Below are positions 1 to 64,000 of a stretch of 64,000 nt of DNA, one piece after another. This DNA comes from Bryum argenteum. Lineage: Eukaryota > Streptophyta > Bryopsida > Bryales > Bryaceae. How positions within the stretch are numbered: the first letter of the stretch is position 1; every line of letters begins with the position of its first letter. The position numbers and the translations under genes are program-made. The notes beneath the pieces were generated by a model. That model worked only from the letters and a program-made list of their open reading frames with translations, was not told the DNA's origin and made no database searches. Location: assembly GCA_037043015.1 (NCBI GenBank), contig CM073321.1, forward strand, positions 33,334,101 to 33,398,100. Direction: 5' to 3'.

Positions 1-1727
1 TGCACATCAAATAATATAGATCATAAAATGTGGAGAAGTTAAGGCCTAAATAGAAAGTCTAAATATTGACAAACACAGTAATACCAAAGTTATGAAAACT
101 AAATGCTCACACATGCTCACCTACATTTCATATATACTTAGATCTCTCCAATGTTAGACATCTGTATACTCTCATCAAGGAATAGGTAAAATTTATGGAA
201 TGTGATATGAGAGGATTTAAGGCCACCTCAGGGTACACACTAGGAGCCAAGCCATGAAAGGGGGCCAATACATGGCAAAATCTCCTTGTGAGAATGGATA
301 AATTTTTGACAAAAGTTGGGAGATACAAGAAATGAATGTCAATCCATGGGAGCTTGAAATACTAGCACTCACCACTATGAACTAAAGGGGCTACGTTTAA
401 TATTTTTGGAAACTTTTTATAATTTCAACCGTAGGATCTTGAGTAGACTACCATCAATAGTAGTGTGAAATTTTCAACCGTTGGATCATCACTAGATGTA
501 AGATCATAACATTTGAAGTTGACTATAAAACATTTTTTGGCCGTGACGGTAAAAGCCGAATCGGTGGCTGTGGTTGTTAAGGGGTTAAGAAAGAATATTT
601 TTTAAAAAATAAAATAATAATTAATGTATACAACTCAAAACATGGACTCTAGCTAATAATAAGAATTGGCCCCATGGCCTTGGCTCTCCTTCTAGAGATA
701 GGCATCAATTCCCAAGGACAAATGGGAAAATTGGCCCCACTATATTCATTGTTAAATGTCTTCTGGATGTTGCTTAGATGTGAGCCACGAGCCACGAGCC
801 ATGAGCAATGAGCGGGAACATGTGAGCGGCGAGCAAGAACATGTGAGCAACGAGCACGAACATGTGAGCAAGTCACTGTTCACATGGAAAATTGTTTGTA
901 AGTTCCCTTAAATTAGTGAGAAATAAACGACTTTGTAGAAATTGAAACAAAAAATTAGTCTGTGAGAAAGGGGGCCTATAAGCGTGGAATATTGAAATCC
1001 AATGGTAATAGGGTGTATATATTGATAATTTAGGAATCCTTTAAAAACACACATATGAAAGCCACGAAATAAAACGTACAAATAATAAAAAAGGGACCAC
1101 GAGATATATCAAAGAGAAAAAATATTAATAAAAACAAATAGAAACACACACATAAGATATGTGATAGAAAATTTTGGAATAAAAATTTGGAAATCAAAGA
1201 TTTTAGACAAATAGAAACAAAGGATATCAAATAGAGCGAATGGCAAGTCGAAGGAAAAAAAAAAAAAAAAAAAAAAAAAAAACGAAAAAAAAAAAAAAAA
1301 AAATTTGATATGAACGAAGACTTCCAGAAACAATAATAATGAAAAAATCCAAACTACGCAAATACAAGTAGAGAAACGGAGGACACATAGAGTATGGGGG
1401 GAAAAATGAAATAAGAAACCCTTAAAACAAATAAGTGCATAAAGGTGAATATGCTACACATAAGAGAATGGATGGATCTTCAAGAAACTAATGTGGTTAT
1501 AGTATATCATATATAACAAGCTCGGGGAATGACGATATATTGAAGACTTCATACATAAAGGCGGTTCTCAAGTACATCAAATATATTAAAACCATATTAA
1601 CACAGAAGATGAAATACTTGCCAATTTCTGCAGTCATTAATTGAATTGAATAATATCCAAAATTGTTGCCCTCACTATACTGCTACTTTAAGGTCTATGA
1701 ATATCGGCTTGCAGTAGTTTGAAGGAT
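1..1727. other. AT-rich non-coding stretch with long A-tract
   Basis: No convincing gene. The stretch is AT-rich, has an almost unbroken A-tract at about 1254-1303, and shows no family-like translation on either strand. Short open frames here are chance products of low complexity. It lies downstream (3' side) of the minus-strand transposase remnant. Confidence 0.6.
784..870. repeat. Short GAGCCACGAGC-type tandem repeat
   Basis: Imperfect tandem copies of a 7-14 bp motif (GAGCCACGAGCC, GAGCGGCGAGC, GAACATGTGAGC). The segment with its left flank (GATGTGAGCCACGAGC) reappears in inverted orientation at about 28321-28375, so it is a dispersed element and not only local slippage. Confidence 0.6.
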
Positions 1728-3966
1728 TCACTCTTTCTCTATAATTCCAGCAAACTCTAGAATCTGCATGACCTCGTTGTAGGAATATGTAGGCTGGTGA
1801 ATGAACTTCTCTGTCTCATAGTTCATCTTACATAAGTATCGGAAAACATAATAAAGGTGTTTGCAAGGCACCCACTTCCTACTCGCTGCCTTAGAGCTCA
1901 TACCTACAAAGTCTTCACAAGTACATTGTGGAATAGTGCACATTGAAGCAAGGTATGCCTTGTCCTTGTCATTGACGATGGTGATGACCACACCACACCC
2001 CAGATTCGGAACCACAGTGACGCAAGTGATGTAGTATTTGTTCATGTAACCCCTACTCATCCATCTATTCTTGTGATCGGCGCTAGGGGCATCTGGACTT
2101 CGAAGACACTTCTTTCCGAACCTGGTACTGGGATGAGCATCCATGTGGTCGGGAACATGGAATTGCGAATGTGGTATAGGAAAATTCACCTGAGATTGGA
2201 ACTTTTGCCGGGGTGACAATGCTTCTTGTTGTTGTAACTGGAACCCGGCATCTTCGAGCTTCAGAACCTCTTCGCGTGTCAAATTGGTTCCAAACTTCAC
2301 GGGCCAAAATAGAGGGACGATGGGCCAATCCAAAACAAATGGCCTTTTGCTACCCATAACACAACGATGAATGTCGTCCGGGCAGAAAAAGAACTCCGCT
2401 TCAACATTGCGACCCTTCCTAACATCTTTCTTCATGCCTGCGTAGGTTGGTGCTGGAGTACCATGTGCCCCTTGTGAAATCTTGGTTCTGCACGCCCCCC
2501 TTGATATGGCTTGAAGCGCTTGACACTGCCTCCCCGAAGATTTGGGAAGTCGAGCAATGTGCCACTGCTTGGGATCACAGTTCGACTCCATCACCCTTGT
2601 GGTGGGAGGAACATGGTGTTGGGTGTTTTTGAGAGACTCCTCAACTGGTTGCGTGGTTGACCTAGTGTTTGGCTTGGGAATGGAGTAGTTTACCTTATCC
2701 GGGCGATGTGAATCAAACTCAGACCCCGCCGGTAAATCGAGCTTCCTCATTGAAGAACCAAAAATCTCAGCCCCTTCAAGAATAATTGGATGATTAGCGA
2801 GATCTCCAGCCCCGGGGAATGACTTCATGGCAGCGGCAATGAGTTTAGGATCACCGCTGTTTGTTGTTGCCCTTAGCATCAGAGCTGCTTTGTCAGGGCC
2901 CTTCCCTCCTTGTCCACCTTTGAGCCATTCACGATAGTTGGTGATCTGCATAAACGCTCGAACCATGTCGTCCATCATTGCTTCATAAATGCACTCCATG
3001 GTGTTGCCGGACTGCATCAACCACTTGTGATAGACAGACTCTGCTAGATTACATGAAGGCATGTCTGCACGTTGTTCAAATGTCAAATACTGCTAATCCG
3101 AATGATTTGTGAGTGTCTATTCAAGTGACAATGTGTCGTTTTTGTTGGAAGAAAGAACATGGAAAAAAGAAAATTGAACTCACCAATATCATTTGGCCGC
3201 CCCATTGCCTATATCGATGGTGCCAAAAACCCAACCATTCTGATAAAGATGCCAAACATTCTTCTCTTGCAGCGCCAGAGGTAGCCCACCATGCACGAAT
3301 TGCATGGTATTTCTTGTCAGCCTCCCTATGGGTCTTCGCATCTCTATAATTACGGCAAAGTTGCTTGTGTTGATATTGCAACTCTGGTTTGATGTACTTT
3401 GTGGTATATTTATCAAGGTTTGCAGACCAATAATAAAAGCAGGTACGTTCACGTCCCTCTATAGGCTCATCGGGTTTACATGATCTATACACCTTCCTGA
3501 CCGCAATCCAATTCGCTTGGGCACTATCCGCCATGAATCCTTTGAAGTTGACATTCAAGACGCCCTTCTCGGCCATAACCTTGTTAAGGTTCTTCCAAAA
3601 GAGAGTCTGAGCAACCGCATCTTTAGATTGGATATCGCAGCAGGCAATTGTCATTACCTTGCAGTAACTAGTGTCGTAGACATGGCATGCCAACGTCATC
3701 CACTCTTTCACTCGTTTGATGTTGTCAAACATAATCCATGCATCTTGGAGGTTTCTTGCCGCCTGCATACGCTTCACGAGGTCCACCCCACTCCCTTCCA
3801 GGTCCACATACATCTTGAAAATGAACACCTTGTCGTCACATTGTCCCGGAAACCTATTCTTGTGCATGAACTTGAAGTGGGGATTCTTCTTGAGGTCGAT
3901 AATCCCCTCCATGGGGGCACTTGAGGACTTCACAAGGCGTCTTGAAACTGGACTATATTCCTGCAA
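1728..3966 (-). pseudogene. MULE-like transposase, catalytic core and SWIM zinc finger
   Basis: Two exons on the minus strand. The upstream piece (3966 to 3184) has an RNase-H-fold MULE core, including MTIACCDIQ and FKGFMADSAQANW with likely catalytic aspartates. A GTGAGT donor at 3183-3178 and an AG acceptor near 3097-3096 join it in phase to the second piece. That piece ends in a SWIM zinc-binding motif (CTC, about 20 residues, then CKH) near its C-terminus. MULE transposases cut and paste DNA, and the SWIM motif is typical of their C-termini. The start is unclear because the reading frame enters from an upstream frame near 3962, at a possible acceptor TTGCAG or a frameshift. No terminal inverted repeats were identified. 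Family assignment is from motif order; activity is unlikely. Confidence 0.72.
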
Positions 3967-4697
3967 TTAGGAGATGCAAGAGGGGCAAATCGATCCATGA
4001 CTGATTCCGGACTAGGCTCCATCTCACCAGGGGTAGGAGTCTTGAACAGAAACTCGGCGAGGAAGTTCTTACTCGCTGCCATTTGTATAGCAGATTTTGT
4101 TGTTTTTGGAGTGCGTGACACCTCAGAAGCTAAGAACTCATAAGTGAGATCTAAAGAGTAACGACATACTCGTTCAGCAATTGGATGACTATGATCGCCA
4201 AGATGAATAAATGCGCGGTGCAAATCAGGATTGGATGATGTGACATGGTACAGTTGGGCATCACAGAGTGCTAGGCAAGAAGGAGGTCTGAGACAAACCT
4301 TACACATAAAGGTAGATTTTAGGGGAGGGGGTCCGCCGACTTGAAATTGAGAATGAGTGATACCTGTCCACTGTGTATTGTTTCGGAGACCACCATTTCG
4401 GAGAAGGTAGCCGCAGGAGTCGTTTGCACACTCTAAATGTCCGGCGCAAACAGAGCGTCGGAAAATGAGGGAGTGGTTGTTTCTGATGTTTGAGGTTTGG
4501 GTCGTCCACCACGGTTTGTCGTCATATATTCCCGTCCAAGCTCTTGCCGTATGTTGTTGGCAATCCTGCTGGTAAAGGCGGATGCAAGAAAATAACATCC
4601 CCGTTGTAAGTGGTGGGGATGTACTTGACCACTTCGACCCTGATGTTGTCGAAATCAATATTCGACAGTGCGGATTGGGACCGTGGGCGGACAGCAA
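3930..4697 (-). pseudogene. N-terminal zinc-binding (GCM/WRKY- or FLYWCH-like) part of the same transposase
   Basis: This minus-strand segment feeds into the MULE core. It carries spaced Cys and His residues (CAGHLECANDSCGYLL, then STFMCKVC, LCDAQLYHV and HLGDHSHPI) in the style of WRKY-GCM1 or FLYWCH DNA-binding folds, which are often found upstream of MULE cores. Its frame differs from the segments on both sides: a shift is needed near 4520-4620 on the upstream side and near 3962 on the downstream side. The domain name is inferred from Cys/His spacing only. Alternatively it is an unrelated zinc module specific to this transposon family. Confidence 0.5.
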
Positions 4698-5286
4698 TTG
4701 CCTTCAAGGCATCTAACATGGAGCTGTGTTTGAGGGAGAACGTAGGACTACGTGGTGGCCTAGCTGCACTATTAGATGGAGTCCTCTGAAGTTGCGGATT
4801 ATTGATCGATCGAACAACATTCGATATTGGGGTTCGTTTGAAAGGGAACTGACTTGTGCTGGCCAAATCTACTGTTAGAACTATGTCATCATCTGAATCA
4901 CTCAAAAGCGTAATGGGCATGGTGTCTTGTTCAATCTTCACTTGCACAGGAGGGGTGAGAAGGACTGTAGAGGTGACAGAAGCGGGAGTGAGGGAGACTG
5001 TAGACCCAGGCAATGCTGAGGTAGAAAACCCAAATACTTTAAATGACCCAGCTGGGAGCATCCAACCTTTAGAATCACCTTGCCTACTCTTCAATTGGAG
5101 AACAGTCTCCACTACTTCATTGATATTGGAGAGGATCTCCTGCTCAACATACATCCTACCGATGTCAAGACCAAACTTAGCCTCTAAGATGGATTCGGTC
5201 ACAAAGACATTGCCATCTTGATCAAGAGGCAAAGTAGAGGGAATACCCACACCGTTAGCACGAATGGACGCCATCATGAAACACAA
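4522..5286 (-). pseudogene. N-terminal leader region of the MULE-like protein
   Basis: About 250 codons beginning MCFMMASIRANGVG. The residues are acidic and Ser/Thr/Pro-rich (TLLSDSDDDIVL) with no recognised domain. The segment precedes the zinc-binding part on the same strand and overlaps it in another frame, so a one-base shift around 4520-4620 most simply joins them. Start at 5286 is taken as the first plausible Met; ATG at 5274 is an alternative. Likely the disordered N-terminus of the transposase, possibly SUMO-interaction-like (IVLTVDL), which is a guess. Confidence 0.45.
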
Positions 5287-5289
5287 GGA

Positions 5290-6120
5290 AAGAAAGTTTG
5301 GAGCGCCCTGAACTGCAGAGTACTCTCAGGGAGGAAGAATGTAATGCCAAACACCATATGCGGCTAAACACTTGATATGCACATTACTGATGAAAATTAG
5401 AGAATTGCGATGAAGTTGAGCGTCTTAAAGATGGAAACCAAGCAAGTAACGAATGAACTTGGTATAAATACTTCTTCAGCCATAAATACAATAAGACTTC
5501 AATATAGTATGATGAGTAGGCAATCGCCGTCAATAAGAAATATAATCGTATTGTCATTAATTCAACCACTTAGAATAGTGGTGGGTCGACGTTCATATTG
5601 ATGATGTAGATCACTAGTCTATTTTAATAAATGACCAAAGAAAACTATTTATGATGATTACAAAGAATGCCGCCGGATTTCGAAGGACTTCAACAACTTT
5701 AATAGGAAGTCGTGATGCTAACGGATATCTTTAAGTGAGCCTCAAGTATTTAGAATGGTCTGATTATAGAGCTAGATAGTGGCGATTTTTTTTTTCTGAA
5801 TGAACGGTTCATACTTAAAGTGTAGGTTGACAAAGAGCCCGACAGCCATCACCTATAATGCGAAAGGGTCAATTTTTGATCTGTTTATTACTAATTGAAA
5901 AAAAGTAGAATGACAATATTATACCCCGCCGTCTTTAAAACATACTCGTAATATAATAGAATATATTTGCATACTAAATATTTCCATGGTGTTTGTCAGC
6001 AATTGATGCCATGTAGTATTCAATTGTGATAGAAGATGAGTGGAATGTTAAGGTATAGATTTAGAAGGAGGCTTCTTCAGTGCTCTTTAGTGCTCAAGAG
6101 AGTAGTCTTACATAGTCCAT
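5290..6120. other. AT-rich intergenic stretch
   Basis: No gene recognised. AT-rich, with a T-run near 5788. It may hold the 5' end of the minus-strand transposon and the promoter of the plus-strand exon at 6125, but no terminal repeat was found. Confidence 0.5.
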
Positions 6121-6124
6121 ACAC

Positions 6125-6531
6125 ATGAAGGAGGGTGAAACGTCCACTCCCTTGACTACTCTGAAATCTAGAACGAAGAGGAGGCGGGGGCGAACGGACT
6201 TTTTGAATAGGAAAGCGAGACAAAGGAAGGAAGCACGTAGGATGGTAGAATTGGACAACAATATTCCAAGTACACCTGTAAAAGGTCGGGTAGGTGGGTC
6301 GTCTTTAGGTTTGAGACATAGAAGCATTCGTAAACTCAATCTAGAAGCCATAGAGGAAAGAGAAGTTGATTTCGTAGAGGGCAGTATCGACGAGTATATC
6401 CGTGAAGGTGAAGCATTTGAAATGTCCGAAGGGCGTCGGCTAGAGTTTGAAGACGATTCCGAGTCACCGCAGCCTCCTATCAAAACTATGGAATCTCCGT
6501 TAGTGGAGATTGATGACTCTGATTCAGAAGA
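6125..6531 (+). CDS. Hypothetical charged first exon
   Basis: Open frame from ATG 6125 to a GTAAGT donor at 6532. The protein is very basic at first (TLKSRTKRRRGRTDFLNRK, KARQRKEARRM) and then acidic (VEIDDSDSEE), like disordered nuclear protein N-termini. I do not recognise a domain. The downstream partner exon was not found. Its position 5.4 kb before the ParB-like gene and its mixed basic/acidic style leave open that it belongs to the same kind of gene as the exon at 62672, but the residues do not align. Presence of a real donor and 135 codons without a stop support coding. Confidence 0.4.
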
Positions 6532-6581
6532 AGTAAGTCTTCATTATCATTTATTGGAAATCGTTCCGGAATCATTTTAGA

Positions 6582-7560
6582 TTAGAACCCTTTAGAAATG
6601 TTTCTTATGTATTTAAGGTTCATATTTATTTGAGGATGCTCCAAAGACATGTGTGGAGGAAGTAAGTGGACTATCTTTGTTGAGAAAATTCGACAAAAAA
6701 TCTGAGCTTTCCTCAGTGTGTATGTTAGTAATTTTTTAATGAGGAAGTCGAAAAAGCAGTCTCCCATCAAATCAGTCATAACCTAATGTTTTGAGGTCAA
6801 TGTGGTGGGGGAGATCTAATGTGCTCAAAGTAGAGTTCATATACATGTCTGACCGACCTTTAGGGTTCGCTCGAACTTGATTGCGCTCATACTCGCCGTC
6901 TACTTCTCCATATGAACGAGATGACCGAAGGAGAAGGGTTTCGGGTTACAAGGTAGTTCGAAAGAGGGGGAGGGCGCAGGAGGAAGGGCGACGGGGTTCA
7001 AAGTGAGGTGCACAGCGGCTATGTGAGGCAAGGCTTCATGGTTGAGGGTAATGCGGAGGCGATGGGAGGTGATGGGAGGCCGACTAAGCGAGGCGGCACT
7101 GTCGAGGAGCAGGTGGGAGAGGACGACCGTGCGAGAGAGCAAGAGCAGGAAGGCGAGGACGAACGAGCGGATTGGGAGGAGCATGCGGACGCCGAGCTCA
7201 TGAAGAATGGAGCCGATGAAGATGAGGGCAACGGCGAGGTAAGTCAATACTCTTAGAAGATAATGCGATTGTAAAGGGTGGGAAGGGGTTAGACAGAGAG
7301 AGTTTGCGGCAGGTGAGCAAGAGGGAGGGGAGGACAAGTTGGGTGGTGCGGTTGAGGCCACGAAGCGAGGTTGGTGAGGAGGGGTCTCGTCGTTGTTCCG
7401 CATTCCCTGCAGCCGGTTTTGGAATTGAAACCGACCCCGGAAACCCACTGTCAGAGCAGACAGTGGGCCGCGAAGGCGAATCCGGGGCTGTGTTGGCATC
7501 GTTGCCGCTGGCCGTAGCGGAGCTCTGTGCAATTGCCGTCCTGCTCATCATGACAGGTAG
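6582..7560. other. GC-rich stretch, no recognised gene; one 53-bp-type repeat unit
   Basis: GC-rich from 6900 on, with open frames on both strands, none resembling a known family. A plus-strand Glu-rich stretch (about 7100-7240, GTAAGT donor at 7239) is a possible exon. One diverged unit of the 53-bp hairpin repeat lies at about 7435-7490 (CCCACTGTC, AGAGCA, GACAGTGGG), placing the left edge of the repeat-rich mosaic here. Confidence 0.4.
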
Positions 7561-8060
7561 CCGCAATCCCAATTATCGTATCTATTTTATGAGTTGGCTC
7601 TTGCATTACTGCGCTTCTTGAAGTCTCGTTGCTGCAAATGCTCTATTACAGCATTTACATTGTCAGGTAAGGGCATACCCATTAGGTCTATTGTATCGAA
7701 TGAAGTGTGAGATGCTCGCTTGCTGAGAGGCTGAAGTTCCTTCGGTTTGCAGGCTTTTGTGTGTGGAGCATGTCGAGAAGAACAACAAACCAATGCTCTA
7801 CTTGGTCTTTGAATACATGGATACTGATCTGAAGAAGTACATCGACCTTCACGGTCGTGGACCGGCCAGAAAGCCCCTTTCTCCCAAAGTTGTGCAAGTA
7901 CTTGTCCCCATCTGAGGCTCAGAAGTTACAATAGTATTTGAAAGAGCAACGATTGGAGGCTTTTTCTTGGATGATAATGTTCTTGTGTCGATCTTATTGC
8001 AGAGTTTCATGTATCATCTGTGCACAAAAGGTTTGGCTCATTGTCATGGCCATGGACTGA

Positions 8061-8453
<393 letters not shown>

Positions 8454-8459
8454 GCATGT

Positions 8460-9095
8460 TTCGTAAGAACTATACTGATATAAGATCATATGAACTGAAT
8501 ACATGCATTGGGCTCTTCTACAATTGTTGTACGTCTTGAGTAGAAGTCCCTGACAAACAACACAGGGTTGTATATAAAACTGACGGAAAAACCCTGTCAG
8601 TAAACGATTGGACTCCTTACTCTTCCATGACTTACTTTTAACATGAATACAAATAATATATCTCTTAAATATCATAATTCAATTGTTCCATAATCTTCCT
8701 TTTCAGCAACTTTTCTTTCTTTTGTACTCCCTTTCAATCTTGCTACGTGCACTGCCTTTCCCTCTGATGAAACAAAAGCGGCACGCAAGGCGCAGAATCC
8801 TCATCTCAAGAAGCAGTTTTCCTTCTTTTGTCTTTTAACGTCTGTGACTAGATGAGAGGTCAACTCTTGGGGCGAGGGAAGTCTTAATTATGTGACTTTT
8901 GTTACTTTGCTGATAAACTTCAAATGGCTTGCGAGTTCAAATCATAGTTGCTTGAACGGATATGTTTTCGTTCACACGTCCAGATAATTTCCGTTTTTCA
9001 ACCACATTTTGTGCTGATTCTCGAAATCGGATGTTTCGGGTACCTCTGATCTGTTTTGCTTGCTCTTTGTTGTATTGATTTGCGTAATTGGTGTT
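8460..9095. other. Non-coding stretch between OPR fragment and CDKB exon
   Basis: No gene seen. Moderately AT-rich. It ends with an apparent intron 3' end (GTGTTTCAG) directly before the CDKB exon at 9100, so its right part is probably authentic CDKB intron. Confidence 0.5.
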
Positions 9096-9208
9096 TCAGG
9101 GATTTGAAGCCCCAGAACTTGTTGGTGGATAAGCAAACTTGCCGTCTCAAGATTGCAGACTTGGGGTTAGGTCGAGCAGTCACCGTGCCGATGAAGAGCT
9201 ATCGTCAC

Positions 9209-9580
9209 CGAGCCTGCAAACCCACTGTCGGAGCATACAGTGGGCCGCGAGAGCGAATCACCGAGCCTGCAAACCCACTGTCAAAGCAGACAGTGGGCCG
9301 CTAGGGCAAATCACCGAGCCTGCAAACCCATTGTCGGAGCAGACAGTGGGCCGCGAGAGCGAATCACCGAGCCTGCAAACCCACTGTCGGAGCAGATAGT
9401 GGGCCGCTAGGGCAAATCACTGAGCCTGCAAACCCACTGTCGGGGCAGACAGTGGGCCGCGAGGGCGAATCACTGAGCCTACAAACCCACTCTCGGAGCA
9501 GACAGTGGGCTGCGAGAGCGAATCACCGAGCCTGCAAACCCACTGTCGGAGCAGACAGTGGGCCGCGAGGGCGAATCCGG
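9209..9580 (+). repeat. 53-bp tandem repeat array 1 (hairpin units)
   Basis: About seven head-to-tail units of 53 bp, each reading CACCGAGCCTGCAAACC then CCCACTGTC, GGAGCA, GACAGTGGG, then CCGCGAGGGCGAAT. The middle forms a perfect 9-bp stem with a 6-nt loop. Because 53 is not a multiple of 3 the array is open in several frames, so long open frames here are not genes. It begins right after CDKB codons. Confidence 0.9.
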
Positions 9581-9619
9581 GGCTTGGAGAATAATGTTCT
9601 TGTGTCGATCTTATTGCAG

Positions 9620-9652
9620 TGTTTCATGTATCAACTGTGCACAAAAGGTTTG
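9620..9652 (+). pseudogene. CDKB: Duplicated CDKB exon fragment
   Basis: The sequence from about 9586 to 9652, including the intron end TTATTGCAG and the exon start TTTCATGTATCA, repeats about 7965-8035 with a few differences. It is a second copy of the exon encoding the catalytic-loop lead-in, inserted right after the 53-bp array. It ends abruptly at GGTTTGG. Confidence 0.75.
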
Positions 9653-9679
9653 GAGACCAATACGAGATTTTTTTCCACT

Positions 9680-10715
9680 CGTTCGCTTGCAATGCAGATA
9701 ATGGGCTGTGAGGTTGATTCGGTGTCAGCGTCTGTGTCGCATGTTGATCAAACTCTACCGCCTCCCGATAATTTGTTGGCTCTGATGTAAGTTCTTTCAT
9801 CGAAAATCTGACGTATCATTTGAGACTCCTGAAATGGGATTGAAACTTCATGCAAACTGATGCTTACGACTAGATGCTAACGTTGTGATGCTAATCATCG
9901 TGATGCTTTTCTGTTTCAGACAATTATGGAACGGAAGTGCTGGAGTTGTCAATATCTGCTATTTTGCATCGACAAAAAAGGTACTAGTAATTTGCAGTTA
10001 GAATTGCTATTCTGACTTTTCCATAAACGCAACTGTTATGTTGATTTTTAGCTGTGACTCATGTGTCTAGATGTTCTGGAGAGTGGTGGGTTCCCTCGGC
10101 ACGGTGGAGGCCGAACGTCTGGTGCAGAATGGACACCACGGTTACAAGGTAACGAAACTATCCAAATTTCAATTCGATGTTTCACTTTATCGCCTGTACT
10201 GTTCAAACCTCTTCATCTTTCTTTTCTGTGTAAAATGTTTGAGGTTCATAGCATTTCGAATATTAGACTATGTTGTCCAATTTTTAGAAGGCGTACTCTG
10301 TATGCAAAACTCTTTTCGCGGTCGCGAAGGTTTCTACTGTTATGAAAATAAAACATATAAACGCCGCACAATCTCTTCTTCAAATTGATGTCACCCTGTA
10401 TAATTACCGTTTCTTTTCATTTCACTGCCCTCGACCTATGCATTTAATTATTGTTTAGACGTATATCAAGTCTGATTTAGTTATTGATACGCGCAGCTGA
10501 GCTTGTCCGCAAGATGCCTCTCTTTACTGGCCATTCCGAGCTCTAACAGCTCCTCCATATCTTCAGGTTTGATCCGATTGCTCCCTCGACCATGTTCCTT
10601 CTTTATGAGTTGGCTCTTGCATTTTGTGATGGAAAAGTCCTGGGCTCATCGGCTGGGCATGATGTGCAGGAGGGACGCTTAGTGCAGCAAGCAGTCTTCG
10701 GGGCCGAGTCAGGGT
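9680..10715 (+). pseudogene. Gfo/Idh/MocA-type oxidoreductase C-terminal exons
   Basis: Exons at about 9680-9786, 9920-9980 and 10071-10148 with good GT-AG borders join in phase into a segment containing MGCEVDSVSA, VDQTLPPPDN, LWNGSAGVVNI and VGSLGTVEAER. This is the pattern of the C-terminal alpha/beta domain of NAD(P)-dependent Gfo/Idh/MocA oxidoreductases. A further piece at about 10567-10712 (LLYELALAFCDG, GRLVQQAVFGAESG) fits the family's last helices. These enzymes oxidise or reduce sugars and related compounds; the substrate cannot be inferred. The N-terminal Rossmann part is absent. The piece at 10567 is preceded by a CDKB exon, so the gene is scrambled. The assignment rests on remembered family patterns. 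Confidence 0.6.
10497..10566 (+). pseudogene. CDKB: CDKB late exon with premature stop
   Basis: After an acceptor (GCGCAG) the exon encodes AELVRKMPLFTGHSEL, a stop, then QLLHIFR, the alphaF-alphaG region after the activation segment of CDKB. The TAA at 10544-10546 sits where the family has glutamine (SELQQLLHIFR pattern), so it is a CAA-to-TAA change. It lies 1.3 kb from the other CDKB exons, with oxidoreductase exons in between. Confidence 0.85.
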
Positions 10716-10739
10716 ACTCCCCGTTTTGGAATTGTCACC

Positions 10740-11790
10740 GACCTTGAAAACCCATTGTCGGAGCAGACAATGGGCCGCGAGGGGGAATCCGGGGTTGTGT
10801 GCGGTCTCGTCGTCGTCACCGCGTTCACCCTCTTGGGACAGTTTTTAAATCATCACCGAGCCTGCAAACCCACTGTCGGAGCAGACAGTGGGCCGCGAGG
10901 GCGAATCACCGAGCCTGCAAACCCACTGTCAGAGCAACAGTGGGCCGCGAGGGCAAATCACCGAGCCTACAAACCCACTGTCGGAGCAGACAGTGGGCCG
11001 CAAGGGCGACTCCGGGGCTGTGTGCGGTCTCGTCGTTGTCACCGCGTTCACCCTCTTGGAACAGTTTTTGAATCGTCACCGAGCCTGCATACCCACTGTC
11101 AGAGCAGACAGTGGGCCGCGAGGGCAACTCCGGGGCTGTATGCGGTCTCGTCGTCGTCACCACGTTCACCCTCTTGGAACAATTTTTGAATCGTCACCGA
11201 GCCTGCAAACCCACTGTCGGAGCAGACAGAGGGCCGCGAGGGCAAATGAGGGGTTGTGTGCGGTCTCGTCGTCGTCACCGCGTTCACCCCCTTGGGACAA
11301 TTTTTGAATCGTCACGAAGCCTGCTATCCCACTGTCGGAGCAGACAGTGGGCCGCGAAGGCAAATCACTGAGCCTGCAAACCCACTGTCGGAGCAGACAA
11401 TGGGCCGCAAGGGCGAATCTGGGGCTGTATGCGGTCTCGTCGTCGTCACCGCGTTCACCCTCTTGGGACGGTTTTTGAGTTGTCACCGAGCCTGCAAACC
11501 CACTGTCGGAGCAGACAGAGGGCCGCGAGGGCAGATAAGGGGTTGTGTGCGGTCTCGTCGTCGTCACCGCGTTCACCCCCTTGGGACGGTTTTTGAATCG
11601 TTACCGAGCGTGCAAACCCATTGTCGGAGCAGACAGTGGGCCGCGAGGGCAAATTTGGGATTGTGTGCGGTCTCGTCGTCGTCACCGCGTTCGCCTTAAG
11701 CAGCCGCTTTTGGAATTGTCACCTTGCCCGCAAACCCACTGTCGGAGCAGACAGAGGGCCGCGAGGGCGAATCAGGGGCTGCGGACCCTG
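10740..11790 (+). repeat. 53-bp and ~115-bp compound tandem repeat array 2
   Basis: The 53-bp hairpin unit alternates with a longer unit containing GTGTGCGGTCTCGTCGTCGT and ACCGCGTTCACCCTCTTGGG. About a dozen hairpin cores occur. Several have substitutions; at 10750-10775 both arms changed together (CCCATTGTC with GACAATGGG) while others lost pairing (GACAGAGGG). The long open frames over this array are repeat artefacts. Confidence 0.9.
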
Positions 11791-11973
11791 TCGTCGTGTT
11801 CGCGTTTTCTCCTCCAAGCTCAGCCGGACCGTGCTATATTTTTATATATTGATTTACTTCTGTAGAATGGTTCTCACATTATAGACAATACAATGTGGCT
11901 TCTTTTACTATGCTTTCAATTGTTTTTAATATTCTGTTGATGTTCTCTTTTAGGAGTCGTCTCATCACAGACC

Positions 11974-13734
11974 ATGGAGATCGAAGACCATGCCCAGATT
12001 CCTAAGGAAAATGAGGTATTTAAAGTGATTCAAACTTTAGAATTCTGTGGGGTGGTACATTTATAGCTTCAATTTTCTTTTCGTTCACTTACCTTCTTTA
12101 CTCGCTTGGTCATTAAAAGGCGCACATGATTTGGTCATGTGGCTCAACGAATCTGAAATGAGATTTTCATTAACACTTTTATTAACAAGATGATTTTGTG
12201 ATTCTTTCGGTATGATCTTCTCTAATGTTTTCACTTTTTGATGAGTTGAGATTCAATATTTAATTGTATAATATTTGGCAGGAATTTCAAACTCAAGACG
12301 TGTTGCCAGCAACTTCCTGTCCCATTGACTTGAACAACGCTCTTGAAAGTAAAGTACAGCATCGAACACAACACAAGGTGGATTCAATCAACGTCATCAA
12401 CAGCCTTCGAATTCAACCCTTGAAGAAGTTGCAGTTGCTTGTTCCCTTGTGTCAAATGATATCAATGGCCAAGGTGAGGCCAATTGGTGAAATGGGAATA
12501 CAGCATCTCGAGAGGGAATTTGTGAAGGGCTATCGAGACGGAGACCGCGTCATGTACATTTCTATGTACAACAACGAGGAGTTGTCATCGGATGTTACAG
12601 ACGAGGTTAAGTCTCGTTGGAGCCCACTTTGGCAATCGGCGAACCAAGCTTTCGAAGAAGAGCTTCAAGGTGATTCTGATCTACGGCAATTCTTTGGAAA
12701 GATGTTCTTCGTTTGGGAAGGTAACCATTGCCTCCATGCATGGTTAAGACATATTAACAATCATCATGGCGAGGACTCGGATTGGCACATCTCTGTGCAT
12801 TGCATTCTTCTAGATTCCCGTGGCAAAGTTGGCAACCTTCTTCATGCAATGCACGATATCAACTTGTAGGTGTGTACCCCTTTCTACCTCTTACTTTTCA
12901 TCCACACTCTTGAATGCGAGGTTTGTTTTAATACCAGTATTGCTAATTATCTTCTTTTTTGTGTAGGTCTACAGAAAATGATCACGTGAAGAGTAATCTT
13001 CTAGCAAAGCTTTTCCGCATTCGATCGTTTGGTTCGATGAAGTTGGAGGAATTCAGGGATCTCCTCACTCCGGATGAGTACCGGATTTGTTTGACTAACA
13101 AGCCATCTAATCCGAGATGGTTTTCATTGACAACAAAAATATTCATTGCGGTCCTTTACCGAGTAAGAATTCATTCAATACTTTGTTATCATTTGATCCG
13201 TAGATGTATGCATTGTCTGAATTTGTTTCTAAATTTATTTTCGTTTTACATTAGGAGATTGCCACAGCTTTGGATGACGCCGCTAGGGCATACACTGAAA
13301 AAACACCCAAGGAGGATCAAACTGCTACTGGAATTTGGGAAGCGATGACGTTGGCAGCGGATAAAATGGTCGATTCCATTAAGAATAAAGATATCACCAA
13401 GTATTTGGCCATCGCAAATCCCAAAAATGGCGACGAATTTCTTGGCGAGGTGAGACTCTTCACACTACTACAGTAGTTACATTTTTATAGTTTACTATCA
13501 GTCAATTTATCTACGTGGTTATGTGATGTTATTCATCCAGATCAATCGGCATTTTAGTGAATTTCAGAAACCTGAGATGACACTTGATAAGCTCTAGAAG
13601 ATTGTTCCCGCTAATGTGGAAGCCAAATACAAAGCGCGTTGGCTAAGGTGGTGGAACTCTTCCCTTAGTTCGCGGGTTTCGTATAGATTTCTCCCGCCAA
13701 AATTTAAGGAAGTCGACCTCAACCCATGGTTGAA
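11974..13734 (+). pseudogene. ParB-like/DNA-methyltransferase family gene, 5' half (interrupted)
   Basis: Exons 11974-12015, 12282-12865, 12967-13162, 13255-13449 and 13568-13734 join in phase. The second exon resembles a ParB/Srx-type domain: VRPIGEMGIQHLEREF, then VMYIS, FFVWEGNHCLHAW and HISVHCILLDSRG, in the place of the usual 'dGnHRl.A' signature. Later exons are helical and unrecognised, ending in WLRWWNSS. A TAG at 13595-13597 breaks the last exon. That exon is cut at codon 55 by a transposon; the same codon resumes at 25373. The paralogue at 62672 aligns along the whole ParB region and the one at 42726-41884 (minus) along the last exons. ParB-like domains bind DNA or nucleotides in bacterial partition systems and also occur N-terminal to DNA methyltransferases. 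Confidence 0.7.
13731..13734 (+). repeat. Target-site duplication TGAA, left copy
   Basis: TGAA directly before the inverted terminal repeat. The matching TGAA is at 25369-25372. Removing one copy and everything between restores an uninterrupted exon. Confidence 0.85.
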
Positions 13735-13765
13735 GGGTGAATGTACACTAAACCGGGTACAAAAT
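13735..13765 (+). repeat. Left terminal inverted repeat
   Basis: Begins GGGTGAATGTACACTAAACC, continuing GGGTACAAAA. Pairs with 25339-25368 in inverted orientation. Confidence 0.9.
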
Positions 13766-13859
13766 GGGCAACTTTAGTGAGTATATGCTGTACTACGAGG
13801 TATATGAAATTGAGGTAGTTGGGCATGTCAAGGCCTGACGCGTGGGAGTTTTAAGCATT

Positions 13860-14220
13860 AATTGCTTTGGGTGGGCCCGGGAAATCGTCGTGGTGGGGGG
13901 GAAATGCTCGGGTGGGGGGGGGGGGAAAGCTCGGCCTCGGGGGGAAGCTCGGCGTCGGGGGGAAGCTCGGTAGGGAGGCAAGGAAGATGTGTCCAGAGTG
14001 TGTTGACCTTGCTCTCGCGATGTTTTTGCAGCCATTCCCATGCTTTTGCTGCTATCTGTTTAAGCTCGAGGTACTTTAGGATTTTAGAATGAGTTATCGC
14101 TCTCGGTCTGTCGACCTTGCTTTCCGCTTACTCACCTTGCAGCCGCTTACTCGTAGTTCTTGCAGCCCTTTACTCGTAGTTTTTGCAACCGCTTACTCGT
14201 TGCCGCTATTTCTTCAAGCT
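13860..14220 (+). repeat. G-rich and GAAGCTCGG minisatellite, subterminal region
   Basis: A run of ten Gs near 13915-13924 is followed by 14-bp repeats (GGGGAAGCTCGGCGTC type, three copies). At about 14127-14195 a second short repeat occurs (CTTACTCGTAGTTCTTGCAG type). Subterminal repeats of this kind are common in large DNA transposons. No gene here. Confidence 0.6.
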
Positions 14221-14609
14221 CGAGTTTGTTGAAGGTTGAGTGTGTTGATCATTCTCTTGGTCTGAGAATAGTAACATGGTTTTGTATTGCATCGAGGGAG
14301 TCTGGCACGAGGTAGTCTGGCATGGATAGGGTTGTAGACAATATTGAGGTCAGCGCGAGAGTGTTTAGTCATTTTTCGGGCTTCTTAGACCAGACATCTC
14401 GTGGATTAGGAGGGTTTAGTGCTCCGAAGGTAGCCAAAGCTGGATGCTGCTACCTCTTTTTGTTTGTGGATTTTGAAGCGTGCATGGTGCAGGGTGCAGG
14501 GTGCAGGGTGCGGCGGTGCGGTTTTACGGCGGTGCGGCGGTGCGGTATAAGCAACGGTGTAGGGTTTGCTGAAGACTGGGTTCGGGCCTTCGGACTTTAG
14601 CTTTGCGTC

Positions 14610-16142
14610 ATGGGAAAGCGTCCCTGCAAAGCAGGAGCTGGGGAGAGTGAAGAAGAACCCGACGCTGAAGTAGCCTTACTAGATGTGGAGGATAGGATTG
14701 CTGTGTTGAGGAAAGGTAGGCCCCCTCCGCAATACAATGTGGAGGATTTCCGCGACAAGTTTGGGTTGCCTGCTGAAGGTATGAATCCTCACGTAAAGAA
14801 AGATACCGCGGTCATCAAACAAAGTGAGTTGGAGGCAGTTTATGGAGCCCAGAAAGGAAAGAGTGGGTTTTTTTTTGGGAATTGCAAGAATGTAGAGGTG
14901 AAGAATGCCATCAACAAGATTTATCCTGTTGTTTATCAGCATCCCCATGGTCCCAAGAACAAACTGATCGGCAAGGACTTCGCCATTGGGATTGTGGCCG
15001 ATGTTGTGAAGAAACTAGATGTCAGCTGGGCAGCTTTCGCGCTTCAAACAAATAGCAATCAGCGCAGTGCCTGGAAGAAAAATATAGTTACAGCTTTGCA
15101 ATCTAAGGCAGAGCTCGTAGATAAATCCTTCGAGGAGGTGGCAGCTGAGGAGGGTTTGGACGATCTACTGGAGGTAAACTTCAGTCATTCAACCTTGTGC
15201 TTTTAGTATTTACCATTTGTTTTTAGTGTGCTTATAGTGTTTGTAATTCTGCGGTTTTTTTCAGTCTTTGATCAATGTTTCATGACTTGCTGCAGTGGAT
15301 GTATGCGGTGAAGAACGAGGCTTTAGAGAGTCTAGTAGTGACAGTTGCAGGTAGGATTGGAGAAGCTAATGCCCTCATCTGCCAGAAGAAAACGGAGATT
15401 GTGGAATTGTTGGTTGTTATCCGCATGGAGCTGAAGTGCATCAAGAAGGATTTGGAGGAAGCGCTGAAGGAAAAGGAAGACATCTGCAAGAAGGTGGAGA
15501 GCATGCGCATGGCACTAGGGACGATGGGGCAGACTTGTGAAGACTGCCGTTCGAAGATTGCAGCAAATTCAAATGGAGCAGATGCAATCAAACTGCAGAT
15601 GACGTTGGAGTTTTTTAACACCACGTTGGCATTGCAACAGGCTGAATTTGAGAGCATCTCAGCTGAACAGTCCGTGAAGGTGGACAAGCATGAGAGCTTG
15701 CTGAAGAGGACGGATTTCTTGGAGGGTCAGTTAGCCTCTCTAACCTCGCAATTGAATTCCCTAAAGAGGGGTCAACCTGGATTTGCACTTCACCCTCACC
15801 CTATCACATCCTCCATTTCATTCCCTTTGGATGACCATGGTTACATAAAGATAGCAAATTGTGTGGTGTGTGACCTTTCTTTCCCATTCAGTGACATCCT
15901 TGTTTGTAGTTGTAGACACTTGTACGACCCGTGGTGTGCAATTACATGGTTTAGGACTTCTTGGAAATGTAAAGAGAAATCTTGTGAATCCATAGTGCAC
16001 CCTAATTGGTACAAAAGTTTTGGATTTGTTGAGCCCCATGCTGCCCTTCAAGAAAAGGCAGAGGAGCTCGACTGTGAGGTGCAGCGGCAACAGGTGATCT
16101 CCGAGAGGACTACAATTGCGAAGGGAAAATTCCCTGATATTG
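14610..16142 (+). CDS. Coiled-coil protein with RING-like zinc site (5' part of SET gene)
   Basis: ATG 14610; exon 14610-15173, intron, exon 15296-16142, phases matching, then an intron to 16926. Residues 1-188 are an unrecognised basic domain (NVEDFRDKFGLP, FFFGNCKNVEVKNAINKIYPVV). The second exon begins with a long coiled coil (about 15330-15770; heptad-rich, Lys/Glu/Leu). It continues into a Cys/His cluster: CVVCDLSFPF, LVCSCRHLYDPWC, WKCKEKSCE, resembling a RING or related cross-brace zinc site. No stop or shift in this part. Splicing into 16926 in phase (a Gly codon split 1+2) links it to the SET region, so it probably encodes the N-terminus of one protein. A separate upstream gene is possible. 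It lies inside the DNA transposon. Confidence 0.65.
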
Positions 16143-16925
16143 GTGAGATATCTTACCTTCTCATATTCAGTCACTCTCTTTGGGTGTATCATATACTACT
16201 GCAGATATTGTATGCTACATACTTGCATTCATTTAGTATTTAACAATCATGAGTGAAGGATAGAGTTTCCGAATAACGGCCATACAGTGTAGATTGAATT
16301 TGGATGTGTGAAGTATAAGTATTATGATAGGAAAAAGTGTGGCACTGTACCCTACATGAGTAAATGTATAGACTTTTCAATTCATATAATATTTTTTTTG
16401 CTATGCTAGAGTATTCAACGCAACAAACTTATGTATAATTGTCTAGTTAAGTATAGGTTTAGACCATAGTGTAGTATACCATATCCAATACTGGACCACT
16501 GAGTACGAGAACACTCATGTAGTATAAGCCATTGTCTAATTAAGTGTAGGTTTAGACCGTTCTTAATGTAATGTAGTACATTGTGATGTACTAAAATGGA
16601 AGAGAAGTTAGAGAACACACCTATAGTATATGTAGAGTTGTCTAGTTAAGTGCAGCTTTATACCTTACTTACTATACTATAGTACAATATGATAGTACTT
16701 GGAGTACGAGAATACACCTGGAATAAGTAAACGGACTCTCAGAAGTTGTATTCCATACTACCGTGTAGTACAATTGGGACTTCAGTGGTAAGATCGCATA
16801 CCCTGCTGAGTTGATTTTTTGACTCATGTACAAACCCGAGTATAATATTATTGCTCTTTTTAGGTGTATGCTCTTCTCGGGTTTCACTCAAGGCATGAAT
16901 ATGAGTGAGCTGAATATTTTTGCAG
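16143..16925 (+). other. AT-rich intron of the cargo gene
   Basis: GTGAGATA donor at 16143 and TTTTTGCAG acceptor ending at 16925. It contains three imperfect copies of a 100-bp-scale repeat (TTGTCTAGTTAAGTATAGGT near 16438, 16532 and 16635). No coding potential seen. Confidence 0.65.
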
Positions 16926-19377
16926 GTTCATCGCAGCCACTGCCTTCAGGGCCTGTCTCCATGTGTACAGGTGTCTCGAGTGTTGGAGAGGCTAGCCATG
17001 CAAAGAACTCACGATTGAAGCCAAGGATTGAGGAGTCTTGTGGCCGTATTGTCGAATCTTTTGATGACGACACTGGGAAGAATACGCCTGACTCCGACAA
17101 GGTGAAGGGAGATGCTCGCCAATCGCGAGGTGAACCAGATAGTGCTGTAGACGGTTTAGCGCCCCGAGCATTGCATGTTGACCTCGGATTAGGAAGTGGC
17201 AACGACGTTGCACCAGCAGTGCATTGTGAAGGCGAGGAAGATGCTGCGCCTGGCTTTTTGGAGCTCACGACGGATGTAGAAATGCCACCTCTCCCCTTGA
17301 AGATGCGGCCGATGATCTGGACGGAGTTGCAGATCCATGTGATGGAGGTGATACCGCTATAAGTAACCAGGACAACATCGTCCTCAAGTTGAGGGCAGAG
17401 ATTGCAGCATTGAGGGCGCAGAGTCCCTCTAGTTCATCTATCGAGAGGGAGAGCAAATCTCCAACCGCGCTCGAGTCTATCTTGAAGGGAGTGGTGAGGA
17501 AGGTACTGCCGTTCCAGGTATGTCAACCTGATAACAAAGGACCTGTAAAGACAAGGACTTTGGCTGCATTAGCTCCACTTCCAAAGTCTCCTGTTGTCAC
17601 AACTATTCCAGCTGGGGCCCCAACTGATGCAGCTCCGGGCCCCAACTAGTGCAACTGGGGACCCCAACTAGTGCAGCTGGGGCCCCAACTAGTGCAGCTG
17701 GGGCCCCAACTAGTGCAGCTGGGGCCCCAACTAGTGCAGCTGGGGCCCCAACTAGTGCAGCTGGGGCCCCAATTGATGCAGCTCCGGGCCCCAACTATTC
17801 CAGTTGGGGCCCCAACTAGTGCAACTGGGGACCCCAACTATTCCAGCTGGGGCCCCAACTAGTGCAGCTGGGGGCCCCAACTACTCCAGCTGGGGCCCCA
17901 ACTAGTGCAAATGTTGGGGCCCCAATCGATGCAAATGGGGTCCCAATCGATGCAAATGGGGCCCCAACTATACCAAATGGGGCCCCAAATCGATGCAAAC
18001 AAGGGGCCCCAACTATTCCAGTTGGGGCCCCAACTAGTGCAACTGGGGACCCCAACTATTCCAGCTGGGGCCCCAACTAGTGGAGCTGGGGGCCCCAATT
18101 TGTGCAGCTGGGGGATTTTTGAGAGTGGTGATAGGTGTACGGTGAAGTGTGGGCGGGGCTGTGGGACAAAGAGGAGGCGCTGTCCTTGTGCTACTGTTCA
18201 AGGGGGACTACCTCCATACGAGCAAATGGGCTACTTCACCCACACTACATTGAGACGGTACTACCTTAACTTTGACCTTTGCATGTGTATTAAATTGGAA
18301 TGTTGTCTAAAATGTTTGTTGTCATTGACTAGGCAACGAGAGAAAAGGCTGGAGAAGTGGAGGACATCTACGAATACTGCGATGAACAAGATTGTGTGGC
18401 GTTGGTGAAAGGAATGTGCAGCGGCCATATATCTCGTACATTTTTGAAGGAATGTAGCAATAACTGTGGATGTCACAGGAACTGCACAAACCGGATTGTA
18501 CAACGAGCTTTAAGAAGAAGACTACAGGTTAGTTTCTAGAGTAGTTGAAATTCAGCGTTGTTTTAAGCTTACATTATAAAACATTTGCATGGTTTCATTT
18601 GCAAATGCTTTATAATGTAAATGATTTTTATCTTGAATTGTATTCTGGTGTTTCAGATCTTTTGGACAAACTCAACGAAAGAGTGGGGTATACGCACTTT
18701 GGAGGACCTTCCGCAGGGAGCCTTTGTGTTTGAATATGTTGGACAGATAGTGAGTAACCAAGAGATGTCAACCCGGCGACATCACGAGAAGTTTGTGATG
18801 GACCTCGATGCGGATTGGAGGAATGAACAGAAGCTGACTGATGATGAGGCTTTGTGTCTGGATGCTACAAAGTGTGGGAACGTGTCTTGTTACCTGAACC
18901 ACAGGTAAGTTATGTGGTTTTAACATTTTCTTTGAATTTGTTGTATGAACATGGTGTAGGAACATGGAGTGAAAATTGTGTATGAACATGTTGTGTGTGC
19001 TCCTTAGGTGTTTGGATGCAAACCTTGTTGATATTCCGGTCAAGATTGATTCTATGGAATCACGATACTATCATGTGAGTACAATCAATAATTTATTTAG
19101 TATGCTTTCAATTGTTGTTTACAATTGTGATGATTTCCAACGCCTACCGGTTTGGATATGGGAACAGGTTGCATTTTTCACAAAACATGAAGTGAAGGTG
19201 GGCGAGGAGCTTACTTGGGATTACGGCATTAGTTTTGAAGATGCGGACAACTCAGCCGTGTGGTTCAGATGTTGCTGCAACAGCCCGTACTGCAGGGACA
19301 TCGGTGCCGGTCAGCTAAGCCCCAGAGCAGAAGAATTTATCGTAGCCTGTCGAAAAACCTTAATGACTTTTACTTAG
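16926..19377 (+). pseudogene. SUVR-type SET-domain lysine methyltransferase region
   Basis: Exons 16926-17517, a repeat-rich stretch to 18112, about 18113-18257, 18333-18527, 18657-18904, 19008-19074 and 19168-19377 (TAG). The order is a Cys-rich pre-SET (CTVKCGRGCGTKRRRCPC, then FLKECSNNCGCHRNC), SET proper (WGIRTLEDLPQGAFVFEYVGQ; NHRCLDANLVDIPV; ELTWDYGI) and post-SET (CCCNSPYCRD). Spacing fits plant SUVR1/2/4 H3K9 methyltransferases, nuclear enzymes using S-adenosylmethionine. The catalytic WDYG tyrosine and NH..C..AN pocket are present, but the usual Arg before the aromatic of 'RF.NH' is Cys. The frame must shift near 17270, within the GGGGCCCC repeat, and at the 18257/18333 junction. Those are decay, assembly errors or undetected introns. 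The 3' SET exons are intact. Confidence 0.75.
17610..18115 (+). repeat. 21-bp GGGGCCCC minisatellite inside the SET gene
   Basis: About two dozen imperfect units of GCAGCTGGGGCCCCAACTAGT (21 bp), with variants in which GCAGCT becomes GCAAAT or TCCAGC. In one frame it codes for AGAPTSA heptads; in another, QLGPQLV. Single-base indels make units switch frame. Each unit has an 8-bp GGGGCCCC palindrome. It lies between the disordered region and the pre-SET cysteines. Confidence 0.9.
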
Positions 19378-19424
19378 TGTATCATACTCGATATGTTACC
19401 TCAATGACTTATACCTTACTAGTG

Positions 19425-19478
19425 CATTATACTACTAGTACTGTACAGTACTGTACTGTAAGTACTAGTAGTATAATG
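19425..19478. repeat. Perfect 18-bp inverted repeat just after the SET stop codon
   Basis: Arms 19425-19442 (CATTATACTACTAGTACT) and 19461-19478 are exact reverse complements around an 18-nt loop that is itself nearly self-complementary (GTACAGTACTGTAC). It could act in 3'-end formation of the convergent genes; that is a guess. Confidence 0.85.
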
Positions 19479-19514
19479 TACTACTAGTAAATAGTAATGT
19501 AGTTACTACGAACT

Positions 19515-19800
19515 GTGAGGAGCCGGTTTGGTTCCCTGTGTTATTTCAATAACTTAGAAGTAGGTAATAATACTACTAGTACTGTCCAGTTACTAGTGAG
19601 GAGCCCGTTTGGTTCCCTGAGTTACCTCAATAACTTATACGTAGGAAATAATTCTCCTAGTACTGTCTACTTACGGATATCGGAGCCGGTTTGGTTCCAT
19701 GTGTTACCTCAATGAATTATACCTCTGAAATAATACTACTAGTCCTGTACTAGCACTTTCTAGTTACTACGAACTGTGAGAAGCTGGTTTGGTTCCCTGT
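19515..19800 (+). repeat. ~83-bp tandem repeat, four units
   Basis: The block GAGCCGGTTTGGTTCCCTGT recurs at about 19517, 19600, 19681 and 19787, with shared CCTCAATAACTTATA and ATACTACTAGTACTGT segments between. Spacing is about 83, 81 and 106 bp. It fills the gap between the two convergent transposon genes. Confidence 0.8.
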
Positions 19801-20485
19801 GTGTATTGTGCTTCCTATGAGTATGTCCATGTGTGTTTTCTTTGTTAGCTGAATGTCATAAATTTTATACAAGCTGCATATATAATGTCCAAACCAGTCG
19901 AGATCTCTGTTTGAATCGTAGAGTGAGAAGGGCAAATGGCAAAAGATTTTAATCGGGGTGAGAGTTCGGGGTATTGAACCCGACGGGGTAAAAGTGATTT
20001 CTCCCATATTGTTGGAAAAGTTACCTCACAGGGTAAATAAATATAGAAGTTACCCCTGTTCCTTTCGTCAGCAAGACACCGATTCGTCCTTCAGATCGGG
20101 GACGAGAGAAATCATAAGGGGAAAGTACCTTGCCCTTGATGTGGGGGGGGGACCGGTTCTTGCATGACACAATTGAACACCCAAACTGGAGCTAGTCCAT
20201 GTTTGGTATTTTTTTTTTTTTTTTTTTTACTAACTGATTTTCTACCACTCCCCCATGTATGCACGTATCATCATATCATGCCACAAGTATATAAAGTACT
20301 CGGTAAGTATACAGGGCATGGAGAGTATATAAAGTATACTGATACACTCAAAGTATATTACAGTATTACATTCAAAGTATATTACAGAATTTATTCAGAC
20401 CCAAGAATGTAACCACATAGTATTATATACTCTATCAAGAAGACAAAAATTCACCAAATGTTGTTGTTATTAATTTTATCATACA
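19801..20485. other. Non-coding spacer between convergent genes
   Basis: No gene. It has a T-run near 20209-20228 and short GTATATAAAGTAT repeats at about 20288-20400. It is probably the shared 3' region of the SET gene and the transposase. Confidence 0.5.
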
Positions 20486-23400
20486 TCAAAACCCCTCAAG
20501 GCTGGTCCTAATGACTTCGATAGTTTCACTACTCAGCTGATAAACAAGATCATCCCCTTTCACTCTATGAAGAGCGGATACCATTGTGAACTTGCAGGCA
20601 AGAACTAAATCCGCATCAATGTAAGCAAGTTGGGAATTACTCAAATACACATATGATTGCTCACTATTCCCCCATTTTTGATAGTAGGTACGTGCAATAA
20701 CGTGTTGTCCACGCTCGAACTCTCCACCCCACACGCAGTTGAAGCTCTCTTGCACAAGTTGTTTTTCTTTTTGGCATTGCAGAATGTAAAAGTCAACACC
20801 TTCCACATTGCCTCTGATCGTAGGAACAGCAAAATTTTCACCAATTTTCACCAAACCTCCAAGCGATTCATCATCGGATACATAATCCCACGGCTCTTCA
20901 TCAGCAGAGTTGCTTCCTTCTCCTGGACCAGGTAGCATTTGGTCCCTCACAAAAGTCACATTAGTGGGGGCTAGTTTCACAACCCTCCAAGACTTAACAT
21001 GTGATGTATTCTCACAAGATTGCCACTCACTATCTATACATGGCGCACAATAGCAAGCAAGCTCTCTCACCATCAGCAATGTCGGGTCCGCTGGTGAGAC
21101 TGCGTGTATGGAATGAAAATTCCTTGAACCTGGGATTGTGTCACATCCATGTACATGAGTCCTCTCCACATCATTTGGCTTGATGTTGTAAAAGTGTCTA
21201 TACGACACTATTCTCTTGGATTGAAGAGAACTCAACATAAGGCCTGACATGGACTCCTGTAGAAAATCCACCACATGCTTGGCGTCCTGCAACTTTCTTG
21301 ACGGATTGTGAAGTTGCTCTGTCCAAAGAGCCCGCTTCACTACAGCTCCCGCCCCATCCCATTCCCCCTTTCCATGACCTGTCCCAAAGAAATTCCAAGT
21401 AATCTCACACTTGCCCCTTAGTCCAGGACAACGACTTACAAAATACATTGATCTAGCCCCTTTAAACTGCCCTGCACACCCATCACTCCACACCCAATGG
21501 CGGGAGGGGTTAACACCTTCAGATTTCATCCAGGCCCAATGAAGAAGCAAACAATGCTGGACAAAGAAGGTGTCATGAGTGCGGTCATCAGAAACATAAA
21601 AATGAGTGTCTTTCCTTATTTTACCTGTTGTCATATCCATGCGGTATGTGATATGAACTAGTATCGTTACCTGTGAAGATTGCCAATTCATAGATTGTAT
21701 TTCATTCTGAATCTCAAAAGTATAATTTTCTGCAAAGTCTATGTGAGACAGAACCACATCGTGAGGCAATGTGTCCATACTTTTCCGACATTGCACATCT
21801 TGCCACCAAGCAACAAAATTATGAGTCACAAATTTCTGCAATCTTGGCAACAAATATTGTATGAAATCATAGCAAGAAGTTTCCTTAAATACTTCCTGAA
21901 TTTTCTTCCTCGGCTCTCCATTGTCATTGAACCCGACTAACTCGTTCTCAAAACACCTCCATTTCAACGTCCACGTCGAATTCATCCTTTCCAGGGGACA
22001 GATTGGGAGTTTATCTGCACCTTAGTTTGCACACAACCCCATGAGACATTCGAGCTTGTGAAATTCGGCAGTCTCAGCCTTAGAGCAGACAATTTGCTCC
22101 CACAACATTGTGACTCCTTTGAAACTATATTCTTTCGCACAGCATGTCGGTCCAGATGCATCAATGCAAAGTGGACAGTCGCAAACGCAAGAAAGAGAGG
22201 GGTGTAGTCCCTTGCTGGCATTTCGAATGTTGTTGTTCATCCCTTCCCGCAACAAGTCCATCTCTACGTGATATTTGCAACAGCAAACATTGCGGTCTTT
22301 GCACCTCTTCACAAAAAACGGCTTCAGTCTCTCGAATGTGCTTAATCCTATGGACTGGTCTTCATGCGCCATACGGAACCGAGAATGGAAAGAAGCCTGC
22401 CAGAATCAATAATTGGTGCATGTCCAGTGAAGGTAAGTGAATGACCGCAACACAATCAGTCTATACTTGAAACTCGTAAGCATAGAAGGCATCGTAAGTC
22501 AATGAATATACTTTTGAGGATATGTGGGACACTATTATATTCATACTTGAATACTATACCCACATACAAAGTTTACGAAAGAGGGACTTTGAGAAGTATA
22601 TAATAGTTCACTATATACAAACAGCAGTACATGCATGGTACTCTATATAGTAAATACTGACACTAAATATACAATGATATGTATGTATGATATACATAAT
22701 GTATAATTGAGATTCAGACATATACTAGTAAGTATATATTAGAATAGACGAAGAAGGTGGGGTCTAGCATGTAAACCATCCAGTACTCCGGTGCACCTTA
22801 CAGTACATTATATCCTTTAGAAGGTACTCTGTTATGGACTCCTACACCGAATGGGTACACTATTTTGGACTCCTACACCGAATGCATACATTGTTTTGGA
22901 CTCCTACACCGAATGGATACTACTACCAGTACACATTGTGTACAAACGGTTCAACAACACACCATCAAAAGTCTACAAGATTAAGGCATGTAATGAGGAG
23001 TACAATTGAAGTTAAAAACGTACCAGGCTTTTCAAGAGGAAGTGTGTTGGGTAATGCTCATAAGTCTTCGGCCCCAACCTCTTCCATGTTACGTCCTTCT
23101 TGTTGGGACTTACACGAGTTTCTGAAGCCGACCACATACTAACTAGAGCTTTGCTGCTGTTCGAGATGCCTTTTCGCTTTCAACGTTCAGCCAGTGTGAA
23201 AATTGAAGAACCATTCGATTCAAGATTTTGGCGCCTTTGAATTGCATTGGAGATGTTTGTTACCTTTGTGCCGAGGACCCTTGATAGTGCTCGAACCCCA
23301 GGAACATCTCTGCAAACCGCGGCTTCTAGCAGCGTTGTCTTCCTCACCAACTTCTCTTTCGAAGTCGGAATCTTTAGTGATTCCAATTCCGTCCTGTAAC

Positions 23401-23810
23401 TCTGGATGAACGAATGCTGAGCTCTGGCTTCGGAGGGACGCGAGTAGTAGTCCGGGAGATGGGGCATCAACGCATTGTTACGAAGCATTGACTCTAGGAC
23501 GGCTTTCCTTAACTCAGGGCCCCGACTCACACCCTGAAACTCGTCGATGATGAACTGGACTATTTTGTTTGAGACTCTGGACGTCTCTCTTCGCAGAATT
23601 TCACGTGATGGTGCTCCAGGCTCATCAGTTCTAGGGAGCATTCTCGATGCTTCTTCAACAGCACGTTTCCGCGCCCGACATTGTTGCTGCACGCTCTCTT
23701 GCAAGAACAGCATCAGGTCGCAGATGCTCTTCTAAAACTGCTTCTGCTCTCTGAGAAGGTCCACGACGCCTCACTCCAAGGCGCCGTTGTTGGTTTTGGG
23801 AATTCCCCAT
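20486..23810 (-). pseudogene. Transposase-like protein of the 11.6-kb transposon
   Basis: Minus strand. ATG 23810; first exon to about 23025 (GTACGT donor), intron, last exon 22396-20486. It contains ETRVSPNKKDV, a Cys/His cluster (NVCCCKYH, SCVCDCPLC), then HIDFAENYTF, YVSDDRTHD, WSDGCAGQFKG and FFGTGHGKGEWDG. The last four blocks suggest an RNase-H-like D-D-E/K core: SHIDFAENY and WSDG as first and second acidic positions. This protein type is widespread in invertebrate and algal genomes as uncharacterised, transposon-like genes. Defects: frameshifts near 23670 and 23155 and an in-frame TAA at 22022-22024. The last 499 codons are open. Its place inside matched inverted ends makes it the likely mobility gene. 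The catalytic reading is inference. Confidence 0.65.
22833..22925 (+). repeat. ~32-bp tandem repeat in the transposase intron
   Basis: Three copies of TTGGACTCCTACACCGAATG plus about 10 variable bases. They lie in the intron of the minus-strand transposase gene, in otherwise AT-rich sequence (22440-22830). Confidence 0.8.
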
Positions 23811-23999
23811 GTCGTTCACTACGTAGTTACCACAATACAGAGTCAGATAAGCTAATCGATGAAAAAAAATGAATGCAAGGTTACAGGCGTCCGACACGAT
23901 TACAAGACACACCTACAAATGTGAAATGCTAACTGCAGACCAAAATCCGAATGCAACGTCGGTCACTTTACCGTCTGATTTGCGCTAGAAGATTTCGCG

Positions 24000-24170
24000 C
24001 TACGGGACTCGGGCGGGGACGTGATGCGGGGCTCCTGCTGAAACTCGCACCGGGGCTCTTTCCTGAAACTCGCACCGAGACTCTTGCTGAAACTTGCACC
24101 GGGGCTCCTGCTGTAACTCGCACCGGGGCTCTTGCTGAAACTCGCACAAGGGCTCGTATCGGCTCGAGAA
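24000..24170 (+). repeat. 24-bp minisatellite
   Basis: About six units of CTGAAACTCGCACCGGGGCT plus 4 bases. The period is a multiple of 3, so frames stay open on both strands, but no gene context supports coding. It lies upstream of the transposase start. Confidence 0.75.
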
Positions 24171-25338
24171 CTCCTAAAACCGCTGATAGCATTCACAAAT
24201 TCTCTCTTCGCCCTCCAGATTCTCACTGTGCATCCTGAACCTTCTCTAGCGCTTCATAAACTCTCCAAGAATCAAAGCGCACAACATATTCACAACATTT
24301 TGACTTTCGGGCTTTGCTTTTTTGAGTTTTTGGTGAAACAGCTTCAAAAAACACAACAACAGAAGAAACTAACCAGAAAGGGCGATTCCGCACAACACCA
24401 AACCCTAAACCTCCCAAATTCAATGGGATTCCATTCATCTGACAAACGTTCACAGAAAATTTTCCCATGTTTAGAACGAAATGGACTTTGAATTCAAGTC
24501 TAAGCTTTGAAGATAGCCTTCTAGCGCCGCCCTACAGCAGTAGCAATTACAAGAGTCCGAGGAAGGACGATAAAGCAGGCACTTCAGATCCGTTTTGAGG
24601 GAGAAGAAGGCGGCAGTTACCCACTCTTGTCCAATGATATTAACGAGCTTCATGCAACAACGGAGCGTCATCATTGCGAAGGTTACTTTTGCAGGTCGTG
24701 CGCTGTCAGAGAGCCGCCGATTTCAGCAGAAAGGCGAGACACGTGGCGATGTGTCAGGCCCCACTAGTGTCACAGAGTACATTCAGGTACTTCAGAGTAT
24801 ATAACATACCATAAAGTTCTCCCTAGCTGCATTTTTAGATCCGAGGCAATATCTGCTAACGAAATGGAATTTATTCTCTGCTATAGCTAGCCCACATACA
24901 TTTTGGTCACATTAAACAATAACTACAAAAAAAACCAAAAAAAAAACAATTCCACTTAGTTTTTCTTTGTACTGAACTAAACAAGCTAAGTCTTTCAATA
25001 GATGACATTTTGGACTATGGCTTGCATATTTCCATATGGAATGTGCAAGACCAATGTGTGTAAATTATACAATCCATAAGTTACGCCTAGATTGTACAAA
25101 TTCTCTTGCCCAACAAAGTATATTTGTGCCAAATACAAAACTGTGACAAGTATATGTCAGTATATAAATATACTCTTTATGTTCATTTGAAGCACAATCT
25201 ATTAATAAACACTTCAAACATTGGTAGTAGGTTGAGTATATATCCATATTATGGTACCAAAAACCTCAACAATTTCCTATAATTCAACTGACATACGATT
25301 CAATACCACACACCTCTGAAACTGTCTCTGTGACTACA
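24171..25338. other. Right subterminal region of the transposon
   Basis: No gene recognised. GC content falls from 24800 on. The 24171-24800 part could hold a promoter or untranslated first exon for the minus-strand transposase; nothing specific was seen. Confidence 0.5.
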
Positions 25339-25368
25339 TTTTTGTACCGGTTTAGTGTACATTCACCC
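25339..25368 (-). repeat. Right terminal inverted repeat
   Basis: Ends ...GGTTTAGTGTACATTCACCC, the reverse complement of the left end, followed by TGAA (25369-25372). Confidence 0.9.
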
Positions 25369-27989
25369 TGAACAAGGCTGCATTTTGGGCGGGGGTATAG
25401 TCTTTCAAAACCATTACTGTGATTGATATCTTCTAGCTTTTTGTATTTTTTCATCTCCTTGAACACTCTAAGTAATTGAATTGCATCTTCTAGTTGGAAG
25501 AAGCTGTTATACGTGAGTTCGAGGACATATGCAAGGCGGAGAAGCTCACCATCAATTGGAAGGCATCCCCAGACGTTCAGCGACCAGATGCTTATGTCGA
25601 AAGTTGGCGTATCCTTTTATTGGAGAAGGCCTTTCCAACGTTTCTTCGTCCCCGGCCTGAGAGGGTTTTTGATACAAAGTGCAAATTCAGCAAATTTCCG
25701 GGAACGGCTGAGGTTGTCAAGAGGGTTACGTACCGGTATGATTACCAAGACTACCTCTTCTGCATTTTGAACCTATTCGTCTTCCTAATTCTGTTACCTT
25801 TTTATGACTATAACAATCTGTCTTTGTAATTGTTCAGGTACTTCAAGAGGGAGCTAATTCCGAAAGGAGCCATTGATGTTCAGGAGCTCCCAAAGTACTT
25901 TGCGGCATGGATTCAGAAAGGTACAGACGAGTGTGTCTACACTGCTGTTCAGCTGAAAATGTTCAAACCACCACATTTAGAAGCCGGGTGCTGGTACCTC
26001 GATTGTAATCGTGGATTTGTCATTGATTCTGAGGCGGAAGTGAAGTCTATTCATGATGGCGGAGTGCAGTTACTGGTAGGGGTCAAAGAATCTGTGCAAG
26101 TTATAGAGGACGACGACAAATAGCAAGATCAGTCATCTGCTCCACCGCCAAAGTCTAGGAGAGGGCGTCGCTTGCGCGCTGCTTCAGAAGCGGCTCATCC
26201 TACGCAACCTCAAGCATCGGAACAAACCCAGGCGGAATCCACCGCGCATGGGCCGGGGCAAGGCACAGAGACGCAATTTCAAATCCTAAGTTTACCTTGT
26301 CCCTCTTCTTCCATCGTGCCTGCCTTGGTCAACGCATTAGAGTCTTCCAAAGGTCTCATTCAGCAGAGGAAGGCACACCAAATTCCCACGACTACCCCTT
26401 CACCCATGATTCCAAATTCGGCCGAGATTTTTATCTCCAACAACTTAGTGGATTCATTGATGACTTCGCATTTGAAGAACTACCAACTCAACGGTGGTGA
26501 TCCAAGATGGGTTGAGTTTCAAGACTTCATTCGCAAGGTACGATACAGAACTTTGACCGATCTTGTGTGTTGGAGTTATTTGAATATTCTAAAGTATTAC
26601 TTGGCTTACTGCTTTCTTTCAGGTTGGAAAAGGCCGCCAAATACAAGTTTTGGTACAGTGCATGAATGAGGAGGATTCTAGGATCGACTTGATCATTGCC
26701 GACATCCCTGAGAATCTACCCGTGCCAACAATTCCTACTCCGTCTTCAATAGTTCCTTCTTGGAACTCATGGGAAGTGGGGTATGTGGAGTCCATCTTTA
26801 AATTCGCAAGGATGTATTTGCAGAATAATGGCGCTCTCGTCCTTTTCCACTGCGATGATCGAGACCTCTTTACGGAGGTATTCGATTTGGCTGATAGGTA
26901 CAACTTTGTTATGGCCAAAGACTGGTGGGGCATCAACGAACTAAGTTTGGCTTCTCCAAGGGATCCTAACTCAATAGTATTGTTCCCCTTAACTATTCTT
27001 GATAACGTTTTTATAGTTTGTAGTGATGTTTTTTTTCCATGCTTCCTTACATCCTTTAGGTGATTGCAGTCTATTCGGTTCTGGATTCACCTCTTCGTTT
27101 GTGGTGGCGACGTGACATCCAAATTCTCCTTCCATACTGAGAAATGCGAAACGTCCAATGATTTCGTTAATCTCACAAAATCTGATGCAATCTTCAACTT
27201 TACGAAGACGGAGACTCAATTAATGAATGGAAATGTTCCATGGAGAGGACCAAGAGAGAAGGACCCTTTGTTTCTGCGGATACTCATTGAGCAGCTTACC
27301 AAGCCTGGCAATATAGTCCTCGACTGGAAGGCAGGAACAGGTAAGCATTGACTGATTAGGTTCGTATTTTGTATCATCTTGCATTCCGTATTGAGTCTCA
27401 TTTCCCTTTCTAATTTCATTTTTCTTGATTACAAGGGCTACCATTAAGGCTTGCCAGCTTATTGGTCGTCATGTATTGGCGTTTGAAGACGACGCTCTTA
27501 TCTTCAACGCACTGGTAGCTCCATATGTTGCGGGAAAACCACTCTTCGTGCCTCCTTCTCGCCATTCCAGACCTCCAGCAACCGATGAACCGCGCACCAA
27601 GAAGCCAAGGCGCAACCGCTTCGATTGTAAGTATGTCTTACTCTAAATTTCATAATTTCTGTAAGCTACCGTCGTTCTTTATATGCATCTGTCCCTACTG
27701 TTATTAACCAGTATTTGGTTGATATTGCAGTGTAGTTGCATCAACACAGCTTCATCTATCAAGACCCCAACCCATTCTATCGTGGCGTGTGCACTTGAGT
27801 CCGATTCAAACATATGTTCTTCGAGAATATGCTGAAGCAGAAGCGTTTCAGTTTGGCGTCGTTGGATATGTTCCTAGTCGAGCCGCTACTTGTGATCCTA
27901 GGGCCCTTGTGTTTATGGATACAGAGGCTGTAGTAGGAGATTCTGAGTCCTCAAGATCAGAGAGTAGTAGCGATTATAGCATCTCTTGA
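25369..27989 (+). pseudogene. ParB-like/DNA-methyltransferase family gene, 3' half (beta-class MTase-like)
   Basis: Continues the exon split at 13734: 25373-25394, then 25494-25735, 25838-26537, 26633-26976, 27060-27340, 27436-27626, 27731-27989 (TGA). The C-terminal half has beta-class (N4/N6) DNA methyltransferase layout. Motif IV-like RIDLIIADIPEN comes first, then ALVLFHCDDRDLF. Later comes REKDPLFLRILIEQLTKPG, motif I NIVLDWKAGTG, and ACQLIGRHVLAFEDD, the SAM pocket. The expected DPP(Y/F/W) is D-I-P-E, so catalysis is doubtful. Basic linker RRGRRLRAA at about 26158 suggests nuclear targeting. Defects: TAG at 26121-26123, a frame change near 27100, and an out-of-phase 27340/27436 junction. 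The family's bacterial relatives methylate adenine or cytosine N4. Confidence 0.7.
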
Positions 27990-28680
27990 GTTTGAACGTC
28001 ATTTCCGACATTTGTTGTTTTTGTTTGATTTGATTTGATTTGATTGGATTTGATTATGTATCGCTTTACACCTTTCTTTCGCACACTTCTAGCATAATTG
28101 TACTGGACCATCAACGTTTGTTAATGGATTTAGAGTTTTATGTTCTTAGATTTGTCCACGGTACTAGGAGTTATAATTTTTACTACACTACAGACTCAAA
28201 ATTGGTCTCCCTAAATATAACCAGAATCTTCTATTCATAATATCTTACATTCCAAAAATTCACCGTCATAGGCACTCTTAGCCAAAACTCTTTTCTTCTT
28301 TTCTCCATTGAGTTAAATCGGTGAGCCTGCTTGTGGCTCGCTGCTCCCTGCTCGTGGCTCACATCTTAGCAGCTGCCAATGTCTTCTCCAATTCAAGGCA
28401 ATTGGTCATAATAACTCAAAAAGTGAGTGAAATGACTTGGATATTTGTTGGCCTTCACTCCCCTTGCAAGGAGTCCCTTATTATAGATTTGTTTAAAGCC
28501 GAGAATATCTTTGTCATAAAACATTCTTATTTCTGACAAAAAGATATTCCCGACATTCCCTTGTCAAAACATTCCCTGTCCATATTTAGACGCCACGTGG
28601 ACTATACATGCTAAAATAGTACTATTAAAATTGTAAATATGTAATGCAAGAAAGTCATCAAAGTTGTGCAAACGGGGAGT
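27990..28680. other. AT-rich intergenic stretch
   Basis: No gene. Includes a short GATTT repeat at about 28026-28054 (likely 3' untranslated region of the upstream gene) and the inverted copy (28321-28375) of the GAGCCACGAGC repeat seen at 784. Confidence 0.5.
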
Positions 28681-28719
28681 TCTGGAGTGAGGCAAGAAGA
28701 GAAGGGGTAGGAGGTACGC

Positions 28720-29045
28720 GGGACAATTGACCGGCCGATCGACCGAGGTACCTGGTCGGTCGCCAGGCCGGTCACCGGTCGCCGGTGGCCGAGTCGGTTC
28801 CGAGGTCGTTCGCCGCTCACTGGGCCGGTCGCTGGATCGGTCGGCAGACCGGTCCCCGGTCGCTCGGATCGGTCGGCCGGCATCGGCGGCCCCGATCGAC
28901 CGATCGACCGTGCCATCGGGTGGCCGAGATTGGCCGATCGGTTGTGCGACCCCGATCAGTCGTACCATCAATCGAGGCCGCTCGATCAGCGATTTGACCG
29001 CTGCCGTCCGACATCGGACGGCCCGTGCCAGCTAGCCAATGGCGT
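28720..29045 (+). repeat. CGGTCGG-rich GC block
   Basis: GC-rich run made of CCGGTCG, CGATCGACC and GGCCGAT words in irregular repetition, sharply bounded by AT-rich DNA. Open in several frames on both strands but with no protein-like composition. It lies directly upstream of a TATA-like box, so it may be a promoter-proximal CpG-rich island. Confidence 0.6.
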
Positions 29046-29058
29046 CCGATCCCTGGTC

Positions 29059-29072
29059 GGCATAAATAAAAA
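29059..29072 (+). promoter_or_regulatory. TATA-like box
   Basis: CATAAATAAAAAGAG about 145 bp before ATG 29208, followed by pyrimidine-rich CTCATTCTCCCTCACTC, a plausible initiator region. Inferred from position and sequence only. Confidence 0.4.
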
Positions 29073-29207
29073 GAGAGGGGCTCATTCTCCCTCACTCTGG
29101 TGAACGAGTTGTACGTTGTGGCTTTTATTAAAGCTGCATCGACTGCGTTGCTCAGGGTCCTCGTGGATCACTCACGCCCACGCTGTGCCTACTTGTCGCT
29201 GCTGAGA

Positions 29208-30425
29208 ATGGCGCCGAAGTTTTCACGTTCGAGGGGCGAGGCCAAGTCTCCACTACCAAAGGGTGACCCTCCAAAAATGGATTGGGAAGCATGGAGTTAC
29301 CCAAACTGTGTTGCAGAGCCGGGTTGGCGAGAGGAGAGGGCAGACATTTGGAATTGCACCATGTGCAAGAAGTACGTGAAGATGTATCACATAATGAAGT
29401 TATGGCCGTGTCACGAAGTAGAGTAACATGGTCCTCGTCGTGAAGGCCCAGTGAAGAGTTGCAAGAGCGACCATTTTGCGCACAGATATCATGAAGTCAC
29501 AATTGCGGTTGGAATCAAGAAGACAAGGCCAGAACTGATGTTGTATTCTACCATGGCCATGGTCTGGGCTGAAATAGTACTTCACAAGGATATTGACTGG
29601 ACCACTGTGATAGGTTTGAACGTGCATTTATTGGATCGCAGCAACCAATTTTTTCCAACGAATTGGATGGGGCCAAGCAATTGTTATACTACTTATTCAG
29701 AACGTTCAGCTGATATGGATGCCCAACTTCAACAACATGGAACTCCAAGGGCATATGGGGGCACTAACCAAGATTCAAACCATGACGATCGCGAAGCACC
29801 TGTATCTTTTGGCACAGGAAGTAATGTGTATTACCATGGTAACCACCAATTCAGTACTCTTGTGAGTTATATGCCACCCCATCAGCAAAACACGTACGCA
29901 GCCAAACGCGAATACGGTAGAGGTAGATCTAGTTTGAACTACCCATCTCCAATGTATGCAGGAGGTACACATGGTTTAGGAGGTGAGCAGGGTAGCAGAT
30001 CCTATGCTCAAGGCAACTCAAGCTCAACTCATCATATAAACCCATACAATCGTGAGAACCAATACGGTACAGCATTCGAAAGTCCCGATTACCGTAGGCC
30101 ATCACACACAAAGGAAATATACGAGTATGGAAGTCAATATAATAGAAGATCAGACATTGTTGGCTACACAAATTATGGATATGGTCAGAATGCATACGGA
30201 AGTAACGACATGCCTTCAGCACCTTTGCTATCTCTTGAGGACGAGGAGGCCAGGTACCAACGAGATCTGCAACAAGTCACACTACTAAGTCAGCAGGAAT
30301 ACATTGAATAGCTTGAAGCTGAAAGAAACTTTAGGCAAACTTACTTGTTTGGAGAATCTTCTCGAGGACCACCTACTTACGGCGCTGCGCCAAGTCGTAA
30401 ACATGATGATGAAGACTCGGATTAA
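29208..30425 (+). pseudogene. Tyr/Asn/Gln-rich protein with N-terminal Cys cluster; two in-frame stops
   Basis: One reading frame runs from ATG 29208 to TAA 30423-30425, broken only by TAA 29424-29426 and TAG 30309-30311. The start is basic (MAPKFSRSRGEAKSPLPKG), then WNCTMCKKYV and later CHEVE, CKSDHFAHRYH, which may be a BED-like zinc finger. The C-terminal 200 residues are low complexity, rich in Tyr, Asn, Gln, Gly and Ser (YGYGQNAYGSN), like RNA-binding or prion-like tails. The end is acidic (KHDDEDSD). A BED finger would point to a transposon-derived DNA-binding protein, but the spacing is not diagnostic. Upstream TATA-like box and CpG-rich block fit a promoter. If the stops are read through or are assembly errors this would be one 405-codon gene. 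Confidence 0.5.
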
Positions 30426-30429
30426 GAAT

Positions 30430-31158
30430 GAAAAAATCATCATACATAGTGTCATTATGGTAAAGGTTATGTATTTTTTTTGCAACGGATAATGTCTACA
30501 TCATTATCGCCTTGCTAGGGCCAATTTTGAGGATCCTGAAATCCATATTTTGTTTATGAATGGATTATCTGAATATATGACTATATGATATATTAATATA
30601 CTATGCAATTTGTTATTTCAAGGCATTTTATCGCGATGTCTTGTATTTTTACTATGAGTTCACTTGGTGGTGATAATTTCTTTTGTTTGGCTTTAAGCCT
30701 TTTTTCACGGTCTCTCACTCTTACCTAACATCTGATATGTTCATCAATTTATATAAAAAAAGACATATGTAAGGAAAGTCATATCATGCTTGACTTGACT
30801 TTGGACAAACCATTAATAACGCAACTACGCAAGGTTGATATAATGAAGAAGTTTCATAATTCATTATATATTCTCAAATATTGGTCATGAAGGTTTGGAG
30901 ATATTTCTATTGAAGGTATTGAGTAATAGAATCATATGTTAATCTATAAACTAAAATAACAGAGAATGGAGAAGAAGTCATTCATTGGAATCATTACAAG
31001 GTATATAAAAACAAGAATGTACTAGAAGTAGCTACATATAGAAGGCATGTAATACATTTGACTGCAAAAAATTTGCCTACATCTACATGAGGACTTCAAT
31101 GAAGAACCTAAAATGCTAATAAAGCCGCAAGAACTAAAACAAATGCGCAAAACTAATT
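30430..31158. other. AT-rich intergenic stretch
   Basis: No gene seen. Likely 3' regions of the plus-strand gene before it and the minus-strand kinase-like gene after it. Confidence 0.5.
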
Positions 31159-31160
31159 TA

Positions 31161-32532
31161 CTAATCGTACTTGGTGCGAAAATGATCCTTTGGCACCGGC
31201 CAATGGAATGATTCCATGAAGCGGTTGACAACGTGGGTCAGCGTATACTTTGCATCAGCCACCATCTCCAAGTATTGGTCAAAAGCATTTGCCAAGTCTT
31301 GACTTGACCACCGGTCAGGCCCCGTTGTACTTTGGAAATTCTCGTACGCCCTCGACATGCTCTTCTTGAGGATTCGTTGTGCTATCCGTGCCGTAGCAAA
31401 CTCCTCCGAAGCGCAATCAAAAAAGGGAATAATGTCAATGTCATCACTCCGTTTGTACAAGTACGCCACCCGAGGATCCACCCGATATCGTGCTTGTAGA
31501 GTATCAATTCTGTCTTGGGGTTTTGTGAACGTGTACAAGGACCTCATTTTATCATCCATGCTCGTGGTTAGCCCCCAATCGCATACTCCAATATACACTT
31601 GTGATTCATCTTGAGGGAAGTGAAGAAGTATGTTGTCTGGAGACACATCGTTGTGGAGGTAGTTCAACCGGTGGACTTCACACATGATATGCACTAAACC
31701 CAAGCAAGCTCTGTTCGTTTTTTGCGAAACCGTACCAACTGTCAAGCTCGAATACGCTCATCATCGGAATGAGGTGTGAGTCCGATCTCCCCATTAACAT
31801 CATCTCCATAGCTTGCATCAAGGGCCAACATCGATCGAATCGTGCCGCCATTCCACCAATACATATAGCCTTGGAACTTATTTGCATGAATAGCTATAAA
31901 ACGAATAACAACTGGATGTTGTATCCTCACGGCAAACGCCTCATTTTGATGCTCCACCTTGGCCAAGTCTGGTCGTGCCACAGCATGGTTGGGAATCTTT
32001 GCAGCAAATTTCCAATACTCTTCAATGGCCGAAACCCCTCTTATGTGAACTTTGGAAATTGTGCCGTAACCTCCTCTTAGAGTCTTCTTCTCAAATTCAA
32101 TGATACGGGCCGTGACAGGAATTACTATCAAATTATTCATGCGACCCTGCTCCATTAACCTTCCTTCATCCGTTTGCCATCATCCTATGGAGCCGCGCCG
32201 GTTTTTATTATTGGAATACGGCCTTATCGCTTGTTGAAAAGCCTAAACCCCACATCATCCGCTCGATTCGTTCTCTCGTACCTCTTCAATATGTCGACAG
32301 CGTTTCAGAGAGCATCGATTAATCTATCCTCCATCCAATCCGTAAATCCACGCTTATCAGTCTCCGGTCTCCACACCGGATCTTGGAGCGCTTCCATCAT
32401 GAGGTCCATCATGTCGTCTTTGAATTTGGCAGGAGTTTGCTCTTTGTATCTCACGTATTTGCTGAACAAACGGGAAAGACTGTTGGCCTCATAAAATCGC
32501 ACGATTACATTCTCCGAAGGAAGTTCTTGCAC
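31161..32532 (-). pseudogene. Divergent protein kinase
   Basis: Minus strand. 32532-32305 encodes an N-terminal helical region (SRLFSKYVRYKEQTPAKFKD). 32155 onward has a Gly-rich loop (GGYGTISKVH), a Lys candidate (WKFAAKIP), and then in a second frame MMSVFELDSWYGFAKNEQ. A third frame from about 31740 has VHRLNYLHNDVSPDNILL (catalytic loop with HND for HRD, then the conserved N) and VYIGVCDWGLT (DWG for DFG). The order fits a eukaryotic-type kinase with hinge and catalytic loop present; HRD Arg is replaced by Asn and DFG Phe by Trp, typical of atypical or non-RD kinases. Two frameshifts (between 31887 and 31740) and a stop near 32305 argue for decay. No APE motif recognised. Substrate unknown. 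Confidence 0.6.
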
Positions 32533-32539
32533 TTATTCG

Positions 32540-33560
32540 ATAGGTGCTCCAACCGCTCAATATGAGAAAACGCTCCCGCTCTCCGGCTTCGATTCTCCCC
32601 ACTGCCCCCAACCCCATGTTTTGGCATCTTTTTGAAAAAAAAAAATATAAAATCTTCCCCTTACAAACAGAAAGACTTCTTTCCTCCCCAAGATAAGGAG
32701 CCAGTGAATGAAAATTCAAAGAATTCCCAACTTACAGCCACTCCGCACCCTGAAAAGGAAGGAAAGAAGAGAGGAGGGTGGAGGACCATAGAGGATTATT
32801 ATGTGCCATAATTACAATAATCATCTGTTTTTTCATAATTTGAATATTATTTTATGCACACAAATGCTGATTTTTGTTGATGAAAGGCATATACATGTTC
32901 AAGGTGATGTTTGGCATTACCTTATAGGCAATGCACAAGAAAGTTGGCTTCATTCTAAATTGTGCAAATTTTGAAAGCTTTCTAAGCAACTTTGAGCAAA
33001 ACTGAGTCAATGGCTAGTCTACTTTGACATTTGATATCTTCCAAACCCCAATTCAACTCTACTTCAAACTTTTTAGCATCGTGTGATATATTATGCACTA
33101 CAATTTTTGTTTAGACACATTTGAATTTGGCTCACTTATGCTTATGATATGATTTTTTGAATGGTGGTGAGTCATAACTGTACTCGGTTTTGTTTGTCAT
33201 TGTATGAAGAAGAATGAAATAACCATAATATCACCCACCAGTATATTCTTTAGTCTTAATATAAATTTTGATTGTAAAATCAAATATATGATTAAACCAT
33301 TACGATGATAAATTTATTTGTAATATAGCATGGGGAAGAAGAATTAAATAAACATAATACAAGGTGGGATTGGAGAGAAATAGCACACATTTTAAGAAGA
33401 TCATTCATTTGGAATGTGGTAGCTCCAATTTGAAATAGAGGGGGGAATTGGTGTGTGGTGGAGTAAATTTGAATAAGTGGGGGAAGTACGGAATCTTGAA
33501 TTCTCTCTTTCCTTGGATCTCTCCTTGGCCCCTTCTTCCAAACACCGGGTATTTTTAAAG
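32540..33560. other. AT-rich stretch without recognised genes
   Basis: Contains an A-run at 32635-32644. No family-like translation was found on either strand. Confidence 0.5.
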
Positions 33561-33566
33561 TAATGA

Positions 33567-34860
33567 AGTCCAAACATTCCTCACTAAAGCTGGGATTTGG
33601 ACTTTCCCGGATATAGTGGAGAAATGTTTGACTTTTCTATGATTGGATTGACTATGCCTTCCCTTCCCTCCTCTTCTCTCCCGACTCCTCTCTTTCTTTT
33701 TTTCTCCTCCCCTCTCAACCCCCCCCTCACTGCCCCTTACCTCCTCCACCGTGCCCTCCGGTATCTGCCCTACCCCCCGTGGTACCCGCCCCTATCCTCG
33801 TGGTACCCGCCCTACCCTCATGATACCGCCCTACCCCCCTGGTACCCGCCCCTACCCCCTCAATACCCGCCCCTACCCCCTCAATACCCGCCCCTACCCC
33901 CCTGGTACCCGCCTCTACTCCCCCAATACTCGCCCCTACCCCCCGTACCCGCCCCTACCCCCCGTACCCGCCCCTACCCCCCCGGTACCCGCCCCTACTC
34001 CCCTGGTACCTGCCCCTACCCCTCGTAATCCGCCCCTACCCCCCGTGATCCGCCCCTCCCCTCCTTAATGAGCCCCTCCCTCCACACCCCATTACCCGCC
34101 TATCCCCTCTCACCCAGCTCACGTAGTTTTGTGAAAAAATTTGCGAAGGTTTTTCTCATCTCTCACTAATCTTATGTTTAGCAAAGAAGCATCATTAATT
34201 GATTAAGCAAATCCAAACATTCCCTCACTAAAGCCGAGATTTGGAGCATTCCGGATATAAAGGGAGAATGTTTGGATTTGCAATGATTGGACTCACCATC
34301 CCTCTACTCCTCTTCCCCTTCCTCCCCTTCTCTCCCCACTCCTCCCTTTCTTTTCTTCTCCTCTCCTTTTCACACCCCGCTCACCCGCCCCCGCCCCCTC
34401 ACCCTCACCTCCCCATCACTTTCACCCGCCCCCCTCACTCTCACCCCTAACCCGCCCCTCCCCCCTCCGTAACCCGCACCTCCTCTCTCACCCAATCCAC
34501 GTAGTTTTGTGAAAACGTTTGCGAAGGTTTTTCTCATCTCTCTCACCGATCTTATGTTTTGCAAAGAATCATCATTAATAGAATACACAAATCCAAACAT
34601 TCCCTCATTAAAGCCGCCATATGGAGTATCCCAAATATAGTGGGGGATGTTTGGATTTGCAATGATTGGATTGACCATCCTTCCACTCCTCTTCCTCTCC
34701 CTCCCCTTCTCTCCTCTTCCCTCCCCTTCTCTCCTCACTACTCCCTTTCTTTTCTTGTTTTCCCCTCTCCACCGCCCCTCACCCGCCCCCCCCCTCACCC
34801 TCACTTCCCCTCTCTCCCCTCTCACTTTGAATTGACATTCCCAACCCGTATGTTTTTTTA
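33567..34860 (+). repeat. Tandem ~383-bp units with hairpin and pyrimidine-rich blocks
   Basis: Three related units start at about 33567, 34207 and 34590. Each opens with ATCCAAACATTCCCTCA and some 60 bp later has its reverse complement (GAATGTTTGGATT), a 12-13 bp hairpin. Then comes ATGATTGGAYTSACCATCC and a CT-rich block (CCTCTTCCCCTTCCTCCCC type). Units two and three are also preceded by the same CGTAGTTTTGTGAAAA, TTTGCGAAGGTTTTTCTCAT segment. The CT-rich block differs most in length. Could be tandem copies of a small non-autonomous element. Confidence 0.8.
33745..34090 (+). repeat. CCCGCCCCTACCCCCTGGTA minisatellite
   Basis: About 15-17 units of roughly 18-22 bp (CCCGCCCCTACCCC plus CTGGTA, CGTA or TCAATA). 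The complementary strand is G-run rich. Open in proline-rich frames, not protein coding by any other sign. Confidence 0.85.
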
Positions 34861-35494
34861 TTGTCCTATGATGTTCATAAGATATTTATTAGTTGTAACA
34901 AGATTTAAAATTATTTTTTCTCCCACTTAATTATTTATGAAGCTAACCATACAATGACTCCATGATAATTAGCATTCACATGATCATATGATTATAAACA
35001 CATGCATAGAGTGTGCCAACAAGTTTGCAAAAGAAAAGCATATGTATTTCAGTAGTGTTTAACTATACAGAAAAAGAAAAGTATATCTACGTTGCTACAC
35101 AACTACGAAAATCTACATTTAGTTCTCGTCCATCGCTGCAATGCTTGGGCCGGCCTCGGCATCATTTGTACTCTCCAACAAATCTTCACCCGCGTCCAAA
35201 TGAAGTCCGCGAACTGCTGATCAAGTCCTCCTCGCAGGCCTGTCTTCTTCAAGAATATTCCTCACGAATTGTGATTGTTGCATGGCTTGAAGCATGCGTC
35301 CGGTTTGGGGACTATATTGTTCCATCGGAAAATCAATGCTTCGATGGTGAAAAAGGTCTGTCGATGCGGATTCATCCGTTGCTAAGTTCATCTCGTAATT
35401 GCGGTCGGAACGCTCTTCCGATGAAAACATCATTCCAAAATATTTTTTAAAAAAATTAAGCAAAAAATATAAAAAAAGTAAAAAAATATAAAGA

Positions 35495-36225
35495 TTGCAG
35501 CAACCCCCTCTTACCCCCCCTACCCCCTTAACCCCTCTCTTACCCCCTCTACCCCCGCCTCCTACTCCCTCTACCCCCGCCCCGAACCCCCCCCTCTACC
35601 CCCGCCTCCTACCCCCTCTACCCCCGCCCCTAACCCCCCCCCCTCTACCCCCGCCCCTAATCCCCCCCCTCCCTCGCCTTTAAATTATTTTTTAAAAAAA
35701 AATTTAAAATTTAAAAAAAAAATTAAAAAAAAGTTTTAAAGAAAAATTCTAAAAAAATGCAACAACCCCCCTTACCCCCTTTACCCCCCTACCCCCTTAA
35801 CCCCTCTCCTACCCCCTCTACCCTTGCCCCCTACCCCCGCCGCCTACCTCCTCTACCCTCGCCCCCTACCCTCTCTACCCCCGCCCCTAACCTCACCCGG
35901 ACCTCCCCTCACCATTTGACCCCCCGCCTCTTTCGCCCTGACCCCCCCTCCTCCACCTCGGCCCCTGCCTCCCCCACCTTGGCCCCCCCCCGCTTCAACC
36001 CCCCCTCTCGCGCGACCCCCCCCCTGTACTCCCCCCTCCTTGCGGTAACCCGCCCCCCCTCCGCCCCTCCTTGCGGTAACCCGCCCCCTACCCCGCCTCC
36101 TTGCGGTAACCCGCCCCCTTACCCGCCCCTCCTTGCGGTAACCCGCCCCCCTTACCGCCCGGACCCCTCTCACTGGCCTCGGCCCCCTCACCCGCCCCTA
36201 ACCCCTTTCACCCGCCATGTCCTCA
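35495..36225 (+). repeat. Long C-rich tract (CTACCCCCGCCCC / TTGCGGTAACCCGCC repeats)
   Basis: Two C-rich blocks (35495-35686 and 35759-36225) split by an A-rich 70-bp spacer. The first is made of CTACCCCCGCCCCTAA and CTCCTACCCCCTCTAC units. The end of the second has four copies of CTCCTTGCGGTAACCCGCCC (period 30 bp or so). The minus strand has many runs of 4-6 G close together, suited to quadruplex formation. Between 34860 and 35495 nothing was recognised. Confidence 0.8.
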
Positions 36226-36233
36226 CTCCTACG

Positions 36234-36420
36234 GGGCGCGTACGTGGCGGCCAAGTAGCTTGGCTTTTACCCACTCCTTGCCACGTCCTCGTTTTTTTAC
36301 ATAAACTAAAAGTCAACAGAGGTTTGACCATATCGGGCAAGCGAGAGCTCAATTGGACGAACAAGGCGGACGGACGGGCGGGCGGCGTGCCCGCCCGGTA
36401 TGACAACCTTGGACTTGACA
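36234..36420 (+). repeat. Left copy of a ~180-bp dispersed repeat (inverted partner at 43500-43720)
   Basis: Shared landmarks are TGCCACGT, TTTTTTTACATAAACTAAAA, GTCAACAG, GGCGGACGGACG and CCCGGTATGACAACCTT. The same landmarks in the same order occur on the opposite strand at 43720-43500. Sequence outside diverges at once after TGACAACCTT. Confidence 0.8.
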
Positions 36421-36484
36421 AAGATGTCAAGTCAAGGTGGTGTGCGCCGCTATACACACGCCCAAACAACTCTAACGGATGAAA

Positions 36485-37023
36485 CTCATCCGTTGGGGAT
36501 GAACGGTGTGCATCGGACGCACGCCTCCAACTAACGTAGATTAGAAACAACTAATCTACGAAAACACTACGTGATGTGGTGTGGCTTTCAACGCCACATC
36601 CCGTGACAACGGTCATATAAACAAAGATTGCTAAACACAACAGATCGTCAGCGACAACCAACATCAAAGAAACGAAAAACATATACTAAACTAAGCATAC
36701 ATAGTAGACCCTCAAGTGCTCCCGCCAGCAGATAAAGAGCCCCTCTATTCGGCTAGGTCCAATCAACACTAGAAGACTAAACCACAATGATGTCCTGTAA
36801 CAAATATCCGTCGGAAATTTAGTCCTCAACCGCATCAATAAGTGAATAGAGAAGTAACTAAGAGAAGGTAGGCCGGGTGCAATGTGAGCCCCATCTTTAA
36901 TCGCCTTTTGACAACTTTGTTGTCAATCCCTTGGTCAACCTCAATGCAGCTTATTCTTGAAACGGAATAAGGTTCTCCAGATGGATGACAAAAAACCAAA
37001 ACAGTGACAAGTCGATGAAGACT
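36485..37023. other. 3' flank of the DNMT gypsy element
   Basis: No gene. It would hold the 3' untranslated region and LTR of the minus-strand element, but no matching second LTR was recognised right of 41740, so its borders are unresolved. Confidence 0.4.
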
Positions 37024-37317
37024 TCAATTTGTTTCACTGGGTGAAACATGACTTGAAGACCTACGACAACGAGGACAAGTCCAATCCCCAGAGGATAAAC
37101 TAGCAAGCAGTGGCATCAAGCAAGGCATATGCCAACCACGTTGGCATTGGTCACATAACAGCATCATGGCCGCTCCCTTCTTCTCCCCACACACAAAACA
37201 TGGAAGGCCTTTAGGCACGACGGCCAATTCCGGATGAATTGAACTATCAATAGGTAAATGACAAGAAGCACAGTTCTTGGAATGCTCCCGATACTCCCTA
37301 CCGTCCTTGCCTTCCAA
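37024..37317 (-). pseudogene. PHD finger at the C-terminus of the gypsy polyprotein
   Basis: Contains CFVCGEKKG, LLCDQCQRGWHMPC and WTCPRC, the C4-H-C3 ligand order of a PHD finger, about residues 40-84 of this open frame. An additional pair NCASCHLP lies before it. PHD fingers read histone H3 tails by methylation state, so here it could steer integration or act on chromatin, the job done by a chromodomain in other gypsy elements. It is reached from the integrase through a frame change near 37330. Terminates at TGA/TAA-type stop before 37024. Confidence 0.8.
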
Positions 37318-37329
37318 TAAAAGAGGCCA

Positions 37330-38495
37330 CTGGGCAATCTATCCTTCATACAAAGAATAGTCCGCCCGGCCTTGACATCCAACGTCGTAGGCGCCTCACG
37401 TTGCAAATAAACATTATCCCCCCTGGAAAAACGTCGCAGCTGAGGTCGATAGGCACCAATCCGAATACAAGCGTACCGTAGTGTATCACGATGCTCAGCA
37501 ATAGATAAGTTCTCCATGGCCATTGGCATGGCCCGTTTGAAGAACTCTGCTCGGTCACGTAAACATTGAGCCCACATGTCAGGATTATCCAAATCTACAA
37601 CTGGAGCCAACTCCTCTCGTACGGAACTAGGAAGAATAGGCTCCCGCCCATACAACAACCGATACGGATTGAAGGCAGCCAAAGAAGTTTGCCTACTGAA
37701 CCGGTATCCAATGGCAATCCACGGTATAATCAAATCCCAGTCACGCTGGCCACCCTGAAGTAATCCGTACTTCCGTAGGTCACGCTTGACCATCTGAACA
37801 ACACGCTCCACCAAACCGTCTGCTTCCGGATGATCCCGAGAAGTAGTACGGTGGTCAATCAAAGCCTTGGTACACAAAGCCTCAAAAGCACCAAGAAACT
37901 CACGCCCCTCGTCTGTCAAAACCTCACCTGGGGCTCCAAAACGAGCCAATACCTCGTCAAGGAATGCCATAGCTGCCAACTTAGATGAGTTCTGCGGTAG
38001 TGCCACAAGCTCAATCCACTTGCTAAAATGCTCCACCATCACGAACACATATTTGGCTCCACGTGGGGTTACAATAAGCAACCCGGCAAAATCCAAGGAC
38101 CAACGGTAGCCCAATTCCAAAATAGGCAAAGGCTCCAACTGCGGTGATAAGGTGTTGAAGCTGGATCTAATCCGATCACAGAATTGACACCGTGAAACTT
38201 ACGTGGCAACTTGCTGATACATGCCGATCCACCAATACTGGCTGCGCAACATCGAATGAGTCCGTCGCACACCAAAATGCCCAAGGTCCTTGTGTACCTG
38301 CCGCACCAACGAAGCCTTCTGATCTAGCCTGGGCACTATGCGCCTAGTCCCATCCGGCCACACACGAAATAGAAGGCCGTTTTCCCAACGAAACCTCGCT
38401 ATCCTATGTCCAACTCTATCACGTTCCATTGCCGAAAGAGCAGGTGGAAGCATCCCATGTTGTAGCTTGTGCAAGACCGGAATGTCTTCCCACAC
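37330..38495 (-). pseudogene. Integrase of the gypsy element
   Basis: Zinc-binding part at 38495-38199 (VRQVHKDLGHFGVRRTH, QYWWIGM, and downstream CQFC). Core from 38138: WSLDFAG (first Asp), VLTDEGREF (second Asp) and DHPEADGLVERVV (region of the Glu). Then comes a C-terminal SH3-like FSRGDNVYLQRE. A TAA at about 38196-38198 falls where related elements usually have an aromatic residue, and the frame changes near 37330 before the PHD finger. Integrase inserts the cDNA into the genome; this copy is dead. Confidence 0.85.
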
Positions 38496-38513
38496 ATCAC
38501 TAACAATGTGGGC

Positions 38514-39089
38514 TCAGTCCGGTTCCTCATTGGTTGGCATGTCAGACAACGTAGATGCGGAGCGAGACATCAAAGTGAGATAGGCTGCTCCATGCCACAC
38601 CGGAATTGCCTCCCTATCGCAATCCCCATGCCACCTGGCACCAGTCCAATCCTCCTTTGATGGACTTGGGTTGCGAGATAGCCCATCCGCATCCAAGTTC
38701 GTGATGCCGGTCCGATGTACAACCTCAAATTCATACTCCTGAAACAATAAAGCCCACCTGGCGAGCTTTCTAGTAAGCTTGTCAGACTCCATAAGCCACT
38801 TCAAAGGCTGGTGGTCGGTCACCAAGGTAAAACGTTGGCCATACAAGTAGGGCCTAAAATGTGCTATAGCCCATACCCCTGCCAAAGCCTCTCCCTCATA
38901 AGATGAATAGTTAGACTCTACATTCTTGTTGCATCTAGAAGCAAAAGTAACAACATACTCCCGTCCTTCCTCATCTTTCTTAGTCAAAACCGCTCCCAAT
39001 CCTACAGTACTCCAATCAGTGTGCAACTGGAAGGGTCGTGTAGCATCCGGACGTCGCAAAACTGGCGCTGAATCGAGCTTCAGCTTCAA
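38514..39089 (-). pseudogene. RNase H domain of the gypsy element
   Basis: FQLHTDWSTVGLGAVL, then NYSSYEGEALAGVWA, LVTDHQPLKWL and the tail GITNLDADGLSRNP. The order and acidic positions (D, E, D, D) fit gypsy RNase H, which removes RNA from the cDNA hybrid. It ends with a TGA at 38514-38516, after which the same frame continues into the integrase (AHIVSDVWED). Confidence 0.85.
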
Positions 39090-39224
39090 AGTAACAAACG
39101 CCTGCTCTTGCTCTCGTCCCCATGTCCATGGTTAATCCTTCCCTGTAAGTATAGTCAACGGCTTAGCAATCAAGCTAAAGTTCTTCACAAACCGGCGATA
39201 GTAATTTGCCAAGCCAAGAAAAGC

Positions 39225-40100
39225 TCAAAGCCGTGACACGTCGGTTGGGGCCGGAATCTTCTGTAGAGCATCCACCTTGGCCTGTTGCACGCCAAGACCT
39301 CCCAGAACAATCATATGCCCCAAGTATGGTAACTGATCGTGGAAGAACTTGCACTTGCCATGATGCAAGCGCAATCCCCACTGCCGTAACCTCTCAAACA
39401 CGGCCTGTAAGTGCCTCACATGCTCTTGTGGGCTACTACTAAAGATGATAACATCATCAATGTAGCATCGGGCAAATGGTAAACTGGTCAACACCCGATC
39501 CATCACTCTCTGAAACTCTGCACGTGCGTTCTTGAGGCCAAATGGGAGAAACTTCCAATGGTAAAGTTGATCTCTCCCATCCTGATCAACTCCCCAGAAT
39601 GCAGTCTTCACTCGGTCCTCCACCATCAACGATAACTGATGATAACCGGACCTCACATCTAGAGCACTAAATACTCTAGAATGCCCACTGCATCAAACAA
39701 CTCCTCTAGCGTGGGCATAGGATACCGATCCGATTTAGTCTTGCGATTAACCGGTCGGTAATCCCAACACATGTGCTTCTGTGTCCAGTTGTCAATATAT
39801 CCTTCTTCGATGGCATAACAGTGGCACGAACGTACTCGCCATTGGAGAGCTCAATCAAGCTGGCAGCGAACAACTCCTGACACCGAGTCTGAACACCAAC
39901 TTTCTCTGAAAGACTAAGCTTGTACGGTTGCCGGAAGATGGGGTGATCATCCCCCAACTGAATATGAATAGGTTTGCCTCTATAACCCTCCAAATCCTGA
40001 AGGCTAAAGGCAAATCAACTTTGATACGAACATATGAACGCCCGCACCTTTTGTGCCTCGGCACCGGTGAGATGTGGCCCCAACTCCAAAGACCAATCAT
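39225..40100 (-). pseudogene. Reverse transcriptase of the gypsy element
   Basis: From about 40100 a lead-in (GYRGKPIHIQLGDDHPIF, QPYKLSLSEKV, ELSNGEY), then from 39656 SGYHQLSL, TAFWGV, FLPFGLKNARAEFQRVMD and the catalytic CYIDDVIIF, followed by LGHMIVLGGLGV. Stops and shifts near 39700 and 39840 split it. Typical RT palm with YIDD box, so once functional. Confidence 0.88.
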
Positions 40101-40187
40101 CAAACTCCGTGGTCTCCTTCTCCACCGTTAGAAAGCCACCACGTGTCGGCACAACTGGTAACTGCTACTTGGTAGCAGAGAGGGCAT

Positions 40188-41738
40188 TCATGCCCCCAGC
40201 CTCTTTATCCACGAGATCCATAGAAACTCCCGCATCCTGGAAATAAACCGAGAAAAGATCTCTCGAGCATCTGTTGCTCCAAAATTTTGAGCCAAGGCGG
40301 CAAAGACACGCTGAGCATGAAACTCCTCTGCTGCATGACTCTCCAAGCAATAAAGTAACGCCAATTCTTCAGACTTTGTGAGATGTGGATCCGTTGCCCC
40401 CTCACCATCAGTAGTTGCCCCTAGCTCACGTGGATGGTCACAAAGATGGCGCTGAACGGCAAAAGAAAGGCCACAAATCCAAACAAGAGTGTTGAGGTCA
40501 ATGGCTTGACCCAAGAAGAAACAACTTTGCCCCTCCGAAAGACGTGGAGCGGCAATAGTGCCAGTGTGAAAGCCCATAGCTCGCTCTCTCTCATTGGCAG
40601 AAGGCTCCTCAAAAGCTTGGGAATCAATATCCCAAACCATGCCCGGACCTTGTACACGAAAAGCAAAGGATCATGGGTAACACATCAAGGTCGGGAAGGC
40701 TGCTCGATCATAGCCTGCCTAGTTTACCACTGCTAACGGTGGCTCATCATCCTTGGTAACCATCGGTGTAACACGATGGTCACCCAAAATGTCCGTGACT
40801 CTCCGATGAAAAGGCCTCTGCACTTGAGCAAGTGCCAAGGTAAAAAGCGCCGAAGACACCAAATTGGTCCAAATCCAACGAGGTCGATGGCCATAAGAGC
40901 CCATAGCGGCGGCATCCACAAAGGTGGGAGGACCAAGGAGATGATGGATACAAGCACTATCCTCACGAATCTTGGTGTGTGTTTCTCCCAATGGAGGTAC
41001 ATTCTCAAAAATGTACCCCGATGGCGTAGATTGGTGGGTAGACCACCACTAGATGAGCCGGAGCAAATCTGCAAAGAGGCTCGAATGTGGATCATCCAAT
41101 CCACAACCACTGCTTACCCGTGAATGACCTTGGCAAGGCCATCCTGCAATGATCAAGTCAATATGACCCAAACGGCGAAGATCATCCTCACTAATCAATG
41201 GGACATCATGTAGCAGATTGCCAAAGCACCCACGAATCGCAGATAGTGGCAACTGCTCTAGATACAAGCCCAATAAACGCTGCACGTGATGGCGAGCGGC
41301 ACGCTTGGCGGCGAAACCACTGTCTACATGGATATACTGCCGCACCTTGAGCCCGGCCTCTAATACAGCCGCTAGCTCGGTGCCAATGCCTGCAAACAAC
41401 TCCACAAGTGTAATACCCTCCTCCGGTGGATGCCACTAAATAGGCTATGCCAACAACGGAGCAAAAGGATCCACGGAGCTCTGTGGAGCAATCACAACCT
41501 CCACAATCTCTCGAGAGCGCCGAGTGAGCTCCAACGGAGTACCCCAAGTGGGTAAAGGATCCATGCAATAACGTGCAGGGATCTCCACTAGTGCATGCTC
41601 ATGTGTCTCCGCTACCCCCAACATGAATGCATATCTCTCCTCCAAAAGCGTAGATTCACATGGCAAATGGGGAAACCACCGGTGTGAGCGTTGAGCGTTG
41701 AGCGGTAAAGTTTGAGCGGTAAGAAAATAAAATTTCAA
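40188..41738 (-). pseudogene. C5 cytosine DNA methyltransferase carried by the gypsy element
   Basis: One frame from 41738 to 40188 with TAG at 41445, 41436, 41049 and 40719 and TGA at 40671. Motifs in order: I ELFAGIGTELAAVLEAG (SAM binding); IV DLIIAGWPCQGHS with the catalytic PCQ cysteine (41130-41164); VI YIFENVPPLG with the ENV glutamate (40985-41020); VIII-like RPRWIWTN; IX-like ERERAMGF; X-like FLGQAIDLN. This is a full C5 methyltransferase fold adding methyl groups to cytosine C5, with a DNMT3-like look (no long target-recognition insert). It sits at the polyprotein N-terminus, where gag would be. All four TAGs could derive from CAG. Motif identity is firm; the subfamily is less sure. 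Confidence 0.88.
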
Positions 41739-41883
41739 AAGTTAATGGCCCATTTACCATGGAATGGGTGGTTCTGAAATTTTAAAATGGTTATTTTTAG
41801 GCATAAAAGTAACCAACTCCGTGGATTTGGGTCCTTTATCCATTTATTTTCATGGTATTGAGGTCATACAATTTTTCAGAAAT

Positions 41884-42726
41884 AATCCACATTCGCAAGT
41901 TTATGAATAAAAGTCGCTTAATTGTAGCATTGCCTCCAGTAATCTTATAAAGATCCGAGCCTTTAATGAACTTCGGACTTGCATTTGGAGAAAGATAGAT
42001 TCCGAATGCCTTTTCCTATGGCAGCAACCTCCACTTCTCGACATAGGCTGATGGCTTTAGCACAACACTAGACCACTCAATGTTGATGTTCTTGTTATCA
42101 ACCAGATTCTGCAATTCACTTTCAAGTGATTGCTCAAGCTAAGAATACAAGAAACATGTTAGTATTTAAAGTAACATATAAATTCAAATTTTGTAATCAG
42201 GGAACAAAAATGCAAGTTACCTGTGCCCAAAGAGAAGCACGATGTAGAAATGCAACCAAAGCTTTATCTTTCATAGGGCGTTCTTCCAAGAAGCGAAATG
42301 ATCGTCGAACTTCGTTTGGTGAGTTCCACCATTGCAGTCACTTTGCCTTGAAATCAAAGTGAACATTGGTGGTGGCTACCATGTGTAAGCGATCAAGCGT
42401 CATGTCGGGTTTCAGGTTTTGGCTGTAATGAGAATTAATCTGCACATGACACTCACAGTTTTGATTGGAGCAATAGAACATAAAGACAAATACAGTGACA
42501 TAAATTGAAGAATCCAACCACTAATACCTCTTTTGCAAATACATTCCCGAGTTTGTTATTGGCCACAGCGACCATCTTGTTGAAATTCTTCCCACGTATT
42601 GATTTGATTTCAGCCTTGATTGCGTTATCCATAACACTCCATACTCCTGATCTAGTTTGTTTCTCTTTTGGAACCGTGGCGTAGTACGTAGCTTCAGCAT
42701 CGTCCGATTTTTTCGCTAACCTCCTC
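41884..42726 (-). pseudogene. ParB-like/DNA-methyltransferase family fragment, middle exons
   Basis: Minus-strand exons 42726-42528 (SGVWSVMDNAIKAEIKSIRG), 42422-42221 (KPDMTLDRLHMV, LQWWNSPNEV, LHRASLWAQ) and 42138-41884 (LEQSLESELQNLVD, KPSAYVEKWRLLP), with matching splice sites. They align exon by exon with 13255-13449, 13568-13734 plus 25373-25394, and 25494-25735. A TGA at 42338-42340 replaces the Trp of the KARW/LRWW motif; another stop follows WRLLP. Neither the ParB part nor the methyltransferase part was found here, so it is a truncated copy ending near the gypsy element. It supplies the uninterrupted version of the exon that the 11.6-kb transposon split. Confidence 0.75.
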
Positions 42727-42729
42727 TAT

Positions 42730-43480
42730 ATACCAACCAGAACACAAATGAGAAGTTGTTTAAAAAAAATTTGAAGGAGAAGAGTCTAGCGCATATGTAG
42801 TGAACGAACTGCGTATAGAAATTTTACAAAAACGTCTATTGTGACAGGATACCAAGTCTCATTTTTTGCTTTCGCGTTCTTACAGATCCTATAACCCAAG
42901 GGCGTTTACAAAGAAGCCAGCACCAATATTTTGAGCTCAAAATGAAAGCCAACACTCAGATCTTGAAATACAGCATGAACAAAATGCATGATAAAAAAAA
43001 ACATTGAAATGGCCGAATGTGTGTCAAACCCTAATTTTTCTGTTTTGCCCAAATTAGATCCGGGTAGTGGTTAGTAATAAGAGGTTGATAAAATCAAGGC
43101 CTATAAAACGGCCTATCCGGGTAAAGACCGGATAAGGATAGTTTAAGTGGAGACCTGCCCATCCGGGAATAGCCTTAAGCTTAGTAGGCAAGGTAGGAGA
43201 AGCAAACTTTTTAACATTTTTTCGGTTGCTACCAAGTCCGGGTTCAGTCACCCCACGCGCAGTCTGGCTACTGCAGACCCGCACAGGGCTCGGTCCCACC
43301 TCCGTTGGACCGGCTACAACCCGGGTTGTGACCCCTTGACCGGATGTCGGCCGACCGGGTATCGCCAGACTAGGTATTACCATGTCGGGTATGGATGCCC
43401 GACTGGGTGTTGCTGGGTCGGGTATGGATGCCCAACCGTGAGTTGCCGGGTCAGGCACGGCTGACGGGTCGGGTAGGAAC
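42730..43480. other. Flank with SIPDPA-type minisatellite
   Basis: No gene recognised. At about 43370-43480 a 24-27 bp repeat (GGGTCGGGTATGGATGCCC, three copies) gives an Ile-Pro-Asp-Pro-Ala reading on the minus strand. 42740-43130 is AT-rich; part may be intron of the neighbouring fragment. Confidence 0.45.
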
Positions 43481-43499
43481 GCCGGGCCGGGCGGGGAAA

Positions 43500-43720
43500 C
43501 TGCTGGCGGCGACGCTAAGGTTGTCATACCGGGCAGGCACGCAGCCCGCTCGTCCGTCCGCCTTGTCCGTCCGATTGAGTTGTGGCTCGCCCGATAGGGT
43601 CAAATGGCTGTTGACTTTTAGTTTAGGTAAAAAAACAACAACGTGGCAAGGGTTTAGGTGAAAAGTAAGCCACTTGGCTGCCGCGTACGGGTCGCATGGA
43701 AAGCCACACACGCTTTTTAC
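43500..43720 (-). repeat. Right, inverted copy of the ~180-bp dispersed repeat
   Basis: Reverse complement of the landmarks listed at 36234-36420. A short third piece (CGCCCGATATGACAACCTTGG) occurs at 43837-43857. The two copies face each other around the gypsy element and gene fragment. Confidence 0.8.
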
Positions 43721-43941
43721 TGCATAGTTTGTTACCCACAAAAAATTACACACCCTCCTACAAGCAAGGTGGGCAAGCATGCCCGTCCGTCTGGAATAAC
43801 TTGTACGCCCGTTTTGCACGCCCGATTACCTCACCACGCCCGATATGACAACCTTGGGCGGCGCCGACAGTCCCGGGCTGACACGCCCGTGATTATGACG
43901 CGCCGCCAAAAGCGCAGCCACCTCCACACTCTGTTCTTGGA

Positions 43942-43946
43942 CTTTA
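43942..43946 (+). repeat. Target-site duplication CTTTA, left copy
   Basis: CTTTA immediately before the 5' LTR; the same five bases follow the 3' LTR at 56599-56603. Confidence 0.88.
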
Positions 43947-44760
43947 TATCACATCCCTTTCCAAAGGATGCCCGAACACCGTGGTGAGCCAAGAGGACCC
44001 CGGGAGTGACGTCCCGGGCTTGGCAAGAGACAAGGTGAAGTGTCGCGGCCCTAATTACTCCAACTCTTCTTTTTCTTAGTGAGCCTTACTTGGTAGCGGA
44101 ATCACGGCTCACTTAGTTGGTAGCAACCGGCCACGACTTTGCTAACACTTGCATGTGCCCCACACACACAATGTTAGCACCATTCTAAGTCAAGGTGTCC
44201 AACCCACCTTGACTCCATAACTCATTGTCGGACCCCGTTTTTTTCGATTTTTGGCCATTATGTTCTAATGCGCATTAAGAATAAGTATAGTGTCTAGAAT
44301 CCGACCTATGTATTTGCTAAGCCGTATACTATAAGGGAATTACGTTTTTACAAATAAAGGAATTAGTTAAACTCTAGTTTATGTTAAGTAGGACGGATTT
44401 GCCAATCCGTACTCTGTCCCCGTACGGCTAGGACGTGCTGTCAGAGGACGGATTAGGAGTTATGATGATAGGTGAAGGACGGAGTGGCGAAGAATTTAAT
44501 AATGGCGAGAAATCTAGAAGGCGACTCCGTACGGGGAGGACAATTATGGCGGCGGACCATGTCATGATGGTCGGACTTAACTCCGGCCCCCTCGATATAA
44601 GGCAACCCGTCCGCCCTTGTCGCCACCGCCTCCTCGTTTTCTGCGCCCCTTGTCGTCTTGCGCTCCGCCCTCCGTCTTTACGCTTTCCGTCCTTAGTCGC
44701 GATCCGCCCATCGGCCGACCTCGGCCGGCGACTCTCTATTTCCTTGCGCACTTCTTTCCG

Positions 44761-45385
44761 ATGGCGAGAACGGCGTCCGCTTCCGCTCGGGAGCAAGAGG
44801 AGTCAAGATTTCCATCAAGCTCGTGTCGCCGTGTATTCCGATCGAGGAGAATGAGAAGAAGTCCTTGACGGAAGACCTCGAGAGGATGGGGTTAGCCGGC
44901 TGCTTGGATCGCCACAGGGATTGCGCGACGGGAGATGGTGCGCGAGATCAAGGTCGGGCGCGCCAAACCGATTCGAGGGGACGGTTAGAGGGAAGCCGGC
45001 TTCCCGGACGGCCGAGCACTGAGAGCTGTTCTGGCCGACCGTAAACAACGGAGTAGGGTTGTGCGGCCGAAACACAAGTGGGCGAAGAAGGCGTTCCACG
45101 GGGATCCACACAAGAACAATGGCTACTCGATCGAGGATTGCGGAAATCGAGGAGCGCGCCGTCATCAAGTTTTTGGCGCCGATTATTCACGGAGAGAAGC
45201 CGCACCGGATCACCGTACGGCTGGGCAACACCGTCCTGGGCTCCTTGCGCGGCGAACGGGAGACGGACTGGGGGATGATCATCCGCGACTTAGTCGCCCG
45301 GCTTGCGGAAAACGTAGGTAAAACCCGTCCTAGCCCTTTTACTCCTTTTCTTTACCACCGCATAAAAAAAGGAGGAGGTGCTTGA
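44761..45385 (+). pseudogene. Gag-like protein, first part (3.4-kb element)
   Basis: Starts at ATG 44761 (MARTASASAREQEE). In changing frames it reads SLTEDLERMG, then FHGDPHKNNGYSIEDC, EERAVIKFLAPIIHGEKP, DWGMIIRDLVARLAENVG and FTPFLYHRIKK. The last blocks match, in the same order, the protein at 56857-57921 (MFHNPADKHDGYRVEDC; LLRFLAPILTPEKP; GWGHILEEVI; PFMYHFYAH). At least two frameshifts (about 45000 and 45130). Function not known; gag-like is suggested by the retroelement setting and disordered C-terminal tail. Confidence 0.5.
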
Positions 45386-45388
45386 CGG

Positions 45389-46652
45389 ATGAGGAGGAGT
45401 CGAACTATGAGATCGCTACTGTCGCCGCAAAACAACGGCGTGTTCGAGTCAGAGGAGAGTACGGATAGCAAGGCCGTGTACTCGGAAGAGGAGGAGGACG
45501 AGGTCGGATCAGTCGAAGGGGACGTTCCACCCGACGCACCGCAGAGCCGGCTCCGGAGGCAACCCCACCGCGGACGCGTCCCCGAGGTAATCATCCTTCC
45601 GTCCCCGTCCCCTCCCACGAATCCGACCGAGGCCGGAACTCGGGATCGAGAGGACACAACCTCGAGGCCGGTGGATGAAGGGGAAGTTACGGCCGATTGG
45701 GAGAACCCCATGAATCGAACGACCCTCGACTCCCTCCACCTCTCATCCGTCCGCCAATCACCCGGATCCCATGAGGCGAGCATGGCACCACTTCACGGAA
45801 GCCGTGCCGCATTTCCTCTACCAAGGATCACAAGGCGAAGCTATGCCAAGAATTTGGAGTGAAGACGTTCTTTGGAGGTCAAAATGTGGTGGGACTCCAA
45901 ACCGGACGAGGAGCGATTCCGGCAGACGGAGAAGCAAGTGACCAAGCTAATCCTGGAGAATAGACGTCTTCGCGAGGCGGTCGGGAGAAGGGAGGAGGAA
46001 CTCCTGGTCGGAAGGCGGGCCGTAATCACGGCAAACGAGCAGTCGTAAAGCTCGTGGAAATCTGCGAGGTTCCGGCCGAAGTGCTACAGGGGCGAACCTG
46101 TTCGAGGCCGGAATCCCGAGTCGGAGGTTTTCAAGGCGGAGACATTCAAGAAATTCCTCTTGGCGGCGAAGACGTACGCCACGAAAGTAGAGAAGAGCAA
46201 CGCCGAGGTCAAGGTGCTGCTCGACGCCGTCCGGGAGCAGATGAAGGAGGTAGTGATGCCGGCCTTCACTTCTACTCCGGCCAAGACCCCGCGGCCGGAT
46301 ACAGCCGAGGACGGATCTTTGGGCCCTCCATCCGACCGACACGAAGGGCAAGGCGAAGGTGAAGACGGAGTCGGATGCACCCGCCCCAGCAGACTCGTCG
46401 GCCAAGAACACGCGCACCGCGAAGAGGAAGCTCACGGCCGAGGAATACGAGAAGTCTCCCGGGGCGCAGAAGCTTCACGACATCGGCCTCGAGCATTCCG
46501 AAGAGGAAGAGTTGCAGAGCGGGGACGAGACTAACTCCAGCGAGGACGAGTACGTGATCACCGACACGGGCAAGAGAGTGAAGGCAGGACGTATCGCAGC
46601 GACGCCATCAAGCGGCGAAGCACGGAGAGTTAGTTCGCGAAGAAAGAGGTAG
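45389..46652 (+). pseudogene. Charged, disordered and coiled-coil continuation of the gag-like region
   Basis: Frame pieces 45389-45862 (SEEEEDEVGSVEGD acidic run, then Pro/Arg-rich), about 45880-46050 (helical, Glu/Arg-rich, EKQVTKLILENRRLREAVG) and 46160-46652 (KVEKSNAEVKVLLDAVREQM, then GDETNSSEDEYVITDTGKRV). They look like one protein broken by shifts: disordered acidic, coiled coil, acidic, basic end. No catalytic motif. Composition is GC-rich compared with the surrounding LTR. It may encode nucleocapsid-like or accessory function; no evidence decides. Confidence 0.4.
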
Positions 46653-49600
46653 GACGTCTTAGAGGCCGGCAACAAAAAGGACGGCCAGAGTTAGGAGGTC
46701 GGATTGGTATCCGTCCTAGGCCAGTATAGTGTTTTCTTTTTGGGAATGCGTGCCGCTTTTTGAGGAGTAGGCTTGGTAGGCCGGCGCCGCAATCCAGTTA
46801 GGGATCTAAGTCGTTGACTTAGAAGTACTTATAGGTGGGAGTTTTGTCCACCAAAGCATTCCTTGCTTGAGTGTTAATCGAACCTTCTTATGCGCATATT
46901 CGGTGTGATCATTTCCCTGTCTCCTTTTCAGTTGAGTGCTTGGAAAGCCGGATCTACCTTGTGTGTTGTGAGTTGGGAGTTAGGAATCCGGATTCTTTGT
47001 TAGATCGTTTCTGTGGAGTTGAAGTCGGGTTGGGCGTATTCTTGAGTGCCTTGTGTCTTGAACTTGTCTAGGTGTCTGGGAGAGGGAAACTACTGTGGTA
47101 AACACTTACGGTCTGGAAGGGTCTGGGAGTAGAGTGTGTGAGGCCGGATTCCAATCCGACCTCCAGCTGCCACAGACTTGGGTTCCTCTGTAGTCTCAGA
47201 GGACGGATCAAGCGCAGTACGTGACCAGAATACGTGTAGACGTCTTCTAGCCGGATTCGGAGCTCTTGGAGTCTGTCATTGTAGTAAGGGTGATAGGGTA
47301 ACCAGGACGGCCTGCGTGACCTGCTAGTTCGGACGGATAGGACGGATTAGTTGTGAGGACGTAATGTGTGCCTTAGTATGTGTGTGTGTGTGTAGAGTCT
47401 AAGTGTGGAAGTTTCCGCCACGATAAACATAAGGGAAAGAGTCTTTGTGCATCCCCTCTTGCAAAGGGATACCCTTGCCCTGCAAGGCAAAAACATAAGT
47501 TAGGACTAGAAACGTTTGTGGGTTTGGTTGTTTTAGCACTACTTGTCTTGGTCACTTCACAGAATCCCTGGAACGATACACGAGTCACCTGAACACGGGT
47601 TTTACACCAATAAACGTGTAAGGGAAGATAAAGTGAATACATGGCATCCGACACTCATTATCCGGTACTCATTACCCGGAACTCCCACCAACATATGGGC
47701 ATGCCAACCCGGAACTCCCACCAACACATGGGCATGCCACTTGGTGGCACGGGGCGGCCTTCCACAAATGTCCAAGCTCCCAAGGGTGCTACTAATCACC
47801 CCCGGAGCTAACCGCCCTTATCTATTGTCCAACTTCCCACTAGTCCCCCTTCCACTCTTGTCTCTCACTTCATTTGGGACATTGCCGGAAATCCTCCTGG
47901 AATCCAGCACTAGTTTTCCCGGGGACTAGTTTGGAGCGGGACTCTTTCCAACCCAATGTTGCGGGATGCTCAAGAGCATCCCACAATGCCCAAGATGTAG
48001 AAGTGAGGCTTCCTTTCCATGCCTCACCCTTTAGAGCCATTCCCGGTCACTCCCGGGAACCGGCACTACTTATCACGGGGACTAACTTGGAGAGGGACAC
48101 TTCCCAACCCCATGTTTAGAGATGCTCCAAAGCACTCTCCATTTTCCACAAGGTGCGGGAGTGAGGCCCCATCCCAAGCCTCACCCCTTGGAGCCACCCC
48201 GGCTCCTCAAGGCACCATGTGCAAGTGAGGAGGGAGACCACCCCTCCTCATAGTACTCTCTGGAGTCTTCGGTAGGCCCCCCCCCCTCTTGTGTTGAGGG
48301 GCCTTCCGTGACACACTTTTGTTTTGGAAGACCACCCGTTTTTGCCTTAGTCTCAAAAACGGGCCGTATCTTCTTCTCGGGCTAACTTGTAGCTCAGTTA
48401 TCCAAATGGGGCGTGCGAGCCAGGTTTCGACATCTGCTCTTTGATTAGATGTCGATGGAGTCCTCACTTGTCCCAATCGGAGCTTCCATGTGGGAGCTAT
48501 GCTCCTCTGAACATTCGGGAGTCCCGGGAGGCAGCAGTCCCGGAGTCCCGAAGTTCCGATGCTTTGGAGAGCCATATCTCCCAAAGCATTGCTTTGCTCA
48601 TCACGAGCCTTAGCATTTTGGAAAGCTCATGTTCAGAGCTTTCCAAAGACATGCAACATGCCGCCATCCAAGAAGGACGACATTTTGAGTCCCGAAAGGC
48701 AACACTCCCGAGTCCCGGAGTGTCCCGGAACGCGCTCCAACTTTGGAGAGTCATATCTCATGACTCACAACTCCAAATCGTGCGTTCTTTGGACCCATGG
48801 GTGCGTGCTCAAACAAGGTTTCTAACCATGTAAGACACGCCACCAAGTTTGTCCCGAGCACGACGCCATTGCGTGCTGTTTGCTCGGGACTCCCCTTGGT
48901 CACCTCACCTTGTCTCTTGCCAAGCCCGGGGCGTCAATCCCGGGGTCCTCTCGGCTCACCACGGTGTTCGGGCATCCTTTGGAAAGGGATGTGACATGAA
49001 GTGACCAAGGGGAGTCCCGAGCAAACAACATGCAATGGCGTCGTGTTCGGGACGAACTTGGTAATGTGCTTTACATGGTTGGAAACCTTGTTCAAGCACG
49101 CACCCATGGGTCCAAAGAACGCGCGATTTGGAGTTGTGAGTCATGAGATATGGCTCTCCAGAGTTGGACACTCTGGGACTTGGGAGTGTTGCCTTTCGGG
49201 ACTCAAAATGTCGCCCTTCTTGGATGGCGGCATGTTGCATGTCCTTAAAAAGCTCTGGGCAAGAGCTTCCCAAAATGCTAAGGCTCGTGAGGTGCAAAGC
49301 AATGCTTTGGGAGATATGGCTCTCCAAAGCATCGGGACTTCGGGACTCCGGGATTGCTGCCTCCCGGGACTCCCGAATGTTCAGAGAAGCATAGCTCCCA
49401 AATGGAAGCTTCAATTGGGACAGATGAGGAGTCTATCGACATCTACACAAAGAGTAGATGTCGAAAATGGGCTTGCGTGTCCCATTTGGATAACCGAGCT
49501 ACAAGTTAGCCCGAGAAGAAGATACGGCCCGTTTTTGAGGCTAAGGCAAAAACGGGTGGTCTTCCAAAACAAAAGTGTGTCACGGAAGGCCCCTCAACAC

Positions 49601-50417
49601 AAGAGGGGGGGGCCTACGGAAGAATCCAGAGAGTACTATGAGGAGGGGTGGTCTCCCTCCTCACTTGCACATGGTGCCTTGAGGAGCCGGGGTGGCTCCA
49701 AGGGGTGAGGCTTGGGATGGGGCCTCACTCCCGCACCTTGTGGAAAGTAGAGAGTGCTTTGGAGCCTCTCTAAACATGGGGTTGGGAAGCGTCCCTCTCC
49801 AAGTTAGTCCCCGTGATAAGTAGTGCCAGTTCCCGGGAGTAACCGGGAATGGCTCTAAAGGGTGAGGCATGGAAAGGATGCCTCACTCCTACACCTTGGG
49901 CATTGTGGGATGCTCTTGAGCATCCCGCAACATTGGGTTGGAAAGAGTCCCGCTCCAAACTAGTCCCCGGGAAAACTAGTGCCGGATTCCGGGAGGATTT
50001 CCGGCAAAGTCTCGAATGGGGTGAGAAACAAGAGTGCAAGGGGACTAGTGGGAAGTTGGACAATAGATAAGGGCGGTTAGCTCCGGGGGTGATTAGTAGC
50101 ACCCTTGGGAGCTTGGACATTTGTGGAAGGCCGCCCCGTGCCACCAAGTGGCATGCCCATGTGTTGGTGGGAGTTCTGGGTTGGCATGCCCATGTGTTGG
50201 TGGGAGTTTCGGGTAATGAGTATCCGGTAATGAGTTATGGAGTCAAGGTGGGTTGGGCACCTTGACTTAGAATGGTGCTAACATTGTGTGTGTGGGCACA
50301 TGCAAGTGTTAGCAAAGTCGTGGCCGGTTGCTACCAACTAAGAGAGCCGGGATTCCGCTACCAAGTAAGGCTCACTAAAAAAATAAAATGAGTTGGAGTA
50401 ATTAGGGTTGCGACACT

Positions 50418-50429
50418 TGGTATCAGAGC
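50418..50429 (+). other. Primer binding site (tRNA-Met type)
   Basis: TGGTATCAGAGC two bases after the 5' LTR end. This is the standard plant retrotransposon site complementary to the 3' end of initiator methionine tRNA. Confidence 0.92.
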
Positions 50430-50704
50430 AGGCTACGTAGCGGGATCCAATCAAGAGTAGGATGGCATGAGAGGCCGGAAGCTCGTGATGTGGCCCGAAG
50501 ACACGTAGTTAAGCCTTTGAGGCCGGGTACCCCTCACAAGGAGTCTTCTTAAGGTCCTTCGGAGGAGCCGGCGGAAATAAAAGAGGACCAAGGAGACCAA
50601 AGAGAAGTTGTTAGTCGTGAGGAGGACACTCCCATGAGGAGGAAGAAAATCCTTTAAGTCCCGTTCCCGGGAACGGAGGCTACAAGAGGTAGGCACGAGA
50701 TGAA

Positions 50705-51201
50705 ATGTTCCATGAGCTTGTCAAAACTCTTCAAGTCATGCAACAAGAGATCAAGGAGCTCAAGGGGAGGGCATCAAGCCTTTCCTCCCACAAGTTGTGC
50801 AAGACCAACTTGCCCTCTTCCTTCACGGGATTGGGCAAGTCAAAAAGGTCAAGGACTTCATTGTGGAACTTGAGCTCTACTTTGAGGCTCAAAGGGCTTG
50901 TGAAGAGGACAAGATCAATATTCTCGTGACCTTCTTGAAAGAACATGCTCTTTTGCGGTGGACTCGATTCCGGGATGAGAATGCGGGAGTGGTGAGCAAC
51001 TTGACTTGGACCGGTTTTGAGGGGATCCTAAGTGATTGCTTCACCCTGGAGTACCAAGAGATTCGGGATGACATGGCCCTTGTGCAATTGAAGCAAACGG
51101 ACACCTTTCATGCCTATGTGAAGGATTTCAATGCACATTTGAATGTGCTCCCGAAGTTGGATGAATTGGCCAAAAAGCTCATTTTCTTCAATGGACTCTA
51201 A
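50705..51201 (+). pseudogene. Gag capsid region of the chromodomain gypsy element
   Basis: Two overlapping frames: 50705-50800 (FHELVKTLQVMQQEIKEL, coiled coil) and 50797-51201 (VKDFIVELELYFEAQ, ALLRWTRF, DCFTLEYQEIRDDMALVQLKQTDTF in blocks, YVKDFNAHLNVLPKL). This is the retrotransposon-gag pattern (W...Y..F.....L..L.Q..S...Y...F). A shift near 50800 and a stop at 51199 break it. It would form the particle shell. Confidence 0.75.
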
Positions 51202-51493
51202 GGTTGGGTGGAGCGGGCATTATTTAAGATGCCGAGATTGCCGGAGACTTGTGCCGAGTTGCTCAAGTTGGCAAAAGGGATTGGTGATGATGAAGGTCAC
51301 CAAAAGGCCTCTAAAGAGAGGGCCTCAACCGGAGAGCAAGGCAAATATATCCAAATGTCAACATAAGAAAAATGGTTGGCAAAAGCTTTAGGGTGGTTAG
51401 AGTGGGCCTTCCAAGGATGGGAAGGACAAGTTTGCCAAGGACAAGCCCAAAGTGGGGACAAGTCCATAAAAAGAAAAGACAAGTTACATTACT

Positions 51494-51535
51494 TGTTTGA
51501 ATTGTGGTGAAGAGGGCCACATGGCAATGCATTGC
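51494..51535 (+). other. CCHC zinc knuckle of gag
   Basis: CLNCGEEGHMAMHC: C-x2-C-x4-H-x4-C, the nucleocapsid RNA-binding knuckle at the end of gag. Confidence 0.9.
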
Positions 51536-51629
51536 TCCAAACCAAAGGGGCAACCCACTCCTTCATAAGTCCCGAAGCATCGAAGAGGATGGGCTTGCAT
51601 TTGAGTAAGCAAGCTCATCCAAGTGAGGT

Positions 51630-52492
51630 TTGCAAAAAGGCAAGCTCCACGAAACATGCCTTGTAGCTATGGAAGTGGAAGTGGAGTGTCAAAACTTCAC
51701 CTTCGTGGAAAACTTCACTATAAGTGAGATGGATGGGATTGATCTCATCTTATGTAAGACTTCCTTTGATACTTATGGGGTAAAGATAATGAAGCGGCCA
51801 TTGAGAGTGGTTGCCAACCCCGAAGGCAGGGAGATTGAGTTAGAGTTCACCAAGGCTCCCAACATGTTAAGGAGTAGGATCAACTTGGTGAACTTGGAGG
51901 AGTTAGAGGAAAACTGGTTCTTGATGATGCTAACGACCGATTTGGGACTTGAAGGGAATAAGCCCACTTCTAACTCCACACCTCCCAAGTGTATTCGGGA
52001 GGTGGTAAAGGCTTTGGTGATGCCTTTTGGGTTGTGCAACGCCCCATCAATGTTCACAACCCTCATGAATACGGTATTCCATCAAGAGATGGATGGGCTT
52101 GTCATTGTTACATTCATGACATATTGGTGTTCTCCAAAACGGTGGAAGTGCATGCATAGCACCTTGCAATTGTGCTTCAAAAAACTTAGGGACAATAAGT
52201 TACATGCTAATGGGGAGAAGAGTGAGTTGGCTTGCTAGAGATGGAGATCTTGGGACACATTATGACGGGGCAAAGTGTCAAACCGGACCACAAGAAGGTG
52301 AAAGCAATCAAGAAGGGGAGCCAACCCACTTCACAAAGGGAAGTAAGATCATTGCTTGGGTTGGCCTATTATTATGAGAGGTTCATAAAGAACTTCTCCA
52401 AGATTGCTAAGCCAATGTCCGGTTTGCTTAAGAAAAACTTGGCCTTGGATGGGACCGATTCATGTGTTCAAGCATTTCAAAAAAAACTCTAG
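51630..52492 (+). pseudogene. Protease tail and reverse transcriptase of the chromodomain gypsy element
   Basis: 51630-51900 resembles the strand after the protease active site (MDGIDLILCKTSFDTYGV). 52015-52240 has MPFGLCNAPSMFTTLMN; the YIDD-box region then appears in another frame (CYIHDILVFSK, His for the first catalytic Asp). 52232-52492 has LGHIMTGQSVKPDHKKV and EVRSLLGLAYYYERFI (RT thumb and connection). The N-terminal half of RT is missing between about 51960 and 52010, so there is an internal deletion as well as shifts. Confidence 0.8.
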
Positions 52493-52504
52493 GAGAAACT
52501 CTCC

Positions 52505-52729
52505 TCCCCGCCGGTATTGAAGTTCCCGGAGTTTGATAAACCTTTTGAGGTGCACACCGATGCAAGTGACTTTGCCATCGGGAGAGTGCTCATGCAAGAA
52601 GGAAGCGAATTGCATGAAAAGGAGATGTTTGCCGTAGTGTATTGTTTGAAAACATGGCAACATTACCTTGGTCTCCACAAGACCAAGGTATTCACCAATA
52701 ATGTTTCATTGAAGTACGTTGAAACATAA
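52505..52729 (+). pseudogene. RNase H of the chromodomain gypsy element
   Basis: FDKPFEVHTDASDFAIGRVL with the catalytic Asp, then YCLKTWQHYL and VFTNNVSLKYVET in place of the usual TDN..L. Short and truncated by a TAA at 52727-52729. Confidence 0.75.
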
Positions 52730-53010
52730 GCCAAAGTTACACCCAAGCAATTGAGGTGGCATGTTACCTTAGTACTCATAAATGTGGAGTTGAGTCACAA
52801 GCCAGGCCGAGTGAATGGGCACCGGAGGCACTAGGTTGGAATGATGAACACAAGTCAAATACCACGCAAGTCTTGAGAGTGATGTATGCGGGACAAGGTG
52901 ATTTGGCAAAACGGATATGGGAGGCGTATATGAATGACCCCGAGGCTCAAAAGTTCTTAAGTGAACTAAGGTGTGGCAAGAAGCCCAACGGAATCCGGCT
53001 TCATTAATCT

Positions 53011-53569
53011 ATGATCAAGTTCAAGCAAAATAGGGTGTGTGTTCCAAAGGGCATTAGGAAGTTGAGTGTGCTCAAGGAGGAGCATGACAACCGCTTGGCC
53101 GGGCATAGGGGGGAAAAGTCCACCATATGTTTGGTTTCAAAGAGGTTATATTGGCCCGAAATGAAGGAACACATTGCCCATTATGTGAAGACTTGTATCA
53201 CTTGAATGTGAAGCCAACCGGGCGTCATATCAAAAGCAAGTGAGTTTGTTACGGCCTTTGCCTATCCGGGATGGTCCATGGGAGTGTGTCTCCATGGATT
53301 TTATTACAAGCCTTCCGGAGTCACGAGGAAGTGACGCCATCTTTGTGGTGGTGGATAGCTTTTGTAAGTTGGCAAAGATCGAGCCAACAAAAGGGATGGC
53401 GACCGCCTTTGACAAGGTGGTGCTCCTTTTTCAGTGTTTGGTGCCGGCACCATGGGTTGCCGAAGACGAAAGTGATCGAAGTGATTACTTGGGTTTGGCG
53501 GTTGGTAGCCATAATGCATTGAGGCATGGTGCTATGAGTCAATCGCCGCCCAAGGTGGCTTATGTGTGA
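53011..53569 (+). pseudogene. Integrase of the chromodomain gypsy element
   Basis: 53011-53205 is the HHCC zinc region (VLKEEHDNRLAGHRGEKST, LYWPEMKEHIAHYVKTC). 53240-53569 is the core start (WECVSMDFITSLPES, FVVVDSFCKLAKIEP). A stop (TGA 53203-53205) and a deletion remove the second Asp and Glu; the frame then jumps to NALRHGAMSQSPPKVAYV, the region after the core. Confidence 0.78.
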
Positions 53570-53805
53570 AGCCACTTATGCCTACGACCTAGCTTTTGAA
53601 TAGATTGCAATCGGAGATGGAACAAAGCCAAGGTGCAAAAGACTTGGTAGCCATGAGATAGCAACTTATTGAAAAGGACCATGAAAAACTTAGACAAGGC
53701 CCGAAGAGGTATGTGAAAGAAGTTAACAAAGGGCGGCGCCATGAGGAGTATGAGGAGGGCTAAAAGGTGTGGTAGAATGAGAAAAGTCTCACCTTACCGG
53801 ATGGC

Positions 53806-54204
53806 TTGACTCCCATATCCATGGCAAAGTATGTGAGTCCATTTGTCATTGCAAAATGGTTGTTTGAGGATGTGTATAAGTTGGACTTACCACCGGAGAC
53901 CATGATTCATCCCACCTTGCATGTCTCATTGCTCAAGCCATATCACAAAGATAAAGTGAGGCCGGAACGCAAGCAAGTGTTGCGGCCTCCACCCGAACGT
54001 CTTGGTGATGACTTGAAGTTTGGAGTAAAATGCATTATGAATTGCTGGATCACCAAGAAAAAGGGCAAAAAATACTTGGTGAAGTGGCGGGGGTACCATA
54101 AGAAGGAAACAACATGGGTTGAGGCCAAGTACATGGCCAATGCAAAGGAGATGGTGGAAAGGTATGAAAGCCAACGGAGATCCAAGACACCGAGAAAGCA
54201 TTGA
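53806..54204 (+). pseudogene. Integrase C-terminus with chromodomain
   Basis: Starts MTPISMAKYVSPF, then VYKLDLPPETMIHPTLHVSL and LKPYHKD (integrase end), and a chromodomain: KKYLVKWRGYHKKETTWVEA with the aromatic-cage-type W...Y...W pattern. Chromodomains bind methylated H3 tails and direct integration into heterochromatin. This final part is an uninterrupted frame ending TGA at 54202-54204. Confidence 0.88.
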
Positions 54205-55058
54205 TGAGGACATCAACCTTTGAAGTGGGGGTGAATTACCACACTTGTGTACACTTGGCCAAAGTTTTGTCTAGTATTGGGTGCAAATGATACATGTTGT
54301 AATACTTGGTTGACAATAAAGATGCTGGCAAGTTCCTTGATTGCATGTTGGAAGTGAGATGAGTCCTAATCTCATTTTGGATTGCTAGGTTGGTTAGAAG
54401 AGGTTGAAGGATACGCGAAGTCAATACTTGGAATGCTGCAAAACAGGGACCTTGGCTTGGAAGTTGTGAGTGGGTGAACCCCCACGACTCTTAAGCTTAG
54501 GACTTGCTCGGGCGGAAGCAAGGTAGTGGCACAGACTCATAAAAGTGCCCTTTGCGGGTTGACCATCGTCAACGCATGGCTTGATCACCCATGTCTCGGT
54601 AGAGTGAAGCAAAGGCTAGGTGGGGCGGGACTTAGCATTACCCGTAGGCGAGCAAAGTTCACCACTTGAGAGCCTAAGTGTTTGAAAAGAGGGCTTGGTG
54701 TTGCGACCAAGAAAGTGTTGGTTAGCCTTGAATTCAATCCTAAGTCATGTGAGTATGATGGGCTAGTTGAGCCTAAATTGGGGCCATTGGGGGCATTCCA
54801 AGTGAGTCTCAAAGTGGATAGGTCTAGTTTATGTGGGTCCTTCCAAGGAAAGTCCTTGGGTGGAAAGGACCTTAAACCTATCGGGTGCCACCTTTGAGAC
54901 TTAGCCATTTTCCAAGTAAAAGGATGCTTGGAGCATTGCGGGGCTAGCTACCCAGGAACGCAATGCAAGGAGGAGGACGCAATGCCAAGGAGGCGGCTAC
55001 CTCAAGAACTTGGTCCTGCCGACAAGAGAAATTGTCGATGAGGGCATCGATGCTGTTT
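54205..55058 (+). other. 3' untranslated region of the chromodomain gypsy element
   Basis: No gene seen between the chromodomain stop and the polypurine tract. It starts with a GAAGTGGGGGTGAAT purine-rich stretch. Confidence 0.6.
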
Positions 55059-55070
55059 GGTGGGGGTGAG
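55059..55070 (+). other. Polypurine tract
   Basis: GGTGGGGGTGAG directly before the 3' LTR, in the position where plus-strand DNA synthesis is primed. Confidence 0.75.
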
Positions 55071-56598
55071 TGTGTCATCCCTTTCCATAGGATGCCCGAA
55101 CACCGTGGTGAGCCAAGAGGACCCCGGGAGTGACGTCCCGGGCTTCGCAAGAGACAAGGTGAAGTGACCAAGGGGAGTCCCGAGCAAACTACACACAATG
55201 GCGTCGTGTTCGGGACGAACTTGGTGGTGTGCTTTACATGGTTGGAAACCTTGTTCAAGCACGCACCCATGGGTCCAAAGAACGCGCCATTTCGAGTTGT
55301 GAGTCATGAGATATGACTCTCCAAAGTTGGAGCGCGTTCCGGGACACTCCGGGACTCGGGAGTGTTGCCTTTCGGGACTCAAAATGTCGCCCTTCTTGGA
55401 TGGCGGCATGTTGCATGTCTTTAAAAAGCACTGAACATGAGCTTCCCAAAATGCTAAGGCTCGTGAGGTGCAAAGCAATGCTTTGGGAGATATGGCTCTC
55501 CAAAGCATCGGGACTTCGGGACTCCGGGACTGCTGCCTCCCGGGACTCCCGAATGTTCAGAGGAGCATAGCTCCCAAATGGAAGCTTCAATTGGGACAGG
55601 TGAGAAGTCTATCGACATCTACTCAAAGAGTAGATGTCGAAAATGGGCTTGCATGTCCCATTTGGATAACCGAGCTACAAGTTAGCCCGAGAAGAAGATA
55701 CGGCCCGTTTTTGAGACTAAGGCAAAAACGGGTGGTCTTCCAAAACAAAAGTGTGTCACGGAAGGCCCCTCAACACAAGAGGGGGGGGGCCTACCGAAGA
55801 ATCCAGAGAGTACTATGAGGAGGGGTGGTCTCCCTCCTCACTTGCACATGGTGCCTTGAGGAGCCGGGGTGGCTCCAAGGGGTGAGGCTTGGGATGGGGC
55901 CTCACTCCCGCACCTTGTGGAAAATGGAGAGTGCTTTGGAGCATCTCTAAACATGGAGTTGGGAAGCGTCCCTCTCCAAGTTAGTCCCCGTGATAAGTAG
56001 TGCCGGTTCCCGGGAGTAACCGGGAATGGCTCTAAAGGGTGAGGCATGGAAAGGAAGCCTCACTCCTACACCTTGGGCATTGTGGGATGCTCTTGAGCAT
56101 CCCGCAACATTGGGTTGGAAAGAGTCCCGCTCCAAACTAGTCCCCGGGAAAACTAGTGCCGGATTCCAGGAGGATTTCCGGCAATGTCCCAAATGAAGTG
56201 AGATACAAGAGTGGAAGGGGGACTAGTGGGAAGTTGGACAATAGATAAGGGCGGTTAGCTCCGGGGGTGATTAGTAGCACCCTTGGGAGCTTGGACATTT
56301 GTGGAAGGCCGCCCCGTGCCACCAAGTGGCATGCCCATGTGTTGGTGGGAGTTCCGGGTTGGCATGCCCATGTGTTGGTGGGAGTTCCGGGTAATGAGTA
56401 TCCGGTAATGAGTTATGGAGTCAAGGTGGGTTGGGCACCTTGACTTAGAATGGTGCTAACATTGTGTGTGTGGGCACATGCAAGTGTTAGCAAAGTCGTG
56501 GCCGGTTGCTACCAACTAAGAGAGCCGGGATTCCGCTACCAAGTAAGGCTCACTAAGAAAAAAAAAAAAAATGAGTTGGAGTAATTAGGGTCGCGACA
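55071..56598 (+). repeat. 3' LTR of the chromodomain gypsy element
   Basis: TGTGTCATCCC start and GTCGCGACA end, 1,528 bp, matching the reconstructed 5' LTR and the solo LTR in length. It contains a cluster of CCCGGGACT / CGGGACTC short repeats (55330-55560). Open frames in it recur in all LTR copies and on both strands and are not genes. CTTTA follows at 56599-56603. Confidence 0.9.
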
Positions 56599-56752
56599 CT
56601 TTAACACGGAATTTTGGCCGTTACTGACCCTTTTTCCCCCGACGTTTTCCGTGCTTCGCGCCGACGCTACCTCTCCTTGATTGTCGCACACGCGCTTGAG
56701 CTCTACACGCGTTCGTCCGGCACGCCATAGGTTGGAGACGGAGGATACGGAA

Positions 56753-57921
56753 GAATGGCCGGAGAGAGAGCTTTGCGTATCTGGAGTAAAATTATCCAAG
56801 CTGGCATCCCAATGGCGGAGGATGCCCGGGCGCAGTTGGTGCAAGACCTTACTTAGATGGGGTGCACTGGGTTGTACTCGATTCCCTGGAACGTGGAGGA
56901 CGCAGGGATTATTAAGGAGGCCGTATCCGGACAAGACCCCCCGCATTTCGCGGATAACCCTGTCCGAGCTAAGCCGCAGTTTTGGCAGGAGACGTGCTGG
57001 AGGGTGACTTACAGTTTCTCGGATTCCTCGACTAGGTACATACAAGTGCGGATCAACACCTCTCTTAGCGAGATGTTCCACAACCCGGCGGACAAGCACG
57101 ACGGGTACCGAGTGGAGGATTGCGTGAATGCCAGGGAGCGGCGTTTACTCAGATTCCTGGCGCCGATCCTCACCCCGGAGAAGCCCCAATTCGTTTCCAA
57201 TGGACTGCTGAAGGTGATTATGGAGTCCTACCTCGGCCGGAAGCAAATTGGATGGGGGCATATTCTCGAGGAGGTGATTACCCCAGCCTCAAAGAAGACC
57301 ACCAGCACAAAGGGCTGCCCCCTGGCGCCGTTCATGTATCACTTCTACGCACATTACGAGTGCCTCAACCCGGGGGAGACCACGCTTCTCCGGATGGTCA
57401 TGGAGGGGAGGATGGACATGTTTCCCGAAGAAGAGATCCCCGCGGTAGGGCTCCCCGCAGCTACCAGGATCCTCCCCGGGGTGCCCGCTCCCGGAGCAGG
57501 AGTGCCTCCACCACCACCACTACCAGCACCACCACGACCGCCAGGCCCCGGAGAGCGGGGACCTCGGAGGCCAGGACTAGCGGCACCCGGACCAGGCGAT
57601 GGTGGAGCACCAGGACTCACTGCAGGGAGAGCAGCCGTTCCAAGACACAGAGAAGCGGCTCAGTTACTAGTAGTAGAGGAGGGCACTCCACCCCGGCCAG
57701 CCACCACACACAGGATGGCAACCCGGAGTGTAGCTGCGCCCGAGCCCAACTATCGGAGCGCGACCCTGCCCGGAGTAGAGGAAGACTCTCCAGTAGCCAT
57801 GTCGACCCCTCTAGCTCCTGGAAGTGCCTCCCTACCTCCCCTTCGGCCCATACAGGGGAATGACAGTGACGGGAAGGAGTTCCCTGTCCTGCGCCGGTGG
57901 AAATCAATGCAAACCCTTTGA
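56753..57921 (+). pseudogene. Gag-like protein with proline-rich tail
   Basis: ATG 56753 (MAGERALRIWSKIIQAG), TAG at 56854-56856, then the same frame is open to TGA 57919-57921. Body: SMFHN-like MFHNPADKHDGYRVEDC, LLRFLAPILTPEKP, GWGHILEEVI, PFMYHFYAHYECLNPGE. Tail: GVPPPPPLPAPPRPPGPGE and other Pro/Gly/Arg-rich sequence, disordered. It is the better preserved relative of the ORF set at 44761-45385. It sits between the 3' flank of the chromodomain element and a truncated LTR, and no pol gene was recognised beside it. Function unknown; gag-like is an inference. Confidence 0.5.
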
Positions 57922-57933
57922 TTTGGGGAGGCC

Positions 57934-58332
57934 GACTCTTCTTCTTTGTCGGGGGAACAGGAGGTAGAAGCCAAGGCCGAGGAAGCTCCGCCACCAGCCG
58001 ACCCGGCTCCGGAGGAGAAGACCCTGGTAAGAGAGGTACAGGCCACGGAAATCCCCATTGAGGTTTTTCTCCTGGCAGATAGTCCGGCAGAGGGCCCGGA
58101 TCAAGCCACAGCCTCGGTACGGATGGAGCGGGAGGGAGCCGAAGTACAAAAAGAAGAAGAAGGCGGACCTCCAATCCAAAAGTCCTCGACCACGAGTCCG
58201 GTGGAAGCTAACGAAGCCCAGGGAGGACACTTCACCTCCCCCGGTGCCTTCTCCTGTTGTCCGAGCCGGGCCACCCGAGCCGGCTGTAAGAACGAGTCCG
58301 ACGGTACAGCGGACTACCTCGTCCGAGGATAA
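57934..58332 (+). CDS. Acidic disordered ORF following the gag-like gene
   Basis: Glu/Ala/Pro-rich (EVEAKAEEAPPPADPAPEEK), same frame as or continuing from the gag-like ORF after its TGA. Stops at TAA 58330-58332. No domain. Probably the C-terminal tail of the same protein. At about 58430 the sequence passes into LTR. Confidence 0.35.
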   Translation, partial: DSSSLSGEQEVEAKAEEAPPPADPAPEEKTLVREVQATEIPIEVFLLADSPAEGPDQATASVRMEREGAEVQKEEEGGPPIQKSSTTSPVEANEAQGGHFTSPGAFSCCPSRATRAGCKNESDGTADYLVRG

Positions 58333-58429
58333 AGCCACCAGGAGGAAGGCAAAGAAGGTTATGGAGGAGACCTCGGAGTCGGAGGTATTGAGATTCAATA
58401 GAGGGAAAGAGAGAATACAACACACTCAA

Positions 58430-59681
58430 AGCTTATGGCTCTCCAAAGCTGGAGCGCGTTCCGGGACACTCCGGGACTCGGGAGTGTTGCCTTTCGGGAC
58501 TCAATGTGTCAACCTTCGTAGAGGGCAGCATGTTGCATATTTTTGGAAAGCTAATGACAAGGGCTTTCTAGAATGCTAAAGCTCAAGATGAGCAAAGCAA
58601 TATTCAAGGAGATATGACTCCTCAAAGTGGTCGGGACTTCGGGACTCGGGAATGTTGCCTCCCAGGACACCGAATGTTCAGAGGGGCATATCTCCCTTGA
58701 GACAGATCCAATTGACGTAACTAAGATATCTATTGATATCTACTGAACAAGTAGATGTCAAAAATGGGCTTGCACGTCCCATTTGGATACATGAGCTAGA
58801 AGCTAGCCCGAGGGAAAGTTAAAGCCCGTTTTTGAAGCTAAAGCAAAAACGGGTGGTCTTCCAAAAAAGAAGGTGTGTCACGGAAGGCCCCTCAACACAA
58901 GAGGGGGGGGGCCTACCAAAGACTCCACAGAGCACTTTGAGGAGGGGTGGTCTCCCTCCTCACTTGCACATGGTGCCATGAGGAGCCGAGGTTGCTCCAA
59001 GGGGTGAGACTTGGGATGGGGCCTCACTCCCGCACCTTGTGGAAAATGGAGAATGCTTTGAAGCATCTCTAAACATGGGGTTGAGAAGTGTCCCTCTCCA
59101 AGTTAGTCCCCGTGATAAATAGTGCCGGTTCCCGGGAGTGACCGGGAATGGCTCAAAAAAGGTGAGGCATGGAAAAGAAGCCTCACTCCCACACCTTGGG
59201 CATTGTGGGATGCTCTTGAGCATCCCGCAACATTGGGTTGGAAAGAGTCCCGCTCCAAACTAGTTCCCGGGAAAACTAGTGCCGGATTCCGGGAGGATTT
59301 CCGGCAAAGTCCCGAATGGGGTGAGAAACAAGAGTGCAAGGGGTCTAGTGGGAAGTTGGACAATGGATAAGGGCGGTTAGCTCTGGGGGTGATTGGTGTC
59401 ACCCTTGGGAGCTTGAACATTTGTGGAAGGCCGCCCCGTGCCACCAAGTGGCATGCCCATGTGTTGGTAGGAGTTTCGGGTAATGAGTATCGGATATTGA
59501 GTTATGGAGTCAAGGTGGGTTGGACACCTTGACTTAGGATGGTGCTAACATTGTGTGTGTGGGCACATGCAAGTGTTAGCAAAGTCGTGGCCGGTTGCTA
59601 CCAACTAAGAAAGCCGGGATTCCACTACCAAGCAAGGTTTACTAAGAATAAAAATGGGTTGGAGTAATTAGGGTCGCAACA
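58430..59681 (+). repeat. 5'-truncated, older LTR copy
   Basis: From TATGGCTCTCCAAAGCTGG onward it follows the LTR at 55490-56598, with many more differences (for example CAATGTGTCAACC for AAAATGTCGCCC), and ends GGGTCGCAACA at 59681. The first 240 bp or so of the LTR is missing. It directly abuts the 327-bp satellite. Confidence 0.85.
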
Positions 59682-62440
59682 GATCTGCCCACATGCCGAT
59701 GATGGCTTTTTTGATAGTATCGGAAAGGCCTGAGGCGGCTACCTTCCAGCTCATCCCCGTGATATAGTTTGATTTGCATCTTGGAAGGTATGTGTGATGT
59801 AACAAGGCGAGTTTCTTTTGGAGGGGCTCCAAGGCACCCCAAACTTGCATCGACGTAAATCTAGGAGGGGTTTCATGAATTTGGAATGTTTTTGATTCCC
59901 CTATAATATTCTTGTTTCTACTCGTAGATCAACTATGCATTCAGTGTGCCATTCAGTGTTGCGAGGTGCTGGGGAAGGACAGAGCTCCTGCCGGCTTGTG
60001 CAGGATGTGATCTACTCGCATGCCGATGATGGCTTCTTTAATGGTATCGGACACGCTTGAGGCGGCTTCTTTCCAGCTCATCCCCGTGATATAGTTTGAT
60101 TTAAATCTTAGAAGGTTTGTAAAATGTAACATGGCTAGTATATTTTGGAAGGGCTGGAGGGCACCCTAGACCTGCATCGACGTAAGTCTGAGAGGGGTTC
60201 CATAAATTTGAATTTTTTTTTATTCCACTGCGATATTCTTGTTCCTGCTGGTATATAAACTTTGAATTATATGTGCCATGCGGGCGTTGCGTGGTGCTGG
60301 GAAAGGAGAGTGCTCCTCCTGGCTTGTGCCGGATGTGATCTGCTCGCATGCCGATGATGGCTTCTTTGATGGTATCGAACAGGCCTGAGGAGGCTTCCTT
60401 CGAGCTCATCACCGTGTGTAGTTGTCTTTGATCTTGGAAGGTCTGTGAGATGTAACAAGGCCACTTATTTTTGAAAGGGCTCCCCGGCACTCTAGACTTG
60501 CGTCGACACAAGTGAGGGAGGGTTTCATGAATTTGAAAATTTTGAGATTCTCCTGTGATATTCTTGTTCCTACTGGTAGATCAACTTTAAATACGTTGTG
60601 TCATGCGGGCGTTGCGAGGTGCTGGGGAAGGACATAGCTCCAGCCAGCTTGTGCTTGATGTGAGCTGCTTGCATGCCGCTGATGGCTTCTCTGATGGTAT
60701 CGGAAAGGCCTGAGGCAGCTTCCTTCTAGCTCATCCCCGTGATGTAGTTTGATTTGAATCTTTGAAGGTCTGTGTGATGTTAGAGGGCCAATTTCTTTTG
60801 GAAGGGTTCCACGACACTCCAGACTTGCGTCGATGCAAGTCTGGGAGGGGTACTAGGAATTTGAAATATCTTTGATTCCCTCGTGATATTCTTGTTCATG
60901 CAAGTATAACAACTTTGAATTCAATGTGCCATCTGGGCGTTGTGAGGATCTGGAGAAGGACAGATCTCCTATTAGCTCATGCTCGATGTGATCTACTCGC
61001 ATGCCGATGATGGCTTCTTTGATGGTATCCAACATGCTTGACGCGGCTTCCTTCCACCTTATCCTCGTGATGTAGTTAGATTTGAATCTTGGAAGGTCTG
61101 TGTAATATAACAAGGCCTGTTTTTTTTGGAAGGGCTCGACGGGACCCCAGACTTGCGTCGACAGGAGATGGGGAGGGGCTCCATAAATTTGAATTTTTTT
61201 TATTCCCCTCTGATATTCTTGTTCCTGCTCATATATCAACTTTGAATTCTGTGTGCCATGAGGGCGTTGCGAGGTGCTCGGGAAGGACAGCTCCTGCCGG
61301 CTTGTGCTGGATGTGATCTGCTCGCATGCCAATGATGGCTTCTCTGATGGTATCGGAAAGGCCTGAGGCAGCTTCCTCCTAGCTTATCCCTGTGATGTAG
61401 TTTGATTTGAACATATGAAGGTCTATGTGATGTAACAAGAATAGTATTTTTCGGAAGGGCTCCACGGCATCCTAGACTTCCCTCCACGCATGTCAAGGAG
61501 GGGTTCGATAAATTTAAAATTTTTTTGATCCCCCTCTAATATTCTTGTTCCTGCTGGCATATCAACTTTGAATTTTGTGTGCCATCCGGGCGTTGCGAGG
61601 TGCTGGGGAAAGAGAGAGCTCTTGCCGGCTCGTGTTGGATGTGATCTGCTCGCATGCCAATGATGACTTCTCTGATGGTATTGGAAAGGCCTGAGGCGGC
61701 TTCCTTGCAGCTCATCCCCGTGATGTAGTTTGATTTGAATCTTAGAAGGTGTGTGTGATGTAACAAGGCTTGTATTTTTTGGAAGGGCTCCACGGCACCC
61801 CAGAGTCCCAGACTTGCGTTCACGCAAGTCTGGGAGGGGTTCCAGGTGCGTTGCGAGGTGCTGGAGAAGGACTGAGCTCCTACGGGCTCGCGCTTACTAT
61901 GATCTGCTCGCGTGCCGATGATGGCTTCTCTGATGGTATTGGACAAGGGAGAGGCGGCTTCCTTTCAGCTCATCCCCGTGATGTAGTTTGATTTGCATCT
62001 TGGAAGGTCTGTGTGATGTAACAAGGCCAATCTTTTTAAAAGGGCTCAACGGCACCATAGAATTGCGTCGACGCAAGTCTGGGAGGGGTTCCATGAATTT
62101 GAAATTCTTTTAATTGCCCTGTGACATTCTTGTTCCTTGTGGTTGATCAGCTCTGAATTCCGTGTACAATAGTGGCTTTTCGAGGTGCTGGGGAAGGATC
62201 GAGCTCCTGTCGGATCGTGTTGGGTTTCACGAATTTGCTAATTTTTTGATTGCGTTGTGGTATTCTTGTCCGTGCTCAGTGATCTATTTTGGATTCTTTG
62301 TGCCATTTGGACGTTGCGAGGTTCTGGGAGGGACCGAGCTCCTTGTCGGCTCGTGTTGGATTTGATATGCACGTTGGCCGATGATGGCTTCTTTGATGGC
62401 TATTGGACAGGCGTGAGGCGGCTTCTTTGCTTTCGCTTGA
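59682..62440 (+). repeat. ~327-bp satellite, about eight units
   Basis: The block GCATGCCGATGATGGCTTCT recurs with GGC at 59704, 60031, 60359, 60683, 61012, 61337, 61665, 61923 and 62386 (intervals mostly 324-329). Each unit also has GCTCATCCCCGTGAT, GATGTAACAAGGC, a near-palindrome GACTTGCGTCGACGCAAGTC and GGGCGTTGCGAGGTGCTGGG. The last units are shortened. Open frames across it are repeat artefacts. Confidence 0.92.
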
Positions 62441-62671
62441 CTGTTTATTTAATGTTCTCTATTAATTTAAAGTAGGACACGGTTATTTGGGTTAGCTTTG
62501 AAGTTGAGTAATGTGTTTATGAATTTTTATTAATAATTTAATAATTATTGGATAATCTAGTATTTTGTTAATTAAGGGCGTTTTCTTTTGTTTGTAGTTT
62601 CTCATTTTTGTTGAATGTTGTTGTATGCTTGTTGATATTCGACTTACTATTTGTTTCGTGTGGTATTGCAG
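62441..62671 (+). other. Intron or 5' flank of the following gene
   Basis: AT-rich, ends with a strong acceptor TGGTATTGCAG at 62671. Confidence 0.55.
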
Positions 62672-63505
62672 GATTCGTTAAAGCTACATGGAGTTGTTCG
62701 CGAAGAGGAATCTGATGCTGACAGCGACTTGTGTGCTTTGAGAGATCATGTCATGGCTGTAGTAGAGTCTCGTCGTTTAGTGGTAGCATTGTCCTTGGTT
62801 CCCGAAACTTCGCCTCCTGCCTCCCTTGTCCGTCACACTTCACGTATTGACGTTGATCGGGTTGCACAAGCGGTTAATATGCGAATTAAAAAGAATGAGG
62901 CCAAAGCTAGACGTATCAAAGGGAAAGCAGTAGCTAGAGTTGCACCCAGACATTCTCCGCGACTTTAGAACAAAGATCCAGATTGGAGTGCTAACGAGAT
63001 GAGAATGATCCACAAAAGCGATTCGATTGCGATTATAAACAGGTTTCGGTACAAACCTGTGAAAAAGTCTCGCATGATTATTCCACTTTATCGTCTTGTT
63101 TGCTATCCTAATGTGCGACCTATATCTGAACAAGACATCAGAAAACTGGAGAATGAGTTCAACGAAGGCTATTGCGAGAGCGACCGGGTCATGTACGTTT
63201 CCCCCTTCGATAGGAAAGGGAGAGAAAAATTGGTAGATTCCAAAGATGCTGTGTGGACGAATCCTCTATGGAAATCAGATAATGAAGAGTTTGAGAAGAC
63301 GCTGCAGTCTGATCTGGATCTTCAACACCTCAGTGACAAGTATTTTTACGTGTACGAAAGTAACCACCGTGTTATGGCGTGGATGTGTCATATTGAGAGG
63401 TACCATAAGATGGAACCTTCGTGGTACATCTCCGTGGATTGTATCGTACTTGATGCACGAGGAGAGAGCAACCTCCTGCTTGACGCTATGAACGACATAA
63501 ATTAG
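62672..63505 (+). pseudogene. ParB-like/DNA-methyltransferase family gene, N-terminal part
   Basis: After an acceptor at 62671 the frame has an acidic start (REEESDADSDL), a basic stretch (IKKNEAKARRIKGKAVARV), a TAG at 62966-62968, then in the same frame the ParB-like block: NVRPISEQDIRKLENEF, VMYVSPFDR, YFYVYESNHRVMAW, WYISVDCIVLDARGES, LLDAMNDIN, ending TAG 63503-63505. It aligns throughout with 12330-12865. The NH.V motif after Y-x-S is the counterpart of the ParB 'GNHR' element, here with NHR intact. A GTAAGT donor at 63506 overlaps the stop codon; splicing would still give TAG with the next acceptor. Confidence 0.68.
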
Positions 63506-63568
63506 TAAGTAATTGTTTGATTTTTTCGATTCGCTCTATTTGTATTTTAATTAACTGATCTGACTCAG

Positions 63569-63898
63569 GCTTCAGAGGGAGCGACAAACAATGCAATTCG
63601 ACGCAGTACAGGACTGACTCAACTTTCTACAGGTGGACTTACAAATGCTACGTCCCCTCCTCAATCATTCACCGTTGACCACAACTCCCAGCAGTCCCCA
63701 TGTCGCCTCAGTCAGCCGATATTTGCCAAACGCCCTCTTCCGAAACCCAAACACATTGGTAGCAGCTCGTTGTCAAAAATTTCAGTTACTCTGCCTATGT
63801 ATCTCGAGAAGGGAAACATTGGAGATTTGGTTCATCAATTGTTGAAGACTGGAAACTGGGATTCGCAAATCGTCAATATCGTTCAGCACATCAAGAAA
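63569..63898 (+). CDS. Downstream exon, partial, Ser/Pro-rich then helical
   Basis: Between an acceptor (CTGACTCAG) and a GTACTA donor at 63899, open in one frame: ASEGATNNAIRR, then SLSKISVTLPMYLEKGNIGD, LVHQLLKTGNWDSQIVNI. It does not align with the exon that follows the ParB block in the copy at 12967. Its phase does not match the exon before it. It may be an exon of the same gene with an undetected shift, or of a different gene. The gene runs off the window. Confidence 0.4.
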
Positions 63899-64000
63899 GT
63901 ACTATTTCGTACAATTGTCATTTATAATCTTTTTATTTCTATTTTGTACTTATAAATCTATTAGCCATTATCTAATTATTGACTTCTATCTCAGATTGGA

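Follow-up and report, generated by a model that had tools for sequence, protein, structure and literature searches.

An 11,634-bp DNA transposon interrupts an exon in the analysed stretch of the moss Bryum argenteum genome (64,000 nucleotides of contig CM073321.1, called the window below). The insert is one copy of a family of terminal inverted repeat transposons, ~12 kb long and with 4-bp target duplications, and is non-functional because its transposase frame contains a stop codon. On the plus strand it encodes a SUVR4-type pre-SET/SET/post-SET gene, convergent to the transposase. Our best explanation, to which as a whole we give a probability of about 0.62, is a Sola-like DDD element that captured a SUVR4-type gene long ago and kept it for H3K9 methylation of its own chromatin.

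The insert spans positions 13735-25368, and begins and ends with 22 bases that form a perfect inverted repeat (GGGTGAATGTACACTAAACCGG), with TGAA on both sides (Table 1). The borders, inverted ends, duplication and length proposed in the earlier note are exact to the base. In the window, the leading 14 bases of this repeat occurred twice, both times at the insert ends. When the flanks were joined minus one TGAA, an open exon was restored (right part ~25373-25394), with GTATAG directly after it. At least seven places in the genome matched the entire 54-residue joined exon, with 93% identity and no stop (150 of 721 candidates scored), showing that the uninterrupted exon exists elsewhere; the window locus itself matched at residues 1-46 only. 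The proposal of a DNA transposon inside an exon is thus borne out by the exact ends, by other copies and by uninterrupted relatives of the site. The paralogue at 42422-42221, put forward as the intact exon, is indeed uninterrupted at the site, but its homologous frame has one stop, so it is a degraded relative. The interrupted exon is a member of a family with very high copy number (at least 150 matches, 150 of 721 candidates scored), which may be repetitive or mobile in its own right.

Table 1 Features of the insert and its flanks, in window positions.
Feature	Position	Strand	Evidence or remark
Interrupted exon, left part	13598..13734	+	Joined-exon frame; genome matches
Target-site duplication, left (TGAA)	13731..13734	.	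4-bp duplication exact in 20/23 paired lineage copies
Left terminal inverted repeat, 22 bp perfect	13735..13756	+	20-base end: 56 genome matches vs 0 in control
ORF (201 aa) upstream of coiled-coil ORF; possible N-terminal exon of plus-strand gene(s)	14601..15206	+	ORF
ORF (323 aa), coiled-coil-like stretch and weak RING-H2-like Cys/His cluster	15272..16243	+	At least 133 genome matches (124/293 scored)
Inferred exon, C-terminal half of pre-SET cysteine cluster	18333..18527	+	Splice sites by eye; SUVR4 pre-SET similarity
Inferred exon, N-terminal part of SET domain	18657..18904	+	PF00856
Inferred exon, NHRC(L)DAN core of SET domain	19008..19074	+	Splice sites by eye
Inferred exon, ELTWDYG motif, post-SET CCCNSPYC, stop codon	19168..19377	+	Splice sites by eye
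Transposase main exon, 638-codon frame in open relatives, three invariant aspartates	20486..22405	-	One in-frame stop here, 22022-22024
Probable N-terminal transposase exon, helix-turn-helix-like region (by eye)	23180..23731	-	ORF
Right terminal inverted repeat, 22 bp perfect	25347..25368	-	Inverted match to left end
Target-site duplication, right (TGAA)	25369..25372	.	Flank identical to left
Interrupted exon, right part, to GT donor	25373..25394	+	Joined-exon frame; genome matches

Further copies, and 4-bp duplications around them, were both found, so that the proposal withstood the refutation test set out for it in the earlier note. The 20-base end gave 56 genome matches at up to two mismatches, 24 of them exact, and its reversed control gave none. 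For the lineage of the window copy (lineage A), 64 ends, eight of them added from another listing, were paired up to a distance of 130 kb, a limit chosen after a 125-kb pair had already been seen. Identical 4-bp duplications flanked 20 of the 23 paired ends (shuffled mean 1.03, maximum 5), and 14 plus-strand and four minus-strand ends stayed unpaired. One of the three non-matching pairs, C4:6813397, would match with its end shifted by four bases, a post hoc change that we did not count. Eleven of the 23 pairs were 10.8-13.6 kb long, and because typical copies are thus ~12 kb, we read the eight pairs spanning 28 to 125 kb as nested insertions. A sister lineage (lineage B), with a 67% identical transposase and related ends, had exact 4-bp duplications in 7/10 pairs, hand-chosen among the places listed; two more matched at 3/4 bases and one was unmatched. 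Four short derivatives were read by eye: two had matching duplications (one assuming a mutated end), one was mismatched and one ambiguous.

The transposase frame was open over 638 aa in three relatives (L010, L011 and L013). The probable N-terminal exon was present in the three other copies examined, with 81-96% identity, and to the eye its sequence is similar to the N-terminus of P0020. With 84 scored among 508 candidates, the transposase had at least 102 genome matches, which merged into at least 79 loci, and dN/dS between the window copy and L013 was 0.17. D222, D307 and D349 were invariant in 50/50 aligned relatives, a pattern that looks DDD-type, other acidic positions being nearly as conserved (E225 and E234 in 49/50; D272, D273 and D277 in 48/50). 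Profile searches against Pfam-A, NCBIfam and PDB gave no credible match for the transposase. DUF6597 was the sole Pfam family matching more than one relative (2/50, best E 2.4e-4) and was not credible; the single-member matches to LRRC37AB_C (E 0.0073) and CAMSAP_CKK (E 0.0054) were set aside. Among 91 prokaryotic and 46 viral pattern matches, no relative was confirmed at the sensitivity used. The label “undescribed” holds for the element in one sense only, that the transposase has no credible Pfam-A or NCBIfam model.

The element is probably a member of Sola, the most likely placement, reached through published descriptions and not through transposase homology. The earlier note could name no superfamily that it fits, but there probably is one, as the 4-bp duplications, short inverted repeats, three aspartates and occurrence in a moss match the descriptions of Sola. 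In PMC10741241, Sola has a DDD transposase, 4-bp target duplications, inverted repeats that start at 11 bp, element lengths between 2 and 9 kb, in some cases above 15 kb, and members in the moss Physcomitrella; 4-bp duplications are also given for Sola2 (PMC3627910). Our family agreed in its duplications (exact in 20/23 pairs of lineage A and 7/10 of lineage B), in its 22-bp perfect repeats and in its size range. Its duplications were not strictly AT-rich, whereas an AT-rich AWWT is described for one Sola2 group, and it carries a SET gene, which the Sola descriptions in PMC10741241 and PMC3627910 do not mention. A superfamily distinct from Sola is unlikely: the GGGT ends, the empty profile searches and the lack of prokaryotic or viral relatives at the sensitivity used would fit it, but a missing Pfam model carries little weight, and the duplications, the three invariant aspartates, the short repeats, the size and the moss occurrence all fit published Sola.

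Three other placements were considered. Lanisha, a lineage of DNA transposons, was reportedly put forward in 2020, in Repbase Reports, by authors who work on mosses. It is described as EnSpm-like and placed in the CMCT clade, whose members mostly end in CA..TG and make duplications of 2-5 bp, and in which the segment from the second to the last catalytic residue holds C(2)C and H(3-4)H (PMC12730594). Lanisha and the CMCT clade (EnSpm and others) were ruled out by the GGGT..ACCC ends and by the motifs. A CxxC was absent between D307 and D349 (L011), and the columns with 90% conservation or more contained no H(3-4)H pair after the invariant CxxC at 452-455; a 4-bp duplication by itself is compatible with the clade. 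HarbingerS was rejected, as the Harbinger duplication is normally 3 bp (0-3 in relatives; PMC12730594) and here it is 4 bp, and there was no Pfam transposase match. Mutator/MuDR, with duplications of 7-12 bp (PMC10741241), was rejected as well, the duplications here being 4 bp and the bases just past them differing in the window copy.

In the predicted SET product the PF00856 domain was complete (E 3.8e-18). The best PDB matches of the spliced product were the H3K9 enzymes EHMT1/2 (EHMT1, 3fpd, E=3.7e-37). A protein search with a composite query longer than 95 aa gave plant SUVR4 or SUVR4-like proteins as best matches (E 7.5e-68, ~45% identity), and unnamed WIYLD/pre-SET/SET proteins of Sphagnum and Ceratodon were also among the best 120 of 234 matches. 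The Pfam scan of the pre-SET piece gave no match. The exon with the N-terminal part of the SET domain had at least 150 related genome matches (150 of 211 candidates scored). Only one of the at least 150 related SET loci listed, C2:7292416-7294997, was at least 70% identical to the Ceratodon protein, and from its sequence it looks like the host SUVR4 gene. The element SETs formed a separate long branch (100/100, length 0.8) in an unrooted tree and were not nested inside moss SUVR4. The pre-SET/SET/post-SET layout and core motifs are those of SUVR4. Unlike SUVR4, which has a WIYLD ubiquitin-binding domain (PF10440; found in the Ceratodon relative P0138), the element had no WIYLD in the ORFs scanned, a set without some small ORFs, and has a RING-like ORF upstream instead.

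In 81 of 118 merged loci this ORF, with its coiled-coil-like stretch, had a SET locus at most 12 kb away, and in 80/81 it lay upstream of SET and on the same strand. Its RING-H2-like piece matched PF13639 with E=0.0027, below Pfam's cut-off. It could be either part of SET's own gene or a separate gene. The 201-aa ORF before it was found in the three other copies examined, with 93% identity in two and 50-68%, in pieces, in the C10 copy; its Pfam scan gave no match.

SET and transposase were closely linked. A related SET exon lay within 12 kb of 64/79 transposase loci, convergent in 64/64, compared with a mean of 1.1 and a maximum of 4 under uniform random placement, a control that ignores the clustering of repeats. 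The gap between the two had a median of 1.4 kb and was at most 3 kb in 61/64. The transposases of these loci were 100 to 43% identical to that of the window, and over the 64 pairs the identities of transposase and SET to the window copy were correlated (Spearman 0.80), as expected for joint descent. The other 15/79 transposase loci had no SET within 12 kb among the SET loci listed, and neither had 13/13 loci found only with a Ceratodon-type transposase query, suggesting that SET may not be needed for transposition. Up to 86 of the 150 listed SET loci had no transposase match within 12 kb; these may include host genes or scattered fragments.

For SET exons 2 and 3, dN/dS was 0.12 between the window and the C10 copy (dN 0.135, dS 1.10), and 0.09 and 0.10 for two other copies against C10. 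The SET codons thus look constrained in two sublineages; among close pairs the values ran from 0.09 to 1.7, on few changes. Of the other three copies that were examined, one differed by four bases in the length of its last SET exon, another had a stop in that exon, and one copy had additional DNA between the SET exons. Such decayed exons, like the 15/79 loci without a listed SET, would be expected if SET had been caught in one ancestral element and carried without benefit, its dN/dS reflecting selection within few master copies. This reading is already disfavoured and very improbable, since a free rider is not expected to show dN/dS of 0.12 at dS ~1.1 between two sublineages, the same position and orientation in 64/64 linked loci, or joint divergence with the transposase.

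We favour a SET gene retained for its function. The element would move by DDD cut-and-paste from its GGGT...ACACTAA ends with a 4-bp stagger, and the SET gene would have been captured from a plant SUVR4-type gene before the SET-bearing lineages split. Its product would methylate H3K9 on the element's own chromatin, and this would be why the gene was kept. A plant writer of the same family is said, in the title of Veiseth 2011, to act on transposon chromatin. SUVR4 acts on H3K9me1 (PMC7218100), and H3K9me3 is described as a permissive mark in Arabidopsis (PMC13017857). The most likely effect would be interference with host silencing, in which H3K9me1/2 is pushed towards me3, a state that would not feed the plant H3K9me2-CMT3 loop. 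Counter-silencing as the sign of the effect is the least certain step, and we hold it tentatively, at somewhat less than even odds. A more specific version, in which the element's RING-H2-like module replaced WIYLD and the pair rewrites its own H3K9 methylation to evade silencing, is rather unlikely; in its terms, the element has multiplied its SET genes in this genome, where at least 64 transposase-linked SET loci stand against one host-like SUVR4 locus.

The opposite sign is also rather improbable. The element's methyltransferase would then repress its own copies, limiting host damage and allowing persistence at moderate copy number. Such self-limitation would suit the nearest relatives of the SET domain, which are H3K9 writers, the role of H3K9 methylation in keeping repeats silent (PMC7218100) and the persistence of the element across many diverged lineages. 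A gene merely lowering the activity of its own element would, however, be hard to keep by selection across so much divergence, and yet the SET codons look constrained; moreover, the closest described transposon chromatin enzymes, the fungal TET/JBP, are read as escape devices (PMC12730594). Less probable still is a catalytically weak SET protein that would act on the host SUVR/SUVH pathway in a dominant-negative way, by occupying H3K9me1 or partners in silencing. The first SET motif is KEWG or KQWG in the elements vs KGWG in SUVR4, so that its first glycine is replaced, WIYLD was not found in the ORFs scanned, and Arabidopsis SUVR1 and SUVR2 are described as lacking in vitro activity (PMC7218100). 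Against such a decoy, the window copy has NHxC, ELTWDY and the post-SET cysteines, and this part of the protein seems to be under constraint.

The SET gene, presumably captured and not noticed in the earlier note, is the more unusual part of this element family, and chromatin enzymes borne by transposons testify to an arms race over silencing. SET-bearing lineages coexist here with one whose loci showed no SET nearby, which offers a natural comparison within one genome and makes it testable whether a transposon-borne H3K9 methyltransferase helps or restrains its element. SET gene counts in bryophyte genomes may also be inflated by transposon copies. We found no report of SET-bearing transposons in plants in the literature. 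In oomycetes, HarbingerS and a SET-bearing MuDR of Phytophthora have been described (Repbase Reports 2014, cited in PMC12730594). They too are DNA transposons with a captured SET histone methyltransferase gene, but belong to other superfamilies and another host kingdom, and the likeness covers the presence of SET, not its type. The fungal TET/JBP transposons, distributed over several superfamilies, likewise carry a captured chromatin- or DNA-modifying enzyme, in some families in conserved gene order, theirs being a DNA dioxygenase and not a histone methyltransferase (PMC12730594).

Re-reading the window confirmed the insert exactly as the earlier note had claimed it, with the same borders, perfect inverted ends and flanking TGAA (Table). 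In the genome (258.8 Mb, 25 contigs), the first 20 bases of the end were found at 56 places with at most two mismatches, 24 of them exact, and the control gave none. We paired 64 collected ends, each with the nearest opposite end downstream within 130 kb and without an intervening plus-strand end. In 20 of the 23 resulting pairs the 4 bp on either side were the same, against a mean of 1.03 and a maximum of 5 once the right flanks had been shuffled. The insert is therefore a member of an element family, with the further copies and 4-bp duplications for which the earlier note had proposed to search.

Table Features of the element and the interrupted exon (window positions).
Feature	Position	Strand	Remarks
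Interrupted exon	13598-13734, 25373-25394		split by the insert
Insert	13735-25368		11,634 bp; flanked by TGAA on each side; perfect terminal inverted repeats of 22 bp
323-aa ORF	15272-16243	plus	upstream of SET; coiled-coil-like and weak RING-H2-like features
SET-gene exons	18333-18527, 18657-18904, 19008-19074, 19168-19377	plus	splice sites by eye
Transposase, main frame	22405-20486	minus	open relatives L010, L011 and L013 have 638 codons
Transposase, further exon	23731-23180	minus	present in three other copies examined

Eleven of the 23 pairs spanned 10.8–13.6 kb; the other 12, from 1.7 to 125 kb, probably reflect deletions or nested insertions. Paired ends with matching 4-bp duplications 44–125 kb apart (C2:31510903-31635613, C4:15964989-16013320, C6:11722098-11765924) may be nested insertions or very large elements. 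Two ends 148 kb apart (C7:6718291 and C7:6866720) had a 20-base flank in common, as in a segmental duplication copying an inserted element.

A sister lineage, with ~67% transposase identity, had the end GGGTAGAAGCACACTAAGGGTGTACAAA. A search with its 17-base core, leaving a single position free and tolerating one mismatch, gave 158 genome matches versus 4 in the control. From ten hand-chosen pairs, seven had exact 4-bp duplications, two were one base off and one did not match. Both lineages shared the end layout GGGT-N5-ACACTAA and had short derivatives of ~0.8 kb, which suggests mobilisation in trans.

The window transposase had a single in-frame stop (22022-22024), and this copy is presumably dead as a transposase source. 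Inspected by eye, its further exon was similar to the N-terminal part of P0020, a relative in the moss Ceratodon purpureus. Other named relatives came from Klebsormidium nitens, an alga (P0094), and Cryptomeria japonica, a conifer (P0105). The genome gave at least 102 transposase matches with 100% to 37% identity, merging to 79 loci (84 of 508 candidates scored). No credible match was found among Pfam-A, NCBIfam and PDB profiles, and no relatives in the prokaryotic and viral collections searched. D222, D307 and D349 (L011 numbering), in the contexts IDFAENY, SDGC..QFK and HGKG..DGAGA, were invariant across 50 aligned relatives. Since a few other acidic positions were conserved in 48–49 of the 50, this triad is a proposal only. 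The dN/dS was 0.13–0.17 for L013 against the window copy, L010 and L011, and 0.09 between the 67% and 61% lineages, with dS near-saturated; dS against the sister lineage was saturated. Near-identical copies had ratios of 0.4 to 1.7, with few changes.

The predicted SET-gene product had the second half of the pre-SET cluster, the whole SET domain (PF00856, positions 2–105 of 105, E 3.8e-18) and the post-SET cysteine group. Among the best 120 of 234 protein matches, the closest were plant proteins named SUVR4 or SUVR4-like (~45% identity); unnamed Sphagnum and Ceratodon proteins with pre-SET, SET and WIYLD, labelled SUVR4 in this analysis, were also included. The top PDB matches were the H3K9 enzymes EHMT1 and EHMT2. 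In a tree of 28 rows (midpoint root, for drawing only), a branch of length 0.8 (100/100) separated four element SETs and the short unnamed proteins P0121-P0123 from the sampled SUVR4; the tree indicated no plant donor. For SET exons 2 and 3, the window copy versus C10, members of two element sublineages, gave dN 0.135, dS 1.10 and a ratio of 0.12 (105 codons), and two other copies versus C10 gave 0.09 and 0.10, a signal of constraint on the SET codons. Of three other copies examined, two had a damaged last SET exon and one had extra DNA between the exons. Tandem coding repeats of the GPQLVQL/GAPT type lay just upstream of the SET exons (17650-18080), where copies differ. A SUVR4-like locus, C2:7292416-7294997, was 71–79% identical to the Ceratodon relative P0138 over three matches, one containing a TAG. 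It was the sole locus at ≥70% among the matches listed (72 of 435 candidates scored); the remainder had 35–60% identity.

A SET exon lay within 12 kb of 64 of the 79 transposase loci among the matches listed, always downstream and on the opposite strand, and within 3 kb in 61. Random uniform placement on the same contigs gave a mean of 1.1 and a maximum of 4. Transposase and SET identities covaried across the linked loci (Spearman 0.80). The Ceratodon relative of the transposase, as query, added at least 13 transposase loci of another lineage (58 of 695 candidates scored), with no SET within 12 kb among the matches listed; overall, 64 of 92 transposase loci carried SET among these matches. Two loci of a Ceratodon-like lineage (C8:14219180-14221321, C5:4043013-4045154) had 762-aa open frames with nearly equal scores and no SET exon nearby among the matches listed; they are possibly young SET-less relatives. 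Conversely, 86 of 150 SET loci had no transposase match within 12 kb among the matches listed; truncation or divergence, dispersal, or further SET genes of the host may account for these.

The RING-H2-like match of the 323-aa ORF (PF13639, E 0.0027) was below the cut-off. The genome matches of this ORF, at least 133, merged into 118 loci, and for 81 of these a SET locus lay no more than 12 kb away (random placement: mean 1.9, maximum 6). In 80 of the 81 it was upstream on the same strand, which makes it either the beginning of the SET gene itself or a conserved module in its own right, the third.

The joined exon (54 residues) was matched over its full length, stop-free, at seven genome places with 93% identity among the matches listed, and only over residues 1–46 at the window locus. 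The uninterrupted form is thus real, but the paralogue cited for it in the earlier note (42221-42422) has a stop. The exon family had at least 150 genome matches (150 of 721 candidates scored), so the insertion did not disrupt a unique gene. So large a family with intact splice sites may itself be mobile or recently amplified. Two ORFs alike by eye, neither with a Pfam match (12264-12869, 62969-63505), are possibly upstream exons of the same gene family. By eye, ORFs at 37164-39692 looked like parts of a gypsy-type retrotransposon, from its integrase and its reverse transcriptase.

Beyond the observed anatomy, duplications and transposase–SET linkage, the element would move by DDD cut-and-paste with a 4-bp stagger. 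A plant SUVR4-type gene would have been captured before the SET-bearing lineages split, or earlier with losses, and its product would act on H3K9. According to the review PMC7218100, the substrate of Arabidopsis SUVR4 is H3K9me1, and H3K9me2 and DNA methylation feed back on each other; one passage has ubiquitin aid conversion to me3 via WIYLD, and a second gives me2 for the reaction when ubiquitin is present. In Arabidopsis seeds, H3K9me3 is reported to be permissive (PMC13017857, published in 2026). Given the me3 route and this permissive role, a transposon-borne me3 writer could weaken the H3K9me2–CMT3 loop. More speculatively, no WIYLD being found for the element and a RING-like ORF lying upstream weakly suggest an exchanged ubiquitin link.

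The earlier note could name no superfamily; by published features, the best-fitting candidate is Sola, as portrayed in PMC10741241 and PMC3627910. Our literature search, thin on subscription papers and Repbase, found no report of a SET gene in a plant DNA transposon. SET-bearing DNA transposons as such are already known, from the oomycete HarbingerS and MuDR elements mentioned in PMC12730594.
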